Origin: Eubacterium sp. | GTDB lineage: Bacteria; Bacillota; Clostridia; Lachnospirales; Lachnospiraceae | DNA length: 64,000 nucleotides | Reading direction: 5' to 3' | NCBI GenBank assembly: GCA_017514785.1 | Contig: JAFWIO010000076.1 | Span: forward strand, 93,376 to 157,375 | Part shown: positions 1-64,000 of the stretch, one piece after another | How positions within the stretch are numbered: the first letter of the stretch is position 1 | How the letters are laid out: each line of letters starts with the position of its first letter | Position numbers and translations under genes: made by a program | Notes under the pieces: generated by a model | What the model saw: only the letters and a program-made list of their open reading frames with translations | Database searches by the model: none | Told to the model about the DNA's origin: nothing

Positions 1-2
1 TA

Positions 3-455
3 CTTAATTGCAAAGAAATAGATACAGACAAATACCTAGTAGACAAGTTCGGCAAAGAAATCACAGAGATGTTTGAAGTAATGAGCGAGGATGAATTTAG
101 AGATGCTGAGTCAGTTGCTATAGAAGAAATCGCCCGCACCAAAAACCAAATTATTTCATGCGGTGGTGGAGCAGTTATAAGAAAGAAAAATTCAGACGTG
201 CTAAAAGAGACTGGTGCTATAGTGAGACTTGATGCAGATCCAGAAACTATTTTTGAAAGAGTGAGTAGAAGAACTACTAGACCGCTCTTAAATGGCAATA
301 TGAATCTTGACCACATAAAGAAACTGATGGATGAGCGAGAACTTCGTTACAGAGAAGCGGCGGATATCACAGTGAATGTGGATAGCAACAATAGGATTTT
401 GACGTGCTATCGAATAGTAGTCGAACTGGTAAAGAAGGGAATAATAACAAAATAA
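3..455 (+). CDS. aroK: shikimate kinase, 5' end cut by window
   Basis: Phosphorylates shikimate to shikimate-3-phosphate with ATP in the cytoplasmic chorismate pathway. The open frame runs in from the left edge without a stop. It shows the family's D-x-D element (EIDTDKY), the shikimate-binding FRDAES element, the CGGG loop and an arginine lid (RRTTRPLL), in family order. The N-terminal P-loop lies outside the window, so a fusion to an upstream aro gene cannot be excluded. An ATG at 69 is internal to the kinase fold and is not the start. An intrinsic terminator follows the stop directly, so this looks like the end of its transcript. Confidence 0.9.
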   Translation, partial: LNCKEIDTDKYLVDKFGKEITEMFEVMSEDEFRDAESVAIEEIARTKNQIISCGGGAVIRKKNSDVLKETGAIVRLDADPETIFERVSRRTTRPLLNGNMNLDHIKKLMDERELRYREAADITVNVDSNNRILTCYRIVVELVKKGIITK

Positions 456-461
456 AGCAAG

Positions 462-496
462 AAAAATGGATGCTAAATGCAGCATCCATTTTTTCT
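462..496 (+). terminator. intrinsic terminator after aroK
   Basis: Stem 463-474 pairs with 481-492 (core ATGGATGCT / AGCATCCAT) around a six-base loop and runs into a T tract. Confidence 0.85.
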
Positions 497-594
497 GATT
501 TTACATAATTTTGACACAATTAGGTGCTACTATACAGTTGAAAGAAAAAGGAATACTTTTAAAAAAATGAGACCGTATTAAAAATAATTTCTAG

Positions 595-623
595 TTGAAA
601 ATAACCCCTATCTAAATTATAAT
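595..623 (+). promoter_or_regulatory. sigma-A-type promoter of efp
   Basis: TTGAAA (595-600), a 17-base spacer and TATAAT (618-623), about 40 bases ahead of the efp start. The rest of 497-594 is AT-rich; a TTGACA at 511 has only a poor TACAGT partner. Confidence 0.75.
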
Positions 624-662
624 ATTCTAGGATTAAAAAAGACCGGTGAGGAGGAAATTAAT

Positions 663-1220
663 ATGGTTTCAGCAGGTGATTTTAAGAATGGGTTAACTAT
701 CGAGTACGATGGTAACATTTATCAGATTATAGAATTTCAACACGTTAAGCCAGGTAAGGGTGCAGCGTTTGTAAGAACTAAGCTTAAGAACATTAAGACT
801 GGTGGTATTACAGAAACATCATTCAGACCAACAGAGAAGTTCGAAAACGCACATATTGATCGTAAGGATATGCAATACCTTTACACAGATGGAGAGTTAT
901 ATCACTTCATGGATGGTGAGACATATGAGCAGATCGCTATCGAGGCAGACAAAGTAGGAGACGCTCTTAAATTTATCAAAGAGAGTGAGACAGTTAAGAT
1001 TTGTTCACACAACGGTGATGTATTTGCAATAGAGCCACCTATCACAGTGGAACTTACTATTACAGAAACAGAGCCAGGCATTAAAGGTAACACAGCTACT
1101 AATGCTACAAAGCCAGCCACAGTAGAAACGGGAGCAACAGTATACGTTCCATTGTTTGTGGAAGAAGGCGAAAAGATTGTTATTGATACGCGTACGGGTG
1201 AATATTCTAAGCGTGTTTAA
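663..1220 (+). CDS. efp: elongation factor P
   Basis: Translation factor that binds between the P and E sites and relieves stalling at polyproline stretches. The 185-residue length is normal and the three beta-barrel OB-type regions are recognisable. The tip of domain I reads [10 protein letters not shown] with Lys32 at the residue that is modified in many bacteria. The start has a strong GAGGAGG site 5 to 12 bases upstream. Polyproline-type linkers occur in the neighbouring secreted proteins, but that is only suggestive. No terminator is seen between efp and the next gene, so some read-through into the binding-protein gene at 1266 is possible. Confidence 0.97.
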
Positions 1221-1265
1221 TATAGTTAATAATTTATTTTTTATTTATTTTAAGGAGGTAGAATC

Positions 1266-2114
1266 ATGAGAGGATTCACAAAGAAAATTGCTTCTGTAGT
1301 ATTAGCACTTACATTAGTAATCGGACTAACTACTTCAGCTTCAGCTGCTGATGCTTGGAAGGGTTACTTTGGAGCTAACGACGGAACATTCTGGGAAGGT
1401 GCTACAGGTGCAATGGGAACTAACACAGCAAAAGCATTTACTGCTAGAATGACATCAGTTGGTTGGGGCGGTGTCTGGGGATGCCAGGTTTCACAGCCAA
1501 TTAATCTAGTTAAGGGCAAAGCTTATGCTCAGTCATATACTATTAAGTCTACAAAGGCTAATAAGTATATCTATGTTAAGATGGCAACAAAAGAAACTAT
1601 TGCAAAAGCTTACTGGGTTAAACTTCCTAAGGGAAAAACAGTTAAAGTTGAGCAGGTATTCAAGGCAGCAAATCCAGCTAACCAGATTACATTCGGTCTA
1701 GGCGGAGACGCTGGTGACAGAGATGGTTCAGATGTAGACGCAGCTGTAAGATATGGTATCTTTGAAAAACAATTTAAGATTAAACGTAACCAGCTTGGTA
1801 CACTTGACTGTGATGGTGACTTCTCATCTGTTACAGATATTGAAGTTAAGAACTACTCACTAGGTGCTGCACCTACAAAGGTTAAATTCTCGGCTAAGGC
1901 TAAGGGTAAGAAGAAAGTTAAAGTTACTTTGAAGAAAGCAACTGGAATCAAGACTTTCGAGATCAAGGTAGGAAAAGTTAAGAAGAAAACTACTAAGACA
2001 TCAATCACTATCAAGGCTAAGAAGAAAGGTAAGCAAAAAGTTCAGGTTAGAGGTATCTCAGCTGACAAGGCTTACAAGACAAAATGGGCTACAAAGAAAG
2101 TTAAAGTTAAGTAA
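1266..2114 (+). CDS. secreted non-catalytic CBM-like protein with lysine-rich C-terminus
   Basis: Predicted to be exported. A Sec signal peptide (about 1-27, hydrophobic core then SASA-A) precedes a beta-sandwich-like domain (about 30-200). This contains a GWGGVWGCQ turn followed by a Y-x-Q-S-Y-x-I-x-S strand, the pattern of CBM4/9-type carbohydrate-binding modules. The last 80 residues are a lysine-rich, fibronectin-III-like domain ending KWATKKVKVK. No glycosidase motif or LPXTG sorting signal is present. It is the simplest of the four non-catalytic proteins in this cluster. The ligand is unknown; beta-1,3-glucan is inferred from the adjacent GH128 genes. The start follows TAAGGAGG. Confidence 0.75.
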   Translation: MRGFTKKIASVVLALTLVIGLTTSASAADAWKGYFGANDGTFWEGATGAMGTNTAKAFTARMTSVGWGGVWGCQVSQPINLVKGKAYAQSYTIKSTKANKYIYVKMATKETIAKAYWVKLPKGKTVKVEQVFKAANPANQITFGLGGDAGDRDGSDVDAAVRYGIFEKQFKIKRNQLGTLDCDGDFSSVTDIEVKNYSLGAAPTKVKFSAKAKGKKKVKVTLKKATGIKTFEIKVGKVKKKTTKTSITIKAKKKGKQKVQVRGISADKAYKTKWATKKVKVK

Positions 2115-2130
2115 AGAAAACTTTAAATAA

Positions 2131-2168
2131 AAAAAGACGTGTTAGCAAATGCTAGCACGTCTTTTTTT
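2131..2168 (+). terminator. intrinsic terminator
   Basis: Stem GACGTGTTAGCA / TGCTAGCACGTC (one G-T pair) with flanking A and T tracts, so it may act on both strands. Confidence 0.88.
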
Positions 2169-2293
2169 ATTGCTAATCTGCACTTTTATATCACGATGTG
2201 GTGTTACATTTACACTATAGATAGAGCGGATAATTGGTTTATTAGTTTGGTAAAAAAATATGGACATTCTAAAAAACTAGCACTTTATTGTAA

Positions 2294-2322
2294 TTGATAG
2301 AGATTTTCTATCGTGATATAAT
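2294..2322 (+). promoter_or_regulatory. promoter with imperfect palindrome, first GH128 gene
   Basis: TTGATA (2294-2299), a 17-base spacer and TATAAT (2317-2322). An imperfect inverted repeat GATAG...CTATC (2296-2312) lies between the two elements and could be an operator. The upstream stretch 2169-2293 is AT-rich with no gene. Confidence 0.65.
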
Positions 2323-2364
2323 TTTAAAAGATGAGGGAGCGGAAATCATCGGAAAGGAACCGAT

Positions 2365-4326
2365 ATGAAAAAAGTATTTAAAAGTATCAGTGTACTTGTT
2401 TTGAGTTTGGCACTTACAGTAAGTGGCCTTACTTTTGTGCAGACTGCTAAAGCAGATGCTATAAGTGATTGGAAAGCAAATGCAATCAAAACTCCTACAG
2501 AAGGAAACTTGTTAGGAGCGGGTTACATTGATGTAGAGTTTGATAACTCTTTGTCTGGATATTTTTATGAAGTATTCCTAGACAATGAACCAGTGTATTG
2601 GGATGGTAATAGCATAGTTAATCTAGATATCGATGGAGAGACTTTTGCAGGAAAAACTAGAAGAGAATACCCATCAGGAGGTTCTGGTTCTACTACAACG
2701 TCAGAAGTATATACAACAAAAGTTGCTAAACATGAAATTACAATTAAAGCTACTAAAGGTAGCGAGACTATAGTATCTAACCCTAGAACTTTCTATGTTT
2801 CTAAAAAAGGATTGGCTATGGGAGATGACATGGGCAATAAGATGCAATTAAAGAAGCTTAATTGCTCATGGTATTACAATTGGAATTCTTTTGGCTTCCA
2901 CAATAATATCGACGATGGCGTAGCGCATATGCCAATGATTTGGGGTGGACCAGAAGAAGATATTCAACAGCAAGTTGCAGAATATGAAAATGATTCAAAT
3001 TATATTTTAGGATTTAACGAGCCTGATATTGCAGGTCAAGCAAATATGGCATTCTTTGAAGGAACAGACATGTGGAAGAAGTACATTTCTCCTATGAACA
3101 AGAGAAAAGTATCTCCAGCCCCTGCATCACCTGGTGGAAACTCTCAATGGTTGAAATCATTCATCAAGGGAGACACTATTTGTTGGTTACCAGATGGATC
3201 ATGGGATTACTATTATATGTACGAGGGTGACCCAGCTTATACCCCAGTAAATATTGAAAGTGTTGATGATTGCGATGCAGTATGTTTGCACAGTTATCAA
3301 AACAAAATGAATTCTAGGGGATTAGTTAATGCCGTTAAGAATCTATGGAATACATATCATAAGCCAGTATGGGTTACAGAGATTGGCCTATTTGGTTCAA
3401 AGAGTGATTCTACAGATATGAGTTATGAGAATGCTGAGAAGAGAGCAGAAATACAAGAGTTTATGAAAACAGTTGTAAACGAATTAGAAGCTCTTCCATA
3501 TGTAGAAAGATATTGCTGGTTCTCATATGATGTTGAGAGCGCAAATGCTATAGATAACTTTGATGGTTCAGGTGGAACATCAATGTTTGAGTATACTTCT
3601 GGATTGTACACAGAATTAGGAAAAGCATATTCGGAGATAGCAAACCCAGCAGGATATAGTGCTAATACTATTTCTGATAGCGAAATGTTCAATTGGGATA
3701 CTAGAGTTAAGTACGCAGCTTCTTATAACAAGTCTAAAGATACAGCAACTATTTCATGGGATAAAGGTACATTAGATGCTATGCCAAAGATGGATATAAC
3801 TCTTGATGATAATCCTATTGAAGTTGAAAATGGTGGAGAGATTGATGTATCAAGTTTAGATGAAGGAAAGCATATTATTACATTCAATCTATATGCTGAA
3901 GATGGTACTACAGTAATACTTACAAAGACAAGAGGCTTCGTTATTGATAGAGCAGAAGAAACTACTACTGAAGCTCCTACGCAGGCGCCTACACAAGCGC
4001 CAACTCAAGCGCCTACAGTAGCGCCTACTAAGGCTCCAGTCAAGCCAGCTGTTAAGCCTGGTAAGACTACTATAAAAGGTAAAAATGTTAAGAAGAAATC
4101 AGCTAAACTTTCATGGAGTGCAGTTTCAGGCGCTAAGAAGTATAAGTTTAACTGGGCAATGAATAAAAAGTTCACAAAGAAGAGCAAGACAAAGATAATT
4201 ACTAAGACTTTTTTCAAAGTAAAGAAACTTAAGAAAAAGAAAACTTATTACTTTAGAGTAGCAGCAATAAATAATGCTGGTACAGGTCCTTGGTCTAACA
4301 CTAAGAAGATTAAAATCAAAAAGTAA
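2365..4326 (+). CDS. secreted GH128 (Asl1-like) putative beta-1,3-glucanase
   Basis: Likely endo-cleaving beta-1,3-glucanase. Order: signal peptide (about 1-31), an Ig/FN3-like domain (about 40-150), a GH128 TIM-barrel core (about 160-420), a second Ig-like stretch (about 435-535), a PTQA-repeat linker (about 538-560), and a lysine-rich FN3 domain ending NTKKIKIKK. The catalytic pair is visible as LGFNEPD (Glu219, acid/base) and WVTEIG (Glu339, nucleophile), together with the SWYYNW and PMIWG strands typical of PF11790. It is the largest of three GH128 paralogues here and the only one with the second Ig-like stretch. The ribosome site sits in a small hairpin (2348-2364). Confidence 0.85.
   Translation: MKKVFKSISVLVLSLALTVSGLTFVQTAKADAISDWKANAIKTPTEGNLLGAGYIDVEFDNSLSGYFYEVFLDNEPVYWDGNSIVNLDIDGETFAGKTRREYPSGGSGSTTTSEVYTTKVAKHEITIKATKGSETIVSNPRTFYVSKKGLAMGDDMGNKMQLKKLNCSWYYNWNSFGFHNNIDDGVAHMPMIWGGPEEDIQQQVAEYENDSNYILGFNEPDIAGQANMAFFEGTDMWKKYISPMNKRKVSPAPASPGGNSQWLKSFIKGDTICWLPDGSWDYYYMYEGDPAYTPVNIESVDDCDAVCLHSYQNKMNSRGLVNAVKNLWNTYHKPVWVTEIGLFGSKSDSTDMSYENAEKRAEIQEFMKTVVNELEALPYVERYCWFSYDVESANAIDNFDGSGGTSMFEYTSGLYTELGKAYSEIANPAGYSANTISDSEMFNWDTRVKYAASYNKSKDTATISWDKGTLDAMPKMDITLDDNPIEVENGGEIDVSSLDEGKHIITFNLYAEDGTTVILTKTRGFVIDRAEETTTEAPTQAPTQAPTQAPTVAPTKAPVKPAVKPGKTTIKGKNVKKKSAKLSWSAVSGAKKYKFNWAMNKKFTKKSKTKIITKTFFKVKKLKKKKTYYFRVAAINNAGTGPWSNTKKIKIKK
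3976..4035 (+). repeat. 12-base tandem repeat coding a P-T-Q-A linker
   Basis: Five copies of a 12-base unit (CCT-ACN-CAA/G-GCN type) encode the Pro-Thr linker between the catalytic part and the FN3 tail of the first GH128 protein. The last copies have drifted to P-T-V-A and P-T-K-A. Confidence 0.8.
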
Positions 4327-4351
4327 TTAAATCGCAATTGTGATAAGCAAG

Positions 4352-4379
4352 TTGTATGTGATAACGTTTATGCTATAAT
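4352..4379 (+). promoter_or_regulatory. extended -10 promoter with AACGTTTA boxes
   Basis: TGCTATAAT (TATAAT at 4374-4379) with a weak -35 TTGTAT (4352-4357, 16-base spacer). An AACGTTTA octamer sits inside the spacer (4363-4370) and an identical one lies downstream (4396-4403). No terminator is seen between 4327 and this promoter. Confidence 0.55.
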
Positions 4380-4441
4380 ATTAATAGGTTAGATGAACGT
4401 TTAAATATAAGAATAATTATTTTTATTAAGGAGGTTACAAA

Positions 4442-5584
4442 ATGAAAAGATTATTCAGCAAAACATTGGCAGTTGCCATTTCATTAGCAATGGTAGTTGC
4501 ACTAGGTGCAGGAATCTACTTCACAAAGAATACTCAAGCTGCGTCATATCTAGGATCAGCAGGTTGGGATTTTGAGCAAGGTGGATGTTACTCATCAGCT
4601 CAGGAAACTGAGTGGGGAAATGTCGGTTACATTAACAAAGTAACAATGGCAACAAATGGTGAATCAATCAACACTTGGGAAAGAGATTTGTATCAAACTC
4701 AGACACAGTCAGCTTCAGCTGATACTGGTGCCACTGTTGATATTCAAAACACTGGTTGGGACAGAAACTGGGATACTGATCCTTGGAGAATCAACCCTTG
4801 GTCTATTCAGGCTAAAGCTAAATTTAATGGTATGAATTATGATCACAATTACAAAGTTACATTTAAGGCTAAAGCTAACAAGAAAAAATATTGTTATGTA
4901 ACTTTCAATACTACTGTTGATGGTCATGAAATGAGTCCATATGATAATGTTGCTGGAGCACTTACAGGTGACCAACAGTGTATCGTTCTTGGAACTCAGG
5001 AGAAAGAATTCACATATTCATTCCCTGACTATGTTGGTGGACATGACTTATCAGTTGTATTCATGCTAGGTTGTTTTGGACCTGCAGAAGATGGTTCAGG
5101 CGCATATGACTTTGATGGAAATCTCCTTCCACAGGTAACTGAAGAAGAGAAGATGTGGTCAGGTAATGTTACAATTAGTGATATTAAGGTTGAAGACCTA
5201 GATCCAGAAAAGCCAACTGATCCTACAGAGCCACCACTATACACAACTACACCAGCAGCTCCTACTGTAGCACCACAGCCTACACAGGCTCCTACAGTTA
5301 AGCCTTCACCAGCACCAGCTAAGACATTAGCTAAGGTTACTAAGGTTAAGGTTAAGAGCGTAAAGAAGAAAACTATTAAAGTTTCTTGGAAGAAAGTAGC
5401 AAATGCTAAGTCATACCAGATTAAGGTTGGAAACAAGACTTATAAGGCTACAAAGAATTCTAAGAAGATCAAGAACAAGAAGTTCAAAAAAGGTAAGAAA
5501 GTTAAAGTTAAAGTTAGAGCTATGGCAGCTGGATATAAGACGGGTGCTTGGTCAAAGACAGTTAAGAAAAAACTTACTAAATAA
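4442..5584 (+). CDS. secreted non-catalytic CBM-like protein with Pro-Thr linker and FN3 tail
   Basis: Signal peptide (about 1-33, ending TQAA) followed by a roughly 210-residue beta-sandwich-like domain. This contains TGWDRNWDTDPW and an AKAKFNGMNYDHNYKVTFKA segment matching the CBM4/9 pattern of a ligand-contacting Trp turn followed by a Y-x-V-x-F-K-A strand. A Pro-Thr-rich linker (about 255-300) leads to a lysine-rich FN3 domain ending GAWSKTVKKKLTK. No catalytic motif is seen. It lies between GH128 and two related binding proteins and has its own promoter. The role is inferred to be glycan capture at the cell surface; the ligand is not shown. Confidence 0.72.
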   Translation: MKRLFSKTLAVAISLAMVVALGAGIYFTKNTQAASYLGSAGWDFEQGGCYSSAQETEWGNVGYINKVTMATNGESINTWERDLYQTQTQSASADTGATVDIQNTGWDRNWDTDPWRINPWSIQAKAKFNGMNYDHNYKVTFKAKANKKKYCYVTFNTTVDGHEMSPYDNVAGALTGDQQCIVLGTQEKEFTYSFPDYVGGHDLSVVFMLGCFGPAEDGSGAYDFDGNLLPQVTEEEKMWSGNVTISDIKVEDLDPEKPTDPTEPPLYTTTPAAPTVAPQPTQAPTVKPSPAPAKTLAKVTKVKVKSVKKKTIKVSWKKVANAKSYQIKVGNKTYKATKNSKKIKNKKFKKGKKVKVKVRAMAAGYKTGAWSKTVKKKLTK

Positions 5585-5595
5585 TTAAGTTTATC

Positions 5596-5630
5596 AAGAG
5601 CCCGCTGTTTTAAGACAACGGGCTCTTTAA
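5596..5630 (+). terminator. intrinsic terminator, weak T tract
   Basis: AAGAGCCCG (5596-5604) pairs with CGGGCTCTT (5619-5627). Only a short T run follows and the next gene starts 30 bases later with no clear promoter, so partial read-through is likely. Confidence 0.7.
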
Positions 5631-5659
5631 AAAATAACTTTGATACGGAGGATAGAAAA

Positions 5660-7141
5660 ATGAAAAAGAATATTTTCAAAAAGATTATAGTTAGTGTTCT
5701 ATCTCTATCTCTTATGTTCAGTTTTGCAGGACCAGTTTCAGCTGCACGTTCACACGCAGCTAATGGTTCGGATGTAATGCCAGCAGGTGGCAAATGGGTT
5801 TCATTCTCAGTACGTGACGATCTAAACTATAACCCACCTGGACCAAAGACAGATTGGGGTAAAGCTTTAGATGTTGAGATTCAGAAAGCATTGGATCAGG
5901 CATTAGCTGATTATAAAGCAGGTAAAATGACAGAAGCAGAGTATAATGCTAAAGTTGAAGAAATCAATGGATGGCAGAGTTATACTCAAGGTAGAGTTAT
6001 CGAGCCTAACAATTCAAGTACAGCTAAATTTTATGTAGTAAACTCCGGATGGGATGGCGAATACGCAGCTACTTCATACGGCGGAGAAAAGAAATTAGTT
6101 GGCGACAACCCTTGGGGTCTTACATTAACAATGGATAAGATTCCAGTAGAGTATGGTCGTTACTATACAATGTCATTTGACATTTCATCTGATCTACAGG
6201 GTAAGAATGCTGAGACAGGATTACAAGAAAGATCAGACAAATATTGTATCGTTAAAGCTTATGACTATCAGTCAAAGGGCGAACCATCAGCCGCATTTGA
6301 GTCATTCAAAGTTAATGGCAAAGAAGCTGCTAAAGATGGTAGATTCACAATAGCTAAAACTCCTACTGGAGAAGAAGCTGTTCAGACTCATATCGAAGCT
6401 ACATTTAAGATTCCTGACACTAAGAATGAGTGGAGTGGTGGACATGATGCAGGTATGTTCACAAACATGGGAATTAAGTTCGCTATGGGCGCATTCCTAA
6501 AGACTCATGAAGATGAAGTAGAAGCTGCAGAGAAGGATCCTACAGTAACTCCTGAAGAACTTGCTAAGCTTAAAGCATCAGAAATCGGTCTAAAGGGATA
6601 TGTTAACGTTACAAATATGAAGGTTATTGCTGGTACACAGTATGCTGTTAAGTATTTTGATGGATCAGTTCAAAAAGACTGCAGATATGTTAACGAATAT
6701 GGTCAGGCTAAGAATATTGCCCTAAAGAAGAAGGGTTATACACAGACTGGTTATATCAATATGGCTACAGGTTCTAAGTTTAGTTTTGGAACACTTATTG
6801 AAAAAGATACTAACCTAAAGGCTACTTGGATTAAAACTCAGAAGCCTAAGAAAGCATCTTTCACAGCTAAGAGTAAGAAGAAAAAGAAAATTACTGTTAA
6901 GTTTAAGAAGAATGCTAACGCTAGAGGTTACCAAGTAACATACTCACACAATAAGAAGTTCAAGAAGAAATCTAAATATAAGACAAAGACTAAGAATACA
7001 TCAAAGACATCAACATATACAATCAAGGGACTTAAGTCATCAAAGGTAGCATATGTTAAGGCTAGAGCTTACAACCTAGATTCTTGTGGAAACAAGGTTT
7101 ACGGAAAGTGGAGTAAGAGAAAGAGCGTTTACGTTAAATAA
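5660..7141 (+). CDS. secreted binding protein: CBM-like, InlB/Flg_new-like repeat, lysine-rich FN3
   Basis: Signal peptide (about 1-28, ending PVSA) and a large N-terminal region (about 30-325). The latter includes an NSGWDGEYAA...NPWGLTLTM segment and a YYTMSFDISS strand like the other CBM-type modules here. Residues about 330-393 resemble a Listeria-Bacteroides (Flg_new/InlB B-type) repeat: YAVKYFDG...GYTQTGY...TNLKATW. The C-terminus (about 400-493) is a lysine-rich FN3 domain ending YGKWSKRKSVYVK. No catalytic residues were recognised. It is a clear paralogue of the next gene; the pair looks like a tandem duplication. Confidence 0.75.
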   Translation: MKKNIFKKIIVSVLSLSLMFSFAGPVSAARSHAANGSDVMPAGGKWVSFSVRDDLNYNPPGPKTDWGKALDVEIQKALDQALADYKAGKMTEAEYNAKVEEINGWQSYTQGRVIEPNNSSTAKFYVVNSGWDGEYAATSYGGEKKLVGDNPWGLTLTMDKIPVEYGRYYTMSFDISSDLQGKNAETGLQERSDKYCIVKAYDYQSKGEPSAAFESFKVNGKEAAKDGRFTIAKTPTGEEAVQTHIEATFKIPDTKNEWSGGHDAGMFTNMGIKFAMGAFLKTHEDEVEAAEKDPTVTPEELAKLKASEIGLKGYVNVTNMKVIAGTQYAVKYFDGSVQKDCRYVNEYGQAKNIALKKKGYTQTGYINMATGSKFSFGTLIEKDTNLKATWIKTQKPKKASFTAKSKKKKKITVKFKKNANARGYQVTYSHNKKFKKKSKYKTKTKNTSKTSTYTIKGLKSSKVAYVKARAYNLDSCGNKVYGKWSKRKSVYVK

Positions 7142-7157
7142 TTTTTCATTTTTAAAT

Positions 7158-7199
7158 GCACAGAGAGGTGACCAATCATCACCTTTCTGTGCTATTTTT
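7158..7199 (+). terminator. intrinsic terminator
   Basis: Long stem GCACAGA-AGGTGA / TCACCT-TCTGTGC with single mismatches, followed by TATTTTTA. Confidence 0.8.
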
Positions 7200-7246
7200 A
7201 TGTTACTATATACATGTAGAAAATATTAGTAAAAATCCCTATATTT

Positions 7247-7255
7247 TGGTATAAT
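7247..7255 (+). promoter_or_regulatory. extended -10 promoter
   Basis: TGGTATAAT (TATAAT at 7250-7255) with no good -35. It lies about 65 bases upstream of the GTG start of the next gene, leaving a leader with a small hairpin (TTAGAT / ATCTAA). Confidence 0.55.
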
Positions 7256-7320
7256 TGTAGGGAAGTGTGACCGGATTAGATTTGGATGATATTTCATCTA
7301 AAACTTAAAGGAGAATTGTC

Positions 7321-8721
7321 GTGAAGAAGGTTATTATGGGTAAAAACTTAATGAAGAAACTAGTAGTTAGCATTCTTTCTCTATCTATGGTATTTGGACT
7401 ATCTGGTTCAGTTTTTGGCGCGTCACACGCACCAAATGGATCAAATGTAATACCATCTAATGCATCTTGGAGTAGTTTTTCCATTTGTACTAGAGAAGAC
7501 GGAGGTTCATGGGAAGATTCATTAAAGAAAGTATATAGAACTAATTCAGATGGTTCTTATTTCTTAAATGAGAATGGAGAGAAAGTCACCTTTGTAAAGG
7601 GCGTTGATTACGCAACAGAAGGTTGGATTAACGGAACAGAAGGATTAAAAAATGATTCTAGTGAAGTTACTTTCTACTGTAAGGCTACAGGATGGGACGG
7701 CGAATATGGTCAGATGACACGAGGAGGCCCATCTATTCTAGTTGCAGATAACCCATGGGGAATGACATTAACTATGACTGGAATTACAGTTGAGTTTGGT
7801 CGTTACTATACAATGGAATTTGATATGTTGGGTGATTTTAGTGCAGTTATTTATGATGCCATTACTGGCAAGACTACATATCAACCAGCAGAAAAACATA
7901 TTTTGCTTAAGGCATATGATTACAATTCAAACGGTGAACCATCAGCGGCATTCGAGAGTGTTACACAGGATGATGACCCAATATCTAAAGATGGTTTCAT
8001 AACAGTTAAAAAGAAAGAAGCGGGTTATTCCCATATAGTTGCCACATTTAAAATTCCTGAGTCACCAGATGACTGGGGTGGTGGAAAGCATAAAGGTTCT
8101 TTCACTAATGTAGGTATCAAGTTTGCACTTGGTGCTAACCTTATCTCATATCCATTAGAGGGATCGATGAGAGGTAACATTCATATCAAGAATATGAAGA
8201 TGTTGGCTGGAAAGCAGTACACAGTTAAATACTATGACGGAAGTAAGCAAAAGGCCACAAAGTATGTAAATGATGAAGAATCTGCTAATAGTGTTAAACT
8301 TTCTAAAGCATATAACACATTGGCTGGATATACAGATATGGCTACTGGAAAGAAGTTTAACTTCTCAACTATCTTAACTAAAGATATGAACTTGAGAGCT
8401 ATTTGGACTAAGACTCCAGCTCCAGGTAAAGCATCAATCGCTTCAGCTAAGAGTAAAAAGAAGAAGAGAGTGATTGTTACATTTGGTACAAACAAAAATG
8501 TTAGAGGATATCAAGTAACATATTCATACAGTAGCAAATTTAAAAAGAAATCAAAGTTTAAGACAAAAACCAAGAATACTTCAAATACCTCCTCATACAC
8601 TATTAAGTCTCTAAAGTCGGGCTCGGTAGTATATGTAAAAACAAGAGCTTATAATCTTGATTCAGTAGGTAATAAGATATTTGGTTCATGGAGCTCAAAG
8701 AAAGTATCTTACGTAAGATAA
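7321..8721 (+). CDS. secreted binding protein, tandem paralogue of the preceding CBM protein
   Basis: Same architecture as the neighbour at 5660: signal peptide, CBM-like region with ATGWDGEYGQ and NPWGMTLTM, a YYTMEFDM strand, one Flg_new-like repeat (YTVKYYDG...NLRAIW), and a lysine-rich FN3 tail ending FGSWSSKKVSYVR. The start is GTG at 7321, chosen because AAAGGAG (7307-7313) lies seven bases upstream. ATGs at 7336 and 7351 lack such spacing and would still leave a usable signal peptide. The insert between the signal peptide and the GWDG module differs from the paralogue, suggesting divergence of that part. No enzyme motif was found. Confidence 0.75.
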   Translation: MKKVIMGKNLMKKLVVSILSLSMVFGLSGSVFGASHAPNGSNVIPSNASWSSFSICTREDGGSWEDSLKKVYRTNSDGSYFLNENGEKVTFVKGVDYATEGWINGTEGLKNDSSEVTFYCKATGWDGEYGQMTRGGPSILVADNPWGMTLTMTGITVEFGRYYTMEFDMLGDFSAVIYDAITGKTTYQPAEKHILLKAYDYNSNGEPSAAFESVTQDDDPISKDGFITVKKKEAGYSHIVATFKIPESPDDWGGGKHKGSFTNVGIKFALGANLISYPLEGSMRGNIHIKNMKMLAGKQYTVKYYDGSKQKATKYVNDEESANSVKLSKAYNTLAGYTDMATGKKFNFSTILTKDMNLRAIWTKTPAPGKASIASAKSKKKKRVIVTFGTNKNVRGYQVTYSYSSKFKKKSKFKTKTKNTSNTSSYTIKSLKSGSVVYVKTRAYNLDSVGNKIFGSWSSKKVSYVR

Positions 8722-8735
8722 AAAAGTAAATAGTG

Positions 8736-8772
8736 GTGTGGGGAGACTTAGTTGTTTTCCCACGCTTTTTTT
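8736..8772 (+). terminator. intrinsic terminator
   Basis: GTGTGGG (8736-8742) pairs with CCCACGC (8759-8765), one G-T pair, followed by seven T. The next gene begins 30 bases later without a separate promoter that I can see. Confidence 0.75.
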
Positions 8773-8802
8773 AATAAAAAATAAAAATAAAGGAACGGAA
8801 AA

Positions 8803-10323
8803 ATGAAAAAAGTTATAACAATTATTCTATCAATCGCATTATTTGTATCAGGATTAGTAGTTACACCTGTAGCTGCTAGAGATACCAGAACTCCTGATGA
8901 GTGGAAAGGTCAAGCTATTACAGCTCCTGCAGCTAATAGTTTGATTGGTGCGGGTCACATTGACCTTAAATGGCACGGAGATCTTGAAAATGCTAGCAAG
9001 TATACAGCTTATGTAGATTCTAAGGCTATTAAGACTGTGAATGCTGGTACACCAGGAATCATGAGTGTAGATTTTTACACTGTTAGTGTTAGTGCTCATT
9101 CTGCATACATAGTGGCTGAACAGACAGACGGTACAAAGGTTCAGTCGGATACTGTGAAGTTCTACGTTACTAAAAAAGGTATCTGCGTTAATGCAAAAGA
9201 TATGGGTGTAGCAGTAGACCCAGCAGCTATGAACATTGGTTGGTACTACAACTGGGGAACAAAATCATTTGAAGAAACTGGATTTAAGAACACTAAGTTC
9301 TACGGTTTAGATTATGTTCCAATGTTTTGGAATGATCCAAGTGAAGCATATTCAGACTGTTTCGCTAGATTTAATGAACATGCTTACAAATATGTATTGG
9401 CATACAACGAGCCAGACTTAGTTTGGGAGTCAAACATCAAAGCAGATGTTGCTACTAGAAGATGGAGAAATGATTTAATGCCTAATAGAGGAAATGTGCT
9501 TTTAGGTTCTCCTGCAGTATCAGTTTATCCACAGTGGTCAGACTGGTGGAAGACATACTGGTCAATGCTTCCTGATTCTAGCAAGGCAGCAACCAACTTT
9601 ATTGCAGTACACAACTATAATAAATATTACAACGGCAAAGATACAGCGCTTGATTATCTAGAAAAGATAGATGAGTGTTATAACAAATATAGAAAACCAA
9701 TTTGGATTACAGAGTTCGCTATCTGGAAGTTTGACAAGAACGACAAAGCAGGATGTGCAAAGACTCAGGAATTCATGAGAATAGTTCTTAAAGGTTTGAA
9801 TGAGAGAAGTTATGTAGAAAGATATTCTTGGTTCTCACCAGACCTTAATTCTAAAGACGCAAGTTCATCTAGTCTATTTGATTACGGAACAGGTGCACTT
9901 ACAACTATCGGTAAAGTATATGCACAGATTGGAAATCCAGCAGGATATCCAGCTAAAACATATGGCGTACCATCAGGTTGTAGCTACAGCACAACTCCAG
10001 CAGCTTGTATTGCATCACAAAAGACTACACTTTACGGACTAACAAAGAAAAAGAAAGCGTTCAAGTATTCAATCAAAGCGATGGACGGAGCTGTTAAGTA
10101 TCAGATTCAGTACTCGCTAAGCAAGAAGTTTAGTAAGAAGAAAAAATATAAGACAAAGATTAAGACAGTAGGAGCAGCTACATCAGACGAAAAGAACGGA
10201 ACAATAAAGAAACTAAAGAAAAAGAAAAGATATTATGTACGAGTAAGAGCAATCAAACAATTCTTAGGCAAAAATTATTACTGTGCATGGAGTGCTAGAC
10301 AGTCAGTGAAGACTAAAAAGTAA
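8803..10323 (+). CDS. secreted GH128 (Asl1-like) putative beta-1,3-glucanase
   Basis: Second GH128 paralogue. Signal peptide (about 1-25, ending PVAA), an FN3/Ig-like domain (about 35-140, with the shared N-S-L-I-G-A-G-H-I-D-L motif), then the GH128 core (about 145-385). The core has NIGWYYNWG, PMFWNDP, LAYNEPD (Glu203 acid/base) and WITEFA (Glu304 nucleophile). There is no Pro-Thr linker; instead a short segment with two cysteines (GCSYSTTPAAC) joins the lysine-rich FN3 domain ending AWSARQSVKTKK. It is followed after 59 bases by the third paralogue, with no terminator between them, so the two are probably co-transcribed. Confidence 0.85.
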   Translation: MKKVITIILSIALFVSGLVVTPVAARDTRTPDEWKGQAITAPAANSLIGAGHIDLKWHGDLENASKYTAYVDSKAIKTVNAGTPGIMSVDFYTVSVSAHSAYIVAEQTDGTKVQSDTVKFYVTKKGICVNAKDMGVAVDPAAMNIGWYYNWGTKSFEETGFKNTKFYGLDYVPMFWNDPSEAYSDCFARFNEHAYKYVLAYNEPDLVWESNIKADVATRRWRNDLMPNRGNVLLGSPAVSVYPQWSDWWKTYWSMLPDSSKAATNFIAVHNYNKYYNGKDTALDYLEKIDECYNKYRKPIWITEFAIWKFDKNDKAGCAKTQEFMRIVLKGLNERSYVERYSWFSPDLNSKDASSSSLFDYGTGALTTIGKVYAQIGNPAGYPAKTYGVPSGCSYSTTPAACIASQKTTLYGLTKKKKAFKYSIKAMDGAVKYQIQYSLSKKFSKKKKYKTKIKTVGAATSDEKNGTIKKLKKKKRYYVRVRAIKQFLGKNYYCAWSARQSVKTKK

Positions 10324-10382
10324 TTAATGTTGTTTATTGATATTCGTGGGGAAGAATATTTATAAAGGATAAAGGTGACACT

Positions 10383-11891
10383 ATGAAAATCACAAAAAGA
10401 ATTTTAGCAATTGCATTATCGTTAGCATTGGCAGTGGGCGGATTATATTTTGCTACGCCAAAGGAAACGGAAGCTGCTACTGATTTTGCTATCACAGCGC
10501 CTAAGAATGGATCTCTTAAGGCGGCAGGTTATATGGATATAACCTGGGAAGATGCATCGGCCATCAAGGCAGTTAAAAACTACGATGTATTTGTCGATGG
10601 TAGTTTGGTAAAAACTACTACAGACACAAAGTATGAGTTCTATACAACAAAAGTTAACTTCCATAAGGCATGGGTTAGAGCTAACTTTAAAGATGGAACA
10701 AATCACTACACAGTTACAGTTAACTTTGGTGTAACTAAAAAAGGATTGGCAGTAGAAACCGGTATGGGCTCAAACAATATTGATCCTCAAGCAATGGGAC
10801 TTGGTTGGTATTACAACTGGGGACGTGGTGCTTATAGAGGAAAGTATACTGATATAGAGTATGTTCCGATGGTATGGGGCGATACAAATGTGGCTACTAT
10901 CCGCAACAAAGTTCAAACAGCTATCAATTCCAAGTATAAATATATCCTTGGCTTCAACGAACCAGATATGGACTGGAGTGGAGGTGGATGTAACATGGAT
11001 ACAGCCACAGCTGTAGGTCTATGGCCTAACTTTACAGATTTTAAAGACAAGATTAAAATTTGTTCTCCAGCGTATGCTATCTGGGGCAAAAATAGTAAGA
11101 TGGTTCAGTTTATGGCAGGAGTTAATAATGATGTAGATGTAGTTTGCCTACACTGTTACCCAGCTGACTGGAACGGTGGAAAAGCTATGGCTGACTGGTT
11201 CCTATCAAGTGTGGTTGATGATGCATGGGACAGATATCACAAACCTATTTGGATTACTGAGTATTCAACATCAGGAAATGGTATTACTCAAGCAGGAACA
11301 TCATCATTTATTGAAAACTTACTACCAGGTCTAGATGAAAGAGAATATGTTGAAAGACATTCATTCTTCTCATTCAACTCAGCTACGTTTGGCGGAGGAT
11401 TATATAACTATAATACTGGTGAATTATCTCAGTCAGGAGAGGCTTATGCTTCACATGGTAACCCAGAAACATATTACAAATCTGGTGAGGCTGTAAACCC
11501 AAGAGATTCTGAGGATCCAACTCAGGAGCCATTCACAGAGGCTACTACAGCACCAACACCAACAGTTAAGCCTACAGTTAAACCAACAGTTAAACCTACA
11601 GTTAAGAAACCTGCCAAGGTTAAAATTAAAAAGGCTAAGAATAAGAAGAAGAGAAAGATTAAGATTACTCTTAAGAAGATTAAGGGTGCAAAGGGATACC
11701 ATATCAGATATTCAGACAGCAAGAAGTTTGACGGATACTGGGATAAATATACTAAGAAGACAAAAGTTACTCTTAAGAAGCTAGACAAGAACACTAAATA
11801 CTACATCAAGGCAAGAGCCTATAAGTTAGTAAATGGTTCTAAGTTGTATGGCAAGTGGAGTAAGAAAAAGAAAGTTAAAGTTAAAAAATAA
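10383..11891 (+). CDS. secreted GH128 (Asl1-like) putative beta-1,3-glucanase
   Basis: Third GH128 paralogue. Signal peptide (about 1-32, ending TEAA), FN3/Ig-like domain (about 35-125), GH128 core (about 130-360) with GLGWYYNWG, PMVWGDT, LGFNEPD (Glu193) and WITEYS (Glu293). A TVKP-repeat linker (about 392-410) and a lysine-rich FN3 tail ending YGKWSKKKKVKVKK follow. Both catalytic glutamates are present, so activity is expected. The substrate is assigned from the family and is not shown here. A strong terminator ends the cluster. The ribosome site (AAAGGATAAAGGTG) is adequate. Confidence 0.86.
   Translation: MKITKRILAIALSLALAVGGLYFATPKETEAATDFAITAPKNGSLKAAGYMDITWEDASAIKAVKNYDVFVDGSLVKTTTDTKYEFYTTKVNFHKAWVRANFKDGTNHYTVTVNFGVTKKGLAVETGMGSNNIDPQAMGLGWYYNWGRGAYRGKYTDIEYVPMVWGDTNVATIRNKVQTAINSKYKYILGFNEPDMDWSGGGCNMDTATAVGLWPNFTDFKDKIKICSPAYAIWGKNSKMVQFMAGVNNDVDVVCLHCYPADWNGGKAMADWFLSSVVDDAWDRYHKPIWITEYSTSGNGITQAGTSSFIENLLPGLDEREYVERHSFFSFNSATFGGGLYNYNTGELSQSGEAYASHGNPETYYKSGEAVNPRDSEDPTQEPFTEATTAPTPTVKPTVKPTVKPTVKKPAKVKIKKAKNKKKRKIKITLKKIKGAKGYHIRYSDSKKFDGYWDKYTKKTKVTLKKLDKNTKYYIKARAYKLVNGSKLYGKWSKKKKVKVKK
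11562..11609 (+). repeat. 12-base tandem repeat coding a T-V-K-P linker
   Basis: Four copies of an ACA-GTT-AAR-CCN unit encode the linker of the third GH128 protein. The identical period and near-identical units make length change by slippage plausible. Confidence 0.8.
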
Positions 11892-11899
11892 AGCTAAGA

Positions 11900-11927
11900 A
11901 GGAGCCTAGAGATAGGCTCCTTTTTTA
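11900..11927 (+). terminator. intrinsic terminator ending the glucanase cluster
   Basis: GGAGCCTA (11901-11908), a four-base loop, TAGGCTCC (11913-11920), then six T. Confidence 0.92.
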
Positions 11928-11950
11928 TTGCAAATGTGAGTGTCGTTTGG

Positions 11951-11979
11951 TTGACATGCTAGTAGTAGAATGTTAAGAT
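11951..11979 (+). promoter_or_regulatory. promoter of the lysine-riboswitch transcript
   Basis: Consensus TTGACA (11951-11956), a 17-base spacer and TAAGAT (11974-11979) preceded by TG. Confidence 0.8.
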
Positions 11980-11995
11980 TAAAAGGAATTAAACA

Positions 11996-12154
11996 TAGTA
12001 GAGGCTGCGCTTGATAAGAGTAAGTTATAGGATGCACCTAAGCAGTTGAGTATAACTGAAAGGAGAGAGCGCCGAAGGATAACTGGTAGGAAGGTTGTCC
12101 TGGGCATAAGATAAATAATCTTATGACTGTCATCAAAAGGATGGAGAGCTACTT
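11996..12154 (+). ncRNA. lysine riboswitch (L-box)
   Basis: Upstream of dapA-dapB. The conserved L-box blocks appear in order: AGAGGCTGCGC, AGAGTAAG, GGATGCACCT, CTGAAAGGAG, GCCGAAGG, CTGG, a GGGCATAAG hairpin, CTGTCATC and GGAGAGCTACT. P1 closes AGTAG (11997-12001) with CTACT (12149-12153). A rho-independent hairpin at 12166-12197 follows, so control is expected to be by lysine-dependent transcription termination. The aptamer and terminator occupy most of the 356-base gap between the glucanase cluster and dapA. Confidence 0.93.
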
Positions 12155-12165
12155 ATTAATTTTTG

Positions 12166-12197
12166 AAAAAGGAAGCTCCAGTTTGAGCTTCCTTTTT
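12166..12197 (+). terminator. riboswitch expression-platform terminator
   Basis: GGAAGCTC (12171-12178) pairs with GAGCTTCC (12185-12192), followed by five T. It lies between the aptamer and dapA. Confidence 0.88.
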
Positions 12198-12247
12198 ACA
12201 AGATAAGTACACTATTGTTTAAAATATATTTTTAGGAGGACATAGAA

Positions 12248-13132
12248 ATGTCTATATTCAAAGGAGCAGGTGTAGCTATTATTACACCATTCAAAGAAAA
12301 CGGAGATGTTAACTTTGACGAATTCGGAAAACTAATCGAGATGCAGATTGAAGGTGGCACAGATGCTATTATCGTATGTGGAACTACAGGTGAAGCGTCC
12401 ACTATGAATGATGACGAACATCTAGCTACTATCAAATATTGTATCGATAAAGTGGCTGGAAGAATCCCTGTGGTAGCAGGTACTGGTTCTAACAGCACAA
12501 AAGAAGCAGTAAATCTATCTAAGAAAGCTGCAGAGCTAGGAGCAGATGGACTTCTTTGTGTAACACCTTACTACAACAAGGCTACACAGGAAGGCTTATA
12601 TCAATACTACAAAGCAATTTCTGATGCTGTTGATATTCCAATCATTATGTACAATGTGCCAGGACGTACTAGCACAAATATCCAGCCAGAGACTGCAGTT
12701 AGAATAGCAAAAGAAGTAGAAAACGTAGTTGCTATTAAAGAGGCTTCTGGAAATATCGCACAGGTTGCAAAACTTGCATCACTTGCTGATGGTTGTCTTG
12801 ATATTTATTCAGGAAATGATGATCAGGTATTGCCTCTAATGTCACTTGGCGGAATCGGTGTTATTTCTGTATGGAGTAATGTGGCTCCAAAGCAGGTTCA
12901 CGATATGACAACAGCATTCCTAAACGGTGATGTTGAAACGGCTAGAAAGCTTCAGCTAGATGCTATCGATTTGATTGGCGCACTATTCTGCGAAGTAAAC
13001 CCTATCCCAGTTAAGGCTGGTGTAAATATGCTTGGCTACAATGCAGGCTCACTTCGTGCACCTCTAACAGAGATGACAGACGCCGGCAAAGAGCGTCTAA
13101 GAAAGGCAATGGAAGACTACGGTATTCTATAG
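12248..13132 (+). CDS. dapA: 4-hydroxy-tetrahydrodipicolinate synthase
   Basis: Condenses pyruvate with aspartate semialdehyde, the first committed step of lysine and diaminopimelate synthesis. The 294-residue length is standard for this TIM-barrel family. The Schiff-base lysine is Lys164 in VAIKEASGN, and the catalytic tyrosine is Tyr135 in IMYNVPGRT. The GTTGEAST phosphate-type loop is also present. It is preceded by a lysine riboswitch and an AGGAGG site, and dapB follows after nine bases, so the pair forms a lysine-controlled operon. No dapL, dapD or asd is seen nearby; lysA is about 28 kb away. Confidence 0.97.
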   Translation: MSIFKGAGVAIITPFKENGDVNFDEFGKLIEMQIEGGTDAIIVCGTTGEASTMNDDEHLATIKYCIDKVAGRIPVVAGTGSNSTKEAVNLSKKAAELGADGLLCVTPYYNKATQEGLYQYYKAISDAVDIPIIMYNVPGRTSTNIQPETAVRIAKEVENVVAIKEASGNIAQVAKLASLADGCLDIYSGNDDQVLPLMSLGGIGVISVWSNVAPKQVHDMTTAFLNGDVETARKLQLDAIDLIGALFCEVNPIPVKAGVNMLGYNAGSLRAPLTEMTDAGKERLRKAMEDYGIL

Positions 13133-13141
13133 GAGGCGAAC

Positions 13142-13897
13142 ATGACAAAAGTAATAATGCATGGCTGTAATGGCCATATGGGAAAAGTTATATCTGAGTT
13201 AGTGGCAAAAGATGACGCTATCGAGATAGTAGCTGGTATAGATCTAAATACAGAGGAAAACTTTGGATATCCAGTATTTGCAAATATCATGGACTGTGAT
13301 GTGGAGGCAGATGCTATCATAGATTTTTCTGTGGCAGTGGCTGTAGACGCACTACTAGACTTCGTCAAAGAAAAAGGTATCCCAGTAGTTCTTTGTACAA
13401 CAGGCCTATCAGATGAACAGTTAGCAAAAGTAGAAGAAGTATCAAAAGATGTGGCAGTTCTAAAGTCTGCAAACATGTCACTTGGAATCAACACACTTAT
13501 GAAACTTCTAAAGATGGCTACAGAAGTGTTGGCTGACAGAGGATATGATATAGAGATAGTTGAGAAACATCACAACCAAAAGCTAGATGCACCTAGTGGT
13601 ACAGCATTGGCTTTGGCGGATGTAATCAACGAGACAAAAGATAATAGATATGAATATGTTTTTGACAGAAGTCAGAAACGCGAGAAGAGATCAGATAACG
13701 AGATTGGAATCTCAGCCGTAAGAGGCGGAACTATCGTAGGACAGCATGATGTTATTTATGCCGGCACCGACGAAGTAATCGAGATCCAGCACACTGCATA
13801 CTCAAAGGCGGTCTTTGCGAAAGGCGCAATAGACGCAGCTAAATTCCTGGCCGGCAAAGGCCCAGGAATGTATGACATGAGCGATGTTATAGACTAA
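13142..13897 (+). CDS. dapB: 4-hydroxy-tetrahydrodipicolinate reductase
   Basis: NAD(P)H-dependent reduction of the DapA product. An N-terminal Rossmann motif (CNGHMGKV) is followed by the catalytic signature EKHHNQKLDAPSGTAL, with the active-site histidine and lysine and the substrate-binding SGT. The 251-residue length is normal. Second gene of the riboswitch-controlled operon; its ribosome site AGGAGG overlaps the gap after dapA. A clear terminator follows. Confidence 0.97.
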   Translation: MTKVIMHGCNGHMGKVISELVAKDDAIEIVAGIDLNTEENFGYPVFANIMDCDVEADAIIDFSVAVAVDALLDFVKEKGIPVVLCTTGLSDEQLAKVEEVSKDVAVLKSANMSLGINTLMKLLKMATEVLADRGYDIEIVEKHHNQKLDAPSGTALALADVINETKDNRYEYVFDRSQKREKRSDNEIGISAVRGGTIVGQHDVIYAGTDEVIEIQHTAYSKAVFAKGAIDAAKFLAGKGPGMYDMSDVID

Positions 13898-13903
13898 TAA
13901 TAA

Positions 13904-13937
13904 AAGCACGATGGAATTAAAACATCGTGCTTTTTTC
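13904..13937 (+). terminator. intrinsic terminator after dapB
   Basis: AGCACGATG (13905-13913) pairs with CATCGTGCT (13923-13931), with flanking A and T tracts. Confidence 0.9.
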
Positions 13938-13944
13938 TTAAATA

Positions 13945-13953
13945 TGATAGAAT
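13945..13953 (+). promoter_or_regulatory. possible extended -10 promoter for nadE
   Basis: TGATAGAAT directly downstream of the dapB terminator and about 30 bases from the nadE start. No convincing -35 is visible. Confidence 0.35.
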
Positions 13954-13981
13954 TAATACAGTATGAATTTCGGAGGCATTT

Positions 13982-15946
13982 ATGAAAAAGATTAAAGTAT
14001 GCGCGGCTACACCAAATATTACAGTGGCCGACCCAAAAGCAAATGCAAAAGAGATTATAAGAATTTCCAAGAATGCAGGAAAGAAAGGTGCAAAATTAAT
14101 TGTATTTCCAGAGCTTTCTTTGACGGGGTGTACTTGTGGAGATTTATTCTTCCAAGATGCTTTGCTAGAGAGTGCAATGGAAAACTTAGAAGTGATAGCA
14201 GAGAAGACTAAAGATATCAAGGCTGCTATTGTTTTTGGTTTGCCTGTTATGATGGATCACGACATTTACAACGTGGCTGCAGTTTTGTTTAAGGGTAAAC
14301 TTTGTGGTTTCGATATCAAGAACAAAACACTCTGGGATGCATATGGAGATGAGTTTAGATGGTTCAGATATAGACTAAGAGGAAAAGTTAAGAATATCGA
14401 ATTTTTACCTTTCAATTTAAAAAATAAATCCGGAAAACTAATTGATAACATGTCCGGTGGTTATGATTTAGATATAAGTGAAAACTTACGAATTGATTTC
14501 AAAAGACAGCTAGGTTTTATTCTAGGTGTTGGAATTGGAAATGACGGAGAAGGTAGATATTACGAGTGCTCATACAGAGGCGATGAAGTAGATATAGTAG
14601 CGCACTTAGGTGCTAGAAGAAAAGTAGTGGATGAAGACACAGAAGATTTTGTTCAAAATGTTGCTTATGATTCAAATGCTCAGGTAGTTTATGCTGAAGC
14701 AGGTGATGGAGAGTCTAGTACAGACTTTGTCTTTGCCGGAGAGAGCACTATAGCAAGTGAGTACACAGTTTATAAGAAATCTACTCCATTTAAGAATCAA
14801 GCAATAATAGCAGAAGTTGATATAGATGAAAAGAAGGATGCATTAGTTCGCAATCAGTACGGACAGACTATTGCAAAGTCTGAAGAGGGTCCTTCAAAAC
14901 ACAAACGCCCTGAAATTGTAATGTTAGATGGTGATTATTGGTCAATGCCATCTGATATGTTGGGATTTAACCCATTTATCCCTGATGATGAGCGCGACAA
15001 AGTAAAGATGTGCAAAAACATTTTGAAGATTCAGTCAAAGGCGTTGGTAAAGAGAATGAAGACTGTCGGAGCGGACAAATTGGTAGTGGGCATATCTGGT
15101 GGACTTGATTCTACTTTGGCGCTAATTGCATGTGTGAATGCTTGTGATGAACTAAAGATTAATCACAAGAATATTATCGCAATTACTATGCCAGGTTTTG
15201 GAACAACTAGTAGAACACACGATAACGCTAGTAAGATGATGAGATTTTACGGCGTTACAAAGAAAGAAATTGATATCACAGAATCAGTGAAGCAACATTT
15301 CGCAGACATTAAACACGGTATTAGAAATAAGAATGCTACATTTGAAAATGCGCAGGCTAGAATGCGCACAATGATTTTGATGGATGTGGCTAATGACAAT
15401 AATGCGTTGGTGGTAGGAACTGGAGACTTCTCTGAACTTGCTCTTGGATGGTGCACATACAATGGTGATCACATGGCTATGTATAGTGTAAATGCAAACA
15501 TTCCAAAGACTGTGATTAGAGAAGTGGTAAATTACGAGGCAGATAGAATTAAGAATGAGCGACTAAGTAAGATTCTTAAGGATATTGTGGATACGCCGGT
15601 TAGTCCAGAACTTCTTCCAAGCAAAAAAGATAAGATTGCTCAAAAGACAGAAGATATAGTAGGACCATATGAGCTGCACGATTTCTTCTTGTATGAGATA
15701 GTGTATTTAGGTAAAACTCCAAGTGAAGTGGAGTCGGATGCTATTGTTAACTTTATGGAGCAGTACAAGATAGATGTTGTTAAGCATTGGCTAAAAGTGT
15801 TTATAAAGAGATTTTTCTCGCAACAGTTCAAGAGAAATTGTAGCCCTGATGGACCACAGGTGTTCTCATTTGGATTTTCACCAAGAGGCGGATTTATGAT
15901 GCCATCAGATGCCTCGGCCAAAGCTTGGCTAGATTATTTAAAGTAG
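13982..15946 (+). CDS. nadE: NAD+ synthase, two-domain type with degenerate glutaminase domain
   Basis: Amidates nicotinic acid adenine dinucleotide to NAD+. The 654-residue layout is that of glutamine-dependent enzymes: nitrilase-like domain (about 1-270) and synthetase domain (about 320-654). The latter has the PP-loop ISGGLDSTLAL and the GTGDFSELALGW block. In the nitrilase half, Glu44 (FPELSLTG) and Lys115 (NKTLWDAYGDEF) fit the catalytic positions. The V-C-E-D nucleophile motif is absent: counting back from the conserved GDGESSTD block, Val183 in FILGVGIGND takes the cysteine's place. The nearest cysteine is Cys196. It may therefore use free ammonia, or another nucleophile. A SD-type GGAG precedes the start. 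Confidence 0.9.
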   Translation: MKKIKVCAATPNITVADPKANAKEIIRISKNAGKKGAKLIVFPELSLTGCTCGDLFFQDALLESAMENLEVIAEKTKDIKAAIVFGLPVMMDHDIYNVAAVLFKGKLCGFDIKNKTLWDAYGDEFRWFRYRLRGKVKNIEFLPFNLKNKSGKLIDNMSGGYDLDISENLRIDFKRQLGFILGVGIGNDGEGRYYECSYRGDEVDIVAHLGARRKVVDEDTEDFVQNVAYDSNAQVVYAEAGDGESSTDFVFAGESTIASEYTVYKKSTPFKNQAIIAEVDIDEKKDALVRNQYGQTIAKSEEGPSKHKRPEIVMLDGDYWSMPSDMLGFNPFIPDDERDKVKMCKNILKIQSKALVKRMKTVGADKLVVGISGGLDSTLALIACVNACDELKINHKNIIAITMPGFGTTSRTHDNASKMMRFYGVTKKEIDITESVKQHFADIKHGIRNKNATFENAQARMRTMILMDVANDNNALVVGTGDFSELALGWCTYNGDHMAMYSVNANIPKTVIREVVNYEADRIKNERLSKILKDIVDTPVSPELLPSKKDKIAQKTEDIVGPYELHDFFLYEIVYLGKTPSEVESDAIVNFMEQYKIDVVKHWLKVFIKRFFSQQFKRNCSPDGPQVFSFGFSPRGGFMMPSDASAKAWLDYLK

Positions 15947-15991
15947 TACTTAATTAAAGAACTTTTTAAATAAATTATTTAGGAGGATATT

Positions 15992-16735
15992 ATGAAAAAG
16001 AAAAACGGAATTATTATCGCACTATGTGTGGTAGTGGTGGCTTTAATAGTAGTACTTGCTTTTGTTCTTGGAAGAAGCACTAGTAAAGAAGCGACTACAA
16101 ATGCACCAACAATTGCACCTACTCAGGCTACACAGACAGCTGCTCAGACAGCAAAGAGTGATGTTAGTTCTTCAGACATAAAAGTTGTGAAGAAGTATGT
16201 TACTGTTGAAAATGATGATTACAACATGGTATTAGTGCTTGAAAATACTGGAAAAGCTGATGCTGCAGTGGCAGTAGTTGGCAAAATCTTTGACGGAGCC
16301 AATGCGAATGTTGGAACTGAAAGAGAATCTATCTTTATGGATCCAGGTTCACAGTCTGTAGTTTGTCTAGACTTTGATACAGAGGGTATTAAGGTGAAGG
16401 ATGATGACTATAAGATTTCAGTGGCATCAGCTACTAGTGTTAAACCGGGTCTTAAAAACATTACATACAAGAAAAAGACTGTTGGAAACATTGTTAAAGT
16501 TACATCTAAGAATGAAGGTGACTTTGACCTAAAGGGAGTAGAAACACATGTATTGTTCTATGACAATGGTGAACTAGTGGACATTGAAAGTGAAGATATG
16601 ATTGAGAATGATTCAGAAATCTTTACAAAGGGCACTAAAGTTATACAGTCATTTGACACAAGAGAACAGTTCGACAAAGTAAAAGTTTACTACTCACAAG
16701 ATCAAGAACAGCCAGACGCAGAAGACGATGACTAA
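15992..16735 (+). CDS. membrane-anchored extracytoplasmic protein of unknown function
   Basis: Not assigned to a named family. One N-terminal transmembrane helix (about 6-27) with a positively charged cytoplasmic end, then a Thr/Pro/Gln-rich linker (about 30-58). An extracellular part with two beta-rich segments follows: YNMVLVLENTGKADAAV and VGNIVKVTSKNEGDFDL. These alternations resemble FxLYD-like domains in which the backbone strand carries N-x-G/N-E-G turns. The C-terminus is acidic (AEDDD). It follows nadE by 45 bases with a GGAGG site and no terminator, so co-transcription is possible. The linker recalls those of the secreted glucanases but the tail is acidic, not basic. Confidence 0.6.
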   Translation: MKKKNGIIIALCVVVVALIVVLAFVLGRSTSKEATTNAPTIAPTQATQTAAQTAKSDVSSSDIKVVKKYVTVENDDYNMVLVLENTGKADAAVAVVGKIFDGANANVGTERESIFMDPGSQSVVCLDFDTEGIKVKDDDYKISVASATSVKPGLKNITYKKKTVGNIVKVTSKNEGDFDLKGVETHVLFYDNGELVDIESEDMIENDSEIFTKGTKVIQSFDTREQFDKVKVYYSQDQEQPDAEDDD

Positions 16736-16746
16736 ACAATAAATAA

Positions 16747-16782
16747 TAAAACACCAGTTGTTAATTCAACTGGTGTTTTTAT
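16747..16782. terminator. bidirectional intrinsic terminator
   Basis: ACACCAGTTG pairs with CAACTGGTGT around TTAATT, flanked by A and T runs. It serves the plus-strand gene ending at 16735 and the azlCD genes converging from the right. Confidence 0.88.
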
Positions 16783-17084
16783 ATGAATAACTCTGTGATA
16801 AATACTACTAAACAACTGACTGCAGCTGTAATAAATAGGTTTGGCTTTTTCCAAGCAACGATGATGGCTGCTACCAAAGCAAGTGTGCCGGAAATCCAAG
16901 ACTGTGTTGCATTTATAATAGCTGGGAATGTCATAACTGAAAGTGTGACATATGGCACGTAGTATAGAAACGATCTAATATATTTATTTTTTATTTCTTT
17001 CCTAATTAACGTGATCGGCAAAACCCTAATCAAGTATGTGACGATAGTCATTAGAAGGAGCGTGATATAAAACTTACTGTTCAT
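16779..17084 (-). CDS. azlD: AzlD-family small subunit of branched-chain amino acid exporter
   Basis: A 101-residue membrane protein with three to four hydrophobic segments and the family's early T-Y-L-I-R-V-L-P motif, followed by L-Y-Y-V-P-Y at the second helix. Works with AzlC to export branched-chain amino acids in characterised relatives. It overlaps azlC by 11 bases, indicating translational coupling. The stop codon lies in the shared bidirectional terminator. Substrate is inferred from family. Confidence 0.85.
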   Translation of the reverse strand: MNSKFYITLLLMTIVTYLIRVLPITLIRKEIKNKYIRSFLYYVPYVTLSVMTFPAIINATQSWISGTLALVAAIIVAWKKPNLFITAAVSCLVVFITELFI

Positions 17085-17793
17085 CTTGAGCCTCCTTCAC
17101 CGGTTTAATTATCGAAAAGATTCCTGCAATCACAACGGTAAGAACAATTATCTTTATACCGCTATCAATTCCCTTAACAATAGGAATAACTGAAAGCAAG
17201 TAGCTTGCTACAAAGCTGACTACGATAACAGCAGCTATCACTTTGTTTTTCTTTCCCTCAGGAATAATAATTGCGATAAACATACCAAACAAACCAACAC
17301 TTAGCGCGCTAATAACACTTTCCGGCAAAACATTGCCGAGCGCAACGCCCAGAGCAGTACCAACTACCCAGCCAGGTGAAGCCACAGTAGCCATACCGAA
17401 AATGTAGTACGGATTTAGCTTTCCTTCCACAGCGATGGCTGCGCCAAAGATCTCATCAGTAATAAAGTATCCCATAATAAGTCGCTTCCATACAGGAGTG
17501 TCCTCAGGAATCTTTTGACTAAGAGAACATGACATCAAAAGGTATCTAGCATTAGCTACCAACTCCATCAAAACCATCACAAGAATAGTAGTGCCTGCGC
17601 CAAAGAGAGTAATAAAAATATACTCCCCAGCAGATGCGTGGAGTCCAAAACTCATAAGTGCAGACTTAATGACAGAAATCTTGGCTGCTTTGGCTTGGAT
17701 GCCTAGCGCAAAAGCCACAGCAAAATAACCAAGTCCAATTGGTATGCCTGTTTCTAATCCTTTTATATACGCTTTTTTGTTTGAATGTTCCAT
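17074..17793 (-). CDS. azlC: AzlC-family large subunit of branched-chain amino acid exporter
   Basis: 239 residues with about seven to eight hydrophobic segments. N-terminal pattern PIGLGYFAVAFALG and the S-x-x-x-F-x-G-x-x-Q/H-like segment S-A-L-M-S-F-G-L-H-A-S-A-G-E-Y fit AzlC. The DEIFGAA and GMATVASPGWVVGT blocks are also typical. First gene of a two-gene operon with azlD, transcribed divergently from addB. The substrate could differ from leucine/valine; AzlCD-like exporters handle varied hydrophobic solutes. Confidence 0.88.
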   Translation of the reverse strand: MEHSNKKAYIKGLETGIPIGLGYFAVAFALGIQAKAAKISVIKSALMSFGLHASAGEYIFITLFGAGTTILVMVLMELVANARYLLMSCSLSQKIPEDTPVWKRLIMGYFITDEIFGAAIAVEGKLNPYYIFGMATVASPGWVVGTALGVALGNVLPESVISALSVGLFGMFIAIIIPEGKKNKVIAAVIVVSFVASYLLSVIPIVKGIDSGIKIIVLTVVIAGIFSIIKPVKEAQDEQ

Positions 17794-17818
17794 ATGTTTA
17801 ATCCTTTACGCAAAGAAT

Positions 17819-17847
17819 ATAATAATACATTTTCATCTAATAAACAA
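17819..17847 (-). promoter_or_regulatory. possible promoter of azlCD
   Basis: On the minus strand TTGTTT (17847-17842), a 17-base spacer and TATTAT (17824-17819), about 26 bases from the azlC start. Confidence 0.4.
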
Positions 17848-17879
17848 ATCAAATGTACCATTTATTGGACGGCTATTTA

Positions 17880-17888
17880 TGGTATAAT
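17880..17888 (+). promoter_or_regulatory. extended -10 promoter of addB
   Basis: TGGTATAAT with TATAAT at 17883-17888, 21 bases ahead of the addB start. The -35 is poor. Confidence 0.55.
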
Positions 17889-17909
17889 ACTAAACAGTGA
17901 GGGCACGGA

Positions 17910-20900
17910 ATGTTAAATTTTATTATTGGAACCGCAGGTAGCGGAAAATCTTATGAATTACAACAAAAGTTAATAAAAGAATCTACTGATAATCCAGATA
18001 GTAGATTTGTTCTTTTGGTGCCAGATCAATACTCATTGGAAGCTCAAAAGGAGATTCTAGATAAGCATCCTAACCATGGTGCTTTTAATATTGAAGTATC
18101 AAGTTTTAACCGTTTGGCCTATGAAGTGCTAGATGAACAGGGCTTTGGCGAAGCCAAATTAATGACTGATTTAGCTAAGACTATATTGGTTAGAAAATGT
18201 TTGATTGATTGCAAAGATGATCTAGAAGTGTTCAAGGGCAAAGTGAATATGCCAGGTTTTACAGATAAGATGAAATCTGTCATTAACGAACTTGGTCAGT
18301 ACAACATAAGTCAGGACAAACTAAGAGAGATTATTGAAAAGAGTGATGATCTATTAAGCGAGAAATTGGAAGACGTTTTCAAGGTGAGAGAACGTTTTAA
18401 TAGTTATGTAACAGAAAAGAATCTAACTACTGATGAATTGCTAGATAGATTTATGAAGTGTATTCCTAATTCAAATATTATTGAGAATACTTATATTTAC
18501 ATAGATGGATTTACAGGTTTTACACCTATACAGGAAAGAGTGATAGAGGGGTTAACTAGAAAGGCAAAGGATGTCACAGTGACAGCCACCATACCTGTAG
18601 ATGAGTATAAAAACACATCGGATCTAAGAAGTGATGATTTATTCTATTTAGGAAAGAATACCGTTAAACATCTAAGACGTTTTGCCGCAGAAAACGGACT
18701 AGAGGGAGATATTGATTTAATAGAAGACAAAGATGGTCATCCTAGAAGAATTCAGGATAATGATGCACTTTCATTTGTGTCTAGAACTATATTTGGACAA
18801 AGTGCAGATAAGTATGAAGAAGAGCAAGATTCTATAGAAATTCATGAAGCAGATTCGCTAGAAAACGAGGTTTTAACCGTTGTTAAGCGTATTGAGCGAT
18901 TAGTAAGGACTGAAGGTTACAGATATAGGGATTTTGCCATAATAACGGCTGATTTAGAGAGTTATTATCCATATTTAGACAAAATCACACGCAAATATGA
19001 AATACCTGTATTTATCGATTATAAGCGCAGAACAGGTATGAATGCTTTTGCAGATTTGGTGGTGGCTTTGGCTAGATTAGCACGTTTGAATTTCTCGTAT
19101 GATTCGCTTTTCCATGTCTTGAGAACAGGACTTACACCTATCAGTGAGAGTGACATTGACTTTATTGAAAACTATATTATCACATTTAAAAGAACATCAT
19201 TTAACAGTTTCGCTCAGGAGTGGAAGAGACCGCTAGATAATCGATACAAATTAGATCGAGTAAATGAGATAAGAAAAAATATCTACGAAACATTCAAACC
19301 ATACATGAGCGTTATGAGAAATTCTAATTCTACAGTTAGTGATTACTGTAAGAGTGTCTATGATATTCTCGTTGCGTTTAATATTGATAAGCGCGTGGAT
19401 GAATATGTAGAGAGATTCCACGAAGAAGGAAACTATGCTTTAGAAGAAGAGTACAGTCAGATTTATTCTGCCATCGTTAGATTGCTTGAAACTATCGAGA
19501 ATACTATGGGCGATGAAAAAATCACTTTAAATGATTTTGAAAAATTGATTGTTAGTTCTATAGAGTCGTTAAAGATTGGTATCATTCCTCCGGGAATTGA
19601 TGATGTTATGGTGGGTGATATCGAGAGAACTCGTCTTAAGGATATAAAGAAAATCATTTTCTTGTTAGGAGCAAACGATGGCGTCATTCCAAATACTTCT
19701 AATCCAGCTACTATAGTGAATGATGCAGATAGAGAAAGACTAAAAGAGAATGGATACGAATTTGCGCCTACTACTAAGGATAATGTCTTTAAGCAAATGT
19801 TCTATTTGTATATGCTTCTCACTAAACCTACAGAGAAGTTTGTTGTTTCATTTAGCAACCAGGACAAAGACTTCAAACCTCTTAAACAATCATACTTTGT
19901 TGATATGTTAAGAGCAATTCTTAAAGAGACTGGTACCATTTTGGATAGTGAAACTGAAAGCAAAGTAGAAGATATAGTAAATGCAAATGTAGCATTGGAT
20001 TTCTTGGCGAAGAAAGGAAGAGTAATCAAGTATTCTCAAGATGAAAATGAAAAGAAGCTATATTCGTCACTTAAGAATTATATGCTTCAGAACAAAGTTG
20101 AAATAGATGCAGTCCATCTAATGAACGATGGGTTAAAATTTGAATATAAAGAGCGTGGTATTGAGACTTCGCTAGCTAAAGATTTATATAAACCTGAAGA
20201 GGATATAAAAGTAACCGAAGCCCAGCAGTTTATTAATTGTCCATATAATCACTTCTTGAATTACGGATTGAATCTAAAAGAACGTGAATATTATCAGTTT
20301 GATAACTTGCAAAAGGGAAATATTGAGCATGATATTTTGGAGAGGTTCTTTAAGTCAGTAAATGAAAACAAAATTGATTTAAAGAATGTTGACCAAAAGA
20401 AGATTGATCAAATACTTGATACTGCCGCAAAAGAAGCTTTCGAGTGTGAAAGAGCGGGTGATTTTATCAAGACTGACTCATCAAAAGAGTTTTTAAAACA
20501 CCAGTTAACTAACATTGCAAAAGAAAGTGTGAATGCGCTTATTAAACATCTTCAAAGAGGTAAGTTTGAAGTGTCATATTTGGAGGAGCGTGTTTCTGGT
20601 GGTAAGGCAGACCGTGTTGATAGATATGAAGATGGTAATGATATTTACATAAAAGTAATAGATTACAAAACTGGAAGTAGTGTTGGCTTTAGTTTTGGCG
20701 AGTTGATGTATGGAAAGAATATGCAGGTATTCGTATATCTAAAGGATGCATTGCAAAGAGAGATTGAAAACAATCCAGGCAAGAATGTTATCCCTGCAGG
20801 TGCTTTCTATTTCAGAGCGAGAGAAAACTATGTGGGCAAATCTAACGGAACTGGTGATACGTCTGGCAAGCAAATAGAAGAACAAAATATTAATAACGCT

Positions 20901-21257
20901 TTCAAGATGTCTGGCTTGTTAAACAAAGAAGCTATAAAGGTCTTTGACGAAGACAACAAACCTGAAGAAACAATTAGTTTGCCTTCTAGTAAACCAGAAG
21001 AGGCTATGTTTGACACAGAAAACTATATGAAACTCTTAGATTATGTAGACGATAAAATTGATGAGATAAGAGGGGACATAAAACATGGCTATATAAAAGT
21101 TGAGCCTTATGATGGAGCATGTAAGTACTGTTCTTACCAAGGTGTTTGCAGAAAAGAAATGGGTAATGTTGAATTTAAAAAGGCTGAGAATTTGAAGGCA
21201 CAAGATGTCATTAAGATATTGAATGGAGAAGAAGATGACGCAAATTCCATGGACTAA
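17910..21257 (+). CDS. addB: AddB subunit of AddAB helicase-nuclease
   Basis: Processes double-strand DNA ends for RecA-dependent repair, together with AddA. The 1115-residue length is typical. The N-terminal Walker A reads GTAGSGKS. The C-terminal nuclease has GKADRVD and VIDYKTG. Four cysteines for the family's 4Fe-4S cluster are present: Cys777 (INCPYNHF) and Cys1071, Cys1074 and Cys1080 (CKYCSYQGVC). The gene is followed immediately by addA with overlapping ends. The ribosome site is weak (GAGGGCAC). All diagnostic motifs are intact. Confidence 0.95.
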   Translation: MLNFIIGTAGSGKSYELQQKLIKESTDNPDSRFVLLVPDQYSLEAQKEILDKHPNHGAFNIEVSSFNRLAYEVLDEQGFGEAKLMTDLAKTILVRKCLIDCKDDLEVFKGKVNMPGFTDKMKSVINELGQYNISQDKLREIIEKSDDLLSEKLEDVFKVRERFNSYVTEKNLTTDELLDRFMKCIPNSNIIENTYIYIDGFTGFTPIQERVIEGLTRKAKDVTVTATIPVDEYKNTSDLRSDDLFYLGKNTVKHLRRFAAENGLEGDIDLIEDKDGHPRRIQDNDALSFVSRTIFGQSADKYEEEQDSIEIHEADSLENEVLTVVKRIERLVRTEGYRYRDFAIITADLESYYPYLDKITRKYEIPVFIDYKRRTGMNAFADLVVALARLARLNFSYDSLFHVLRTGLTPISESDIDFIENYIITFKRTSFNSFAQEWKRPLDNRYKLDRVNEIRKNIYETFKPYMSVMRNSNSTVSDYCKSVYDILVAFNIDKRVDEYVERFHEEGNYALEEEYSQIYSAIVRLLETIENTMGDEKITLNDFEKLIVSSIESLKIGIIPPGIDDVMVGDIERTRLKDIKKIIFLLGANDGVIPNTSNPATIVNDADRERLKENGYEFAPTTKDNVFKQMFYLYMLLTKPTEKFVVSFSNQDKDFKPLKQSYFVDMLRAILKETGTILDSETESKVEDIVNANVALDFLAKKGRVIKYSQDENEKKLYSSLKNYMLQNKVEIDAVHLMNDGLKFEYKERGIETSLAKDLYKPEEDIKVTEAQQFINCPYNHFLNYGLNLKEREYYQFDNLQKGNIEHDILERFFKSVNENKIDLKNVDQKKIDQILDTAAKEAFECERAGDFIKTDSSKEFLKHQLTNIAKESVNALIKHLQRGKFEVSYLEERVSGGKADRVDRYEDGNDIYIKVIDYKTGSSVGFSFGELMYGKNMQVFVYLKDALQREIENNPGKNVIPAGAFYFRARENYVGKSNGTGDTSGKQIEEQNINNAFKMSGLLNKEAIKVFDEDNKPEETISLPSSKPEEAMFDTENYMKLLDYVDDKIDEIRGDIKHGYIKVEPYDGACKYCSYQGVCRKEMGNVEFKKAENLKAQDVIKILNGEEDDANSMD

Positions 21258-24200
21258 AGATCAAGAAAAAGTAATAAATACGAGTGGAAAAGATATATTA
21301 GTGGCTGCCGGAGCTGGTTCTGGTAAGACCGCTGTATTAGTCGAGCGCATTATTAAAAAGGTGACTGACCCTAATCATCCAGTTGATATTGACCGTTTTT
21401 TGATAGTTACATTTACAAAAGCTGCTGCAGCGCAGATGAGAGAAAAGATTAGAGAGAAACTCTATACACTATCATATAAGAATCCGAAGGATGAAAATTT
21501 AAAGAGACAGTTGTCTCTAGTTCATACTGCCAACATTTCGACTATCGATAGTTTCGCCAAGAAGGTGGTGTCTGCCAATTTTGAAAAACTCGATATTGAT
21601 CCAAACTTTAGATTGATGGAGAAGGAAGAGTCAGACTTGCTCTTAGAAGATTATATAGAAGAGACGGTGGATGAAATGTTTGAAGAGGATAATCAAGATT
21701 TCATGAACGCTATGTCTCAGTTGGCGAAGGGAGATGTTTCTACGGATGTAGTCCGTAAAGTATCTCTCATAGTTAATAAAGCAAAAAACCAAGAATATCC
21801 TCTTAAATGGTTGGCTGATGCCATTGATAGAAATTATTGTGAGACAGAAGATGACTTTAATCAAAAAGAATTTGTAAAAAGATTTGTTGCCCAATTTGAG
21901 AAGTATAAAGAATTTAGTGATGATTTGTGGACAGCACTAAATGATGTGGAAGAAAATGAAACGCCTACAGAAATCATGCAAGAAATAATAGATAAAACTA
22001 ATAGTATACTAACTAAGTTAGAGGCAGCTTCCACATACAACGAATACCGAGACGCCATTATATCTTATGGTTTACAAAAGACAGTAACTCAGACTAAAGG
22101 CTATTTTGTAGACTTGAAAGAACATCATAATAAGCTGTTAACATACATCCGATCTTTTGTTGGAACAAATGGTAAGCCAAAGTATTTCCCTTCTGTAGAA
22201 GATGCTATGGAGGATGTAAATAAGAGTCAAAAGACAGCTAATGTTCTACTTGAAATTGCTATCAAGTCATTTGAAAAATGTATGAATGAAAAGAAGCGTA
22301 TTTGTGCGTACGACTTTAGCGATATAGCTCATTTTGCAATTGATGTTCTCTGTGAACCGGGAGAAGATGGACCGACTGCCAGTGATACAGCAAAGAAGAT
22401 GGCAGAAGGCTTTGAAGAAATACTAATAGACGAGTATCAAGATAGTAACTACATCCAGGAATATATGTTGTTTGCTTTGTCTAAAGGACAAGGTATCAAC
22501 AATGTATTTATGGTGGGTGATATTAAACAGAGTATTTATCGTTTTAGATCAGCAGAGCCTAAGATTTTCCTTGAAAAGCTAAATAATTTTGAAGAGGAAA
22601 ATGATGAACATACTAGAATTATCCTTGGTAAAAACTTCCGTAGTAGACCAGAGGTTATTAAATTCACTAACTTTATTTTTGAAGAGATTATGATAAAAGA
22701 TGTTGGTGGAATAAATTACAGCGATGGTCAAAAATTGGTTCAGGGTGCTGAGAATTATAATGAATCTTTAAACAATGGCAAAGAGGACAATAAAGCTGAA
22801 ATTATCTGTGTGCCTAGTCAGGATGGCCTTTCAAGACATGAGGTTGAGGCTAACATCATTGCAAGAAAGATTCTGAATATGATGGATGAGAAGACTGGTC
22901 TAAAAATTACTGATGAAAAGGCTAATAAAAGATCGCTTAGATATAACGATATAGTTATTTTGACGCGTTCACCTAAGACAGTGGTGGATACTTACTTAAG
23001 AGTTTTAGAAGAGTACGGAATCCCTGTGTATGGTGAGAAGAGAGATGGCTTTTATGAATCAACTGAAATTAAATGTATTCTAGATTTCTTGTCAGTTATT
23101 GATAACCCTATGCAAGATATTCCTTTGGCGGGGGTTATGACTAGCGCGTTCTATCATTTTGACGAGAGCGAACTAGGTTATATCAGATTGGTACAGCCAA
23201 AGGATGCTATGTACCATGCGGTTCAGAAGTATGCCGAAGAGGGAACAGATCAAAAATTAAAAGATAAAGTAAATGCTTTCTTGGAGTCGCTAGAGGATTA
23301 CAGAGACAAAGTAAAATATATGTCAGTGTATGAGTTTATCAATTATTTCCTAGACTCTAGTCGCTTTGATTTATATATTAGAAGTTTGCCGGCAGGTGCT
23401 AAGCGTATTCTTAATGTGGATATGCTTAAAGAGATTGCGTATAAATATGAAAACTCATCTTACAGATCGCTTTTCAATTTTGTTCGTTATGTGAATAAGA
23501 GTATTGATAACGACAAACAGATAGGTGAGGCATCAAATGTGCATGAAGATGATAACGTGGTTAGAATTACAAGTATTCACCAGAGTAAAGGTTTGGAATA
23601 CCCTGTCGTAATCCTATCTAATGTGGCTCCTGGAGGTAGAGGCGGAAGCAAAGAAAACAACTATTTAGTAAATAGTGATGGTGATATTGGACTAGATTCT
23701 TTAGATACAGAAAACAAGACTAAGACGGATACATTACTTGAAAGATATATTGTGGAAACTGAAGATGAACAGGAAAAAGCAGAAGAATTAAGACTTCTTT
23801 ATGTTGCCATGACTAGAGCAAAAGAGAAACTAGTTATCACTGCAATTAAGCTTGCAAAAAAAATAGAGAAAAAAGACTTTAAACCTATAAACAATGCAAA
23901 CAAAAAAGGTTCAATACTTGCTACTACTGATTTCTATCAAATGATTGCTCCGGTTTTAGGTACTGAGATATATGACGAAGTTCCGGACTTAATAGATGCG
24001 GAGAGCGAACCTAATGATGTAGATAAAGAGTTTTACAGGGTAGAAATGTATCCAACCATTGAGAGTTATCCATTTGTCGGTCTAGTAGAAGATGAATCTA
24101 TGGATGATTTGAAGTTGAAGTCTGATGAAGAAATAACAAATAAAATTATTGAGAATTTTGAATATAAATATGATTATAGAAAAGAGGCAAAACTTCGTGC

Positions 24201-24855
24201 AAAGATGAGTGTTACTGAAATCAAGCGACGATTGAGCGGAGAGTTTACAGATGATGACGCAGAAAACTTAATTCAAGATAGAAGTGCGAAGAGTAAGCCG
24301 AACTTTGTTGAGCAAGATAAAGATACAGGATTAACAGGTGCAGATTTAGGTAATGCTTATCATAAAGTTTTTGAACTATTAGATTATTCTAAGGATATGA
24401 CTGATAAAAATGTAGTCAAAGAATTCTTAGATCAGTTAGTGAGTGAAAACAAATTGACAGAAGAGGAGAGAACTTCCGTCAAAGAAGATAAAGTAATAGA
24501 GTTTACCACAAGTGGTATTGGAAAGCGCATGAAAGCAGCTTTCGATAGAAACGAACTTTACCGCGAGCGCAAGTTCTTGCTACAGGTGGATGGCGACTTT
24601 ATAGAAAAAGTTCAAGGCATTGAGACTGATGAGACTATGATTGTTCAAGGTATCATAGATGCTTGCTTTGTGGAAGACGGAAAGTATGTAATTGTGGATT
24701 ACAAAACTGACAAAGTCGATAAAAAAGAAACACTCGTTGAAGAGTATAAAAATCAGTTAAATGTTTATGAAAAAGCAGTGAATCAAATAACAAATGCAGA
24801 AGTAGCTGAAAAAATTATTTACTCAGTTGAGTTAGGAGAGGAAGCGACAGTATGA
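21235..24855 (+). CDS. addA: AddA subunit of AddAB helicase-nuclease
   Basis: UvrD-like 3'-5' helicase with C-terminal RecB-type nuclease. Motifs in order: Q-motif region PWTKDQEKVI, Walker A AAGAGSGKTA, Walker B IDEYQDSN, VGDIKQSIYRFRSA, NFRSRPEVI, SIHQSKGLEYPVV and LLYVAMTRAKEKL. The nuclease active site is GIIDACF...VIVDYKTDK near the end. I place the start at the ATG at 21235, which follows a GGAG at 21226-21229 and gives the usual M-T-x-x-P-W-T-K-D-Q opening. An ATG at 21223 would add four residues. Overlaps the end of addB by 23 bases and the next gene by four. Confidence 0.95.
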   Translation: MTQIPWTKDQEKVINTSGKDILVAAGAGSGKTAVLVERIIKKVTDPNHPVDIDRFLIVTFTKAAAAQMREKIREKLYTLSYKNPKDENLKRQLSLVHTANISTIDSFAKKVVSANFEKLDIDPNFRLMEKEESDLLLEDYIEETVDEMFEEDNQDFMNAMSQLAKGDVSTDVVRKVSLIVNKAKNQEYPLKWLADAIDRNYCETEDDFNQKEFVKRFVAQFEKYKEFSDDLWTALNDVEENETPTEIMQEIIDKTNSILTKLEAASTYNEYRDAIISYGLQKTVTQTKGYFVDLKEHHNKLLTYIRSFVGTNGKPKYFPSVEDAMEDVNKSQKTANVLLEIAIKSFEKCMNEKKRICAYDFSDIAHFAIDVLCEPGEDGPTASDTAKKMAEGFEEILIDEYQDSNYIQEYMLFALSKGQGINNVFMVGDIKQSIYRFRSAEPKIFLEKLNNFEEENDEHTRIILGKNFRSRPEVIKFTNFIFEEIMIKDVGGINYSDGQKLVQGAENYNESLNNGKEDNKAEIICVPSQDGLSRHEVEANIIARKILNMMDEKTGLKITDEKANKRSLRYNDIVILTRSPKTVVDTYLRVLEEYGIPVYGEKRDGFYESTEIKCILDFLSVIDNPMQDIPLAGVMTSAFYHFDESELGYIRLVQPKDAMYHAVQKYAEEGTDQKLKDKVNAFLESLEDYRDKVKYMSVYEFINYFLDSSRFDLYIRSLPAGAKRILNVDMLKEIAYKYENSSYRSLFNFVRYVNKSIDNDKQIGEASNVHEDDNVVRITSIHQSKGLEYPVVILSNVAPGGRGGSKENNYLVNSDGDIGLDSLDTENKTKTDTLLERYIVETEDEQEKAEELRLLYVAMTRAKEKLVITAIKLAKKIEKKDFKPINNANKKGSILATTDFYQMIAPVLGTEIYDEVPDLIDAESEPNDVDKEFYRVEMYPTIESYPFVGLVEDESMDDLKLKSDEEITNKIIENFEYKYDYRKEAKLRAKMSVTEIKRRLSGEFTDDDAENLIQDRSAKSKPNFVEQDKDTGLTGADLGNAYHKVFELLDYSKDMTDKNVVKEFLDQLVSENKLTEEERTSVKEDKVIEFTTSGIGKRMKAAFDRNELYRERKFLLQVDGDFIEKVQGIETDETMIVQGIIDACFVEDGKYVIVDYKTDKVDKKETLVEEYKNQLNVYEKAVNQITNAEVAEKIIYSVELGEEATV

Positions 24856-25865
24856 TATTTCCAAAAAACATAGAAAAAGGTGACATCATAGGAGTGTGTG
24901 CTCCATCAGGTGGTGTTACAGAAGATATCAAAATAAAGCGAACAAAGAATGGTGCACTCAATCTTAGAAACGCAGGATATGAAGTGGCGTTCTCTGATAG
25001 TGTGTTTAAAGCAGATGAAAGAGGAGTGAGCGCTAGCGGAAAGCAACGCGCTGATGAGTTCAATGCATTTATAAAGAATGATAAGGTGAGTGCAATCGTT
25101 TCTGCCGGAGGCGGAGACTTCTTATTTGAGATGCTAGAGTATGTTGATTGGGATGCCTTAAAGAATAATCCTAAATGGTTCCAGGGTTATTCTGATAATA
25201 TGACTTTGCTTTATCCAATCGTTACAAAATGCGACATAGCAGCTATTTATGGTTGTGGTATTAGAGAGTTTGGAATGCAGCCTTGGGAGAAATGCGTAAA
25301 AGATTCTCTAGGTGTTTTAGATGGTAGTGTAGAAAAGTTAGAATCTTATGATTTTCATGAGACAGAAAGACACGAATATGAGACTGGCTTGGAAGGATAT
25401 TTTAATGATCAAGAAACTATATGGGTAAACGGAAAAGATGAAGAAAAAGTTGAGATGTCAGGAAGACTGCTAGGCGGTTGTCTTGATGTTTTGGTATTCC
25501 TTATTGGCACAAAGTATGATGGCACAAAGGACTTCATCCAAAAGTACGCAGATGATGGAATCGTATGGGCTTTGGAGAGCTTTGCTATGGCTGATGTGGA
25601 TATGGTTACACATCTATGGCAGATGAAAGAACTAGGCTATTTTGAAAATGCCAAGGGTTTTGTCTTTGGTAGACCATGTATGTATGATCACTGGACTTAT
25701 GATGAGTATAAAGATGCTGTCATGTCTATTCTAGGAGATTTGAATGTGCCAGTGGTCTTTGACGCTGACTTAGGTCATATGGGTCCACAGTTCCCTTGGG
25801 TTATGGGTGCAAAGGCTAAGGTGACATCCGAGGCCGGCAAAGGAACATTAGAATACATATACTAA
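24852..25865 (+). CDS. LD-carboxypeptidase, peptidase family S66
   Basis: Predicted to cleave the L-D peptide bond of murein tetrapeptides or related peptides. The Ser-Glu-His triad of S66 is visible: Ser114 in GYSDNMTL, Glu242 in ALESFAM and His309 in GHMGPQFPW. The N-terminus has GDIIGVCAPSGG and an oxyanion-type SAGGGDF. The 337-residue length is normal and there is no signal peptide, so it is cytoplasmic. MccF-type self-immunity peptidases belong to the same family and cannot be excluded. The start overlaps the addA stop (ATGA), which implies translational coupling. Confidence 0.88.
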   Translation: MIFPKNIEKGDIIGVCAPSGGVTEDIKIKRTKNGALNLRNAGYEVAFSDSVFKADERGVSASGKQRADEFNAFIKNDKVSAIVSAGGGDFLFEMLEYVDWDALKNNPKWFQGYSDNMTLLYPIVTKCDIAAIYGCGIREFGMQPWEKCVKDSLGVLDGSVEKLESYDFHETERHEYETGLEGYFNDQETIWVNGKDEEKVEMSGRLLGGCLDVLVFLIGTKYDGTKDFIQKYADDGIVWALESFAMADVDMVTHLWQMKELGYFENAKGFVFGRPCMYDHWTYDEYKDAVMSILGDLNVPVVFDADLGHMGPQFPWVMGAKAKVTSEAGKGTLEYIY

Positions 25866-25869
25866 TTTA

Positions 25870-25898
25870 TTGAATACAATTAAAAATTATATTAAAAT
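25870..25898 (+). promoter_or_regulatory. promoter of first two-component operon
   Basis: TTGAAT (25870-25875), a 17-base spacer and TAAAAT (25893-25898), about 42 bases before the response-regulator start. Confidence 0.65.
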
Positions 25899-25939
25899 AA
25901 TAATGATAGAGTGAACGGAATAAAAATGTGGAGGTTGTT

Positions 25940-26641
25940 ATGAGCAAAACCATATTAATAGTGGAAGATAACGATAAGCTTAGAAAAACAGTCAAAGAGT
26001 TTTTGGAGTTTAATGATTATCTAGTTTTAGAAGCAGTGGACGGCGAAGAAGGTGTCGCTCAGTTCGAAGAGTATATTGAAGACATCGATTTAGTCCTTCT
26101 TGACATCATGCTACCTGGTATTGATGGTCAAGAAGTATTGAAGAAGATTCGCGAAGTATCCAATGTTCCAATTATTATGATGACTGCTAAGTCAGGAGAT
26201 GTTGAGCAAATCAAGAGCTTTAGCAACGGAGTGGATGACTATATTAAGAAACCATTCCAACTAATGGTATTGAAAGCTCGTATTGATGCTATTTTTAAAC
26301 GTGCATCACATATTCCAACAGGACATATCGAAGAAAAGATGGAACCTATTGAGGCAGGAAAACTTAGATTGGATGTCACATCTAGAAAGGCATACATTGA
26401 TGATAAGCTAATGCCAACTACTCCAAAGGAATTTGATATTCTAGTTTACTTGGCAGAGAATGAGAGTGTGGCACTCAAACGTGAACAGATTTTGGATGCT
26501 GTTTGGGGACAGGATTACGATGGAACATTTAGAACTGTCGATACGGTTATCAAACAGATTAGAAATAAGATGGGCAAGAAATGTCCATACATTAGATCAA
26601 TTTACGGCGTAGGCTATATATTTGAGGTAAATGATGATTAA
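25940..26641 (+). CDS. OmpR/PhoB-type response regulator
   Basis: Receiver domain (about 1-120) with phospho-acceptor Asp55 in LVLLDIMLPGIDG and Lys in DYIKKPF; winged-helix DNA-binding domain (about 140-233) ending in RSIYGVGYIFE. I use the ATG at 25940, which has GGAGG five bases upstream; an in-frame GTG at 25928 overlaps that site and is unlikely. The histidine kinase follows with an eight-base overlap. The stimulus and targets are unknown. Confidence 0.92.
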   Translation: MSKTILIVEDNDKLRKTVKEFLEFNDYLVLEAVDGEEGVAQFEEYIEDIDLVLLDIMLPGIDGQEVLKKIREVSNVPIIMMTAKSGDVEQIKSFSNGVDDYIKKPFQLMVLKARIDAIFKRASHIPTGHIEEKMEPIEAGKLRLDVTSRKAYIDDKLMPTTPKEFDILVYLAENESVALKREQILDAVWGQDYDGTFRTVDTVIKQIRNKMGKKCPYIRSIYGVGYIFEVNDD

Positions 26642-28067
26642 AACTATTAGGGGACGAATGGTCATACTGATGACACTAACTATCTTAGTGTTAACTGTGG
26701 CCATTTTTTCTGTTTTTGCATTGTTTGCAGATGACTATTATTACTCAAGAAAAAAGGGAATGATTTCAGATGCATACAAGAAGTTGCAGGAAACAGATGT
26801 ACTTAACTTGAATAACGACAACAAAGCTATTTCACAATATGAAGATGAGCGAATCACCTTTATTATTTGTAATAGTAGTTTTGAGCGTGTCTATGTTACG
26901 AAGATGGAGAAAAAACCTATAGATGCGCAGACTCGCATTGCTAACGACATCGTTGCAAATATGAGATCGTTTTCATATAAATACAAGAGCAAAGAGACAA
27001 ACAAAAGAATTATTGGATACGGTAAAAAGCTCCAGGATGATGAAGATTACTACATCTACATTTACGAGAGTAAAGAGGCGACAAGCATATTCTTTAATTA
27101 CTATAGATGGTTCTTCTTTATAGTAGGTGCATTTGTCTTAATTGCAGGAATCCTAATTTCGCTTTATATTGCTAGTCGTTTGACGCGTCCTATCAGAAAG
27201 ATAGAGCAGGCTGCTAGTAATGCTGTTGATAGTGGATACTCACTTAATGTCGAGACTAAACATGATTTTAAAGAAGTGGATTCTTTGGCGAACAGTATAA
27301 ATAAGATGCTTACACAAATCAGAACTCAAATGACTGATTTGCAGGATGAACTTAGTAATCAAACATTAGCCGAGGAAGAGAGACGTGTGTTTATAAATAA
27401 TATTTCTCACGAGCTTAAAACTCCTTTGGCGGTCATTTCTAGTCAGATTGAGATGCTTGATTTGATTGACGATGAGGAGAAGAGAAAAGAATACATCAAA
27501 TCTATCACTGAAGAGACTGACAGAATGACTGATATGATCAATGACATGATAGTGATGTACGCGACAAAGAGTAATGAGAAGGAGTTCTCTATTGAGGAAG
27601 CTGATGTGGCTGAAATAGTTTGCGACACACTTGGCAACTACGAAGAATTATTTGTCGAGAAAAATATTGAGCTAGAACAAGACTACGACGAAGACTGTAT
27701 CGCTAGAATCAATACTAGATATATTTCACAGGCTGTCAGCAACTATATTTCAAATGCTATCAAGCACTGCCAAGAACCAGGTAAGATTACAGTCAAGGTT
27801 AATAATAATACTGATAGTATCCGAGTGGAAGTTGGAAACAATGGTGATCATGTGCCAGATAAATACAAAGATAAGATTTGGGATATGTTCTACTCGAAGG
27901 ATGACAAGAATAAAAAGAACAAGATGAAGAGTAGTGGAATAGGCCTATCTATTGTTAAAAGTGTTATGGAAGTTCACAATGGTGATTATGGATTTGAAAA
28001 TGTGGACGATGGTGTAGTTTTTTGGATGGATATTCCTAAAAACCTAAACGAATACACTAACGAATAA
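26634..28067 (+). CDS. sensor histidine kinase
   Basis: Two transmembrane helices (about 9-31 and 160-182) flank an extracytoplasmic sensor region of about 130 residues. HAMP-like, HisKA and HATPase domains follow. The phospho-acceptor is His259 in NISHELKTPLA; ATP-binding N-box (YISNAIKH), G1 and G2 (SSGIGLSIV) are present. The ATG at 26634 has GAGGT at a suitable five-base spacing; the ATG at 26631 is too close. Partner of the preceding regulator. The sensor region was not recognised. An inverted repeat just after the stop may terminate the operon. Confidence 0.92.
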   Translation: MIKTIRGRMVILMTLTILVLTVAIFSVFALFADDYYYSRKKGMISDAYKKLQETDVLNLNNDNKAISQYEDERITFIICNSSFERVYVTKMEKKPIDAQTRIANDIVANMRSFSYKYKSKETNKRIIGYGKKLQDDEDYYIYIYESKEATSIFFNYYRWFFFIVGAFVLIAGILISLYIASRLTRPIRKIEQAASNAVDSGYSLNVETKHDFKEVDSLANSINKMLTQIRTQMTDLQDELSNQTLAEEERRVFINNISHELKTPLAVISSQIEMLDLIDDEEKRKEYIKSITEETDRMTDMINDMIVMYATKSNEKEFSIEEADVAEIVCDTLGNYEELFVEKNIELEQDYDEDCIARINTRYISQAVSNYISNAIKHCQEPGKITVKVNNNTDSIRVEVGNNGDHVPDKYKDKIWDMFYSKDDKNKKNKMKSSGIGLSIVKSVMEVHNGDYGFENVDDGVVFWMDIPKNLNEYTNE

Positions 28068-28093
28068 AAATTGAAGAAATAATGAAAAACAAC

Positions 28094-28122
28094 TTGACCT
28101 ATACTAACTATCGCGTTAGTAT
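28094..28122 (+). promoter_or_regulatory. ssrA promoter overlaid by a perfect inverted repeat
   Basis: TTGACC (28094-28099), a 17-base spacer and TAGTAT (28117-28122). A perfect 13-base inverted repeat (28096-28108 with 28115-28127, six-base loop) spans from the -35 to past the -10. It could be an operator, or the terminator of the kinase operon, or both. Confidence 0.65.
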
Positions 28123-28159
28123 AGGTCTTGCATTTTGATAATTACATATCAACCAGTAA

Positions 28160-28504
28160 GGGCTAGTACTGGTTTCGACAGGGATTTGGAAACTGGGGAA
28201 GCGAGTCGTATGGGATGCGTTAAATGCCAATTTTAAATTTAAACGCTGATAAAAAATTAGCAATCGCTGCGTAATTTATTCGTAGCAATCTGACTTTAAT
28301 GCACCTACACTTTAATTTCAGGTTTTATGATTATGTAGGAAACGACGGATGCTTTCGCTTCAAAGCATTTGGGCGTATCTAGAAGCTACCTATTTCACTT
28401 GGGTGTCTATCTCCGTTTGAATTAGGGAATTTTAATGATAGACTACACTCGTAGAAGCACAGCGGAAGAATTTTTGGACGCGAGTTCGACTCTCGCCTAG
28501 TCCA
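28160..28504 (+). ncRNA. ssrA: transfer-messenger RNA
   Basis: Rescues stalled ribosomes by trans-translation. The 5' end GGGCTAG (28160-28166) pairs with CTAGTCC (28497-28503) to form the acceptor stem. The hallmark GGTTTCGACAGGG follows the 5' end and a GAGTTCGACTCTC T-arm precedes the 3' end. The tag reading frame runs from GCT at 28245 to TAA at 28272-28274 and encodes ADKKLAIAA, which has the expected hydrophobic A-A end for ClpXP. CCA is not encoded after the discriminator A. The gene is intact and no integrated element is visible at its 3' end. SmpB is not in the window. Confidence 0.95.
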
Positions 28505-28506
28505 CT

Positions 28507-28542
28507 AAAATAAGCACATCATTATAGATGTGCTTATTTTTA
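28507..28542 (+). terminator. intrinsic terminator of ssrA
   Basis: AAAATAAGCACATC (28507-28520) pairs with GATGTGCTTATTTT (28527-28540). Confidence 0.9.
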
Positions 28543-28580
28543 TGTTATAATTTAGTAGTTAGTGTTCATATAATGAACAC
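28543..28580 (+). promoter_or_regulatory. extended -10 promoter and palindrome of second two-component operon
   Basis: TGTTATAAT (TATAAT at 28546-28551) directly after the ssrA terminator. A perfect palindrome GTGTTCAT-ATA-ATGAACAC follows at 28562-28580, where the early transcribed region would lie. It is a candidate operator, perhaps for autoregulation. Its centre also contains a TATAAT (28569-28574). Confidence 0.55.
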
Positions 28581-28628
28581 AATTTTAGAAGATAATATCT
28601 ACTAGATAAACATACGGAGGATAAAACT

Positions 28629-29303
28629 ATGGCAGATTTAAAAATCTTAGTAGTAGATGATGAAGCTAGAATGAGAAAGCTAGTGAAAGACTTTCTCACA
28701 CGTGAAAATTACATAGTGAAAGAAGCGGCCGATGGAGAAGAGGCTATTGATATATTCTTTGAGGATAACGATATTGATTTAGTTATCCTTGATGTTATGA
28801 TGCCAAAAATGGATGGTTGGGAAGTGTGCAAGGAGATTAGACAGTTCTCTAAAGTTCCTATCATTATGCTCACCGCCAAAGGCGAAGAGAGCGACGAATT
28901 ACTTGGCTTTGATCTAGGTGTTGATGAGTACATCTCAAAACCATTTAGTCCAAAGATTTTGGTTGCTAGAGTTAATGCAATCCTTAGAAGAACAAACAAC
29001 CTTGACGAAAATGAAACAATGACAGCTGGAGATATAGAAGTAAACCAAGCTGCTCATACAGTTAAGGTTAAGGGCAAATCTATTGAACTAAGTTTCAAGG
29101 AGTTTGAACTATTAGAATACTTTATTAAGAATAAAGGTATCGCATTATCTCGTGAGAATATTCTAAACAACGTTTGGAATTACGATTACTTTGGCGATGC
29201 CAGAACTATCGATACACACGTTAAAAAGCTCCGCGCGAAATTAGGTGATTGTGGAGATTATATCCAGACTATTTGGGGAATGGGGTATAAATTTGAAGTC
29301 TAA
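28629..29303 (+). CDS. OmpR/PhoB-type response regulator
   Basis: 224 residues: receiver with Asp55 in LVILDVMMPKMDGWE and Lys in EYISKPF, then a winged-helix domain ending TIWGMGYKFEV. It shares layout with the regulator at 25940 but differs clearly in sequence, so it is not a recent duplicate. GGAGG precedes the ATG. The cognate kinase overlaps its 3' end. Targets are unknown. Confidence 0.93.
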   Translation: MADLKILVVDDEARMRKLVKDFLTRENYIVKEAADGEEAIDIFFEDNDIDLVILDVMMPKMDGWEVCKEIRQFSKVPIIMLTAKGEESDELLGFDLGVDEYISKPFSPKILVARVNAILRRTNNLDENETMTAGDIEVNQAAHTVKVKGKSIELSFKEFELLEYFIKNKGIALSRENILNNVWNYDYFGDARTIDTHVKKLRAKLGDCGDYIQTIWGMGYKFEV

Positions 29304-30813
29304 AGAAAACCGTAAAGCGAATAGAACTGTCCCTTTGACGCACTCAATTTCGTACAAGATGACAATACTTATAGTGGCAGTTATGCTTTTGTCTGTGATT
29401 TTCGCAGGCGTTTTTGGCTCGCTCTTTTTGGAGAAATACTACACAAAACAAAAGCAGTCAGCAGTAAAAAAAGTGTACGAGGCTTTTGATGATGTGGTAA
29501 AGACTGACGCGGCTATAAATGAATCGACAGATCTAATTAAACTAAACAGTATCTTAGAAAAAACCGGAGCAAGTGCCATCGTGATAGATAACAGCGGAAC
29601 AGTACTGTTTACATATGGTTCTGAAGTTCCTCTTCGTCAAAGATGGAGAGATTTGGTCTTTGGCTTTGGCGACAACAAGATGTTTAAATCTACTGTAGTT
29701 GAGAAGAATGATAACTACAGTCTTTTGTATACTGTAGATTCATCCAACAATAATTATCATTACGAGCTAGTCTCTAGCCTTTCTAATGACAGCGATTTGG
29801 TTGTGCGCCTATCGGTCGAGAACTTCAAAGAAAGTTTAAGTATTACCAATCATTTTTATGCAGGACTTGCTATAGCTCTTATTATTGTAATTACAATTCT
29901 AATGATTATTTTGACTAGAAAATATACAATTCCTATGCTTCAACTTGCAGCCATTTCTAAGAAGATGTCAGAACTAGATTTTGATGTTAAGTACGAGGGA
30001 CATCATAATGATGAGCTTGGAGTTTTGGGCGATAGCATGAATGAGATGTCTGAAAAGTTAGAGAGCACTATCACAGAACTTAAAACTGCAAACTTAGAAT
30101 TAGAAAAAGACATCAAGCAGAAAGAAGAAGTGGATGAGTTAAGAAAAGAATTTATCTCAAATGTTTCTCACGAACTAAAGACACCAATTGCGCTTATTCA
30201 AGGGTATGCTGAAGGTTTGTCGGATGGAATTAATGATAATCCAGAAGACATTAAATACTACAGTGATGTGATAGTGGATGAGTCAAACAAACTAAACAAG
30301 ATGGTTCAGAAACTAATGACTTTAAATCAGATTGAATTTGGCAGCGTTAATCTTAACATAGAACGTTTTGATATAGTTGAAGTGATAAACACATTGATTT
30401 CTCGCAGACAGATTTTGTCGGAGAAAGATAATATTAAGATAGAAGTGGTTGCACCTGATAAGCAATTTGTCTGGGGCGACGAATTCTACATAGAAGAAGT
30501 CATTACAAACTACTTAAACAATGCTGTTAACCATGTCGATGATAAGCACATCATTAAGGTGCAAGTGACTGAAAATAATGGTATAGTAAGAGTGTCGGTT
30601 TTCAACTCAGGAAAGCCTATTCCAGAGGATGAACTAGAGAAAATCTGGGTAAAATTTTATAAAGTTGATAAAGCAAGAACCCGCGAATACGGTGGAAGTG
30701 GTATTGGTCTTTCAATAGTCAAAGCCATTATAGACAACCACGACAAAGAATGTGGCGTGATAAACCATACAGACGGCGTAGAATTTTGGTTCGAGCTTGA
30801 TGCAAATAATTAG
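29293..30813 (+). CDS. sensor histidine kinase
   Basis: Transmembrane helix near residues 20-42, extracytoplasmic region of about 140 residues, second helix near 185-207, HAMP, HisKA and HATPase domains. Phospho-acceptor His293 in NVSHELKTPIA; N-box YLNNAVNH; G-box GGSGIGLSIV. The start is most likely the TTG at 29293, seven bases after GGGG and overlapping the regulator's stop. An in-frame ATG at 29245 lies deep inside the regulator gene, and the ATG near 29358 would cut into the first helix. hisH follows after nine bases, so the kinase is probably co-transcribed with it. Confidence 0.9.
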   Translation: MKSKENRKANRTVPLTHSISYKMTILIVAVMLLSVIFAGVFGSLFLEKYYTKQKQSAVKKVYEAFDDVVKTDAAINESTDLIKLNSILEKTGASAIVIDNSGTVLFTYGSEVPLRQRWRDLVFGFGDNKMFKSTVVEKNDNYSLLYTVDSSNNNYHYELVSSLSNDSDLVVRLSVENFKESLSITNHFYAGLAIALIIVITILMIILTRKYTIPMLQLAAISKKMSELDFDVKYEGHHNDELGVLGDSMNEMSEKLESTITELKTANLELEKDIKQKEEVDELRKEFISNVSHELKTPIALIQGYAEGLSDGINDNPEDIKYYSDVIVDESNKLNKMVQKLMTLNQIEFGSVNLNIERFDIVEVINTLISRRQILSEKDNIKIEVVAPDKQFVWGDEFYIEEVITNYLNNAVNHVDDKHIIKVQVTENNGIVRVSVFNSGKPIPEDELEKIWVKFYKVDKARTREYGGSGIGLSIVKAIIDNHDKECGVINHTDGVEFWFELDANN

Positions 30814-30822
30814 AGGAAAATT

Positions 30823-31428
30823 ATGATAGCAATTATTGATTATGATGCAGGAAATATTCATAGTGTAAAAAATGCCTTCGATTTTATTGGCGAGGAAACT
30901 GTGACCACTAGAGATCCAAATGAGATTTTGGCCGCAGACAAAATTGTTTTGCCAGGAGTCGGAGCTTTTGGCGATGCTATGGATAAGTTAAAAGAATATA
31001 AACTAGTGAATACTATCTACGATGTGGTCGAAAGTAAGAAACCTATGCTTGCTATTTGTCTAGGTCTTCAGCTTTTGTTTGAGGAAAGCGAAGAATCTCC
31101 TGGAAAGACAGGTCTAGGAATAGTGCAAGGTGAAGTTTTGCATATCCCAGATCAAGTAGGTTTTAAAATTCCACACATCGGTTGGAATTCGCTGGATCTT
31201 TCGAATGATGGAAGATTATTTAAGGGAATGGAAAACCCTTATGTTTATTTCGTCCATTCTTATTATGCCAAGGCAAAGGATGATGCGGTAGTTACAGCAT
31301 CTACTGATTACATTACGCAGATGCACACATCTATTGAGCAAGACAATATTTTTGCTTGCCAATTCCATCCAGAGAAGAGTGGCGATGTAGGAATTCAAAT
31401 ACTTAAGAATTTTGTTGAAATAGATTAG
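30823..31428 (+). CDS. hisH: imidazole glycerol phosphate synthase, glutaminase subunit
   Basis: Class I glutamine amidotransferase that supplies ammonia to HisF in histidine synthesis. Catalytic Cys79 is in [11 protein letters not shown] and the His-Glu pair is in QFHPEKSG near the C-terminus. 201 residues is the standard length. hisF follows directly. No other his genes are in the window, so this pair is detached from the rest of the pathway. Confidence 0.97.
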
Positions 31429-31436
31429 GAGATAAA

Positions 31437-32249
31437 ATGTTTACGAAAAGAATTATCCCATGTTTGGATATAGATGATAACAGAGTGGTGAAGGGCACTA
31501 ACTTTGTCGATCTCAAAGACGCTGGTGATCCAGTGGAGGTGGCAAAGGTTTACAATGCTGCCGGCGCAGATGAATTGGTATTTTTGGATATCACAGCTTC
31601 ATCTGACCACAGAGACACAGTGGTAGATTTAGTTCGCCGCGTAGCAGAGCAAGTTTTCATTCCATTTACCGTGGGTGGAGGAATTAGAACTGTAGATGAC
31701 TTTAGAGAAGTCTTAAGAAACGGTGCTGATAAAGTAGCAATCAATTCAGCTGCTATTGAAAATCCAGATTTGATTAGCGATGCTGCTAAGAAGTTTGGAA
31801 GTCAGTGCGTTGTAGTTGCGATTGATGCCAAAAGAAACGAAGACGGTGAAACTTGGAACATTTATAAATATGGCGGAAGAGTGGACACTGGTATAGATGC
31901 GGTAGAGTGGGCTGTTCGTGCAGAGGACTTGGGCGCAGGTGAAATCCTTCTTACAAGTATGGACTGCGACGGAGTGAAAGACGGTTACGACATTGAACTA
32001 ACTCGCGAGATTTCAGAAGCAGTTAGTATTCCAGTAATTGCATCTGGTGGCGCAGGGAACAAAGAACACTTTTATGATGCGCTAACTACTGGTGGAGCAG
32101 ATGCGGCGCTTGCAGCTTCACTATTTCACTTTAAAGAGTTAGAGATAAGTGATGTGAAAGATTTTCTAGCCAGCAAAGGTGTTCCGGTAAGAATAGTTAA
32201 AGACGGTGTACAAGATTACATTGATTCTTCAGCAGGAATTAAAAAGTAA
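31437..32249 (+). CDS. hisF: imidazole glycerol phosphate synthase, cyclase subunit
   Basis: TIM-barrel partner of HisH producing imidazole glycerol phosphate and AICAR. Catalytic Asp11 (IPCLDIDD) and Asp130 (VVAIDAKR) are present, as are the phosphate-binding FTVGGGI and ASGGAGN loops. At 270 residues it is slightly longer than usual, the excess being a C-terminal tail of about 15 residues. Its stop shares one base with the next start (TAATG). Confidence 0.97.
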
Positions 32250-33121
32250 TGATATATCATTTTATTATTAATGGAAAAAGTGGAAAAGATAACAAGTCTC
32301 TCGTGGAAACAAAAATCAGAGAGGCTTGTTTTAAGCGTAAAATAAATTACGACATTACATATACCGAAAGGCCTAGCGATGCAAAAAGAATAGCAGAAGA
32401 ATTTCCAGATGAGGAGTGTGTAATCTTTTCTGTCGGCGGTGATGGAAATTTAAACGATACTCTAAACGGAATAGTTGGAAGCAATAATAAGATTCTAGCT
32501 AATATTCCAGCTGGCAGTGGAAATGATTTTTCTAGAACACTAATGAAACTAGATGATGGGATTCACAGTGTTGATATTGGTTCAATTAACCATAGATATT
32601 TTATAAATGTTGCTTGTGTGGGACTAGATGCAGATGTGGCAGAGAATGTTGCGATTACACGTGAAAAGAAATGGATTCCAACTAGCCAAAGATTTAATGC
32701 AAGTTTCGTTTATACATATTTTAAATATTTGCCTAAGAATGTGAAGATTAAAATAGGCGAGAGTGAGATTAAAGATGACATTACAATATTGGCTATCTGT
32801 AATGCGCAGTATTACGGTAGTGGATATCACATAGCTCCACATGCACTATTAGATGATGGATTTTTTGACATTTATTTGGCGAAGAAGATGCCAAAGATTA
32901 AAATACTTCCAATGCTTTTGGCTCTGGCTAGAGGAAAGCACGAAAAGTATTCGGCCATTAATAGATACCAAGAGTCAAGCGTTCACATTGAGTCGGAACA
33001 GAAACTATCATTTAATGTGGACGGAGAATTGATGCGTGGAAATAGCTTTGATATAAAACTACACAAAGCGGCAGTAAAAGTTTTTAACGACAAACAATTC
33101 ATTTATGAAATAATAAAATAG
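32249..33121 (+). CDS. diacylglycerol-kinase-family lipid kinase
   Basis: DAGK catalytic domain at the N-terminus with the nucleotide-binding VGGDGNLNDTLNG motif and IPAGSGNDFSRTL, then the C-terminal beta-sandwich lobe of the YegS/DgkB/BmrU family ending in a FNVDGELM segment. Likely phosphorylates diacylglycerol or another lipid on the inner face of the membrane. It is coupled to hisF by a one-base stop/start overlap, though no functional link is evident. The exact lipid substrate cannot be told from sequence. Confidence 0.88.
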   Translation: MIYHFIINGKSGKDNKSLVETKIREACFKRKINYDITYTERPSDAKRIAEEFPDEECVIFSVGGDGNLNDTLNGIVGSNNKILANIPAGSGNDFSRTLMKLDDGIHSVDIGSINHRYFINVACVGLDADVAENVAITREKKWIPTSQRFNASFVYTYFKYLPKNVKIKIGESEIKDDITILAICNAQYYGSGYHIAPHALLDDGFFDIYLAKKMPKIKILPMLLALARGKHEKYSAINRYQESSVHIESEQKLSFNVDGELMRGNSFDIKLHKAAVKVFNDKQFIYEIIK

Positions 33122-33129
33122 GAGAGAGT

Positions 33130-33810
33130 ATGGCAGCATTAACTGGTGACTGGGAGCAAGCCCTAAAGCCTGAATTTGGAAAAGACTACTATAGAGAATT
33201 ATTTAAGTTTGTAAAAGAGGAATATAGTACGAGAACTATTTATCCTCCGGCAAACGATATTTTTAATGCTTTCCATTGCACACCTTTAAGCGAAGTGAAA
33301 GTGCTGTTGATTGGACAAGATCCGTATCACAACGAACACCAAGCACATGGCCTATCATTCTCAGTATTGCCTGGCAATGATATTCCTCCATCACTTCAAA
33401 ATATATACAAAGAACTGAATGATGATTTGGGATGCTATATTCCGAACAATGGATATCTAAAGAAGTGGGCTGATCAAGGAGTAATGCTTTTAAATGCAGT
33501 GTTAACAGTTCGCGCTCACCAAGCAAACTCACATCAAGGCAAAGGCTGGGAGCAATTTACAGATGCAGTTATTAGAGAAATAAATAAACAAGATAGACCA
33601 ATTGTAATCTTTCTTTGGGGAGCGCCTGCTAGAAAGAAAAAAGCTATGCTAGATAATCCAAAACACTTAGTGCTGGAGGCACCACACCCAAGTCCATTAT
33701 CAGCATACAGAGGATTCTTTGGTTGTAAACACTTTAGCAAGTGTAACGAGTTTCTAAAAGCAAATGGAATAGAGCCAATAGACTGGCAAATAGAAAACAT
33801 AAAAAAATAG
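33130..33810 (+). CDS. ung: uracil-DNA glycosylase, family 1
   Basis: Removes uracil from DNA. Motif A GQDPYH carries catalytic Asp64 and motif B HPSPLSA carries catalytic His186. The uracil-specificity segment around LLNAVLTVR is also present. 226 residues is the normal length. GGAGAG precedes the start, eight bases after the lipid-kinase stop, so it is the last gene of the hisH-led run and is followed by a strong terminator. Confidence 0.97.
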   Translation: MAALTGDWEQALKPEFGKDYYRELFKFVKEEYSTRTIYPPANDIFNAFHCTPLSEVKVLLIGQDPYHNEHQAHGLSFSVLPGNDIPPSLQNIYKELNDDLGCYIPNNGYLKKWADQGVMLLNAVLTVRAHQANSHQGKGWEQFTDAVIREINKQDRPIVIFLWGAPARKKKAMLDNPKHLVLEAPHPSPLSAYRGFFGCKHFSKCNEFLKANGIEPIDWQIENIKK

Positions 33811-33853
33811 AGGTTTGGGAATAACAAAAATTCCCAAACCTCTTATTTTTTTT
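33808..33853. terminator. bidirectional intrinsic terminator
   Basis: AGAGGTTTGGGAAT (33809-33822) pairs with ATTCCCAAACCTCT (33830-33843), with T runs on the right for ung and, on the minus strand, on the left for the converging activase gene. Confidence 0.92.
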
Positions 33854-33861
33854 ATTGACTT

Positions 33862-36800
33862 TTAGTCATTCAATCGTTTGTTAGCTGTTGCCAGCATTAG
33901 TTTTATACGATTTAATTGGTTTACTTCTGAAGCACCAGGGTCATAATCCACAGCCACAATGTTTGCCTCAGGGTTTAGTGCACGAATTCGCTTGATAACA
34001 CCTTTACCTACCACGTGGTTAGGTAGACACGCGAATGGCTGTGTACAAACGATGTTTGGAACACCGTCGTGAATCAAGTGAAGCATCTCACCTGTTAGGA
34101 ACCATCCTTCACCAGTTTGGTTACCAACAGACACTATCTCTTGAGCCATCTTACTCATCTCCCAAATGTCAGAAGTAGGAGAGAAGTGTTTACTCTTAAT
34201 AAGTGCTTTTTTAGCGGTGCCTCTCATCCATTCGACTGCTTTAATAGCAAGGTTATTGATTAGCACGCCTTTCTTATTGAAACCAAGTTTCTCAAACTTG
34301 TATTTAGCATTTCTAAATCCATATAGGAAGAAGTCTACTAAGTCTGGCATTACAGCCTCAGCACCTTCCTCTTCTAATAGTTTAACCAAGTCGTTGTTAG
34401 CAGTAGGAGAGAACTTAACCAAAATCTCACCCACGATACCAACTCTAGGTTTCTTAATATCTTTAACAGGGATAGCGTCAAACTCTTCAACGATCTTTTT
34501 CATATTCTTTCTGAAGCGTCTGATACCAAACTTGTTATCAGAAAGTTCTTTGATGATTTTTTCTTCCCATTTTTTGTGAAGAGCATCAGTCTCACCCTTG
34601 TTAACTTCGTAAGGTCTAGTTCTATAAACTACACGCATAAATAAGTCGCCGTACAAACCAGCCTGGAGAACTTTCACGCCAAACTTAGGAGTAATCTTAA
34701 ATCCGCTGTTTTTCTCTAGACCTTGAAGGTTAAGTGAGATAACAGGAATTTGTTCCATGCCAGCCTTCTCCAAAGCACGTCTTATAAATCCAATGTAGTT
34801 AGTAGCTCTACATCCACCACCAGTCTGAGTGATGATTAGAGCAGTTTTATCTAGGTCATATTTACCTGATTGCAAAGCTTCCATCATCTGACCAACAACG
34901 ATAAGAGATGGATAACATGCATCGTTATTTACATACTTAAGTCCCATATCAATACATGAGCGCTCACTATCTAATACTTCTAAGTTGTAACCACATGAAT
35001 TGATAGCAGCCTCAAGCATACCGAAGTGGATTGGACTCATCTGAGGACAAAGAATAGTGTATTTGTCGTCAAACATTTCCTTTGTAAACTCAACCTTTTC
35101 GATAGCAGAAGATTTAATAAATCTTTGGTAGTTAAGTTCGCTACGCTCGCGAATAGCAGCTAGCAATGAACGAACTCTGATTCTTGCTGCACCAAGGTTG
35201 TTAACTTCGTCTATTTTTAGAACTGTATAAACTTTATCTGAACCTGTCAAAATATCGCTTACACAATCTGTAGTAACCGCATCCAAACCGCAACCAAAGG
35301 AGAAGAGCTGAATTAAATCTAAATCTTCTCGTTTTTTAACTACGTCAGCAGCTTTATATAGTCTAGAGTGATACATCCACTGGTCTGAAACTATAAGAGG
35401 TCTTTCAACTTCACCTAGGTGAGCAACTGAGTCCTCAGTCAAAACTGCAAGACCGTATGAATTAATCATCTCTGGAATGCCATGGTTGATTTCAGGATCC
35501 ACGTGATATGGACGACCAGCCAATACAATACCGTGAAGATTGTTCTTCTCAATATATCTAAGAGTTTCTTCACCCTTACGCATCATATCTTGTCTAGAGT
35601 CAATTAGTTCAGCCCAACCTTTTTCTACGGCCTTCTTAATTTCATCTGCGTCAATACCGAAGTCAGTAGTAAAGATATCAACCAAACGCTCTGATAGAAC
35701 TTCCTGGTTAGAGAAAGCCATAAACGCGTTTAGGAAGTTGATGTCAGGGTTTTCTAATTCCTCAACATTATTCTTAATATTCTCAGCATAAGATGTAACC
35801 ATTGGACAGTTGTAGTGGTTGTTAGCATCCGGTGTCTCGTCACGCTCATATGGAATACAAGGGTAGAAGATGAACTTACATCCCTCGTCCAGCAACCACT
35901 TAATATGTCCGTGTGTTAACTTAGCTGGGTAACACTCAGATTCACTTGGAATAGATTCAATACCAAGTTCGTAAATCTTATGTGAAGACTCAGGAGAAAG
36001 CTTAACGCTAAATCCGAGTTCTTTGAAGAAGACTGCCCAGAATGGGAAGTTCTCATACATATTTAAAACTCTAGGAATTCCAACTACACCGCGTGGGGCT
36101 TCGTCCTCATCTAGAGGTTCGTAGTCAAACATTCTGTGGAACTTATACTCAAACAAGTTTGGAATCTGTTCCTTATTTTTGACACCGCCAATACCTTTCT
36201 CGCATCGGTTACCACTGATGAATTTACGTCCATCAGAGAACATATTGATTGTAAGTAGACATGAGTTTGTACATCCCTTACATCTTGTCATTGAAGTCTT
36301 GTAAGAAAACTCATTAATCTGATCGATAGAAAGCATAGTAGTTTCTTGACCATTATATCTTTCTCTTGCAATCAAGGCTGCGCCAAAGGCACCCATAATA
36401 CCAGCAATGTCTGGACGAATAGCTTGTGTACCAGCTATCTTTTCAAAACTTCTTAGGACTGCGTCGTTGTAGAAAGTACCACCTTGTACAACAATCTTGT
36501 CGCCCAAGTCAGAAGCATCTGAAATTTTGATAACCTTATACAAAGCATTCTTTATAACTGAGTAAGCAAGACCTGAAGAAATGTCAGCGACAGTAGCGCC
36601 TTCTTTCTGTGCCTGCTTAACGTTTGAGTTCATAAATACTGTACATCTTGTTCCAAGGTCAGTTGGGTTCGGAGCAAACAATGCTTCTTTGGCGAAGTCC
36701 TCTACAGAATAACTTAGAGAGTTTGCAAAAGTCTCGATAAATGAACCACAACCAGAAGAACATGCCTCATTAAGCTGAACTGAGTCGATAGTTTTGTTCT

Positions 36801-38097
36801 TAATCTTGATGCACTTCATATCTTGTCCGCCAATATCTAAGATACAATCTACGTCCGGTTCAAAGAAAGCAGCTGCATAGTAGTGAGCAACAGTTTCAAC
36901 CTCTCCCTCGTCTAGAAGAAGAGCAGCCTTAATCAAAGCTTCACCGTAACCTGTTGAACAACTACGTACAATCTCAGCGCCCTCAGGCAATATCTTATAA
37001 ATATCTTTTATTGCATTAATTATTGTTTGAAGAGGATTACCTTCGTTACTTGAATAGAATGAGTAAAGAAGTGTACCGTCTTCAGCCACAACAGCGGCTT
37101 TTGTAGTAGTAGAACCAGAGTCAATTCCTAAGAAACACTTGCCCTTGTATGAAGCAAGGTCGCCCTTTTTCACATTGGCTTTCTCATGACGAGTTCTAAA
37201 CTCTTCATATTGTTCTTTAGAGTCAAACAAAGGATCCATACGTTTGATTTCCATAGACATCTGGATACCTTCTGACAACTGCTTATATAAATCTCCAATT
37301 TCTACAGCTACATCGTCTTTATGATTCATAGCAGCACCAGTTGCAGCAAACAAGTGTGAGTGCTCTGGAGCAACTATATGTTCGTCATCTAAGTTAAGCG
37401 TTCTAATAAACGCATTTTTAAGTTCAGGTAGGAAGTGAAGTGGACCACCAAGGAAAGCAACAGTTCCGCGGATTGGTTTACCACAAGCCAAACCTGAAAT
37501 AGTCTGATTTACCACAGCTTGGAAAATAGAAGCGGCCAAGTCTTCCTTTGTCGCACCCTCGTTGATAAGTGGCTGAATGTCAGTCTTAGCAAACACACCA
37601 CATCTAGCAGCGATAGCATATATTGATTTGTAATTCTTTGCATAATCATTAAGACCTGAAGCATCAGTCTGAAGCAAAGATGCCATCTGGTCAATAAAAG
37701 AACCTGTACCTCCGGCACAGATACCATTCATTCTCTGTTCAACGCCGTTTGTGAAATAGATGATCTTTGCATCCTCACCACCTAGCTCGATAGCCACGTC
37801 AGTTTGTGGTGCGTAATCCTCCAAAGCAGTAGAAACAGCTACCACCTCTTGCACAAAAGGCACATTTAAATGCTCTGACAAAGCAAGTCCACCTGAACCA
37901 GTAATCATAGGAGAGAGTGTAACTTCACCCAACTTATCTTTAGCATCCTTTAAAAGCTCCGCCAAAGTCTCCTGGATATTAGCAAAGTGTCTCTTATAGT
38001 CAGAGAATAATATTTCATTGTTTTCATCAAGAATTGCAATTTTTACAGTAGTAGAACCGATATCAATTCCTAAACTGTAAGTCTTATTATTGCTCAT
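33862..38097 (-). CDS. 2-hydroxyacyl-CoA dehydratase activase-like protein (BadF/BadG ATPases plus DUF2229)
   Basis: A 1411-residue protein with two ASKHA ATPase modules of the BadF/BadG/BcrA/BcrD type (about 10-270 and 325-590). Each has a phosphate loop ([20 protein letters not shown]) and a cysteine loop for a bridging 4Fe-4S cluster ([17 protein letters not shown]). Next come a cysteine-containing segment (CKGCTNSC), a DUF2229 region, and a HgdB-like C-terminal part with further cysteines. Such proteins are thought to inject electrons into radical dehydratases, but no dehydratase subunits are nearby, so the target is unknown. ATG at 38097 chosen because GAGAGGG lies six bases upstream; an in-frame TTG at 38112 precedes it. 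Confidence 0.85.
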
Positions 38098-38121
38098 AAT
38101 TTTCCCTCTCAAAAACTATTT

Positions 38122-38138
38122 GTTTTAGTGTCTAAAAC
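38122..38138. promoter_or_regulatory. perfect palindrome at the activase transcription start
   Basis: GTTTTAG-TGT-CTAAAAC, seven-base arms, seven to twenty-three bases downstream of the activase -10, so it should overlap the transcription start. Candidate operator. Confidence 0.4.
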
Positions 38139-38144
38139 GATAAA

Positions 38145-38173
38145 ATTATAGTACAAAACCCCTTAAAATTCAA
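38145..38173 (-). promoter_or_regulatory. promoter of the activase gene
   Basis: Minus strand TTGAAT (38173-38168), a 17-base spacer and TATAAT (38150-38145). Confidence 0.75.
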
Positions 38174-38199
38174 CTACATTCATATAGTAAAAAGTTCGT

Positions 38200-38228
38200 T
38201 TGACAAACCATTTTTAAGTCTTTATACT
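38200..38228 (+). promoter_or_regulatory. promoter of rhomboid-like gene and malQ-lysA run
   Basis: TTGACA (38200-38205), a 17-base spacer and TATACT (38223-38228), followed by a GGAGG site before the ATG at 38261. Confidence 0.78.
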
Positions 38229-38260
38229 TTAATATGGTTTAATATATATGGAGGACTAAA

Positions 38261-39184
38261 ATGGCTTCAAAGTTTGAACAAAAATTTGGAAAATATGCTA
38301 TCAAAAACCTAACAATATATCTCATTGGCGGATATGTTCTAGGTTATTTGATTTACTTTTTTAATAAAGATTTATATGCAATGTTAACATTTAACCCATA
38401 CGCGATAGTACATGGACAAGTATGGAGAATAATAACATGGGTTGTAACTATGCCAGAATCTTTAGGAATATTCACTATTATTATGTTATTCCTATATTAT
38501 TCACTGGGAAGAACACTAGAGAGAACTTGGGGTTCATACAGATATAATGTTTATTTGTTCTCGGGATTCTTATTCACAATAGTAGGAGCATTTATTTTAT
38601 ACTTCATCTTACTATACTCAGGTATTCCTATTATGAATCAAGGTGTAGCGCTAAGCGGTGATACTAGAGCAGTGGCTCTTGGACAAATTATTGCTATGTA
38701 TACTTCTACATACTATATTAATGCGTCCATCTTCTTGGCATTTGCAGCTACATATCCAAATCAGGAATTGCTTTTATACTTCATTATTCCTATCAAAATC
38801 AAATGGCTAGGTTTGGTATATGTAATATTTATGGGTATTGAGGTCTTTACTACATTTAGAAGTCAGGGAATCATCTATGGAATCTTAGTTTTGGCGATGA
38901 TTATATTCTCACTAATGAACTTCCTAGTTTATTTCTTCTTCACAAGAAAGAAGATGGGTATTGGTGGAGTTACATTTAAACAGAGAAAAAGAAAGACTCA
39001 GTACAAGCAAAAAGTAAGTCAAGCACAGGCTCACAATAGATATAAGAACGGTGCTAGACATAAATGTGCAGTCTGTGGAAGAACGGATTTAGATAATCCT
39101 AATCTTTCATTTAGATTCTGCTCGAAATGTAGTGGAAATAAAGAATACTGTGAAGACCATCTCTTCACACATGAACATAAATAA
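38261..39184 (+). CDS. rhomboid-like membrane protein, probably inactive, with C-terminal zinc ribbon
   Basis: About six hydrophobic helices in residues 15-225. The first loop contains HGQVWRIITW (His51-Trp59), the W-R motif of the rhomboid superfamily. The G-x-S-G serine motif of TM4 and the TM6 histidine of active rhomboid proteases are both absent, so this is probably a pseudoprotease. The soluble C-terminus is basic (TFKQRKRKTQYKQK) and carries a zinc-ribbon-like set: Cys269, Cys272, Cys287, Cys290, plus Cys297, His300, His304 and His306. The role is unknown; it may bind or escort membrane proteins. malQ follows after 11 bases. Confidence 0.7.
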   Translation: MASKFEQKFGKYAIKNLTIYLIGGYVLGYLIYFFNKDLYAMLTFNPYAIVHGQVWRIITWVVTMPESLGIFTIIMLFLYYSLGRTLERTWGSYRYNVYLFSGFLFTIVGAFILYFILLYSGIPIMNQGVALSGDTRAVALGQIIAMYTSTYYINASIFLAFAATYPNQELLLYFIIPIKIKWLGLVYVIFMGIEVFTTFRSQGIIYGILVLAMIIFSLMNFLVYFFFTRKKMGIGGVTFKQRKRKTQYKQKVSQAQAHNRYKNGARHKCAVCGRTDLDNPNLSFRFCSKCSGNKEYCEDHLFTHEHK

Positions 39185-39195
39185 GAAGGAACAAT

Positions 39196-40692
39196 ATGGC
39201 ACAGAGTGAATTTAAAAGATCAGCAGGAATATTGATGCCAATCAGTAGCTTGCCATCACCATATGGTATAGGTACTTTTGGCAGCAAAGCATATGAATTT
39301 GTAGATCACCTAGAAGCAGCGGGTCAGAATTATTGGCAGGTTTTGCCACTTGGACCAACTAGTTATGGTGACAGTCCATATGCATCTTTTTCTGCGTTCG
39401 CAGGAAATCCATATTTTATTGATTTGGATTTCTTAATAGAAGAAGGGCTAATCACAAAGGACTTTGTCGAGAGCTTTAAATGGAATTTGGAAGATCAGTT
39501 TGTTGACTACGGATTGTTGTTTGAGAATCGTTATCAAGTATTAAGAGAGGCGTTTGCTAACAGCGACCATGCTAAGACTGAAGAGTTCAAAACATTTGTA
39601 AAGGAAAACGATTGGCTAGAAGACTATGCATTGTACCGTGCTTGCAAAACACACTTTGAGCATCAGTCATGGCAAGAGTGGCCAAAGGATATAAAGTCTA
39701 GAAAAAAAGAGGCGCTCGCTAAGTATAAGAAAAAACTAAAGAAGGACATGGATTTTTATAAGTTCCTTCAGTTTAAATTCTTTGAGCAGTGGTATGCATT
39801 AAAAGAGTATGCCAACGACAAAGGAATAGAAATTATTGGAGATATTCCAGTATACGTGGCTATGGACTCTGCTGAAGTTTGGGCTAGCCCTAAACAGTTC
39901 AAGTTAAACAAAGACTTGAAGGCAGAAGTAGTTTCAGGAGTTCCACCAGATATCTTTTCTGAGTTTGGTCAGAAGTGGGGCAATCCACTTTACGACTGGG
40001 CGAAGATGGAAAAGGACGACTTTAAATGGTGGAGAAGACGAATGAGCTTTATGGCCAAGATGTATGATGTCATTCGAATTGACCACTTCTTAGGATTAGT
40101 TAAATATTATTCTATCCCTGCAGAAGATGGAAATGCTGTTAATGGCAAATACTTAAAAGGCCCTGGCATGAAACTTATCAAGGCATTTAACGAGTCAGTG
40201 GGCGATAAGAAAATTATTGCCGAGGACTTGGGCGTAGAAATGCCGGAAGCTAAAAAGGTTATTGAAAAGTCAGGCTATCCATCGATGAAGGTTTTAGAAT
40301 TTGCCTTTGACGGTGACAGAAAAAACCCACACCTACCATTTAACTACAATTCAAATATGGTAGTGTACGGTGGAACACACGACAATGACACTTTAGTTGG
40401 ATACTTTAGCGATTTGCAGTGGTGGGAGCTTGAATATGTGAGAGAGTTTATTGGAGATTCACATGCATCAGTTGAGCGAATTGTTGATCACATGTTTAGA
40501 GAAGCGTACAAGAGTGTAGCCAACTTAGTTATATTCCAGATGCAGGATGTTCTAAAGATTGACTCGAAGGGTAGAATGAATGTGCCATCTACTTTAGGTA
40601 CAAACTGGAGATGGCGTATGACAGACAGCGAGTTTACACCAGAGCATATGAGATACTTAAGATATATGTCAGATATTTATGGAAGATTATAG
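39196..40692 (+). CDS. malQ: 4-alpha-glucanotransferase (amylomaltase, GH77)
   Basis: Transfers alpha-1,4-glucan segments during maltodextrin and glycogen metabolism; cytoplasmic. GH77 triad present: Asp296 (RIDHFLGL), Glu343 (AEDLGV) and Asp396 (GTHDNDTL). The N-terminal GILMPISSLPSPYGIGTFG and WQVLPLGPTSYGDSPY blocks are diagnostic. 498 residues is the usual bacterial short-form length. It sits between the rhomboid-like gene and lysA with short gaps, an unusual partnership with no obvious metabolic link. No other starch or glycogen genes are in the window. Confidence 0.96.
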   Translation: MAQSEFKRSAGILMPISSLPSPYGIGTFGSKAYEFVDHLEAAGQNYWQVLPLGPTSYGDSPYASFSAFAGNPYFIDLDFLIEEGLITKDFVESFKWNLEDQFVDYGLLFENRYQVLREAFANSDHAKTEEFKTFVKENDWLEDYALYRACKTHFEHQSWQEWPKDIKSRKKEALAKYKKKLKKDMDFYKFLQFKFFEQWYALKEYANDKGIEIIGDIPVYVAMDSAEVWASPKQFKLNKDLKAEVVSGVPPDIFSEFGQKWGNPLYDWAKMEKDDFKWWRRRMSFMAKMYDVIRIDHFLGLVKYYSIPAEDGNAVNGKYLKGPGMKLIKAFNESVGDKKIIAEDLGVEMPEAKKVIEKSGYPSMKVLEFAFDGDRKNPHLPFNYNSNMVVYGGTHDNDTLVGYFSDLQWWELEYVREFIGDSHASVERIVDHMFREAYKSVANLVIFQMQDVLKIDSKGRMNVPSTLGTNWRWRMTDSEFTPEHMRYLRYMSDIYGRL

Positions 40693-40709
40693 ATAGAGAG
40701 GAAACATTA

Positions 40710-41966
40710 ATGGAAAAGAAACCGTTTGTAACACTTGAGCAGTTACAAGAAATAGAAAAAACATATCCTACACCTTTTCACATTTATGATGAGAAAGGGT
40801 TTATGGAAAATGCAAGAAAAGTGAATGAGGCGTTCGCCTGGAACAAAGGCTTTAGAGAGTACTTTGCAGTGAAGGCTACGCCAAACCCATTCATTATTCA
40901 AAAACTTAAAGAAGTAGGATGCGGAGTGGACTGTTCATCTGAGACAGAACTTATGATAGCAGAAAAGCTAGGCTTCCACGGCGATGAAATTATGTATTCA
41001 TCTAATGAGACACCTGCGGGAGAGTTTAGATACTGTAATGCTCTAGGTGGAATCATTAACTTAGATGACATTACTTTAATAGAAGATATGGAAGCAGAGT
41101 GCGGCATTCCAGAGACAGTTTGCTGTAGATATAATCCAGGTGGAGTTTATGAAGTATGCAACGGCATTATGGATAACCCAGGCGATGCAAAATACGGAAT
41201 GACTCCTAACCAGATTGTTGATGCGTTTAAGATCCTTAAAGAGAAGGGCGTTAAGCACTTTGGCGTACACGCATTCCTTGCTAGTAACACAGTAACAAAT
41301 GATTATTATCCAATGCTTGCTAGAGATATTTTCAAACTAGCAGTTGACCTTAAGAACGAGTGCGGTGTTCATATCGCATTTGTAAATCTATCAGGCGGTG
41401 TTGGAATTCCATACACACCAGAGCAGGAGCCAAACGACATAATGGCTATAGGCGAAGGTGTTAGACAGGTATACGAAGAAATCCTAGTTCCAGAAGGAAT
41501 GGATGATGTTGCGATCTACACTGAGATGGGACGTTTTATGATGGGACCATATGGTGCGCTTGTGACAAAGGCAGTTCACGAGAAACACATCTACAAAGAA
41601 TACATAGGTGTGGATGCTTGTGCTGTAAACCTAATGCGTCCAGCTATGTACAATGCATATCATCACATAACTGTTATGGGCAAAGAAGATGCTCCGGCTA
41701 ACCATGAGTATGACATAGTTGGTTCACTTTGCGAGAACAATGACAAGTTCTGTGTGGATAGAAGACTTCCAAAAATAGAAAAGGGCGACTTTATTTATAT
41801 TCACGATACAGGTGCACATGGCTTCGCAATGGGTTATAATTATAATGGAAGACTAAAAAGTGCGGAGTTGCTTCTAAAGGAAGATGGATCTGTTGAATTA
41901 ATTCGCAGAGCTGAGACTCCAGAAGATTATTTTGCGACATTTGATTTTTCAGACATTATGAAATAG
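40710..41966 (+). CDS. lysA: diaminopimelate decarboxylase
   Basis: PLP-dependent decarboxylation of meso-diaminopimelate to lysine. PLP lysine is Lys55 in YFAVKATPNP; HAFLAS and SGGVGIPY are the fold-III PLP-phosphate elements; the C-terminal VGSLCENNDKF block supplies the cysteine/glutamate at the dimer active site. The start at 40710 follows AGAGAGGAAAC; an in-frame ATG at 40611 lies inside malQ and is rejected. 418 residues is normal. There is no lysine riboswitch here, in contrast to dapA-dapB, so this last step seems to be under different control. Other decarboxylases of the family act on ornithine or arginine, but DAP fits best. Confidence 0.9.
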   Translation: MEKKPFVTLEQLQEIEKTYPTPFHIYDEKGFMENARKVNEAFAWNKGFREYFAVKATPNPFIIQKLKEVGCGVDCSSETELMIAEKLGFHGDEIMYSSNETPAGEFRYCNALGGIINLDDITLIEDMEAECGIPETVCCRYNPGGVYEVCNGIMDNPGDAKYGMTPNQIVDAFKILKEKGVKHFGVHAFLASNTVTNDYYPMLARDIFKLAVDLKNECGVHIAFVNLSGGVGIPYTPEQEPNDIMAIGEGVRQVYEEILVPEGMDDVAIYTEMGRFMMGPYGALVTKAVHEKHIYKEYIGVDACAVNLMRPAMYNAYHHITVMGKEDAPANHEYDIVGSLCENNDKFCVDRRLPKIEKGDFIYIHDTGAHGFAMGYNYNGRLKSAELLLKEDGSVELIRRAETPEDYFATFDFSDIMK

Positions 41967-41975
41967 GAAAGCATT

Positions 41976-42326
41976 ATGGAATGGTATTATGATTTGTATC
42001 TTGGCGAAAAGATAGCTAAGAAAAAGAACAAAATCATTTATAAGATTAAGGACGGCAAATTCACACCAAGTACCTATGTGATTGCTTTGCCGCGCAATGA
42101 TCGTGACGTTTTAGAAACATTCCCTGTGGAAGTTTTAAAGCAGCAATATTATAAGAGACAAGATTTATTTATAATCGGCCTCGCCAAAGGAAACGAAGAG
42201 GCGAACAAATTAATGCTAGATATAATAATTGAGTGCTTTAGAGAGACTGACACAGTAAATGTGAAAGATTTTATATTAGATAGAGAAGAAAAGAAAAACG
42301 AGATTAGAGTTATTAAGTACAGATAA
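41976..42326 (+). CDS. conserved-looking small protein of unknown function
   Basis: 116 residues, soluble, basic at the N-terminus (GEKIAKKKNKIIYKIKDGK) and predicted alpha/beta. It has no signal peptide, helix-turn-helix or cysteine motif. The segment ALPRNDRDVLETFPVEVLKQQYY and the helix KGNEEANKLMLDIIIECF are the most distinctive parts. It starts nine bases after lysA with a weak AGGAAAG site and ends 17 bases before the DUF2953 gene, so it belongs to this operon. No function is proposed. Confidence 0.7.
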   Translation: MEWYYDLYLGEKIAKKKNKIIYKIKDGKFTPSTYVIALPRNDRDVLETFPVEVLKQQYYKRQDLFIIGLAKGNEEANKLMLDIIIECFRETDTVNVKDFILDREEKKNEIRVIKYR

Positions 42327-42343
42327 GGGACAAGCAGTATTAG

Positions 42344-43375
42344 ATGTTAAGCGTTTTATTATTAATATTAAAAATAATAGGAATAATATTACTGGTAATT
42401 CTAGGATTAGTATTGCTCGTTTTATTTGTGCCAATTTGTTATAGAGGTGATATTCACTACAGTGATGATGAGTTCAACACTCACTTCAAAGTTCATTGGT
42501 TATTCTTTCCAGTTAGGTTTTTACTTTCTTATGAGAATGATGAATTAAAACAGGAATTAAGAATTTTTGGATTTAATGTACTCAAAGAAAAGAAGGAAAA
42601 GCCAAAAGATGAGTATGAACCACCGCTAGCTGATGTATCATACGAAAACGAATTAGAACTAGAAGCCATCTACGGAAAAGAAAAAGATGAAGAGTTAATA
42701 GATTTGGTGGATGGAGAATCGGACTTTAGCGAAAGCGAAATGCTAGATCCTAAGTTTACATCGGTTGAGTATCCTGATGCTGAGATTCCAGATATAGAAA
42801 AAATAGATACTGGAATTAAAGAAAGCAGATGGCAAAGAATTAAGGTTAAATTTAAAAGGAAAAAGAAAAAAGAAGAAGAGAAACCTAAAATTCCTTTGTC
42901 GAGGAAAATCAAAGTGGTCGCTATTCGAACAAGGTCCAAGACACTAAGTTCAATTGCCCAAGCTGTTAAGGCAGCGGAAACGGCCATGAAAAAGATTCAG
43001 GCGATTGTAAATGAGATTAGAAAGTATATCGAATTTATACAACGCAAATCAACTAAAAGAGCTTTTAAGAAGGCAATGAAGCTGGTTATAAAGGTTCTTA
43101 AACATATTTTCCCAAGAAAGATAAAGGGAAGAATAGATTTTGGTTTAGCCGAACCGCATTTGACAGGACAAGCCCTGGGCGGAGTGGCTATTGCATATGA
43201 TATGTTTCATATAGATCCTGAGGATGTTGAAACATTTCCTCACTTTGAACAAGAAATGATAGATGCTAGACTTGAATACAGAGGTCGCATCTTTATATGC
43301 TTTTTAGTATTTAATGGAGTTAAATTTATACTAGATCCAGATACATTGAAAACAATTAAGTTTTTTAAGAAATAG
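42344..43375 (+). CDS. DUF2953 membrane protein, YtfI-like
   Basis: One N-terminal transmembrane segment (about 5-32), then the DUF2953-type beginning (YRGDIHYSDDEFNTHFKVHWLFFPVRF). A long charged middle region (about 85-190, rich in Glu then Lys) and a conserved C-terminal part (GLAEPHLTGQALGGVAIAYDMF) follow. In Bacillus the equivalent ytfI lies next to ytfJ and both are linked to sporulation; the same order is seen here with gerW/ytfJ 11 bases downstream. The start codon lacks a strong ribosome site (AAGGGA is rather far), so translation may be coupled to the preceding gene. Confidence 0.75.
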   Translation: MLSVLLLILKIIGIILLVILGLVLLVLFVPICYRGDIHYSDDEFNTHFKVHWLFFPVRFLLSYENDELKQELRIFGFNVLKEKKEKPKDEYEPPLADVSYENELELEAIYGKEKDEELIDLVDGESDFSESEMLDPKFTSVEYPDAEIPDIEKIDTGIKESRWQRIKVKFKRKKKKEEEKPKIPLSRKIKVVAIRTRSKTLSSIAQAVKAAETAMKKIQAIVNEIRKYIEFIQRKSTKRAFKKAMKLVIKVLKHIFPRKIKGRIDFGLAEPHLTGQALGGVAIAYDMFHIDPEDVETFPHFEQEMIDARLEYRGRIFICFLVFNGVKFILDPDTLKTIKFFKK

Positions 43376-43386
43376 GAGGTCTCAAG

Positions 43387-43767
43387 ATGGCAGACAAAAA
43401 CAAAAAAACTAGTGAAGAATTAGTTGAAGCTATGGAGCACTTTATCACAACTAAATCTGTGGTAGGTGAACCTATCAAACTAGGCGATACTATTTTATTA
43501 CCATTGGCTGATGTGTCATTTGGTATGGGTATCGGAATGTTTTCTAAAGGCGAAAACGGTACAGGTGGTGTAGGTGGAAAGATTACACCAAATGCTGTTT
43601 TAGTTCTTAAGAAGGGTTCATCCAAAATCATCAGCGTTAAAGATGCTGACGGTATTTCAAAGATTATCGATATGGTTCCTGATGTTGTCAATAAATTCGG
43701 CGACAAAGTAGGCGACAAATTCGGTAAAAAAGACAAAGATACTAATGTAGAAAATAAGGAAGATTAA
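43387..43767 (+). CDS. gerW: GerW/YtfJ-family spore protein
   Basis: 126 residues with the family core KSVVGEPIKLGDTILLPLADVSFGMG split by normal glycine-rich turns, and GTGGVGGKITPNAVLV. In Bacillus this protein is expressed in the forespore and affects germination. Its presence suggests sporulation ancestry, though many Lachnospiraceae keep the gene without sporulating. The C-terminal 25 residues are charged and low complexity. A strong GGAGG precedes the ATG. The stop overlaps the metF start (TAATG). Confidence 0.85.
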   Translation: MADKNKKTSEELVEAMEHFITTKSVVGEPIKLGDTILLPLADVSFGMGIGMFSKGENGTGGVGGKITPNAVLVLKKGSSKIISVKDADGISKIIDMVPDVVNKFGDKVGDKFGKKDKDTNVENKED

Positions 43768-44639
43768 TGAGCATTATAGAACTGTTCGAGAACAAGACTG
43801 TATTTTCATTTGAAGTTTTCCCACCCAAGAAAGAGAGTGGTGTTGAAACCATTTATTCTACGCTAAAGGATTTAAAAGAATTAAATCCTGATTTCATTAG
43901 CGTGACTTATGGTGCTGGTGGAAGCGGAACAAATGGAGTAAGTACAGCCGATTTGTGTTCTCTTATTAAAAACGAATATGGAATAGAGACTATTGCGCAT
44001 TTGTCTTGTCTTTACAACACGAAAGAATCAGTTGATAAGATTTTAGAAGAGTTAAAAGCTAACGATGTTAAAAATATCTTGGCGCTTCGCGGTGATGTTA
44101 ATCCTGATATTGAAATTGAAAACGATTTCAAATATGCATCTGACTTAGTAGAGTACATTAAGAGTAAAGATATGGGATTTGATATTACTGGAGCATGTTA
44201 TCCAGAAGTACACCAAGAAGCAGAAGACTTACACACTGATGTTTTGAATTTAAAGAAGAAAGTGGATGCAGGTGCTAGCCATCTGATTTCACAATTATTC
44301 TTTGATAATAATTCTTTCTATGAATTTATGGATGAGGCAAGAGGCGTAGGAATAGATGTACCAGTGGAAGCAGGTATTATGCCTGTCACTAACAAAAGCC
44401 AGATAGAGAGAATGGTTTCAATGTGTGGTGCTAGTATTCCGGCCAAACTCTCAAAACTTTTACAGCGCTTTGGCGATGATAAATATGCTATGAGAGATGC
44501 TGGTATTTCATATGCGATAGATCAAATAATGGACTTGGTAGCAAACGGAGTGGACGGAGTTCATATTTATACTATGAACGACGCTTACGTTGCTAGAAAG
44601 ATTACAGAAGCAGTTAACAATATAATGAAGTTTAAATAA
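43767..44639 (+). CDS. metF: 5,10-methylenetetrahydrofolate reductase
   Basis: FAD-dependent TIM-barrel enzyme that makes 5-methyl-THF for methionine synthase. The N-terminal SFEVFPPK with its catalytic glutamate, VTYGAGGS, AHLSC and LALRGDVNPD are diagnostic. 290 residues is typical. First of a methionine block with a separate MetH activation domain and MetH; all gaps are under three bases or overlapping. Confidence 0.95.
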   Translation: MSIIELFENKTVFSFEVFPPKKESGVETIYSTLKDLKELNPDFISVTYGAGGSGTNGVSTADLCSLIKNEYGIETIAHLSCLYNTKESVDKILEELKANDVKNILALRGDVNPDIEIENDFKYASDLVEYIKSKDMGFDITGACYPEVHQEAEDLHTDVLNLKKKVDAGASHLISQLFFDNNSFYEFMDEARGVGIDVPVEAGIMPVTNKSQIERMVSMCGASIPAKLSKLLQRFGDDKYAMRDAGISYAIDQIMDLVANGVDGVHIYTMNDAYVARKITEAVNNIMKFK

Positions 44640-44640
44640 A

Positions 44641-45228
44641 ATGAATAAACACACAATTCAAATTTCAGATAACGATTACAAAGAAGTTCTTAAAACATTA
44701 GGATATGAAAATGATTCTCTTGATGAAAGTGTAAAAGAACTTCTTTTAGTATGTGAAAGAGAATTAAAAGAAGTAATAAATGCTTGTTTTGTCTACAGAG
44801 TGTTTGATTACAAAGATGAAACTTTAGTGGATTCTGGATTTGAGTTAGAAGGAAAAACTATTAAAGAGCATTTAGAAGGGTATAATAAATGTGCTTGCCT
44901 TTGTGCTACACTAGGTGGCGAGGTAGATGCTCTTATTAGAAAGAAGCAAGTTACATCTATGGCTGAGGCTATGATGATTGATAAAATGGCATCTTTCCTT
45001 ATTGAAAAAGTTTGTGACCGCGCAGAAGAAATAATAATGAAAAACTTTGACGGTTGTGATAAAACATTTAGATATGGACTAGGTTACGGAGACTTTCCTA
45101 TTGAAAAACAAAAAGATTTTTTGGATATGTTAGAAGCAAGCAGACAAGTGGGAGTTCATGTGAACGAAGCATCTATGCTTATGCCTACTAAATCAGTTAC
45201 ATGCTTGATTGGAATAAAAGATGATTAA
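44641..45228 (+). CDS. stand-alone methionine synthase activation-domain protein
   Basis: 195 residues resembling the AdoMet-binding C-terminal reactivation domain of cobalamin-dependent MetH. Key blocks include FRYGLGYGDFPIEKQKDFL and a terminal SVTCLIGI, where the fused enzyme has its R-x-x-P-G-Y-P-type AdoMet motif. It lies between metF and metH and overlaps metH by eight bases, so a role in reductive reactivation of MetH is very likely. It is about half the length of the E. coli domain. A flavodoxin partner is not seen nearby. Confidence 0.82.
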   Translation: MNKHTIQISDNDYKEVLKTLGYENDSLDESVKELLLVCERELKEVINACFVYRVFDYKDETLVDSGFELEGKTIKEHLEGYNKCACLCATLGGEVDALIRKKQVTSMAEAMMIDKMASFLIEKVCDRAEEIIMKNFDGCDKTFRYGLGYGDFPIEKQKDFLDMLEASRQVGVHVNEASMLMPTKSVTCLIGIKDD

Positions 45229-47572
45229 AGAGTTATTGAATGAAAACTACATATTGCTAGATGGAGCGATGGGAACAATGCTCCAAAAAAGTGGTGAGAT
45301 GGGTGATACTTTACCGGAGGTTTTGAATATTGAAAAACCTGAACTTATCACTAGCATTCATAAAGCATACAAAGATGCCGGTGCGCAGATAGTTTATGCT
45401 AATACTTTTGGTGCCAACAGATATAAGATGAAAGATGCTGGCTACAGTGTTAGCGAGCTTATTGGCGCTGCAGTTGATAATGCTAAAGCGTCTGGTGCAA
45501 AGGTAGCACTAGACATAGGTCCTATTGGAAAACTTTTAGAGCCGCTGGGCGATTTAAGTTTTGAGGAAGCATACGACATCTTCAAAGAAGAAGTGCTAGC
45601 TGGAAATGATGCAGATATAGTTGTTATTGAAACAATGACAGACTTGCTTGAGACTAAGGCTGCAGTTTTGGCTGCAAAAGAAAACAGTGACAAGCCAGTA
45701 TTTGTCACAATGACATTTGAAGAAAACAGAAGAACATTTACTGGTGTAAGTATTGCATCTATGTGTCATACGCTAGAAGGCTTGGGTGTAGATGCTTTAG
45801 GTGTTAACTGTTCACTTGGACCAAAAGAGTTACTTCCTATAGTAGAAGAGATAGTGAGTGAAGTAAGTATTCCTGTTATTGTGAAAGCTAACGCCGGTCT
45901 TCCTGACCCTGTAACAAATGAGTACAGTCTAAAACCAGAGGATTTCGCTACACACTATAAAGAAATGAGAAAGATGGGTGTTAAGGTCTTTGGCGGATGC
46001 TGCGGTACTACACCTGAGTATATAGAAGAGATTGCAAAAGTATTAAAGAGCGCAGAAGTAGAAAAAGAAGAACATGCTAGTACACTTAATGTTTGCTCAC
46101 CTACAAAGACAGTGAAGGTGGATTCTCCAAAGATTATCGGCGAGAGAATTAATCCAACAGGAAAGAAGCGATTTAAACAGGCTTTGATTGAGCAGGATAT
46201 GAATTATATTTTGTCGCAGGCTATTGAGCAGGTGGATGCTGGAGCAGACATTTTGGATGTAAACGTTGGACTCCCTGAGATAGATGAGCCTGAGATGATG
46301 GTTAAAACTATTAAGGCTTTGCAGGCAGTAGTGGATGTGCCACTTCAGATTGATTCGTCGGACCCTGAAGCTATAGAGGCTGGACTTCGTGTTTACAACG
46401 GTAAGCCTATTGTTAACTCAGTAAATGGTGACGATGAAGTGCTAGATTCCATTCTTCCTATTGTAAAGAAGTATGGTGCGTCTGTTATCGGACTTACACT
46501 TGATTCAAACGGTATTCCAAAGACAGTGGAAGATAGAATTAATATTGCAAAGAAGATAATGGATAAAGCATTGTCTTACGGCATTACAAAAGAAGATATA
46601 ATTATAGACTGTCTAACTATGACAGTGGCTACAGATCAAAATGCTGCCAAAGATACGCTAAGAGCCTTAAAGTATGTGAAGGATGAACTAGGGCTTCGAA
46701 CAGTTTTAGGTGTTTCAAACGTTTCATTTGGTATGCCAAACAGACCTAGAGTTAACCAAGTATTCTTGCACATGGCTCTTAACTATGGTTTGGATTTACC
46801 TATTATCAATCCAAATATCCCTGCTATGACAGACACTGTTAAAAACTATGGTTCTCTAGAAGAGATTGATGTAGATAGTTTCGACTTCTTCGAATACGCA
46901 AATATTGAAACAGAAGAAGAGGATGATAATAAGACTGAGCAGATAGATGATCCAAAAGAAGCAATTCTTTATGCAATGCAGAAGGGATTGTCTGAAAAAG
47001 CGGTTAACATCACTAAACAACTACTTGAGACTAAAACTCCTATGGAAATTATAAATGAGTATTTGATTCCATCTCTCGATAAGATAGGAGAAGAGTTTGA
47101 GAAAGGAATACTATTTTTGCCTCAGCTAATTATGGCTGCGGACACTGCAAAGGACTGTTTTGGTATTATTAAGACTCATTTGGCAAACACTGGAGAGAAA
47201 ACCGAGAGCAAAGGCAAAATAATAGTAGCCACAGTAAAAGGTGATATTCATGATATAGGAAAGAATATTGTAAAGGTTATCCTAGAAAACTATGGCTATG
47301 ATGTTATAGATTTAGGGCGCGATGTAGCTCCTGAGGAAATATTAGATACTACAAAGAGAGAAAATGTAAAACTAGTTGGTTTATCAGCGCTTATGACTAC
47401 TACATTGCCTGCTATGCAAGATACTATCAATCTTTTAAAAGACCTAGATGACGTAAAGGTAATGGTAGGTGGAGCAGTATTGACAGAGGATTATTCAAAG
47501 CAGATTGGTGCCGATTATTACTCAAAAGATGCAAAAATGTCGGTAGATATTGCAAAAAAAGTATTAGGTTAA
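45221..47572 (+). CDS. metH: cobalamin-dependent methionine synthase lacking the activation domain
   Basis: Domains in order: homocysteine-binding barrel (about 1-285) with zinc cysteines Cys197 and Cys260-Cys261; pterin-binding barrel (about 310-570, IGERINPTGKKRF, DVNVGLPE); cobalamin cap (about 590-670); and B12-binding domain (about 670-783) with the lower-ligand His677 in GDIHDIGKN. The activation domain is absent and is supplied by the preceding gene. 783 residues matches other split clostridial enzymes. Cofactor requirement is firm from the B12 motif. Confidence 0.95.
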   Translation: MIKELLNENYILLDGAMGTMLQKSGEMGDTLPEVLNIEKPELITSIHKAYKDAGAQIVYANTFGANRYKMKDAGYSVSELIGAAVDNAKASGAKVALDIGPIGKLLEPLGDLSFEEAYDIFKEEVLAGNDADIVVIETMTDLLETKAAVLAAKENSDKPVFVTMTFEENRRTFTGVSIASMCHTLEGLGVDALGVNCSLGPKELLPIVEEIVSEVSIPVIVKANAGLPDPVTNEYSLKPEDFATHYKEMRKMGVKVFGGCCGTTPEYIEEIAKVLKSAEVEKEEHASTLNVCSPTKTVKVDSPKIIGERINPTGKKRFKQALIEQDMNYILSQAIEQVDAGADILDVNVGLPEIDEPEMMVKTIKALQAVVDVPLQIDSSDPEAIEAGLRVYNGKPIVNSVNGDDEVLDSILPIVKKYGASVIGLTLDSNGIPKTVEDRINIAKKIMDKALSYGITKEDIIIDCLTMTVATDQNAAKDTLRALKYVKDELGLRTVLGVSNVSFGMPNRPRVNQVFLHMALNYGLDLPIINPNIPAMTDTVKNYGSLEEIDVDSFDFFEYANIETEEEDDNKTEQIDDPKEAILYAMQKGLSEKAVNITKQLLETKTPMEIINEYLIPSLDKIGEEFEKGILFLPQLIMAADTAKDCFGIIKTHLANTGEKTESKGKIIVATVKGDIHDIGKNIVKVILENYGYDVIDLGRDVAPEEILDTTKRENVKLVGLSALMTTTLPAMQDTINLLKDLDDVKVMVGGAVLTEDYSKQIGADYYSKDAKMSVDIAKKVLG

Positions 47573-47579
47573 AAAGTAC

Positions 47580-47643
47580 TTGCAATTTATAATTGCTTTT
47601 GATAAAATACTCTTCGTGTCAAATCGATGAGTAAGTTCGATTT
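47580..47643 (+). promoter_or_regulatory. rpmB promoter with palindrome and leader hairpin
   Basis: TTGCAA (47580-47585), a 17-base spacer and TAAAAT (47603-47608, with TG before it). GCAATT-TAT-AATTGC is a palindrome in the spacer (47582-47596). In the leader, AAATCGA (47621-47627) pairs with TCGATTT (47637-47643), a hairpin just ahead of the AAGGAGG site. Confidence 0.6.
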
Positions 47644-47667
47644 AATATCTTAAAAGGAGGTGCTATT

Positions 47668-47853
47668 ATGGCTAAATGTGAAATTTGCGGTAAGGGTGCT
47701 CATTTTGGAAAAGCTGTGTCTCATTCACACAGAAGATCAAGCAGAATGTGGAAATCAAATATCAAAAAAGTTAGAGTTAAAACAGATGGAAACGCAAAGA
47801 GAATGTACGTTTGTACACAGTGTTTGAAATCTGGTAAGGTTGAGCGCGCATAA
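47668..47853 (+). CDS. rpmB: 50S ribosomal protein L28, zinc-binding form
   Basis: 61-residue large-subunit protein. It has the zinc set Cys4, Cys7 (CEICGKG) and Cys49, Cys52 (CTQC), so this is the zinc-containing version. The [11 protein letters not shown] core is diagnostic. Single-gene unit with its own promoter and terminator. In Bacillus rpmB lies next to yloU-yloV; here a large GH16 gene stands between them. Confidence 0.97.
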
Positions 47854-47872
47854 ATTGCCGTTTCAATAAATA

Positions 47873-47910
47873 AAAAAAGACTGTTCCAAAGGGTTGGAAC
47901 AGTCTTTTTT
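47873..47910 (+). terminator. intrinsic terminator after rpmB
   Basis: GACTGTTCCAA pairs with TTGGAACAGTC around AGGG, flanked by A and T runs (47873-47910). Confidence 0.93.
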
Positions 47911-47924
47911 GTATCATAATTTAC

Positions 47925-47954
47925 TTTACATAAATAATGTAAAATTGGTATAAT
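47925..47954 (+). promoter_or_regulatory. promoter of the GH16 gene with palindrome over the -35
   Basis: TTTACA (47925-47930), an 18-base spacer and TATAAT (47949-47954) preceded by TGG. A perfect inverted repeat TTTACAT-N5-ATGTAAA (47925-47943) covers the -35 and half the spacer, a good position for a repressor. Confidence 0.6.
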
Positions 47955-48044
47955 TATAATGTGGAAAACTAAATATTTATAACCTAAATATTTCGTCATG
48001 AGGCTAGAAAAACAGTTATACATACAGACGAAGGGAGAAAAGAT

Positions 48045-51000
48045 ATGAAGAAAGTATTATCTATTATTCTTTCGTTTGCATTGTTGATAGCACCTATCGG
48101 TGCAAGTTGTGTGAGTGTTAATGCAGACGGAACATTTAACGCAGTAATAGGAACTACTTGGAATCAGACAAGTGTAAATACTAGCGGAGATGCTCAAGGT
48201 GTATGGCAATATAAATTGTTACAAAATGAGTGGAAAAGTATGGCTGGTACTTATTCAGGTGCGTCTGGAGTACAAGGTTTCACGTTTACTACAGCGAAGT
48301 ATGGATGGGATGGTTTCCATCTGAAAACAAACGATATTAAGGGTGTTTGTGGTTTACAAGCGTACCACGTTTATGATGCGACTTTCAGGGTCACACATAC
48401 AGGTGCGAATGCCACTAACATCCATTTTTTGACTTCGGGAGGTTTAGGTTCCTATAACATATCTAAACAGTCAACGACCATTAATAGTGCTTCCAGTCCA
48501 GTAACTTTCTCGGGACAAATCTGTGTAGATGATGAATCAGAACTAACTCTAACAATTGATATGGGTGTCAATGCGACTGGTGGTTCTTCTGGATGCCAGG
48601 CTGGAACATTACAAATAACGCAGGCAACCTTTACAGACACTGGCGTAGTAGTAGACAAAACATTCAGTGCTAAGATCTACGATGATGCTGCACACGAAGC
48701 TGCGGGAGATGATGGCTGGGACAAGACAGATGTAGAAGAAGTAGATGATCAGCAAGGTGTTTGGGGATACAAATATCTTGAATGGTATGACGGTGGAAAC
48801 CCAATGCATAGACTAGGTTCATATTCTGGAGCAAGTAGTGCTGAAAGATTTGTTTTCAACACTACATATGGTTGGGATGGATTTAGTTTTAGACTTGATT
48901 TGACGAAGGCATTAAATATACAAGCAGGATATTTCTATGATCTATCCGTCACATTTAAATATACTTTCACTGGAAATGAAAGTGACAAAACATTCTATGT
49001 TGATTGCCATACTTCGGGTGGCTTAGGCAACTATGCAATTCCAAGTGAAAGACGAGCTATATCACCTTCTACTAATACATTAACGAGTGAAGGAAGAGTA
49101 TGTTCGCATGGTGATTCTGACCTTTACTTAGAGTTTAACTTTAGTAGAGGTACTATAGGTTGTCCAGCAGGAAAATTTGAAATAACAAGTATTACTGCTG
49201 TTAAAGATACAGAATGGACTCCAGTAAAGAATAATAACAGTGCAGAGGGTGTAGGCCCTTGGGGATTATTTGCATTATTCGATGCTGCTCATCCTACATA
49301 CGGACACTGGGGTGCTTTAAGTTATAAGACGATTGGCACTGGCGAGGACTTTTCTGATACTACCATTTTAGTTCGCTCTAAATCTGGCTGGCTTGGTGCT
49401 GAAGCATCATGGGCTAGAATTAGAGATTATGCATCAAATAGATTAGAAGTGGGAACTCATACTCAAGGTACTATTGTTATTAATTCGACGAAGGCAACGG
49501 CCGAGGATTCATACATTAGAGTTGGAATAGGAGACCACTCCGAATTGTTCACACTTCAAGAGGGCGATAATGAACTTGTGACTGAGGAATTCACATATAA
49601 CGATCAGTACAGCATGGATATCTCATTTGAGTTAGACATGATAGATGTAGGTACTGAACTTAAAGTAAAGAGTATCGACCTTCTAAATGGTGTTGAGCCT
49701 GAAGATGATCCGGATGTAGATCCAGTAGATCCAGTTTTGTCACCTGACACTATGCACGTGGAAGATGATGGCGCAACTTGGAGCGATGAGTTCAATGGTA
49801 CTGAGTTGGATGAAGACAAATGGGTTATCCAAGAAGGAAATAGATCTGGTTCAGATGGCCCAATCAACTGGGGTAACAACGAGAAAGAAAACTATCAGGA
49901 AGATAATGTATCTGTAGGTAATGGTGTTCTTAAGATTGAGGCTAGGGAAGAAAAAACAACTATCGGCACCGGCGAAGATGCTTTAGAGTACGACTACACT
50001 TCAGGACGTATTAATACAAGAGGTAAGTTCTCTGCAGGATTCGGATATGTGGAAGCTAGCTTGAAATTCGACGTGGAAAAAGGCTTATGGCCAGCGTTCT
50101 GGATGCTCGGTGAAAAGAAAGCTACTTGGCCTAGAAATGGTGAGATAGATATTCTTGAACAAGCAAATACAAATGATTATTTCCAGAGCACAGTACATTT
50201 CTACAATTCAACATGGGGTAGCAATGATGAGCATCACACTAGTAAAAACGACGAAGAGGCCCATGCTAAGATGAGTGGCATTGACTTTAGTCAATATCAT
50301 AAATATGGAGTAAATAGAAATGGCGATACAATTGCTTTCTACTTAGATCGAGAGAAAGTTTACGAGTACATAATTGAAAATGATAAGAAGAAATCTCCAT
50401 CTAGATATCCATCTGCTATGAACAACGATTACTACTTATTGCTCAATTTGGCGGTTGGAGGCAACTTCACACATAATCAGCTCCCTGAGAATCTACCAAA
50501 ATCAATGCAAGTAGATTACGTTAGATATTATGAGGCTGATGGCCTAAATAGAATTCAACCAGATGTATGGACAACTGTTGGTGCTTGGGACTTGTATAAT
50601 GGCAAGGATGACTGGTGTGATTATGCGAGAATGAACTACGAGCAATCTGAAGGAAGTGACATTGGCGATACAAAGATGATTTTGACGGAGTCACCTCGTT
50701 CAGACGACAACGACAAAGAATATGGCCTTGGCGCAAGACTTAACAATCACAGCTCAGACAAGATGATTAATGATAGAACATATAAGGCAAAGATTACACT
50801 TAATTCGTCGAGGGCAGGCACGTTAATTACAAATGTTGAAGGTACAGAATATAGAATCGATATAGATGAAGGAGAAAATGTTGTCTATACAGATGAGTTT
50901 GTATATGATGAATTTAATTCCTATTCGACTACACCAAGTCATAATCCAAGAGATGTTTATTTCTACTTAGGAATGATGCCTAAGAATACAGAAATTACGA

Positions 51001-52541
51001 TAAGCGAGGTTGAGTTTGAAGAACAGTTAAGAGAGTGGACGCCTGTACCTAATTTCAATCCAGATTCAGGTGGACAGGCAACTTACCATTCAGCAGGTCA
51101 ATTACAACTTCTTGCAATGTATGGTCCTAACACTGGATACTATGGCAAAATGGAATATAAAGTTGAAAACGAAGGTGAAGAACTATCAGATACTACAGTT
51201 AAGGTGACTAGCACAACAACATGGGATGGTGATGAGAGACCTTATTCAACAAATATCAGACTTAAAAACTATAATGACGATCTTGCAATAAAAGAGAATT
51301 ACTCAGGTGTTATAAAAGTAGAATCTAACAAAGCAACAGCTATCGGAAAGAAGCTTCATATTGTTGTAGATAATTCAATAATAGTTGAAGAGCCACTTGT
51401 TATAGGTGAGAACACAATTAATATTCCAGAGTTTACTTATTCAGGAGAGAATTCCAATATTGACTTCGACTTGGATGAACTAACAGTAGGTACAGAAATA
51501 AAAATAACGTCAGCAGAGTTTACACCGATTGAGCCAGGATGGAATGCTGTTCCTAATAATGAAGATACAACTGTTGGTCCTTGGACCTTAAGTGCGGCAT
51601 TTATGCCAGAAAGTGAACGATGGGGAGCATTGTCTTATAAAGATATTTCAGATGTGAACGACGGCGACGAAATAGGTGACACATTAATCAAAGTTAGATC
51701 TGCATCGGGATATGATGGTGCGTGGGATACATATCTAACGCTAAGCGATTACCTAAGTGATAGAAATCTTAAAAATAATACAAGGTATAGAGTGGTTGTT
51801 ACTTATTACGCATCTAAGGCTAGTAGAAGTAGCAAATATGTATTGTTATGGGCAAATAACAAGCAGTTTAACTTTGAACTCCAAAAGTGTAATGACTTAA
51901 GTACTTACAAGAGAGTTCAGCTAGGATATCTCAGATATGATAGTTCCCAAACCAATGATATCAAAATCCAATTAGACAATGTTAACGAGGGAACATCATT
52001 TAGCATTAAATATATTGAGTTTATTGAAGATTCTACTAGCAAACCATACTACGATGTGACACCATATAAGAATAGCAGTAGTTATCCAAAACAGGATGGA
52101 CAATTATTTGCCGGCTGGTTCGAAGATGAAGAGTTCACAGAACCACATATGGAAGAGACGGGAAAAGCATATGCTAAGTTTGTCGACGAAAAGATGCTTA
52201 CAGTTAAATGTCAGTGGAAATTGGATAGTAGTGCAATAAGATTTGTAAGCTCGATAGATGTACTAGATTATCAATCAGCGGGATTTGAATTTGAAGGTCA
52301 GTATGGCGATAAAACAATAAGTAATAGGGAGAAAGATGTTGATAAAGTATATAGAGTTATAAAGGCTGGAGACGATTCAATAACCCCAAATAAAGTCTTT
52401 GCAGATGAATCGGAATACTTCTTTACGTATACAATTAGAAATATGGATGAAAACACTGATTCATCATGGACGGTTACTCCATTTTATGTGACGGGAGATG
52501 GCACTAAAGTATATGGAACAACAAACCAATTTGCTAAGTAA
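48045..52541 (+). CDS. multimodular secreted GH16 laminarinase-type glucanase
   Basis: 1498 residues. Signal peptide (about 1-28); two tandem A-type beta-sandwich modules (about 32-205, 215-388), each with a YGWDGF turn; one B-type module (about 390-560); the GH16 catalytic domain (about 578-828). Then three more B-type modules (about 840-1000, 997-1160, 1165-1330), an InlB-like segment (about 1345-1385) and a C-terminal domain. The GH16 site reads E-I-D-I-L-E (Glu700, Asp702, Glu705), with WPAFWMLG before it, as in laminarinases. Substrate therefore is likely beta-1,3- or mixed-linkage glucan. Unlike the other glucanases here it lacks the lysine-rich FN3 tail. B modules open with W-x-x-V and may bind carbohydrate. 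Confidence 0.85.
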   Translation: MKKVLSIILSFALLIAPIGASCVSVNADGTFNAVIGTTWNQTSVNTSGDAQGVWQYKLLQNEWKSMAGTYSGASGVQGFTFTTAKYGWDGFHLKTNDIKGVCGLQAYHVYDATFRVTHTGANATNIHFLTSGGLGSYNISKQSTTINSASSPVTFSGQICVDDESELTLTIDMGVNATGGSSGCQAGTLQITQATFTDTGVVVDKTFSAKIYDDAAHEAAGDDGWDKTDVEEVDDQQGVWGYKYLEWYDGGNPMHRLGSYSGASSAERFVFNTTYGWDGFSFRLDLTKALNIQAGYFYDLSVTFKYTFTGNESDKTFYVDCHTSGGLGNYAIPSERRAISPSTNTLTSEGRVCSHGDSDLYLEFNFSRGTIGCPAGKFEITSITAVKDTEWTPVKNNNSAEGVGPWGLFALFDAAHPTYGHWGALSYKTIGTGEDFSDTTILVRSKSGWLGAEASWARIRDYASNRLEVGTHTQGTIVINSTKATAEDSYIRVGIGDHSELFTLQEGDNELVTEEFTYNDQYSMDISFELDMIDVGTELKVKSIDLLNGVEPEDDPDVDPVDPVLSPDTMHVEDDGATWSDEFNGTELDEDKWVIQEGNRSGSDGPINWGNNEKENYQEDNVSVGNGVLKIEAREEKTTIGTGEDALEYDYTSGRINTRGKFSAGFGYVEASLKFDVEKGLWPAFWMLGEKKATWPRNGEIDILEQANTNDYFQSTVHFYNSTWGSNDEHHTSKNDEEAHAKMSGIDFSQYHKYGVNRNGDTIAFYLDREKVYEYIIENDKKKSPSRYPSAMNNDYYLLLNLAVGGNFTHNQLPENLPKSMQVDYVRYYEADGLNRIQPDVWTTVGAWDLYNGKDDWCDYARMNYEQSEGSDIGDTKMILTESPRSDDNDKEYGLGARLNNHSSDKMINDRTYKAKITLNSSRAGTLITNVEGTEYRIDIDEGENVVYTDEFVYDEFNSYSTTPSHNPRDVYFYLGMMPKNTEITISEVEFEEQLREWTPVPNFNPDSGGQATYHSAGQLQLLAMYGPNTGYYGKMEYKVENEGEELSDTTVKVTSTTTWDGDERPYSTNIRLKNYNDDLAIKENYSGVIKVESNKATAIGKKLHIVVDNSIIVEEPLVIGENTINIPEFTYSGENSNIDFDLDELTVGTEIKITSAEFTPIEPGWNAVPNNEDTTVGPWTLSAAFMPESERWGALSYKDISDVNDGDEIGDTLIKVRSASGYDGAWDTYLTLSDYLSDRNLKNNTRYRVVVTYYASKASRSSKYVLLWANNKQFNFELQKCNDLSTYKRVQLGYLRYDSSQTNDIKIQLDNVNEGTSFSIKYIEFIEDSTSKPYYDVTPYKNSSSYPKQDGQLFAGWFEDEEFTEPHMEETGKAYAKFVDEKMLTVKCQWKLDSSAIRFVSSIDVLDYQSAGFEFEGQYGDKTISNREKDVDKVYRVIKAGDDSITPNKVFADESEYFFTYTIRNMDENTDSSWTVTPFYVTGDGTKVYGTTNQFAK

Positions 52542-52554
52542 AATGGACAAAAAT

Positions 52555-52600
52555 TCAAATAAAGTCGCCAATTTTTGATATTGGCGACTTTATTTATTTA
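52555..52600 (+). terminator. intrinsic terminator after the GH16 gene
   Basis: AAAGTCGCCAA (52561-52571) pairs with TTGGCGACTTT (52581-52591), followed by a T-rich stretch. Confidence 0.88.
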
Positions 52601-52613
52601 TACGATTTTTCAC

Positions 52614-52642
52614 TTTAATTTTTACCTAAAAAATAGTATAAT
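52614..52642 (+). promoter_or_regulatory. possible promoter of yloU-fakA
   Basis: TTTAAT (52614-52619), a 17-base spacer and TATAAT (52637-52642); the -35 is weak. Confidence 0.4.
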
Positions 52643-52673
52643 ATATTGACTATGATTTATAGGAGGATAAGTC

Positions 52674-53033
52674 ATGAAAGGTAAATTAGATACAGACTTA
52701 GGCCAGGTATTAATTAGCCCTGATGTTATTGCACAGTACGCTAGTGAGACAGCTTACGAGTGCTTTGGAATCGTGGGCATGGCTATGGTAAGCGTAAAAG
52801 ATGGACTTGTAAAACTACTAAAGAGAACAAGTTCTACAATGGGTATCAATGTAGAAATTGATGAAAAGAATGAAATCTCTATAGACTTTCATATCATTGT
52901 TTCATACGGTGTAAATATTGTCACAATAGCAGACAATATTATTTCTAGTGTGAAATATAAAGTTGAAGAGTTTACAGGTATGACTGTAAAGAAAGTCAAC
53001 GTTATTGTTGAAGGCGTAAGAGTAATAGACTAA
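52674..53033 (+). CDS. Asp23/Gls24-family protein, YloU-like
   Basis: 119 residues of the Asp23 (alkaline shock) family. It opens with GQVLISPDVIAQYASETAYECFG... and contains the family's V-D-x-H-I-I-V-x-Y-G-V strand (SIDFHIIVSYGVNI), then VKYKVEEFTGM. Members associate with the membrane and cell-envelope homeostasis. It precedes fakA, as yloU precedes yloV in Bacillus. AGGAGG lies upstream of the ATG. Confidence 0.88.
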   Translation: MKGKLDTDLGQVLISPDVIAQYASETAYECFGIVGMAMVSVKDGLVKLLKRTSSTMGINVEIDEKNEISIDFHIIVSYGVNIVTIADNIISSVKYKVEEFTGMTVKKVNVIVEGVRVID

Positions 53034-53085
53034 TAAAGGTTAATTATAGAATAAAGTAATAGTAATTACTTTAGGAGGAATTATC

Positions 53086-54771
53086 GTGGAATTAATGAGT
53101 ATAAGCGCCGAATTGCTACAAAAGGCATTTATTGCGGGCGCGAAAAATCTTGAGGCAAACAAGGAATATATCAATGAGTTAAATGTATTTCCAGTTCCAG
53201 ACGGAGATACAGGTACTAACATGACACTAACTATTATGTCAGCAGCACAGGAAGTTGGTGGCATTGATAAACCAGATATGGAGACAGTATCTAAAGCTAT
53301 CTCATCTGGATCACTTCGTGGTGCTAGAGGTAACTCTGGTGTTATTTTGTCTCAGTTGTTTAGAGGATTTACTAGAGAAATCAAGAAAGAACAAGAGATT
53401 AATGTAGAAATACTATCTAGAGCTTGCAATAAGGCTGTAGAGACTGCATATAAGGCTGTAATGAAGCCTAAAGAAGGTACTATCCTTACAGTTGCTAAGG
53501 GTATGGCTGAAAAGGCTGAAGAATTAGTAGCAGAGAGTGAAGACTTAATCTTTGTGGTTGATGAGATTATCAAGCACGGTGATTACGTTCTAAGTCAAAC
53601 TCCTGAGATGCTACCAGTTCTTAAGGAAGCTGGAGTGGTAGACTCTGGTGGAGAAGGTCTTATGACTGTAGTTAAGGGTGCATATGATGCTCTCCAGGGT
53701 AAAGAAATTGATTATACTTTGGAAGGTGTTGCAAAAAAAGGCAGCGGAGCTAACCTTGATGACATTGAAGTTGAAGAAGCAGATATTAAGTTCGGTTACT
53801 GTACTGAATTTATTATAAATCTTGATAATCCATTGGATGAATCCGAAGAAGACAAATTCAAAGAATTCTTGCATTCAATCGGTGATTCAATCGTAATGGT
53901 TGCTGATGATGAGATCGTAAAAGTTCACGTTCACACAAACCAACCAGGTGAGGCTTTCACTAGAGCTTTAACTTATGGTTCTTTGTCGAGGATGAAAGTG
54001 GACAACATGCGTGAAGAACATCATGAGCGTCTAATTCAAAATGCTGAAAAGAGAGCAAAAGAACAGGCTGAAGCCGAGAAGAAGGCTGAAGCAAAGAAAG
54101 ATGAACCTAGAAAAGAGAATGGCTTTATCGCAGTTTCTGTTGGTGAAGGTTTGGACGAAGTGTTCAAGAGTCTAGAGATAGACGCTATCATTTCTGGTGG
54201 TCAGACAATGAACCCAAGTACAGAAGATATTTTAAATGCTGTTGATAAAGTTAATGCAGATAACATCTTTATTCTTCCAAATAATACAAACATTATTCTT
54301 GCTGCACAGCAGGCAGAGATTCTATTGGAAGATAAGAGACTTATTGTTATTCCTTCAAAGACTATCCCTCAGGGAATCGCAGCTATGCTAGGATTTATCC
54401 CAGGCGAGAGTCCAGAAGATAACAAAGAATCTATGATCGAGAGTATGAGTGGTGTTGCTACAGGTGAAATCACTTATGCTGTTAGAGATACAGTTATAGA
54501 TGATCACGAGATTAAAGAAGGAAATATCATGGGTATTGGCGATGACGGTATCCTAGCTGTAGGCGAAGACCTAGAGGCTACTACTATAGAAATGATTGAA
54601 AATATGGTAGATGAAGATTCTGGAATGATTAGCGTTTACTACGGCGAAGACGTGAAAGAAGAAGACGCTAATAAATTAGTGGAAAAACTAGAAGAGAAAT
54701 TCCCAGATGTAGAAGTTGAATGTTATATGGGTGGTCAGCCTGTATACTATTACATTACTTCTGTGGAATAG
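53086..54771 (+). CDS. fakA: fatty acid kinase catalytic subunit, YloV/FakA-like
   Basis: 561 residues: N-terminal DhaL (DAK2) kinase domain (about 1-200) with NVFPVPDGDTGTNM (ADP and magnesium site) and SSGSLRGARGNSGVILSQL; C-terminal DegV-like/DAK phosphatase-type region. In Staphylococcus FakA phosphorylates fatty acids held by FakB for membrane lipid synthesis; no FakB (DegV) gene is in this window. Start is GTG with AGGAGG upstream; an ATG three codons on is an alternative. A lysine-alanine-rich linker (about 320-340) joins the halves. Confidence 0.88.
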   Translation: MELMSISAELLQKAFIAGAKNLEANKEYINELNVFPVPDGDTGTNMTLTIMSAAQEVGGIDKPDMETVSKAISSGSLRGARGNSGVILSQLFRGFTREIKKEQEINVEILSRACNKAVETAYKAVMKPKEGTILTVAKGMAEKAEELVAESEDLIFVVDEIIKHGDYVLSQTPEMLPVLKEAGVVDSGGEGLMTVVKGAYDALQGKEIDYTLEGVAKKGSGANLDDIEVEEADIKFGYCTEFIINLDNPLDESEEDKFKEFLHSIGDSIVMVADDEIVKVHVHTNQPGEAFTRALTYGSLSRMKVDNMREEHHERLIQNAEKRAKEQAEAEKKAEAKKDEPRKENGFIAVSVGEGLDEVFKSLEIDAIISGGQTMNPSTEDILNAVDKVNADNIFILPNNTNIILAAQQAEILLEDKRLIVIPSKTIPQGIAAMLGFIPGESPEDNKESMIESMSGVATGEITYAVRDTVIDDHEIKEGNIMGIGDDGILAVGEDLEATTIEMIENMVDEDSGMISVYYGEDVKEEDANKLVEKLEEKFPDVEVECYMGGQPVYYYITSVE

Positions 54772-54780
54772 GAGAGTTTA

Positions 54781-55287
54781 ATGGCAGACGTATTTGTAGA
54801 ACAAATTATAAAGAGGAAACTATCACTAGGAGGATTGGCAATCAGAATTGGTGCCATCTTCCTTGTGCTTATTGGAATACTTTTATTGCCAGTTCTTAAA
54901 CTAATTCTTACTATAACAGTTACAGCGCTATTTATTTATTTGGCATATTTAGCGTTTGTATATACAAGTGTCGAGTGGGAATATTCATTGGTTAATGGCG
55001 AATTAACTATTGATAAAATCCTCGGCAAAAGAAAAAGAAAACCAGGCGAGACTTACGATATTAGAAAAGCTAGTTTGATTGCGCCTGCGTACAGCGAGGA
55101 AGTTCTATCTAAGTCAGAGTATTTAACAAAGATGGACTATACTGCAACAAATAATAAAGATAACCACTACGCTATCATCATTGATGATGTGGAAGGTGTT
55201 AAGGGAGCGCTCATGATTACATTTGAGCCAGATGAAAAAATGCTGGATGCTATGTACAATGTGCGCCCTAATATTATGAAAAGATAG
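54781..55287 (+). CDS. membrane protein of unknown function
   Basis: 168 residues. Two adjacent transmembrane helices (about 20-58), then a soluble region starting VEWEYSLVNGELTIDKILGKRKRK, which resembles the strand-turn-strand of membrane-linked PH-like domains. The C-terminus reads ALMITFEPDEKMLDAMYNVRPNIMKR split over a helix. I do not recognise a characterised family; similar two-helix proteins occur in Lachnospiraceae. It lies between fakA and guaB with gaps of nine and 18 bases, so it is likely co-transcribed. Confidence 0.65.
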   Translation: MADVFVEQIIKRKLSLGGLAIRIGAIFLVLIGILLLPVLKLILTITVTALFIYLAYLAFVYTSVEWEYSLVNGELTIDKILGKRKRKPGETYDIRKASLIAPAYSEEVLSKSEYLTKMDYTATNNKDNHYAIIIDDVEGVKGALMITFEPDEKMLDAMYNVRPNIMKR

Positions 55288-56760
<1,473 letters not shown>

Positions 56761-56775
56761 GAGGTAAAATAAAAA

Positions 56776-57825
56776 ATGAAAAGAATAATATCTATTGTTT
56801 TAACAGTATCATTGATAACAGCGCTAGCTACCGGTTGTGGTTGCGGCGGAAGAGATGTGAAAAAAGAAGCAGGTTATGATGTTGATAAGTACATCGAACT
56901 TGGAAAATATACAGGCTTTAAATATAACATCGACCAAAAGAAGTTTGACGAGATGTTAGAAGAAAAAACATTTGAATCTGAGGCTGTTAATCGTCCGGCT
57001 AAAAAAGGTGATGAGATTGAATTTTCTTACACAGGTTATATTAAAGGTAAAAAAGTAAAAGATTTGTCGCAGGATAATATTGCAGCTGAAACAGATCAGA
57101 AAGATAACGCAGTATATAAGAAGTTCACTGATGCTTTAATTGGAAAAGAAAAAGGCGACACTGCTACGGTTAAGATTAGTGGAGCTGAAGCAAGCAAGAT
57201 TTCAAATGACAAAAAGAAATATACTGACGAGGTCAGCGTCAAATTAAAAATTATAGAAGTTAGTAAAGTAGAACACCCTACAGTTACTAACGAGTGGGTA
57301 AAATCGGAAAGTGGCGAAGATGCTAATACTGTTGAAGAATTCTATGCAATTATGGAACAGGAATTGGTAGATAACGCAACAGCTGATCTTTGGCAGAAGG
57401 CTGTGGATGATGCCACAATGAATAGTTGGCCACCAGAGCTTTATAGTAAGGTTAAAGAAGAAGAGGAAGCTGACGCAGCATATAATGCTGATCAGTGGAA
57501 CATGTCTCTAGATGAATACTATGCTATGAATGGTGATACTAAAGAAACTCTAGAGAAAGAATACATGAACCAAGTTAAGTCAACTTTAGTTATGTGGGCA
57601 ATTGTTTCTAAAGAAGATATAAAAGTTTCTAAGAAAGAAATGGAAGAACGTTATAACGATTTGTTTACAGAACTTAAAGGTGATAACGGATATAATACAA
57701 TTGAAGATGTAAAGAAGGATTATTCTAAAGCAGAAATAAAAGAGGCTGTTTATTTGCAGAAAACTCAAAATTATGTTTATAAGAATTCTGACGTAAAGAA
57801 AACATATACAGTTCATAATAATTAA
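56776..57825 (+). CDS. trigger-factor-like FKBP peptidyl-prolyl isomerase, probable lipoprotein
   Basis: 349 residues. The N-terminus is a lipoprotein-type signal ending LATGC (Cys21), so export and lipidation are predicted. An FKBP-type domain (about 65-165, KKGDEIEFSYTGYIKGKKV) is followed by an alpha-helical region like the trigger-factor C-terminus (about 170-345). The ribosome-binding domain of true trigger factor is missing. It may act as an extracytoplasmic folding factor for secreted proteins, of which this window has many. Known equivalents in Lachnospiraceae are annotated only by similarity. Confidence 0.8.
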   Translation: MKRIISIVLTVSLITALATGCGCGGRDVKKEAGYDVDKYIELGKYTGFKYNIDQKKFDEMLEEKTFESEAVNRPAKKGDEIEFSYTGYIKGKKVKDLSQDNIAAETDQKDNAVYKKFTDALIGKEKGDTATVKISGAEASKISNDKKKYTDEVSVKLKIIEVSKVEHPTVTNEWVKSESGEDANTVEEFYAIMEQELVDNATADLWQKAVDDATMNSWPPELYSKVKEEEEADAAYNADQWNMSLDEYYAMNGDTKETLEKEYMNQVKSTLVMWAIVSKEDIKVSKKEMEERYNDLFTELKGDNGYNTIEDVKKDYSKAEIKEAVYLQKTQNYVYKNSDVKKTYTVHNN

Positions 57826-57865
57826 TAACTGAATAAACCTAGACCAATACGGAGGTGGAATGATT

Positions 57866-58966
57866 ATGAAAAGATTTATGTGTGTGTGGACGAGTTTTAT
57901 TATGATTGTTCTTATGCTTCCAATCTTTGGTAGTATGGATGTTCAGGCTGCAAAGTTAAAGCTTAATTATTCATATTACAAGATGACCGGCGGCTACACC
58001 GTCAAGCTTAAGACAAGTACCGGAAAGAAAGCAAAATGGAGTAGTACTAACAAGAAAGTTGCTACCGTTTCTAAAAACGGAAAAGTTACTGGAAAGAAAA
58101 AAGGTAAGTGCTACATCATTGCTAAGCGCGGCAACAGAGTTGGCAAATGTAGAATTACTGTCACTAGAAATGTTTATGTGCCAAACAAGAAGTTTAAAAA
58201 GACTTCTTTAGATGTTTTGAGCTTAAAACTTGATATACACAGTATCGAGTACAACGATATTGGTCAGAGTTTTATCAATAAGAAAAAAAGCACATTTCCT
58301 TTGTCTTTGAAAAATTCAAAGAAAAAACCGAAATGGAAATCTAAAAACAAAAAGATTGCCACCGTTTCGAAGAAGGGTGTTATTACCGCGGTTGGAGTAG
58401 GTAAAACTACAGTTTATGCCAAAGTGGGCAAAAAGAAGTACAACTGCAAAGTGGAAATAACTAACTTAATCAATCCAGAAAAGATTGAGAATCAAAAAGA
58501 TGCTTATGAGATGCTAAGAAGAATTAATAATCTTAGAATCAAGCGTAAAGTTAAACCACTTAAAATATTAAACCGACTAATGAGAGCAGCTAATGCTAGA
58601 GCGGGAGAATTAAGACCTGCCAAAATAGAAGTGGTAGGATTAGGTATAAAGTTAGATAAAAACTTTTCTCATGCTAGACCTGATGGTAGATCATTCAGTA
58701 CTATAATTCCTGAATTCAATTTACCAACTGCCAGCAGAGTGGGAGAGAATATTAGTTTCGTAACTGATACTGTTACTCAAAGAGAAGACTTTATGAATAC
58801 TTGCTTTAAAGCATTTATGGACTCAAAAGAACATAGAGAAAATATGTTGAGCAATGATTACAGTTATATTGGAATTGGACATAATAACAGTATTCACTTT
58901 GTTAACTATCATACTCATCCATGTATTGCTGTATTTTGGGATCAACTATTTTATTCTAAATATTAA
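57866..58966 (+). CDS. secreted Ig-like (BIG2) and CAP-domain protein
   Basis: Signal peptide (about 1-29, ending VQAA), two lysine-rich bacterial Ig-like group 2 repeats (about 32-105 and 135-205; each has WSSTNKKVATVSKNGKVTG-type spacing), then a CAP/SCP domain (about 215-366). The CAP hallmarks FSHARPDG, GENIS, KEHRENML and IGIGH are present with the metal-site histidines. The ATG at 57866 has a nine-base gap to GGAGGT; the ATG at 57860 is only three bases from it. Very basic, which again suggests binding to the anionic wall. CAP proteins of clostridia are often surface-bound; the activity is unknown. Confidence 0.82.
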   Translation: MKRFMCVWTSFIMIVLMLPIFGSMDVQAAKLKLNYSYYKMTGGYTVKLKTSTGKKAKWSSTNKKVATVSKNGKVTGKKKGKCYIIAKRGNRVGKCRITVTRNVYVPNKKFKKTSLDVLSLKLDIHSIEYNDIGQSFINKKKSTFPLSLKNSKKKPKWKSKNKKIATVSKKGVITAVGVGKTTVYAKVGKKKYNCKVEITNLINPEKIENQKDAYEMLRRINNLRIKRKVKPLKILNRLMRAANARAGELRPAKIEVVGLGIKLDKNFSHARPDGRSFSTIIPEFNLPTASRVGENISFVTDTVTQREDFMNTCFKAFMDSKEHRENMLSNDYSYIGIGHNNSIHFVNYHTHPCIAVFWDQLFYSKY

Positions 58967-58975
58967 GGAGACAAT

Positions 58976-60955
58976 ATGAAAATCACATTAAAAGATGGAT
59001 CAGTAAAAGAATATTCTGAGGCTATGTCTGTTAAAGACATAGCTTTTGATATAGCGCCAGGCTTGGGTAGAGCAGCTTGTGCAGGAGAGGTAGATGGTGA
59101 AGTAGTAGATTTAAGAACCACCATCGACAAAGACTGTAAATTAAATATTTTGACCTTCAATGATGACGAAGGTAAAAAGGCTTACAGACATACCGCTAGT
59201 CATATTTTGGCGGAGGCTGTTAAGCGTCTTTATCCTGAAACTAAGTTGGCTATAGGACCAGCCACTGATACAGGCTTTTATTATGATTTTGAGCACGAGC
59301 CATTTACTCGTGACGATTTAGATGCTATAGAAGCAGAGATGAAGAAGATTATTAAAGAGGGCGCAGAGATTAAGAGGTTTACTTTGCCTCGCGAGGATGC
59401 CATCAAATATATGGCAGACAGAAAAGAGGATTATAAAGTAGAACTAATCCAAGATTTGCCTGAGGATTCTACCATTTCATTCTATAGTCAGGGTGAGAAG
59501 TTTGTTGACCTTTGTGCAGGACCTCATCTAATGAGTACTAAACAGGTTAAGGCTTTTAAACTTATCTCATCATCTATGGCTTACTGGAGAGGCGACGAAA
59601 ACAAAGCCAGACTACAAAGAATTTATGGTACAGCTTTCGACGACAAAAAAGAATTGGCAGCTTATCTTGAGTCACTAGAAGAAGCGAAGAGAAGAGATCA
59701 CAACAGACTTGGTCGCGAGATGGGTCTATTTACAACAGTTGATGTTATTGGTCAGGGACTTCCTTTGTTTACTCCTAAGGGAACAAAGATGATTATGAAG
59801 CTTCAAAGATGGATTGAAGATTTGGAGGATAATGAGTGGGGCTACCAGCGTACACGTACACCTCTAATGGCCAAGAATGATTTGTTTAAGATTTCAGGTC
59901 ACTGGGATCACTACAAAGAGTCAATGTTTGTATTGGGCGACGAAGAGAAGGATGATGAAGTATTAACACTTCGTCCTATGACATGTCCATTCCAGTATTA
60001 TATTTATAAAAATGAGCAAAGATCATACAGAGATCTTCCTATTAGATATTCAGAAACTTCAACACTCTTTAGAAATGAAGATTCTGGAGAGATGCATGGT
60101 TTGACTCGTGTTCGTCAGTTTACAATTACTGAGGCACACTTGATGATTAGACCAGACCAGGTTAAGCAGGAATTAACTAGATGTCTTGAACTAGTAGATT
60201 ATGTATTTAATGTACTAGGTGTTCAGGACGATGTTAGATATAGATTGTCAAAATGGGACCCAGAGAACAGAGAAAAATATTTGGGCGATGATGAATATTG
60301 GAATCACTCACAAGGTGTTCTTAGAGACTTGCTTGTAGAAAAAGGAGTAGAGTTCACTGAAGAAGACGGTGAAGCTGCTTTCTACGGTCCTAAGATTGAT
60401 ATCCAGGCTGACAACGTATATGGAAAAGAAGACACAATGGTAACTATCCAGCTTGATAATGCGATTGCAGAGAAGATGGATATGTACTATATAGATGAGA
60501 ATGGTGACAAGCAAAGACCTTACATCATTCACAGAACATCGATGGGATGTTATGAGAGAACTTTGGCGTGGTTGATTGAGCACTATGCTGGTAAGTTCCC
60601 AACATGGCTATGTCCAGAGCAGGTAAGAGTACTTCCTATTTCAGATAAGTACGAAGACTATGCAAACGATGTTGCAGCTAAGCTTAAGAAAGCTGGCGTA
60701 GATGTAACAGTTGATAACAGATCTGAAAAGATCGGTTACAAGATTCGCGAGGCTAGACTTAACAGACTTCCATATATGTTAGTAGTTGGTGAACAAGAGC
60801 AGACTGACGGCACAGTTTCAGTTAGAAGTAGATTCGCCGGCGACGAAGGAGTTAAGCCATTAGTTGAGTTTATTTCTCAAATCACAAAGGAAATTGAGTC
60901 TAAAGAGATAAGAGAAGAGATTCCTGAAGAGGAGAGAAATCAAGGGCAAAAATAG
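58976..60955 (+). CDS. thrS: threonyl-tRNA synthetase
   Basis: Class II synthetase, 659 residues: TGS domain (about 1-62), editing domain with RHTASHIL and CAGPH zinc-type elements (about 65-225), catalytic core with RPMTCPFQYYIYK and a motif 2 R-x-E (FRNEDSGEMHGLTRVRQF), and an anticodon-binding domain ending about residue 640. No T-box leader is present; the gene starts nine bases after the CAP-protein gene. Downstream is the infC operon, a common arrangement. Confidence 0.97.
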   Translation: MKITLKDGSVKEYSEAMSVKDIAFDIAPGLGRAACAGEVDGEVVDLRTTIDKDCKLNILTFNDDEGKKAYRHTASHILAEAVKRLYPETKLAIGPATDTGFYYDFEHEPFTRDDLDAIEAEMKKIIKEGAEIKRFTLPREDAIKYMADRKEDYKVELIQDLPEDSTISFYSQGEKFVDLCAGPHLMSTKQVKAFKLISSSMAYWRGDENKARLQRIYGTAFDDKKELAAYLESLEEAKRRDHNRLGREMGLFTTVDVIGQGLPLFTPKGTKMIMKLQRWIEDLEDNEWGYQRTRTPLMAKNDLFKISGHWDHYKESMFVLGDEEKDDEVLTLRPMTCPFQYYIYKNEQRSYRDLPIRYSETSTLFRNEDSGEMHGLTRVRQFTITEAHLMIRPDQVKQELTRCLELVDYVFNVLGVQDDVRYRLSKWDPENREKYLGDDEYWNHSQGVLRDLLVEKGVEFTEEDGEAAFYGPKIDIQADNVYGKEDTMVTIQLDNAIAEKMDMYYIDENGDKQRPYIIHRTSMGCYERTLAWLIEHYAGKFPTWLCPEQVRVLPISDKYEDYANDVAAKLKKAGVDVTVDNRSEKIGYKIREARLNRLPYMLVVGEQEQTDGTVSVRSRFAGDEGVKPLVEFISQITKEIESKEIREEIPEEERNQGQK

Positions 60956-60967
60956 TCCCGAATTTAT

Positions 60968-60996
60968 TTGACAAAGTACCATAATAATGGTATATT
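60968..60996 (+). promoter_or_regulatory. promoter of the infC operon
   Basis: TTGACA (60968-60973), a 17-base spacer and TATATT (60991-60996). A small palindrome TACCAT-AATA-ATGGTA (60977-60992) lies in the spacer. Confidence 0.78.
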
Positions 60997-61002
60997 ACTA
61001 CA

Positions 61003-61140
61003 CGTTGTAAAAAGAAAGCAGAGTATCCACTCTCACCCAGACACGAGGAGTGATTCGAGGTTCATAATTTTTAAACGCTATATTAGTGTTTTGAATTTGT
61101 ATTTATGTGGATAATCTCTGTGATTATCCACTTTTTTATT
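61003..61140 (+). ncRNA. probable L20-type leader of infC-rpmI-rplT
   Basis: A structured leader separates the promoter from infC. It contains the block GAGTATCCACTCTCACC followed by GAGGAGTGATTCGAGGTTC, in the place where Firmicutes carry the L20 autoregulatory leader. It ends in a strong terminator hairpin GTGGATAATC / GATTATCCAC (61107-61131) with six T. L20 binding would be expected to favour termination. Assignment rests on position, the terminator and recalled motif form, not on a covariance search. Confidence 0.7.
61107..61138 (+). terminator. leader terminator (attenuator) ahead of infC
   Basis: Perfect ten-base stem 61107-61116 with 61122-61131, five-base loop, six T. It lies upstream of the coding genes, so it must be conditional. 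Confidence 0.88.
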
Positions 61141-61175
61141 TGTAAAAAAGGAAATTAATTTGGAGGTGCATTACA

Positions 61176-61682
61176 ATTAACAAAGTACAGATTAACGAGC
61201 AAATCAGAGATGACGAAGTTCGCGTGATTGGATCAGACGGTGAGCAAGTTGGCGTTATGTCAGCCAGAGAAGCACAGCAGATGGCTTACGATGAAGATCT
61301 TGATTTGATTAAGATTTCACCAAAAGCAAACCCACCTGTTTGTAAAATCATGGATTACGGAAAGTTCAAATATGAACAGCAGAAAAAAGAAAAAGAAGCC
61401 AAAAAGAAACAGCACGTAGTTGAGACTAAAGAAATTAGGCTTTCACCTAATGTGGAAATCCACGATATGAAGACTAAGGCTAACAATGCTAGAAAGTTCT
61501 TAGAAAAGGGCGACAAAGTTAAAGTTACACTTAGATTTAGAGGTCGTGAGATGGCTCATATTAGTAGTAATGCGCACGTTCTTGATGAGTTTGCAGAACT
61601 ATTAGAGGATATTGCAGAAATCGCTAAGAAACCAAAACTTGAAGGTAGAAACATGACTATGTTTTTAGAGAAGAAGCGCTAG
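61176..61682 (+). CDS. infC: translation initiation factor IF-3, ATT start codon
   Basis: Binds the 30S subunit and checks start-codon choice. The reading frame opens I-N-K-V-Q-I-N-E-Q-I-R-D-D-E-V-R-V, the usual IF-3 N-terminus, but no ATG, GTG or TTG exists there. The codon is ATT at 61176, nine bases after GGAGG (61162-61166). An ATT start is the classical signature of infC self-control by IF-3 in other bacteria. A GTG at 61224 would remove 16 conserved residues. Core blocks ARKFLEKGDKVKVTLRFRGRE split across the linker and C-domain are intact. 168 residues. Confidence 0.95.
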   Translation: MNKVQINEQIRDDEVRVIGSDGEQVGVMSAREAQQMAYDEDLDLIKISPKANPPVCKIMDYGKFKYEQQKKEKEAKKKQHVVETKEIRLSPNVEIHDMKTKANNARKFLEKGDKVKVTLRFRGREMAHISSNAHVLDEFAELLEDIAEIAKKPKLEGRNMTMFLEKKR

Positions 61683-61709
61683 GGCGTGAAATATTAGGAG
61701 GGAATTATT

Positions 61710-61907
61710 ATGCCAAAGATTAAAACAAACAGAGCAGCTGCCAAGAGATTTAAAAAGACTGGCACTGGCAAACTAAAGAGAAACAAAGCTTATAAGTCAC
61801 ATATTTTGACTAAGAAGTCAGCTAAGAGAAAACGTAACCTACGTAAGGCTACTACAGCTGATAAGACAAACGAGAAAAATATGAAGAAGATATTACCATA
61901 TCTATAA
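61710..61907 (+). CDS. rpmI: 50S ribosomal protein L35
   Basis: 65 residues, very basic, with the diagnostic [20 protein letters not shown] opening and the [17 protein letters not shown] segment. Second gene of the infC operon; AGGAGGG precedes it. Confidence 0.97.
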
Positions 61908-61930
61908 TCTGAAGTTAGGAGGAAATTAAA

Positions 61931-62287
61931 ATGGCAAGAGTTAAAGGCGGATTAAACGCGAAGAAAAAACATAAAAGAGTTTTGAAACTAGCTAAAGGTT
62001 ATAGAGGAGCTAGATCAAAACAGTATAGAGTTGCTAAGCAGTCAGTAATGAGAGCTTTAGCTACATCATACGCAGGAAGAAAAGAGAGAAAACGTCAGTT
62101 CAGACAGTTATGGATTGCAAGAATCAATGCTGCATCAAGAATCAATGGATTATCATACAGCAAGTTCATGTATGGACTAAAGAAAGCTGATATCGATATC
62201 AACAGAAAGATGTTAGCAGATATGGCTGTAAATGATGCTGATGGATTTGCAAAACTAGTTGAAGTTGCAAAAGAAAACATTCAGTAA
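61931..62287 (+). CDS. rplT: 50S ribosomal protein L20
   Basis: 118 residues, with the basic N-terminal extension ([20 protein letters not shown]) and [11 protein letters not shown] / [14 protein letters not shown] in the globular part. Early assembly protein and expected repressor of its own operon through the leader. AGGAGG lies upstream; a terminator follows. Confidence 0.97.
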
Positions 62288-62291
62288 TATT

Positions 62292-62325
62292 TAAGGACAC
62301 AAAAAATATTTTTGTGTCCTTTTTA
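62292..62325 (+). terminator. intrinsic terminator after rplT
   Basis: AAGGACACAAAAA pairs with TTTTTGTGTCCTT around a short loop, followed by T residues. Confidence 0.9.
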
Positions 62326-62399
62326 TTTCACAAAATGAACATATTTTTGAATAAAATAGTATATAGTGTGAAATAATAAATTTTGACGGAGGAAAGAAA

Positions 62400-63482
62400 A
62401 TGAGCGTAATACAGATTGAAAATCTAGTTAAAAAGTATGGCTCTAATGTGGCAGTAGATGGACTTAATCTTGAAATAGAGGGTGGCAAAGTCTACGGATT
62501 TCTTGGACCAAATGGTGCAGGAAAATCTACTACTATGAATATTATTACAGGCTACATTGGAGCTACTAGCGGAACTGTGAAAGTGAACGGTTTCGATAGC
62601 TTAAAAGAGAGTAAGCAGGCTAAGGCTTCAGTTGGTTATTTGCCGGAGCAACCACCTCTATATAACGAAATGACAGTAGAGGAATACTTGAAGTTTGTAG
62701 CAGAACTAAAAGGTATTGCTAAAAAAGATAGAGCGGCTGCTATAGAGGCTGCTGTAGAAAAAACAGGCATTAAAGAAGTGTTTGGAAGACTAATTAGAAA
62801 TCTTTCAAAGGGTTATAAGCAAAGAGTGGGCATTGCTCAAGCTATTATTGATATGCCAGAGATTATTATTTTGGATGAGCCTACAGTTGGCCTTGATCCA
62901 AAACAGATAGTTGAGATTAGAGAGCTAATTAAATCTTTAGGTGAAGACCATACAGTAATTTTGAGTTCTCACTTACTACCAGAAGTCAGTGAAGTTTGTG
63001 ATTATATTTATGTAATTTCACAAGGTAAGTTAGTGGCTGAAGGTACAGAGGCAGAACTATCAAAAGATATCGTTAAAGAAAATATCTTAGAGGTTACTAT
63101 CCAGGGTGATAAAACAGTGGTTGAAACATTAGTAGAAGATATGGTTTCTGTAAAAGACTATAGTGTAAAAGAAGCTGCTGAAGGTATTGTCCTAACAGTA
63201 AAAACAGATTCAGATGCAGATATCCGCTCGGGACTATTTGCAATCTGTGCTTCAAAGGGACTTCCTATTGTTGGAATGAACTATAAGGAGAGTTCTTTGG
63301 AGGATGTATTCCTAGAGATTACAGAGGACTACAAAGCTCCTGAAAAGAAATCAAAGAAAAAGGATAAAGATGATATAGATGTTCAATTGACAGAAACTAT
63401 AACTGAAACAGAAGATGGTGAAGTTTCTGAAACAGTGACAGTAATAGAAGAGGAGGTGAGTGAAGATGAAAGCAATCTATAA
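62400..63482 (+). CDS. ABC-2-type transporter ATP-binding protein with acidic tail
   Basis: ABC ATPase with Walker A GPNGAGKSTT, Q-loop region YLPEQPPLY, signature LSKGYKQRVG, Walker B IIILDEPTVGLDP and the H-loop SSHLL, all within about 1-215. A C-terminal DUF4162-like part follows (about 215-310). The last 45 residues (about 316-360) are a low-complexity charged tail, lysine-rich then Glu/Thr-rich, not typical of the family. The permease gene overlaps the 3' end by 17 bases. Substrate unknown; the GldA-like class is the closest match. Confidence 0.9.
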   Translation: MSVIQIENLVKKYGSNVAVDGLNLEIEGGKVYGFLGPNGAGKSTTMNIITGYIGATSGTVKVNGFDSLKESKQAKASVGYLPEQPPLYNEMTVEEYLKFVAELKGIAKKDRAAAIEAAVEKTGIKEVFGRLIRNLSKGYKQRVGIAQAIIDMPEIIILDEPTVGLDPKQIVEIRELIKSLGEDHTVILSSHLLPEVSEVCDYIYVISQGKLVAEGTEAELSKDIVKENILEVTIQGDKTVVETLVEDMVSVKDYSVKEAAEGIVLTVKTDSDADIRSGLFAICASKGLPIVGMNYKESSLEDVFLEITEDYKAPEKKSKKKDKDDIDVQLTETITETEDGEVSETVTVIEEEVSEDESNL

Positions 63483-64000
63483 GAGAGAGTTAAAATCATA
63501 TTTTTCATCAGTAATTGGTTGCATATTTGTCGCAGCCTCAATACTCATTTCCGCGATATTCTTTGTACTATATAACATGATGCAAGGTTATCCAAACATG
63601 GAGCCGCCAGTATTCTATGGTGCAATGGGACTTGCGCTATTTGTACCAATTTTGACAATGAAGGTAATGGCAGATGAGAGACGTCAAAAAACTGACCAGT
63701 TAATTTTGACTTCTCCAGTATCGCTATTCAAAGTAGTGCTAGGAAAGTATTTGGCATTACTTACAATATTTGCAATCCCAGTGCTAGTTATGTGTACATA
63801 TCCATTGATTCTTTCAATCTTTGGTACAGTATCATTTAAACTAGCCTACACAACTATATTAGGTTTTGTACTTTATGGTGCTGCATTGATTGCAATTGGT
63901 GTATTTATCTCATCAATTACAGAAATGCAAATTATCGCAGCTATTATCGGTATAGTAGTTATGTTCTTGGGATTCTTTATGAATACAATTACTGGACTAA
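63466..64000 (+). CDS. ABC-2-type transporter permease, 3' end cut by window
   Basis: Open frame from ATG 63466 to the window edge, about 178 residues, with no stop. Starts M-K-A-I-Y-K-R-E-L-K-S-Y-F, has a first helix (about 17-39), then an extracytoplasmic turn, and helices near 48-66, 95-120 and 125 onward. The cytoplasmic loop ERRQKTDQLILTSPVS is typical of GldF-like ABC-2 permeases. AGGAGGTGA lies six bases upstream, inside the end of the ATPase gene. Confidence 0.85.
   Translation, partial: MKAIYKRELKSYFSSVIGCIFVAASILISAIFFVLYNMMQGYPNMEPPVFYGAMGLALFVPILTMKVMADERRQKTDQLILTSPVSLFKVVLGKYLALLTIFAIPVLVMCTYPLILSIFGTVSFKLAYTTILGFVLYGAALIAIGVFISSITEMQIIAAIIGIVVMFLGFFMNTITGL

Follow-up and report, generated by a model that had tools for sequence, protein, structure and literature searches.

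A seven-gene cluster of a Lachnospiraceae bacterium as a candidate surface system for holding and cutting β-1,3-glucan

Introduction

The β-1,3-glucan loci of Bacteroides encode non-catalytic surface glycan-binding proteins, SGBP-A and SGBP-B, beside endo-glucanases; the binders are said to show especially low similarity, and the set of endo-glucanases to vary notably between related species (PMC7157763). Gram-positive β-glucan loci are said in PMC10318527 to lack SGBPs, their work being done by CBMs on endo-acting enzymes; the same source describes a Blautia producta GH16 enzyme that contains four CBM4 modules and notes the commonality with Lachnospiraceae.

We analysed a cluster of seven genes, P1 to P7, in the window (the whole stretch of DNA studied, 64,000 nucleotides of a Eubacterium sp. 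of the Lachnospiraceae). Like the Bacteroides loci, it sets apparently non-catalytic, putative surface binders beside predicted endo-glucanases, but it comes from a Gram-positive organism, no SusC/SusD was seen, and its enzymes are of the GH128 type rather than GH16/GH158 as described there; furthermore, its putative binders are CBM4/9-like and carry a basic tail, and phosphorylase and GH16 genes lie elsewhere in the genome (compared with PMC7157763). The Bacteroides-type SGBP system is thus used here as an analogy only. The Blautia producta locus resembles our case in CBM4 modules working with a β-glucanase and in ABC uptake, but there CBM4 lies inside the GH16 enzyme (PMC10318527), while here three enzymes are joined by four binding-type proteins on chains of their own. 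Sas20 of Ruminococcus bromii (PMC9112005) is likewise a Gram-positive secreted non-enzyme binder of a polysaccharide, but its ligand is starch and it is a member of the amylosome, a type of complex of which no sign was noticed here. In the GH128-CBM6 curdlanase CBM6E (PMC10956234), GH128 is also paired with a glucan-binding β-sandwich module, on one chain there and on separate chains here, except in the protein L131 of a relative. Finally, the GH94-GH161 clusters of PMC6484121 include one of Acholeplasma laidlawii, in which a GH161 gene close to GH94 is accompanied by GH16 and components of an ABC transporter, an arrangement similar to that of contig C49 in our genome, but what is described there is oligosaccharide uptake and phosphorolysis rather than a binder/GH128 cluster. 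We found no paper describing such a binder/GH128 system in the open-access PMC literature.

Gene content and layout

The sequence-only reading had described seven consecutive same-strand genes for exported proteins, and the list of open reading frames confirms them on the + strand at 1266-11891. Export was judged by eye, from a basic-then-hydrophobic, signal-like N-terminal stretch in each protein.

P1, 1266..2114, + strand: 282 aa, exported; module and lysine-rich tail, without an enzyme domain
P2, 2365..4326, + strand: 653 aa, exported GH128-type enzyme; N-terminal stretch, catalytic core, linker, FN3 tail
P3, 4442..5584, + strand: 380 aa, exported, non-catalytic; CBM4_9-like module, PT-rich linker, lysine-rich FN3-like tail
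P4, 5660..7141, + strand: 493 aa, exported, non-catalytic; module, small middle domain, lysine-rich tail
P5, 7321..8721, + strand: 466 aa, exported non-catalytic paralogue of P4, without a Pfam match
P6, 8803..10323, + strand: 506 aa, exported GH128-type enzyme
P7, 10383..11891, + strand: 502 aa, exported GH128-type enzyme with an Ig-like N-terminus

We then looked for signals of transcription. Promoter-like sites numbered 35 (shuffled mean 38.6) and terminator-like hairpins five (shuffled mean 5.0), the two longest of the five lying at 7158 and 8735. As neither count exceeds the shuffles, a simple single operon was rejected, and P1-P7 need not share one transcript. Neither the seven genes nor the adjoining efp, dapA and dapB include a transporter or a regulator. 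Hence, the cluster is not a Gram-positive polysaccharide utilization locus in the sense of PMC10318527, which groups glycoside hydrolases, an ABC transporter and a regulator in one locus. It does show one arrangement expected of an SGBP system, exported non-catalytic proteins (export judged by eye) encoded with cognate glycanases, while none of P1-P7 matches SusC or SusD even at an E-value of 1.

Three GH128-type enzymes

P2, P6 and P7 match PF11790 (Glyco_hydro_cc), the GH128-type core, above the Pfam cut-off (E-values 1.8e-37, 3.7e-43 and 1.3e-39) and are its only three matches in the source genome, which is 90.7% complete.

2827..3630, + strand: GH128-type core of P2 (PF11790, residues 155-422; NEPD/WVTE)
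9220..9921, + strand: GH128-type core of P6 (PF11790, residues 140-373)
10767..11447, + strand: GH128-type core of P7 (PF11790, residues 129-355; both glutamates align to 6uaq)

The best solved-structure match of each is also GH128-type, namely PDB 6uaq (P2 9.8e-20, P6 4.4e-20, P7 1e-22), which we take to belong to GH128 subgroup I. Further solved matches of these cores include 6uax, which together with 6uav is assigned to subgroup II in PMC10956234. All three proteins carry the two glutamates of GH128 (NEPD; WxTE) and HxY, the catalytic glutamates being E219/E339 in P2, E203/E304 in P6 (E203 lies in the NEPD motif and was taken from the translation of the reading frame) and E193/E293 in P7. 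The presence of three GH128 cores with both catalytic glutamates, as proposed from the sequence alone, is therefore confirmed by family, structure matches and motif positions, and both glutamate motifs recur in 64 of 65 GH128-type reading frames from 20 related regions. The N-terminus of P7 matches Big_7 under the cut-off (8.7e-4), and the Ig-like label for the N-terminal stretch of P2 is given by analogy with P7.

Non-catalytic proteins and their shared module

P1, P3, P4 and P5 had no enzyme match above the cut-off in Pfam or NCBIfam. Profile comparison showed that they share one homologous module at the N-terminus, with probabilities of homology of 96.5% for P1-P3, 96.7% for P1-P4/5 and 99.5% for P3-P4/5, compared with at most 2.7% in column-shuffled controls (20 per pair).

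4538..5197, + strand: CBM4_9-like module of P3 (homology to the other modules)
5750..6634, + strand: CBM4_9-like module of P4 (profile homology; CBM_4_9 E 0.087)
7423..8211, + strand: module of P5 (homologous to the P4 module)

P1 matches the profile of the module alignment A4, which includes P1, at 8.2e-29. As for the CBM label, it is weak for P1, P3, P4 and P5 of the window: P3 reaches CBM_4_9 with E 7.3e-5 and 23.6 bits (cut-off 25.9), P4 only with the E-value listed above, and nine of the 18 members of A4 match with E-values of 1 or lower, the best being 1.2e-4. It is firm for two relatives, L134:2595-5660 and L136, whose modules pass the cut-off of 25.9 (32.8 and 37.2 bits), while those of L137 and L135 fall under it. 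A profile search of the full-length alignment A1 against solved structures turned up no convincing relative, the best E-value being 0.053. Thus, the earlier description of four non-enzymes with CBM-like modules holds for the missing enzyme domain and the single homologous module, but the CBM label remains weak for these proteins themselves.

We also examined which domains accompany the module in relatives. Among nine large module-bearing reading frames, GH128 is fused to it in one (L131) and GH16 in four (L133, L136, L095 and L093:4675-6927), four have no enzyme domain, and no glycosidase family besides GH128/GH16 was found in the nine. A further paralogue, L092:8775-10001, adjoins a ruvB-like gene, away from any glucan gene noticed (gene names by eye).

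A basic tail common to all seven proteins

The tails of the seven proteins are homologous by profile in all 21 pairs (95.5-100%), with orthologues kept in the tail profiles only if they had at least 13 lysines in the last 80 residues, and the last 95 residues of P1-P7 carry a net charge of +23 to +36.

1860..2111, + strand: lysine-rich tail of P1 (profile homology to the other six; charge; boundaries set by hand)
4045..4323, + strand: lysine-rich FN3 tail of P2 (fn3 match; profile homology)
5327..5581, + strand: lysine-rich FN3-like tail of P3 (sub-cut-off fn3; profile homology)
6845..7138, + strand: lysine-rich FN3-like tail of P4 (profile homology)
8422..8718, + strand: lysine-rich tail of P5 (profile homology to the others)
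10015..10320, + strand: lysine-rich FN3-like tail of P6 (profile homology)
11598..11888, + strand: lysine-rich FN3-like tail of P7 (profile homology)

A shared tail is thus upheld. As to the FN3 label that came with it, only P2 passes the fn3 Pfam cut-off (8.5e-8); P3 lies under it (4e-4), and for P1 and P5 Pfam gives no fn3 match. Alignment A1 matches 83 of 397 genomes of the family, up to four candidates being scored in each genome, and among the matches listed, its rows outside the genus and one protein of a second genus, G342, start at position 265 or later of the 472 model positions, which is mostly tail. Since the lysine-rich tail is so widespread in the family, it carries no glucan-specific information. 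Three GH16 reading frames of the source genome also have lysine-rich ends, with 25-29 lysines among the last 80 residues. Inspection by eye showed no sortase motif in the cluster proteins, and no paper on a lysine-rich FN3 wall tail was found in the open-access PMC literature.

Conservation of the cluster

The sequence-only reading had proposed comparing gene order in relatives, and this comparison places module and GH128 together at one locus both within the genus and in one further genus. Among members of the genus, the cluster is found again between efp and dapA-dapB, with a module match in 23 of 23 genomes and a PF11790 match in all 22 relatives searched. In 20 regions of relatives, P1 is present in 16, P2 in 19, P3 in 17, P4 or P5 in 20, P6 in 19, P7 in 15 and dapA in 18, counted by the top BLASTP match spanning 100 residues or more; for P3/P4/P5, identity is 27-40% in many of the matches, and several of the absences fall at contig ends. 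The second genus, G342, has a reduced form, in which GH128 adjoins a two-module fusion and the dapA-dapB flank is as in the genus. Some of the close relatives of the source bacterium come from ruminants.

In the wider family sample, a strong module match was found in three of 397 genomes (two of them from one genus), all of which also belong to the ten genomes with a strong GH128 match; the other seven of these ten had no strong module match, and weak partial module matches (7e-5 to 8e-4) occurred in eight genomes. In the phylum sample, one of 398 genomes, the source genome itself, had the module at E up to 1e-6. The module as a general family was rejected on these counts. The same was done with the assumption that all PF11790 matches of the family sample are true GH128, as E was below 1e-30 in only ten of the 33 matching genomes.

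GH16 and phosphorylase genes elsewhere in the genome

The GH16 enzyme at 48045, which had been joined to the cluster as a partner, is a real match lying 36 kb from it, but a special tie between the two was rejected: the source genome has ten GH16 matches including this one, its modules have no detectable relation to the cluster module by profile comparison, and it lacks a lysine-rich tail (seven lysines in the last 80 residues). Contig C49, which is not that of the cluster, encodes a GH161-type phosphorylase (9qqk, 3.2e-243), a laminaribiose phosphorylase (6ggy, 1042 bits) and two GH16 genes, with permease-like reading frames beside them (by eye). In NCBIfam, the phosphorylase of 1059 aa matches nothing but GH149, and that weakly (87 bits against a cut-off of 1150), while the one of 923 aa has no match. 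A GH161 homologue is present in 21 of 23 genomes of the genus. The source bacterium looks like a β-1,3-glucan specialist, with the cluster as its putative surface capture-and-cleavage layer.

Proposed system and alternative explanations

The cluster is probably the extracellular layer of a Lachnospiraceae β-1,3-glucan degradation system made of binders, GH128-type endo-glucanases, basic tails, an importer and phosphorylases. P1, P3, P4 and P5 would bind glucan as separate proteins, each based on a divergent CBM4/9-type module, and P2, P6 and P7 would act as GH128-type endo-β-1,3-glucanases, all seven most likely being retained on the anionic cell surface by the charge of the strongly basic FN3-like tail. 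The binders may keep insoluble β-1,3-glucan (yeast or fungal wall, plant callose) beside the enzymes, which would cooperate with them by releasing oligosaccharides for uptake by an ABC importer, predicted to be encoded elsewhere in the genome with GH16, the GH161-type β-1,3-glucan phosphorylase and the GH94 laminaribiose phosphorylase. The module fusions, the co-conservation and the matching cytoplasmic pathway thus lend support, at the level of sequence, to the exported hold-and-cut system with four binders that had been proposed. If P1, P3, P4 and P5 bind β-1,3-glucan, the published contrast between Gram-positive bacteria and Bacteroides (as drawn in PMC10318527) falls, and the Lachnospiraceae would have a simple, testable surface system consisting of a basic tail and an exchangeable module.

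The four non-enzymes might instead bind another glycan, such as mixed-linkage glucan, cellulose or the cell's own wall, and be mere neighbours of the GH128 genes. Members of CBM4/9 have several ligands, the modules of the window are divergent, and the paralogue beside the ruvB-like gene stands apart from any glucan gene noticed; however, the relatives' proteins that join the module to GH128 or GH16, the two-module fusion adjoining GH128 in the second genus and the recurrence of the cluster in the genus make this unlikely. We consider it still less likely that the proteins mainly attack or attach to living or dead fungal and yeast cells (mycolysis, wall adhesion), with feeding secondary. GH128 and CBM4-like modules would suit fungal-wall glucan, and PMC11351036 discusses rumen yeasts and anaerobic fungi as sources of β-glucan, but the intracellular route for laminari-oligosaccharides in the genome (GH161-type, GH94 and GH16), with its GH161 homologue kept across nearly the whole genus, speaks for feeding. 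The retention step is more exposed to doubt, as the lysine-rich tail could be a general trait of secreted proteins of the family and not an anchor, the proteins acting in the medium, which we regard as improbable, although less so than the other two alternatives. The spread of mostly tail matches outside the genus and the lysine-rich ends of the three GH16 proteins are consistent with such a trait; against it, 12 of 20 cluster regions encode an extra GH128-type protein that lacks the lysine-rich tail and has an N-terminal membrane-helix-like stretch (by eye), as if retention devices had been swapped.

Mosaic alleles in close relatives

We compared the genes of the cluster between close relatives. 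In P3, P4 or P7, the part facing the glucan shows strong divergence, silent sites included, whereas the tail of the same protein stays near background. As silent four-fold sites also differ strongly, mere fast protein evolution was rejected as the cause of the mosaic. It looks as if the holding or cutting parts were passed between close relatives, with several of the positively charged tails left unchanged. We tentatively suggest, with somewhat more doubt than belief, that this is a Gram-positive SGBP counterpart in which dispersed binding-only and cutting-only proteins share a basic-tail type and evolve by cassette exchange: in P3, P4 or P7, a divergent allele would take the place of the glucan-facing part with the tail kept, and P2 would be exchanged nearly whole, so that the glucan range of a strain could be re-tuned module by module. 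The mosaic alleles of close relatives offer natural pairs for studying the re-tuning of binding specificity.

Enzymes and binding-type proteins of the cluster

The products of the seven genes P1-P7, whose export was judged by eye, fall into three GH128-type proteins (P2, P6 and P7) and four binding-type proteins.

663-1220, efp (name read from sequence)
1266-11891, + strand, seven-gene cluster P1-P7, flanked by efp and dapA-dapB
12248-13897, dapA-dapB (names read from sequence)

The PF11790 cores of P2, P6 and P7 score far over the Pfam cut-off, align with solved GH128-type enzymes and contain both catalytic glutamates. They are the only PF11790 matches in this genome (1.48 Mb, 85 contigs, 90.7% complete), and both glutamate motifs are kept in 64 of the 65 GH128-type ORFs of 20 related regions.

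For P1, P3, P4 and P5, no enzyme family of Pfam or NCBIfam passed its cut-off. When their orthologue alignments, trimmed of 25 residues at the start and of the tail, were compared as profiles, the N-terminal modules matched one another at 96.5-99.5% probability (best of 60 column-shuffled controls, 2.7%). The CBM_4_9 match of P3 falls just below its cut-off, and 9 of the 18 rows of the module alignment match CBM_4_9 at E up to 1. The module also lies inside larger ORFs of relatives, nine of which were scanned for enzyme domains, a set that leaves out L138 (2663 aa) and a 729 aa fusion in L070. GH16 was found in four (L133, L136, L095 and L093:4675-6927), GH128 in one (L131) and no enzyme domain in four (L132, L134:2595-5660, L135 and L137). 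Because CBM_4_9 passes its cut-off within the stretch matched by the module alignment in L134:2595-5660 and L136, we tentatively assign the module of P1, P3, P4 and P5, by transitive homology, to a divergent CBM4/9 type. On contig C4 of the window's own genome, a further stand-alone module protein with a basic end (L092:8775-10001, 3.6e-17) adjoins a ruvB-like gene, and proteins of similar size in other genomes of the genus also match the module.

Lysine-rich tails

The last 95 residues are homologous across all seven families (21/21 pairs at 95.5-100% in profile comparison), and in the window's own proteins their net charge is +23 to +36; two tail profiles compared with the column-shuffled P7 tail (20 shuffles each) reached at most 1.5%. 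A full-length alignment of the P4 family has matches in 83 of 397 family genomes. Among the matches listed, those beyond the genus and one protein of a second genus (G342) start at model position 265 or later, of 472, and since they cover mostly the tail, the lysine-rich tail is, judged by homology, a common feature of the family without glucan specificity. A further GH128-type protein, present in 12 of 20 cluster regions, has no such tail and starts with a stretch resembling a membrane helix; this suggests, without proving it, that the tail serves retention.

Conservation of the cluster

PF11790 was found in 22/22 genus relatives searched and the module in 23/23 genus genomes. In 20 fetched regions, where presence and orthologue labels rest on the best BLASTP match spanning at least 100 residues and many genomes are incomplete, we found P1 in 16, P2 in 19, P3 in 17, P4 or P5 in 20 (labels interchangeable in distant relatives), P6 in 19, P7 in 15, dapA in 18 and efp in 14. 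Identity of these best matches is 40% or less for P2 in 3/19, P3 in 11/17 and P7 in 3/15. Several absences are contig ends; with no contig end adjoining the place, L043 still lacks P2, L045 lacks P1, and both L035 and L038 lack P7.

The neighbourhood of cluster and dapA-dapB recurs in 18/20 related regions and in G342, where a dehydrogenase-like gene and an ssb-like one (both by eye) are followed by a GH128 protein whose end is lysine-rich, a protein of 729 aa that matches the module twice (5.2e-32 and 4.4e-23), dapA and dapB. In the window, a lysine riboswitch (RF00168, 105.6 bits, 11991-12159) separates the cluster, whose secreted products are very rich in lysine, from the lysine-synthesis genes dapA-dapB. 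Elsewhere in the window are a tmRNA gene (RF00023, 141.6 bits, 28160-28507) and a protein that combines a CAP domain with two Big_2-type stretches (57860-58966) and is lysine-rich as judged by eye.

P4 recovered five named relatives, all of them MAGs (uncultured Lachnospiraceae RUG13824, Lachnospira sp. UBA3790, uncultured Eubacterium from reindeer, Eubacterium sp. from yak reticulum, and uncultured Lachnospira); their titles place the window in the Lachnospiraceae, and two of them mention a ruminant. In the family sample, strong GH128 matches (E <1e-30) occur in 10 of 397 genomes and strong module matches in three, all within those ten and two of them from one genus, while the other seven have no strong module match. 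At the phylum scale, the module was found in 1 of 398 genomes, solely the window's own.

Mosaic divergence among close relatives

Between the window and UBA3790, the background of four-fold-site differences is 6/80 in efp, 15/144 in dapA, 10/107 in dapB, 16/198 in P5 and 18/204 in P6. The modules of P3 and P4 (genes at 4442-7141) and the catalytic core of P7 (gene at 10383-11891) are strongly divergent, at silent sites too, and the P3, P4 and P7 tails, like efp, dapA and dapB on the flanks, are near background. The counts are 18/34 (module) and 2/33 (tail) for P3; 37/85 (module), 0/27 (middle domain) and 1/35 (tail) for P4; and 5/37 (Ig part), 27/68 (GH128 part) and 2/27 (tail) for P7. Identity rises sharply at about residue 300 in P3 and 320 in P4 and falls at about 120 in P7; the P4 module is internally patchy, and P2 diverges over its whole length (tail 9/17). 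The first 20 codons are not conserved in P3 (71%) and P4 (75%), in contrast to P1, P2 and P7 (96-100%).

Six pairs with dapA-dapB divergence below 30% were compared. In P3 the N-part is clearly more divergent in 4/5 pairs (exception L044-L050, 20/86 vs 6/34); in P4 it is the more divergent part in 6/6 and in P7 in 5/5, for both by a small margin in L046-L047 and L044-L050. P5 and P6 have no such contrast in most pairs. For six selected comparisons, Fisher tests gave uncorrected P values of 2.8e-4 (P3), 1.5e-4 (P4) and 0.008 (P7) for the window and UBA3790, 5.5e-4 (P3) and 0.033 (P4) for G003-G009, and 1.4e-4 (P3) for G015 and the window. The simplest reading, which we infer from these patterns, is that recombination brought in divergent alleles in place of the earlier ones. 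Downstream, a nadE-like gene (13982-15946) has 74/172 four-fold differences and 74% identity to UBA3790, compared with 99-100% for dapA and dapB. As this gene is divergent too, exchange here would extend beyond the glucan genes, and the housekeeping gene may have been exchanged whole.

Likely glucan and comparison with known systems

The genome has ten GH16 matches. For nine of them the fetched sequence shows a motif like the GH16 active site; the pattern used missed the tenth. Contig C49 (L096) holds, in one region with permease-like ORFs (by eye), two GH16 genes, a protein of 1059 aa that among solved structures matches a GH161 phosphorylase best (9qqk, 3.2e-243) and one of 923 aa that closely resembles laminaribiose phosphorylase (6ggy, 1042 bits). 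Counter to these names, the NCBIfam GH149 model scores the former at 87 bits (cut-off 1150), and gives no match for the latter. A homologue of the 1059 aa protein occurs in 21/23 genomes of the genus and is missing from two, whose completeness is 91% and 59%. PMC6484121 describes GH94 and GH161 genes close together, with GH16 and ABC genes. From this genome context, the cluster's ligand and substrate is most likely β-1,3-glucan. After the phosphorylase region of C49 comes a protein of 1094 aa that looks secreted and has a basic end.

In Bacteroides loci, according to PMC7157763, endo-glucanases are accompanied by surface binders whose similarity between species is particularly low. The cluster is not of the Bacteroides SusC/SusD type, nor is it a canonical Gram-positive locus, because it contains no transporter or regulator; it would work like a surface glycan-binding protein (SGBP) system. 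In Gram-positive loci, as PMC10318527 puts it, SGBPs are absent and often replaced by CBMs associated with endo-acting enzymes, whereas here binding-type and cutting proteins are encoded by separate genes.
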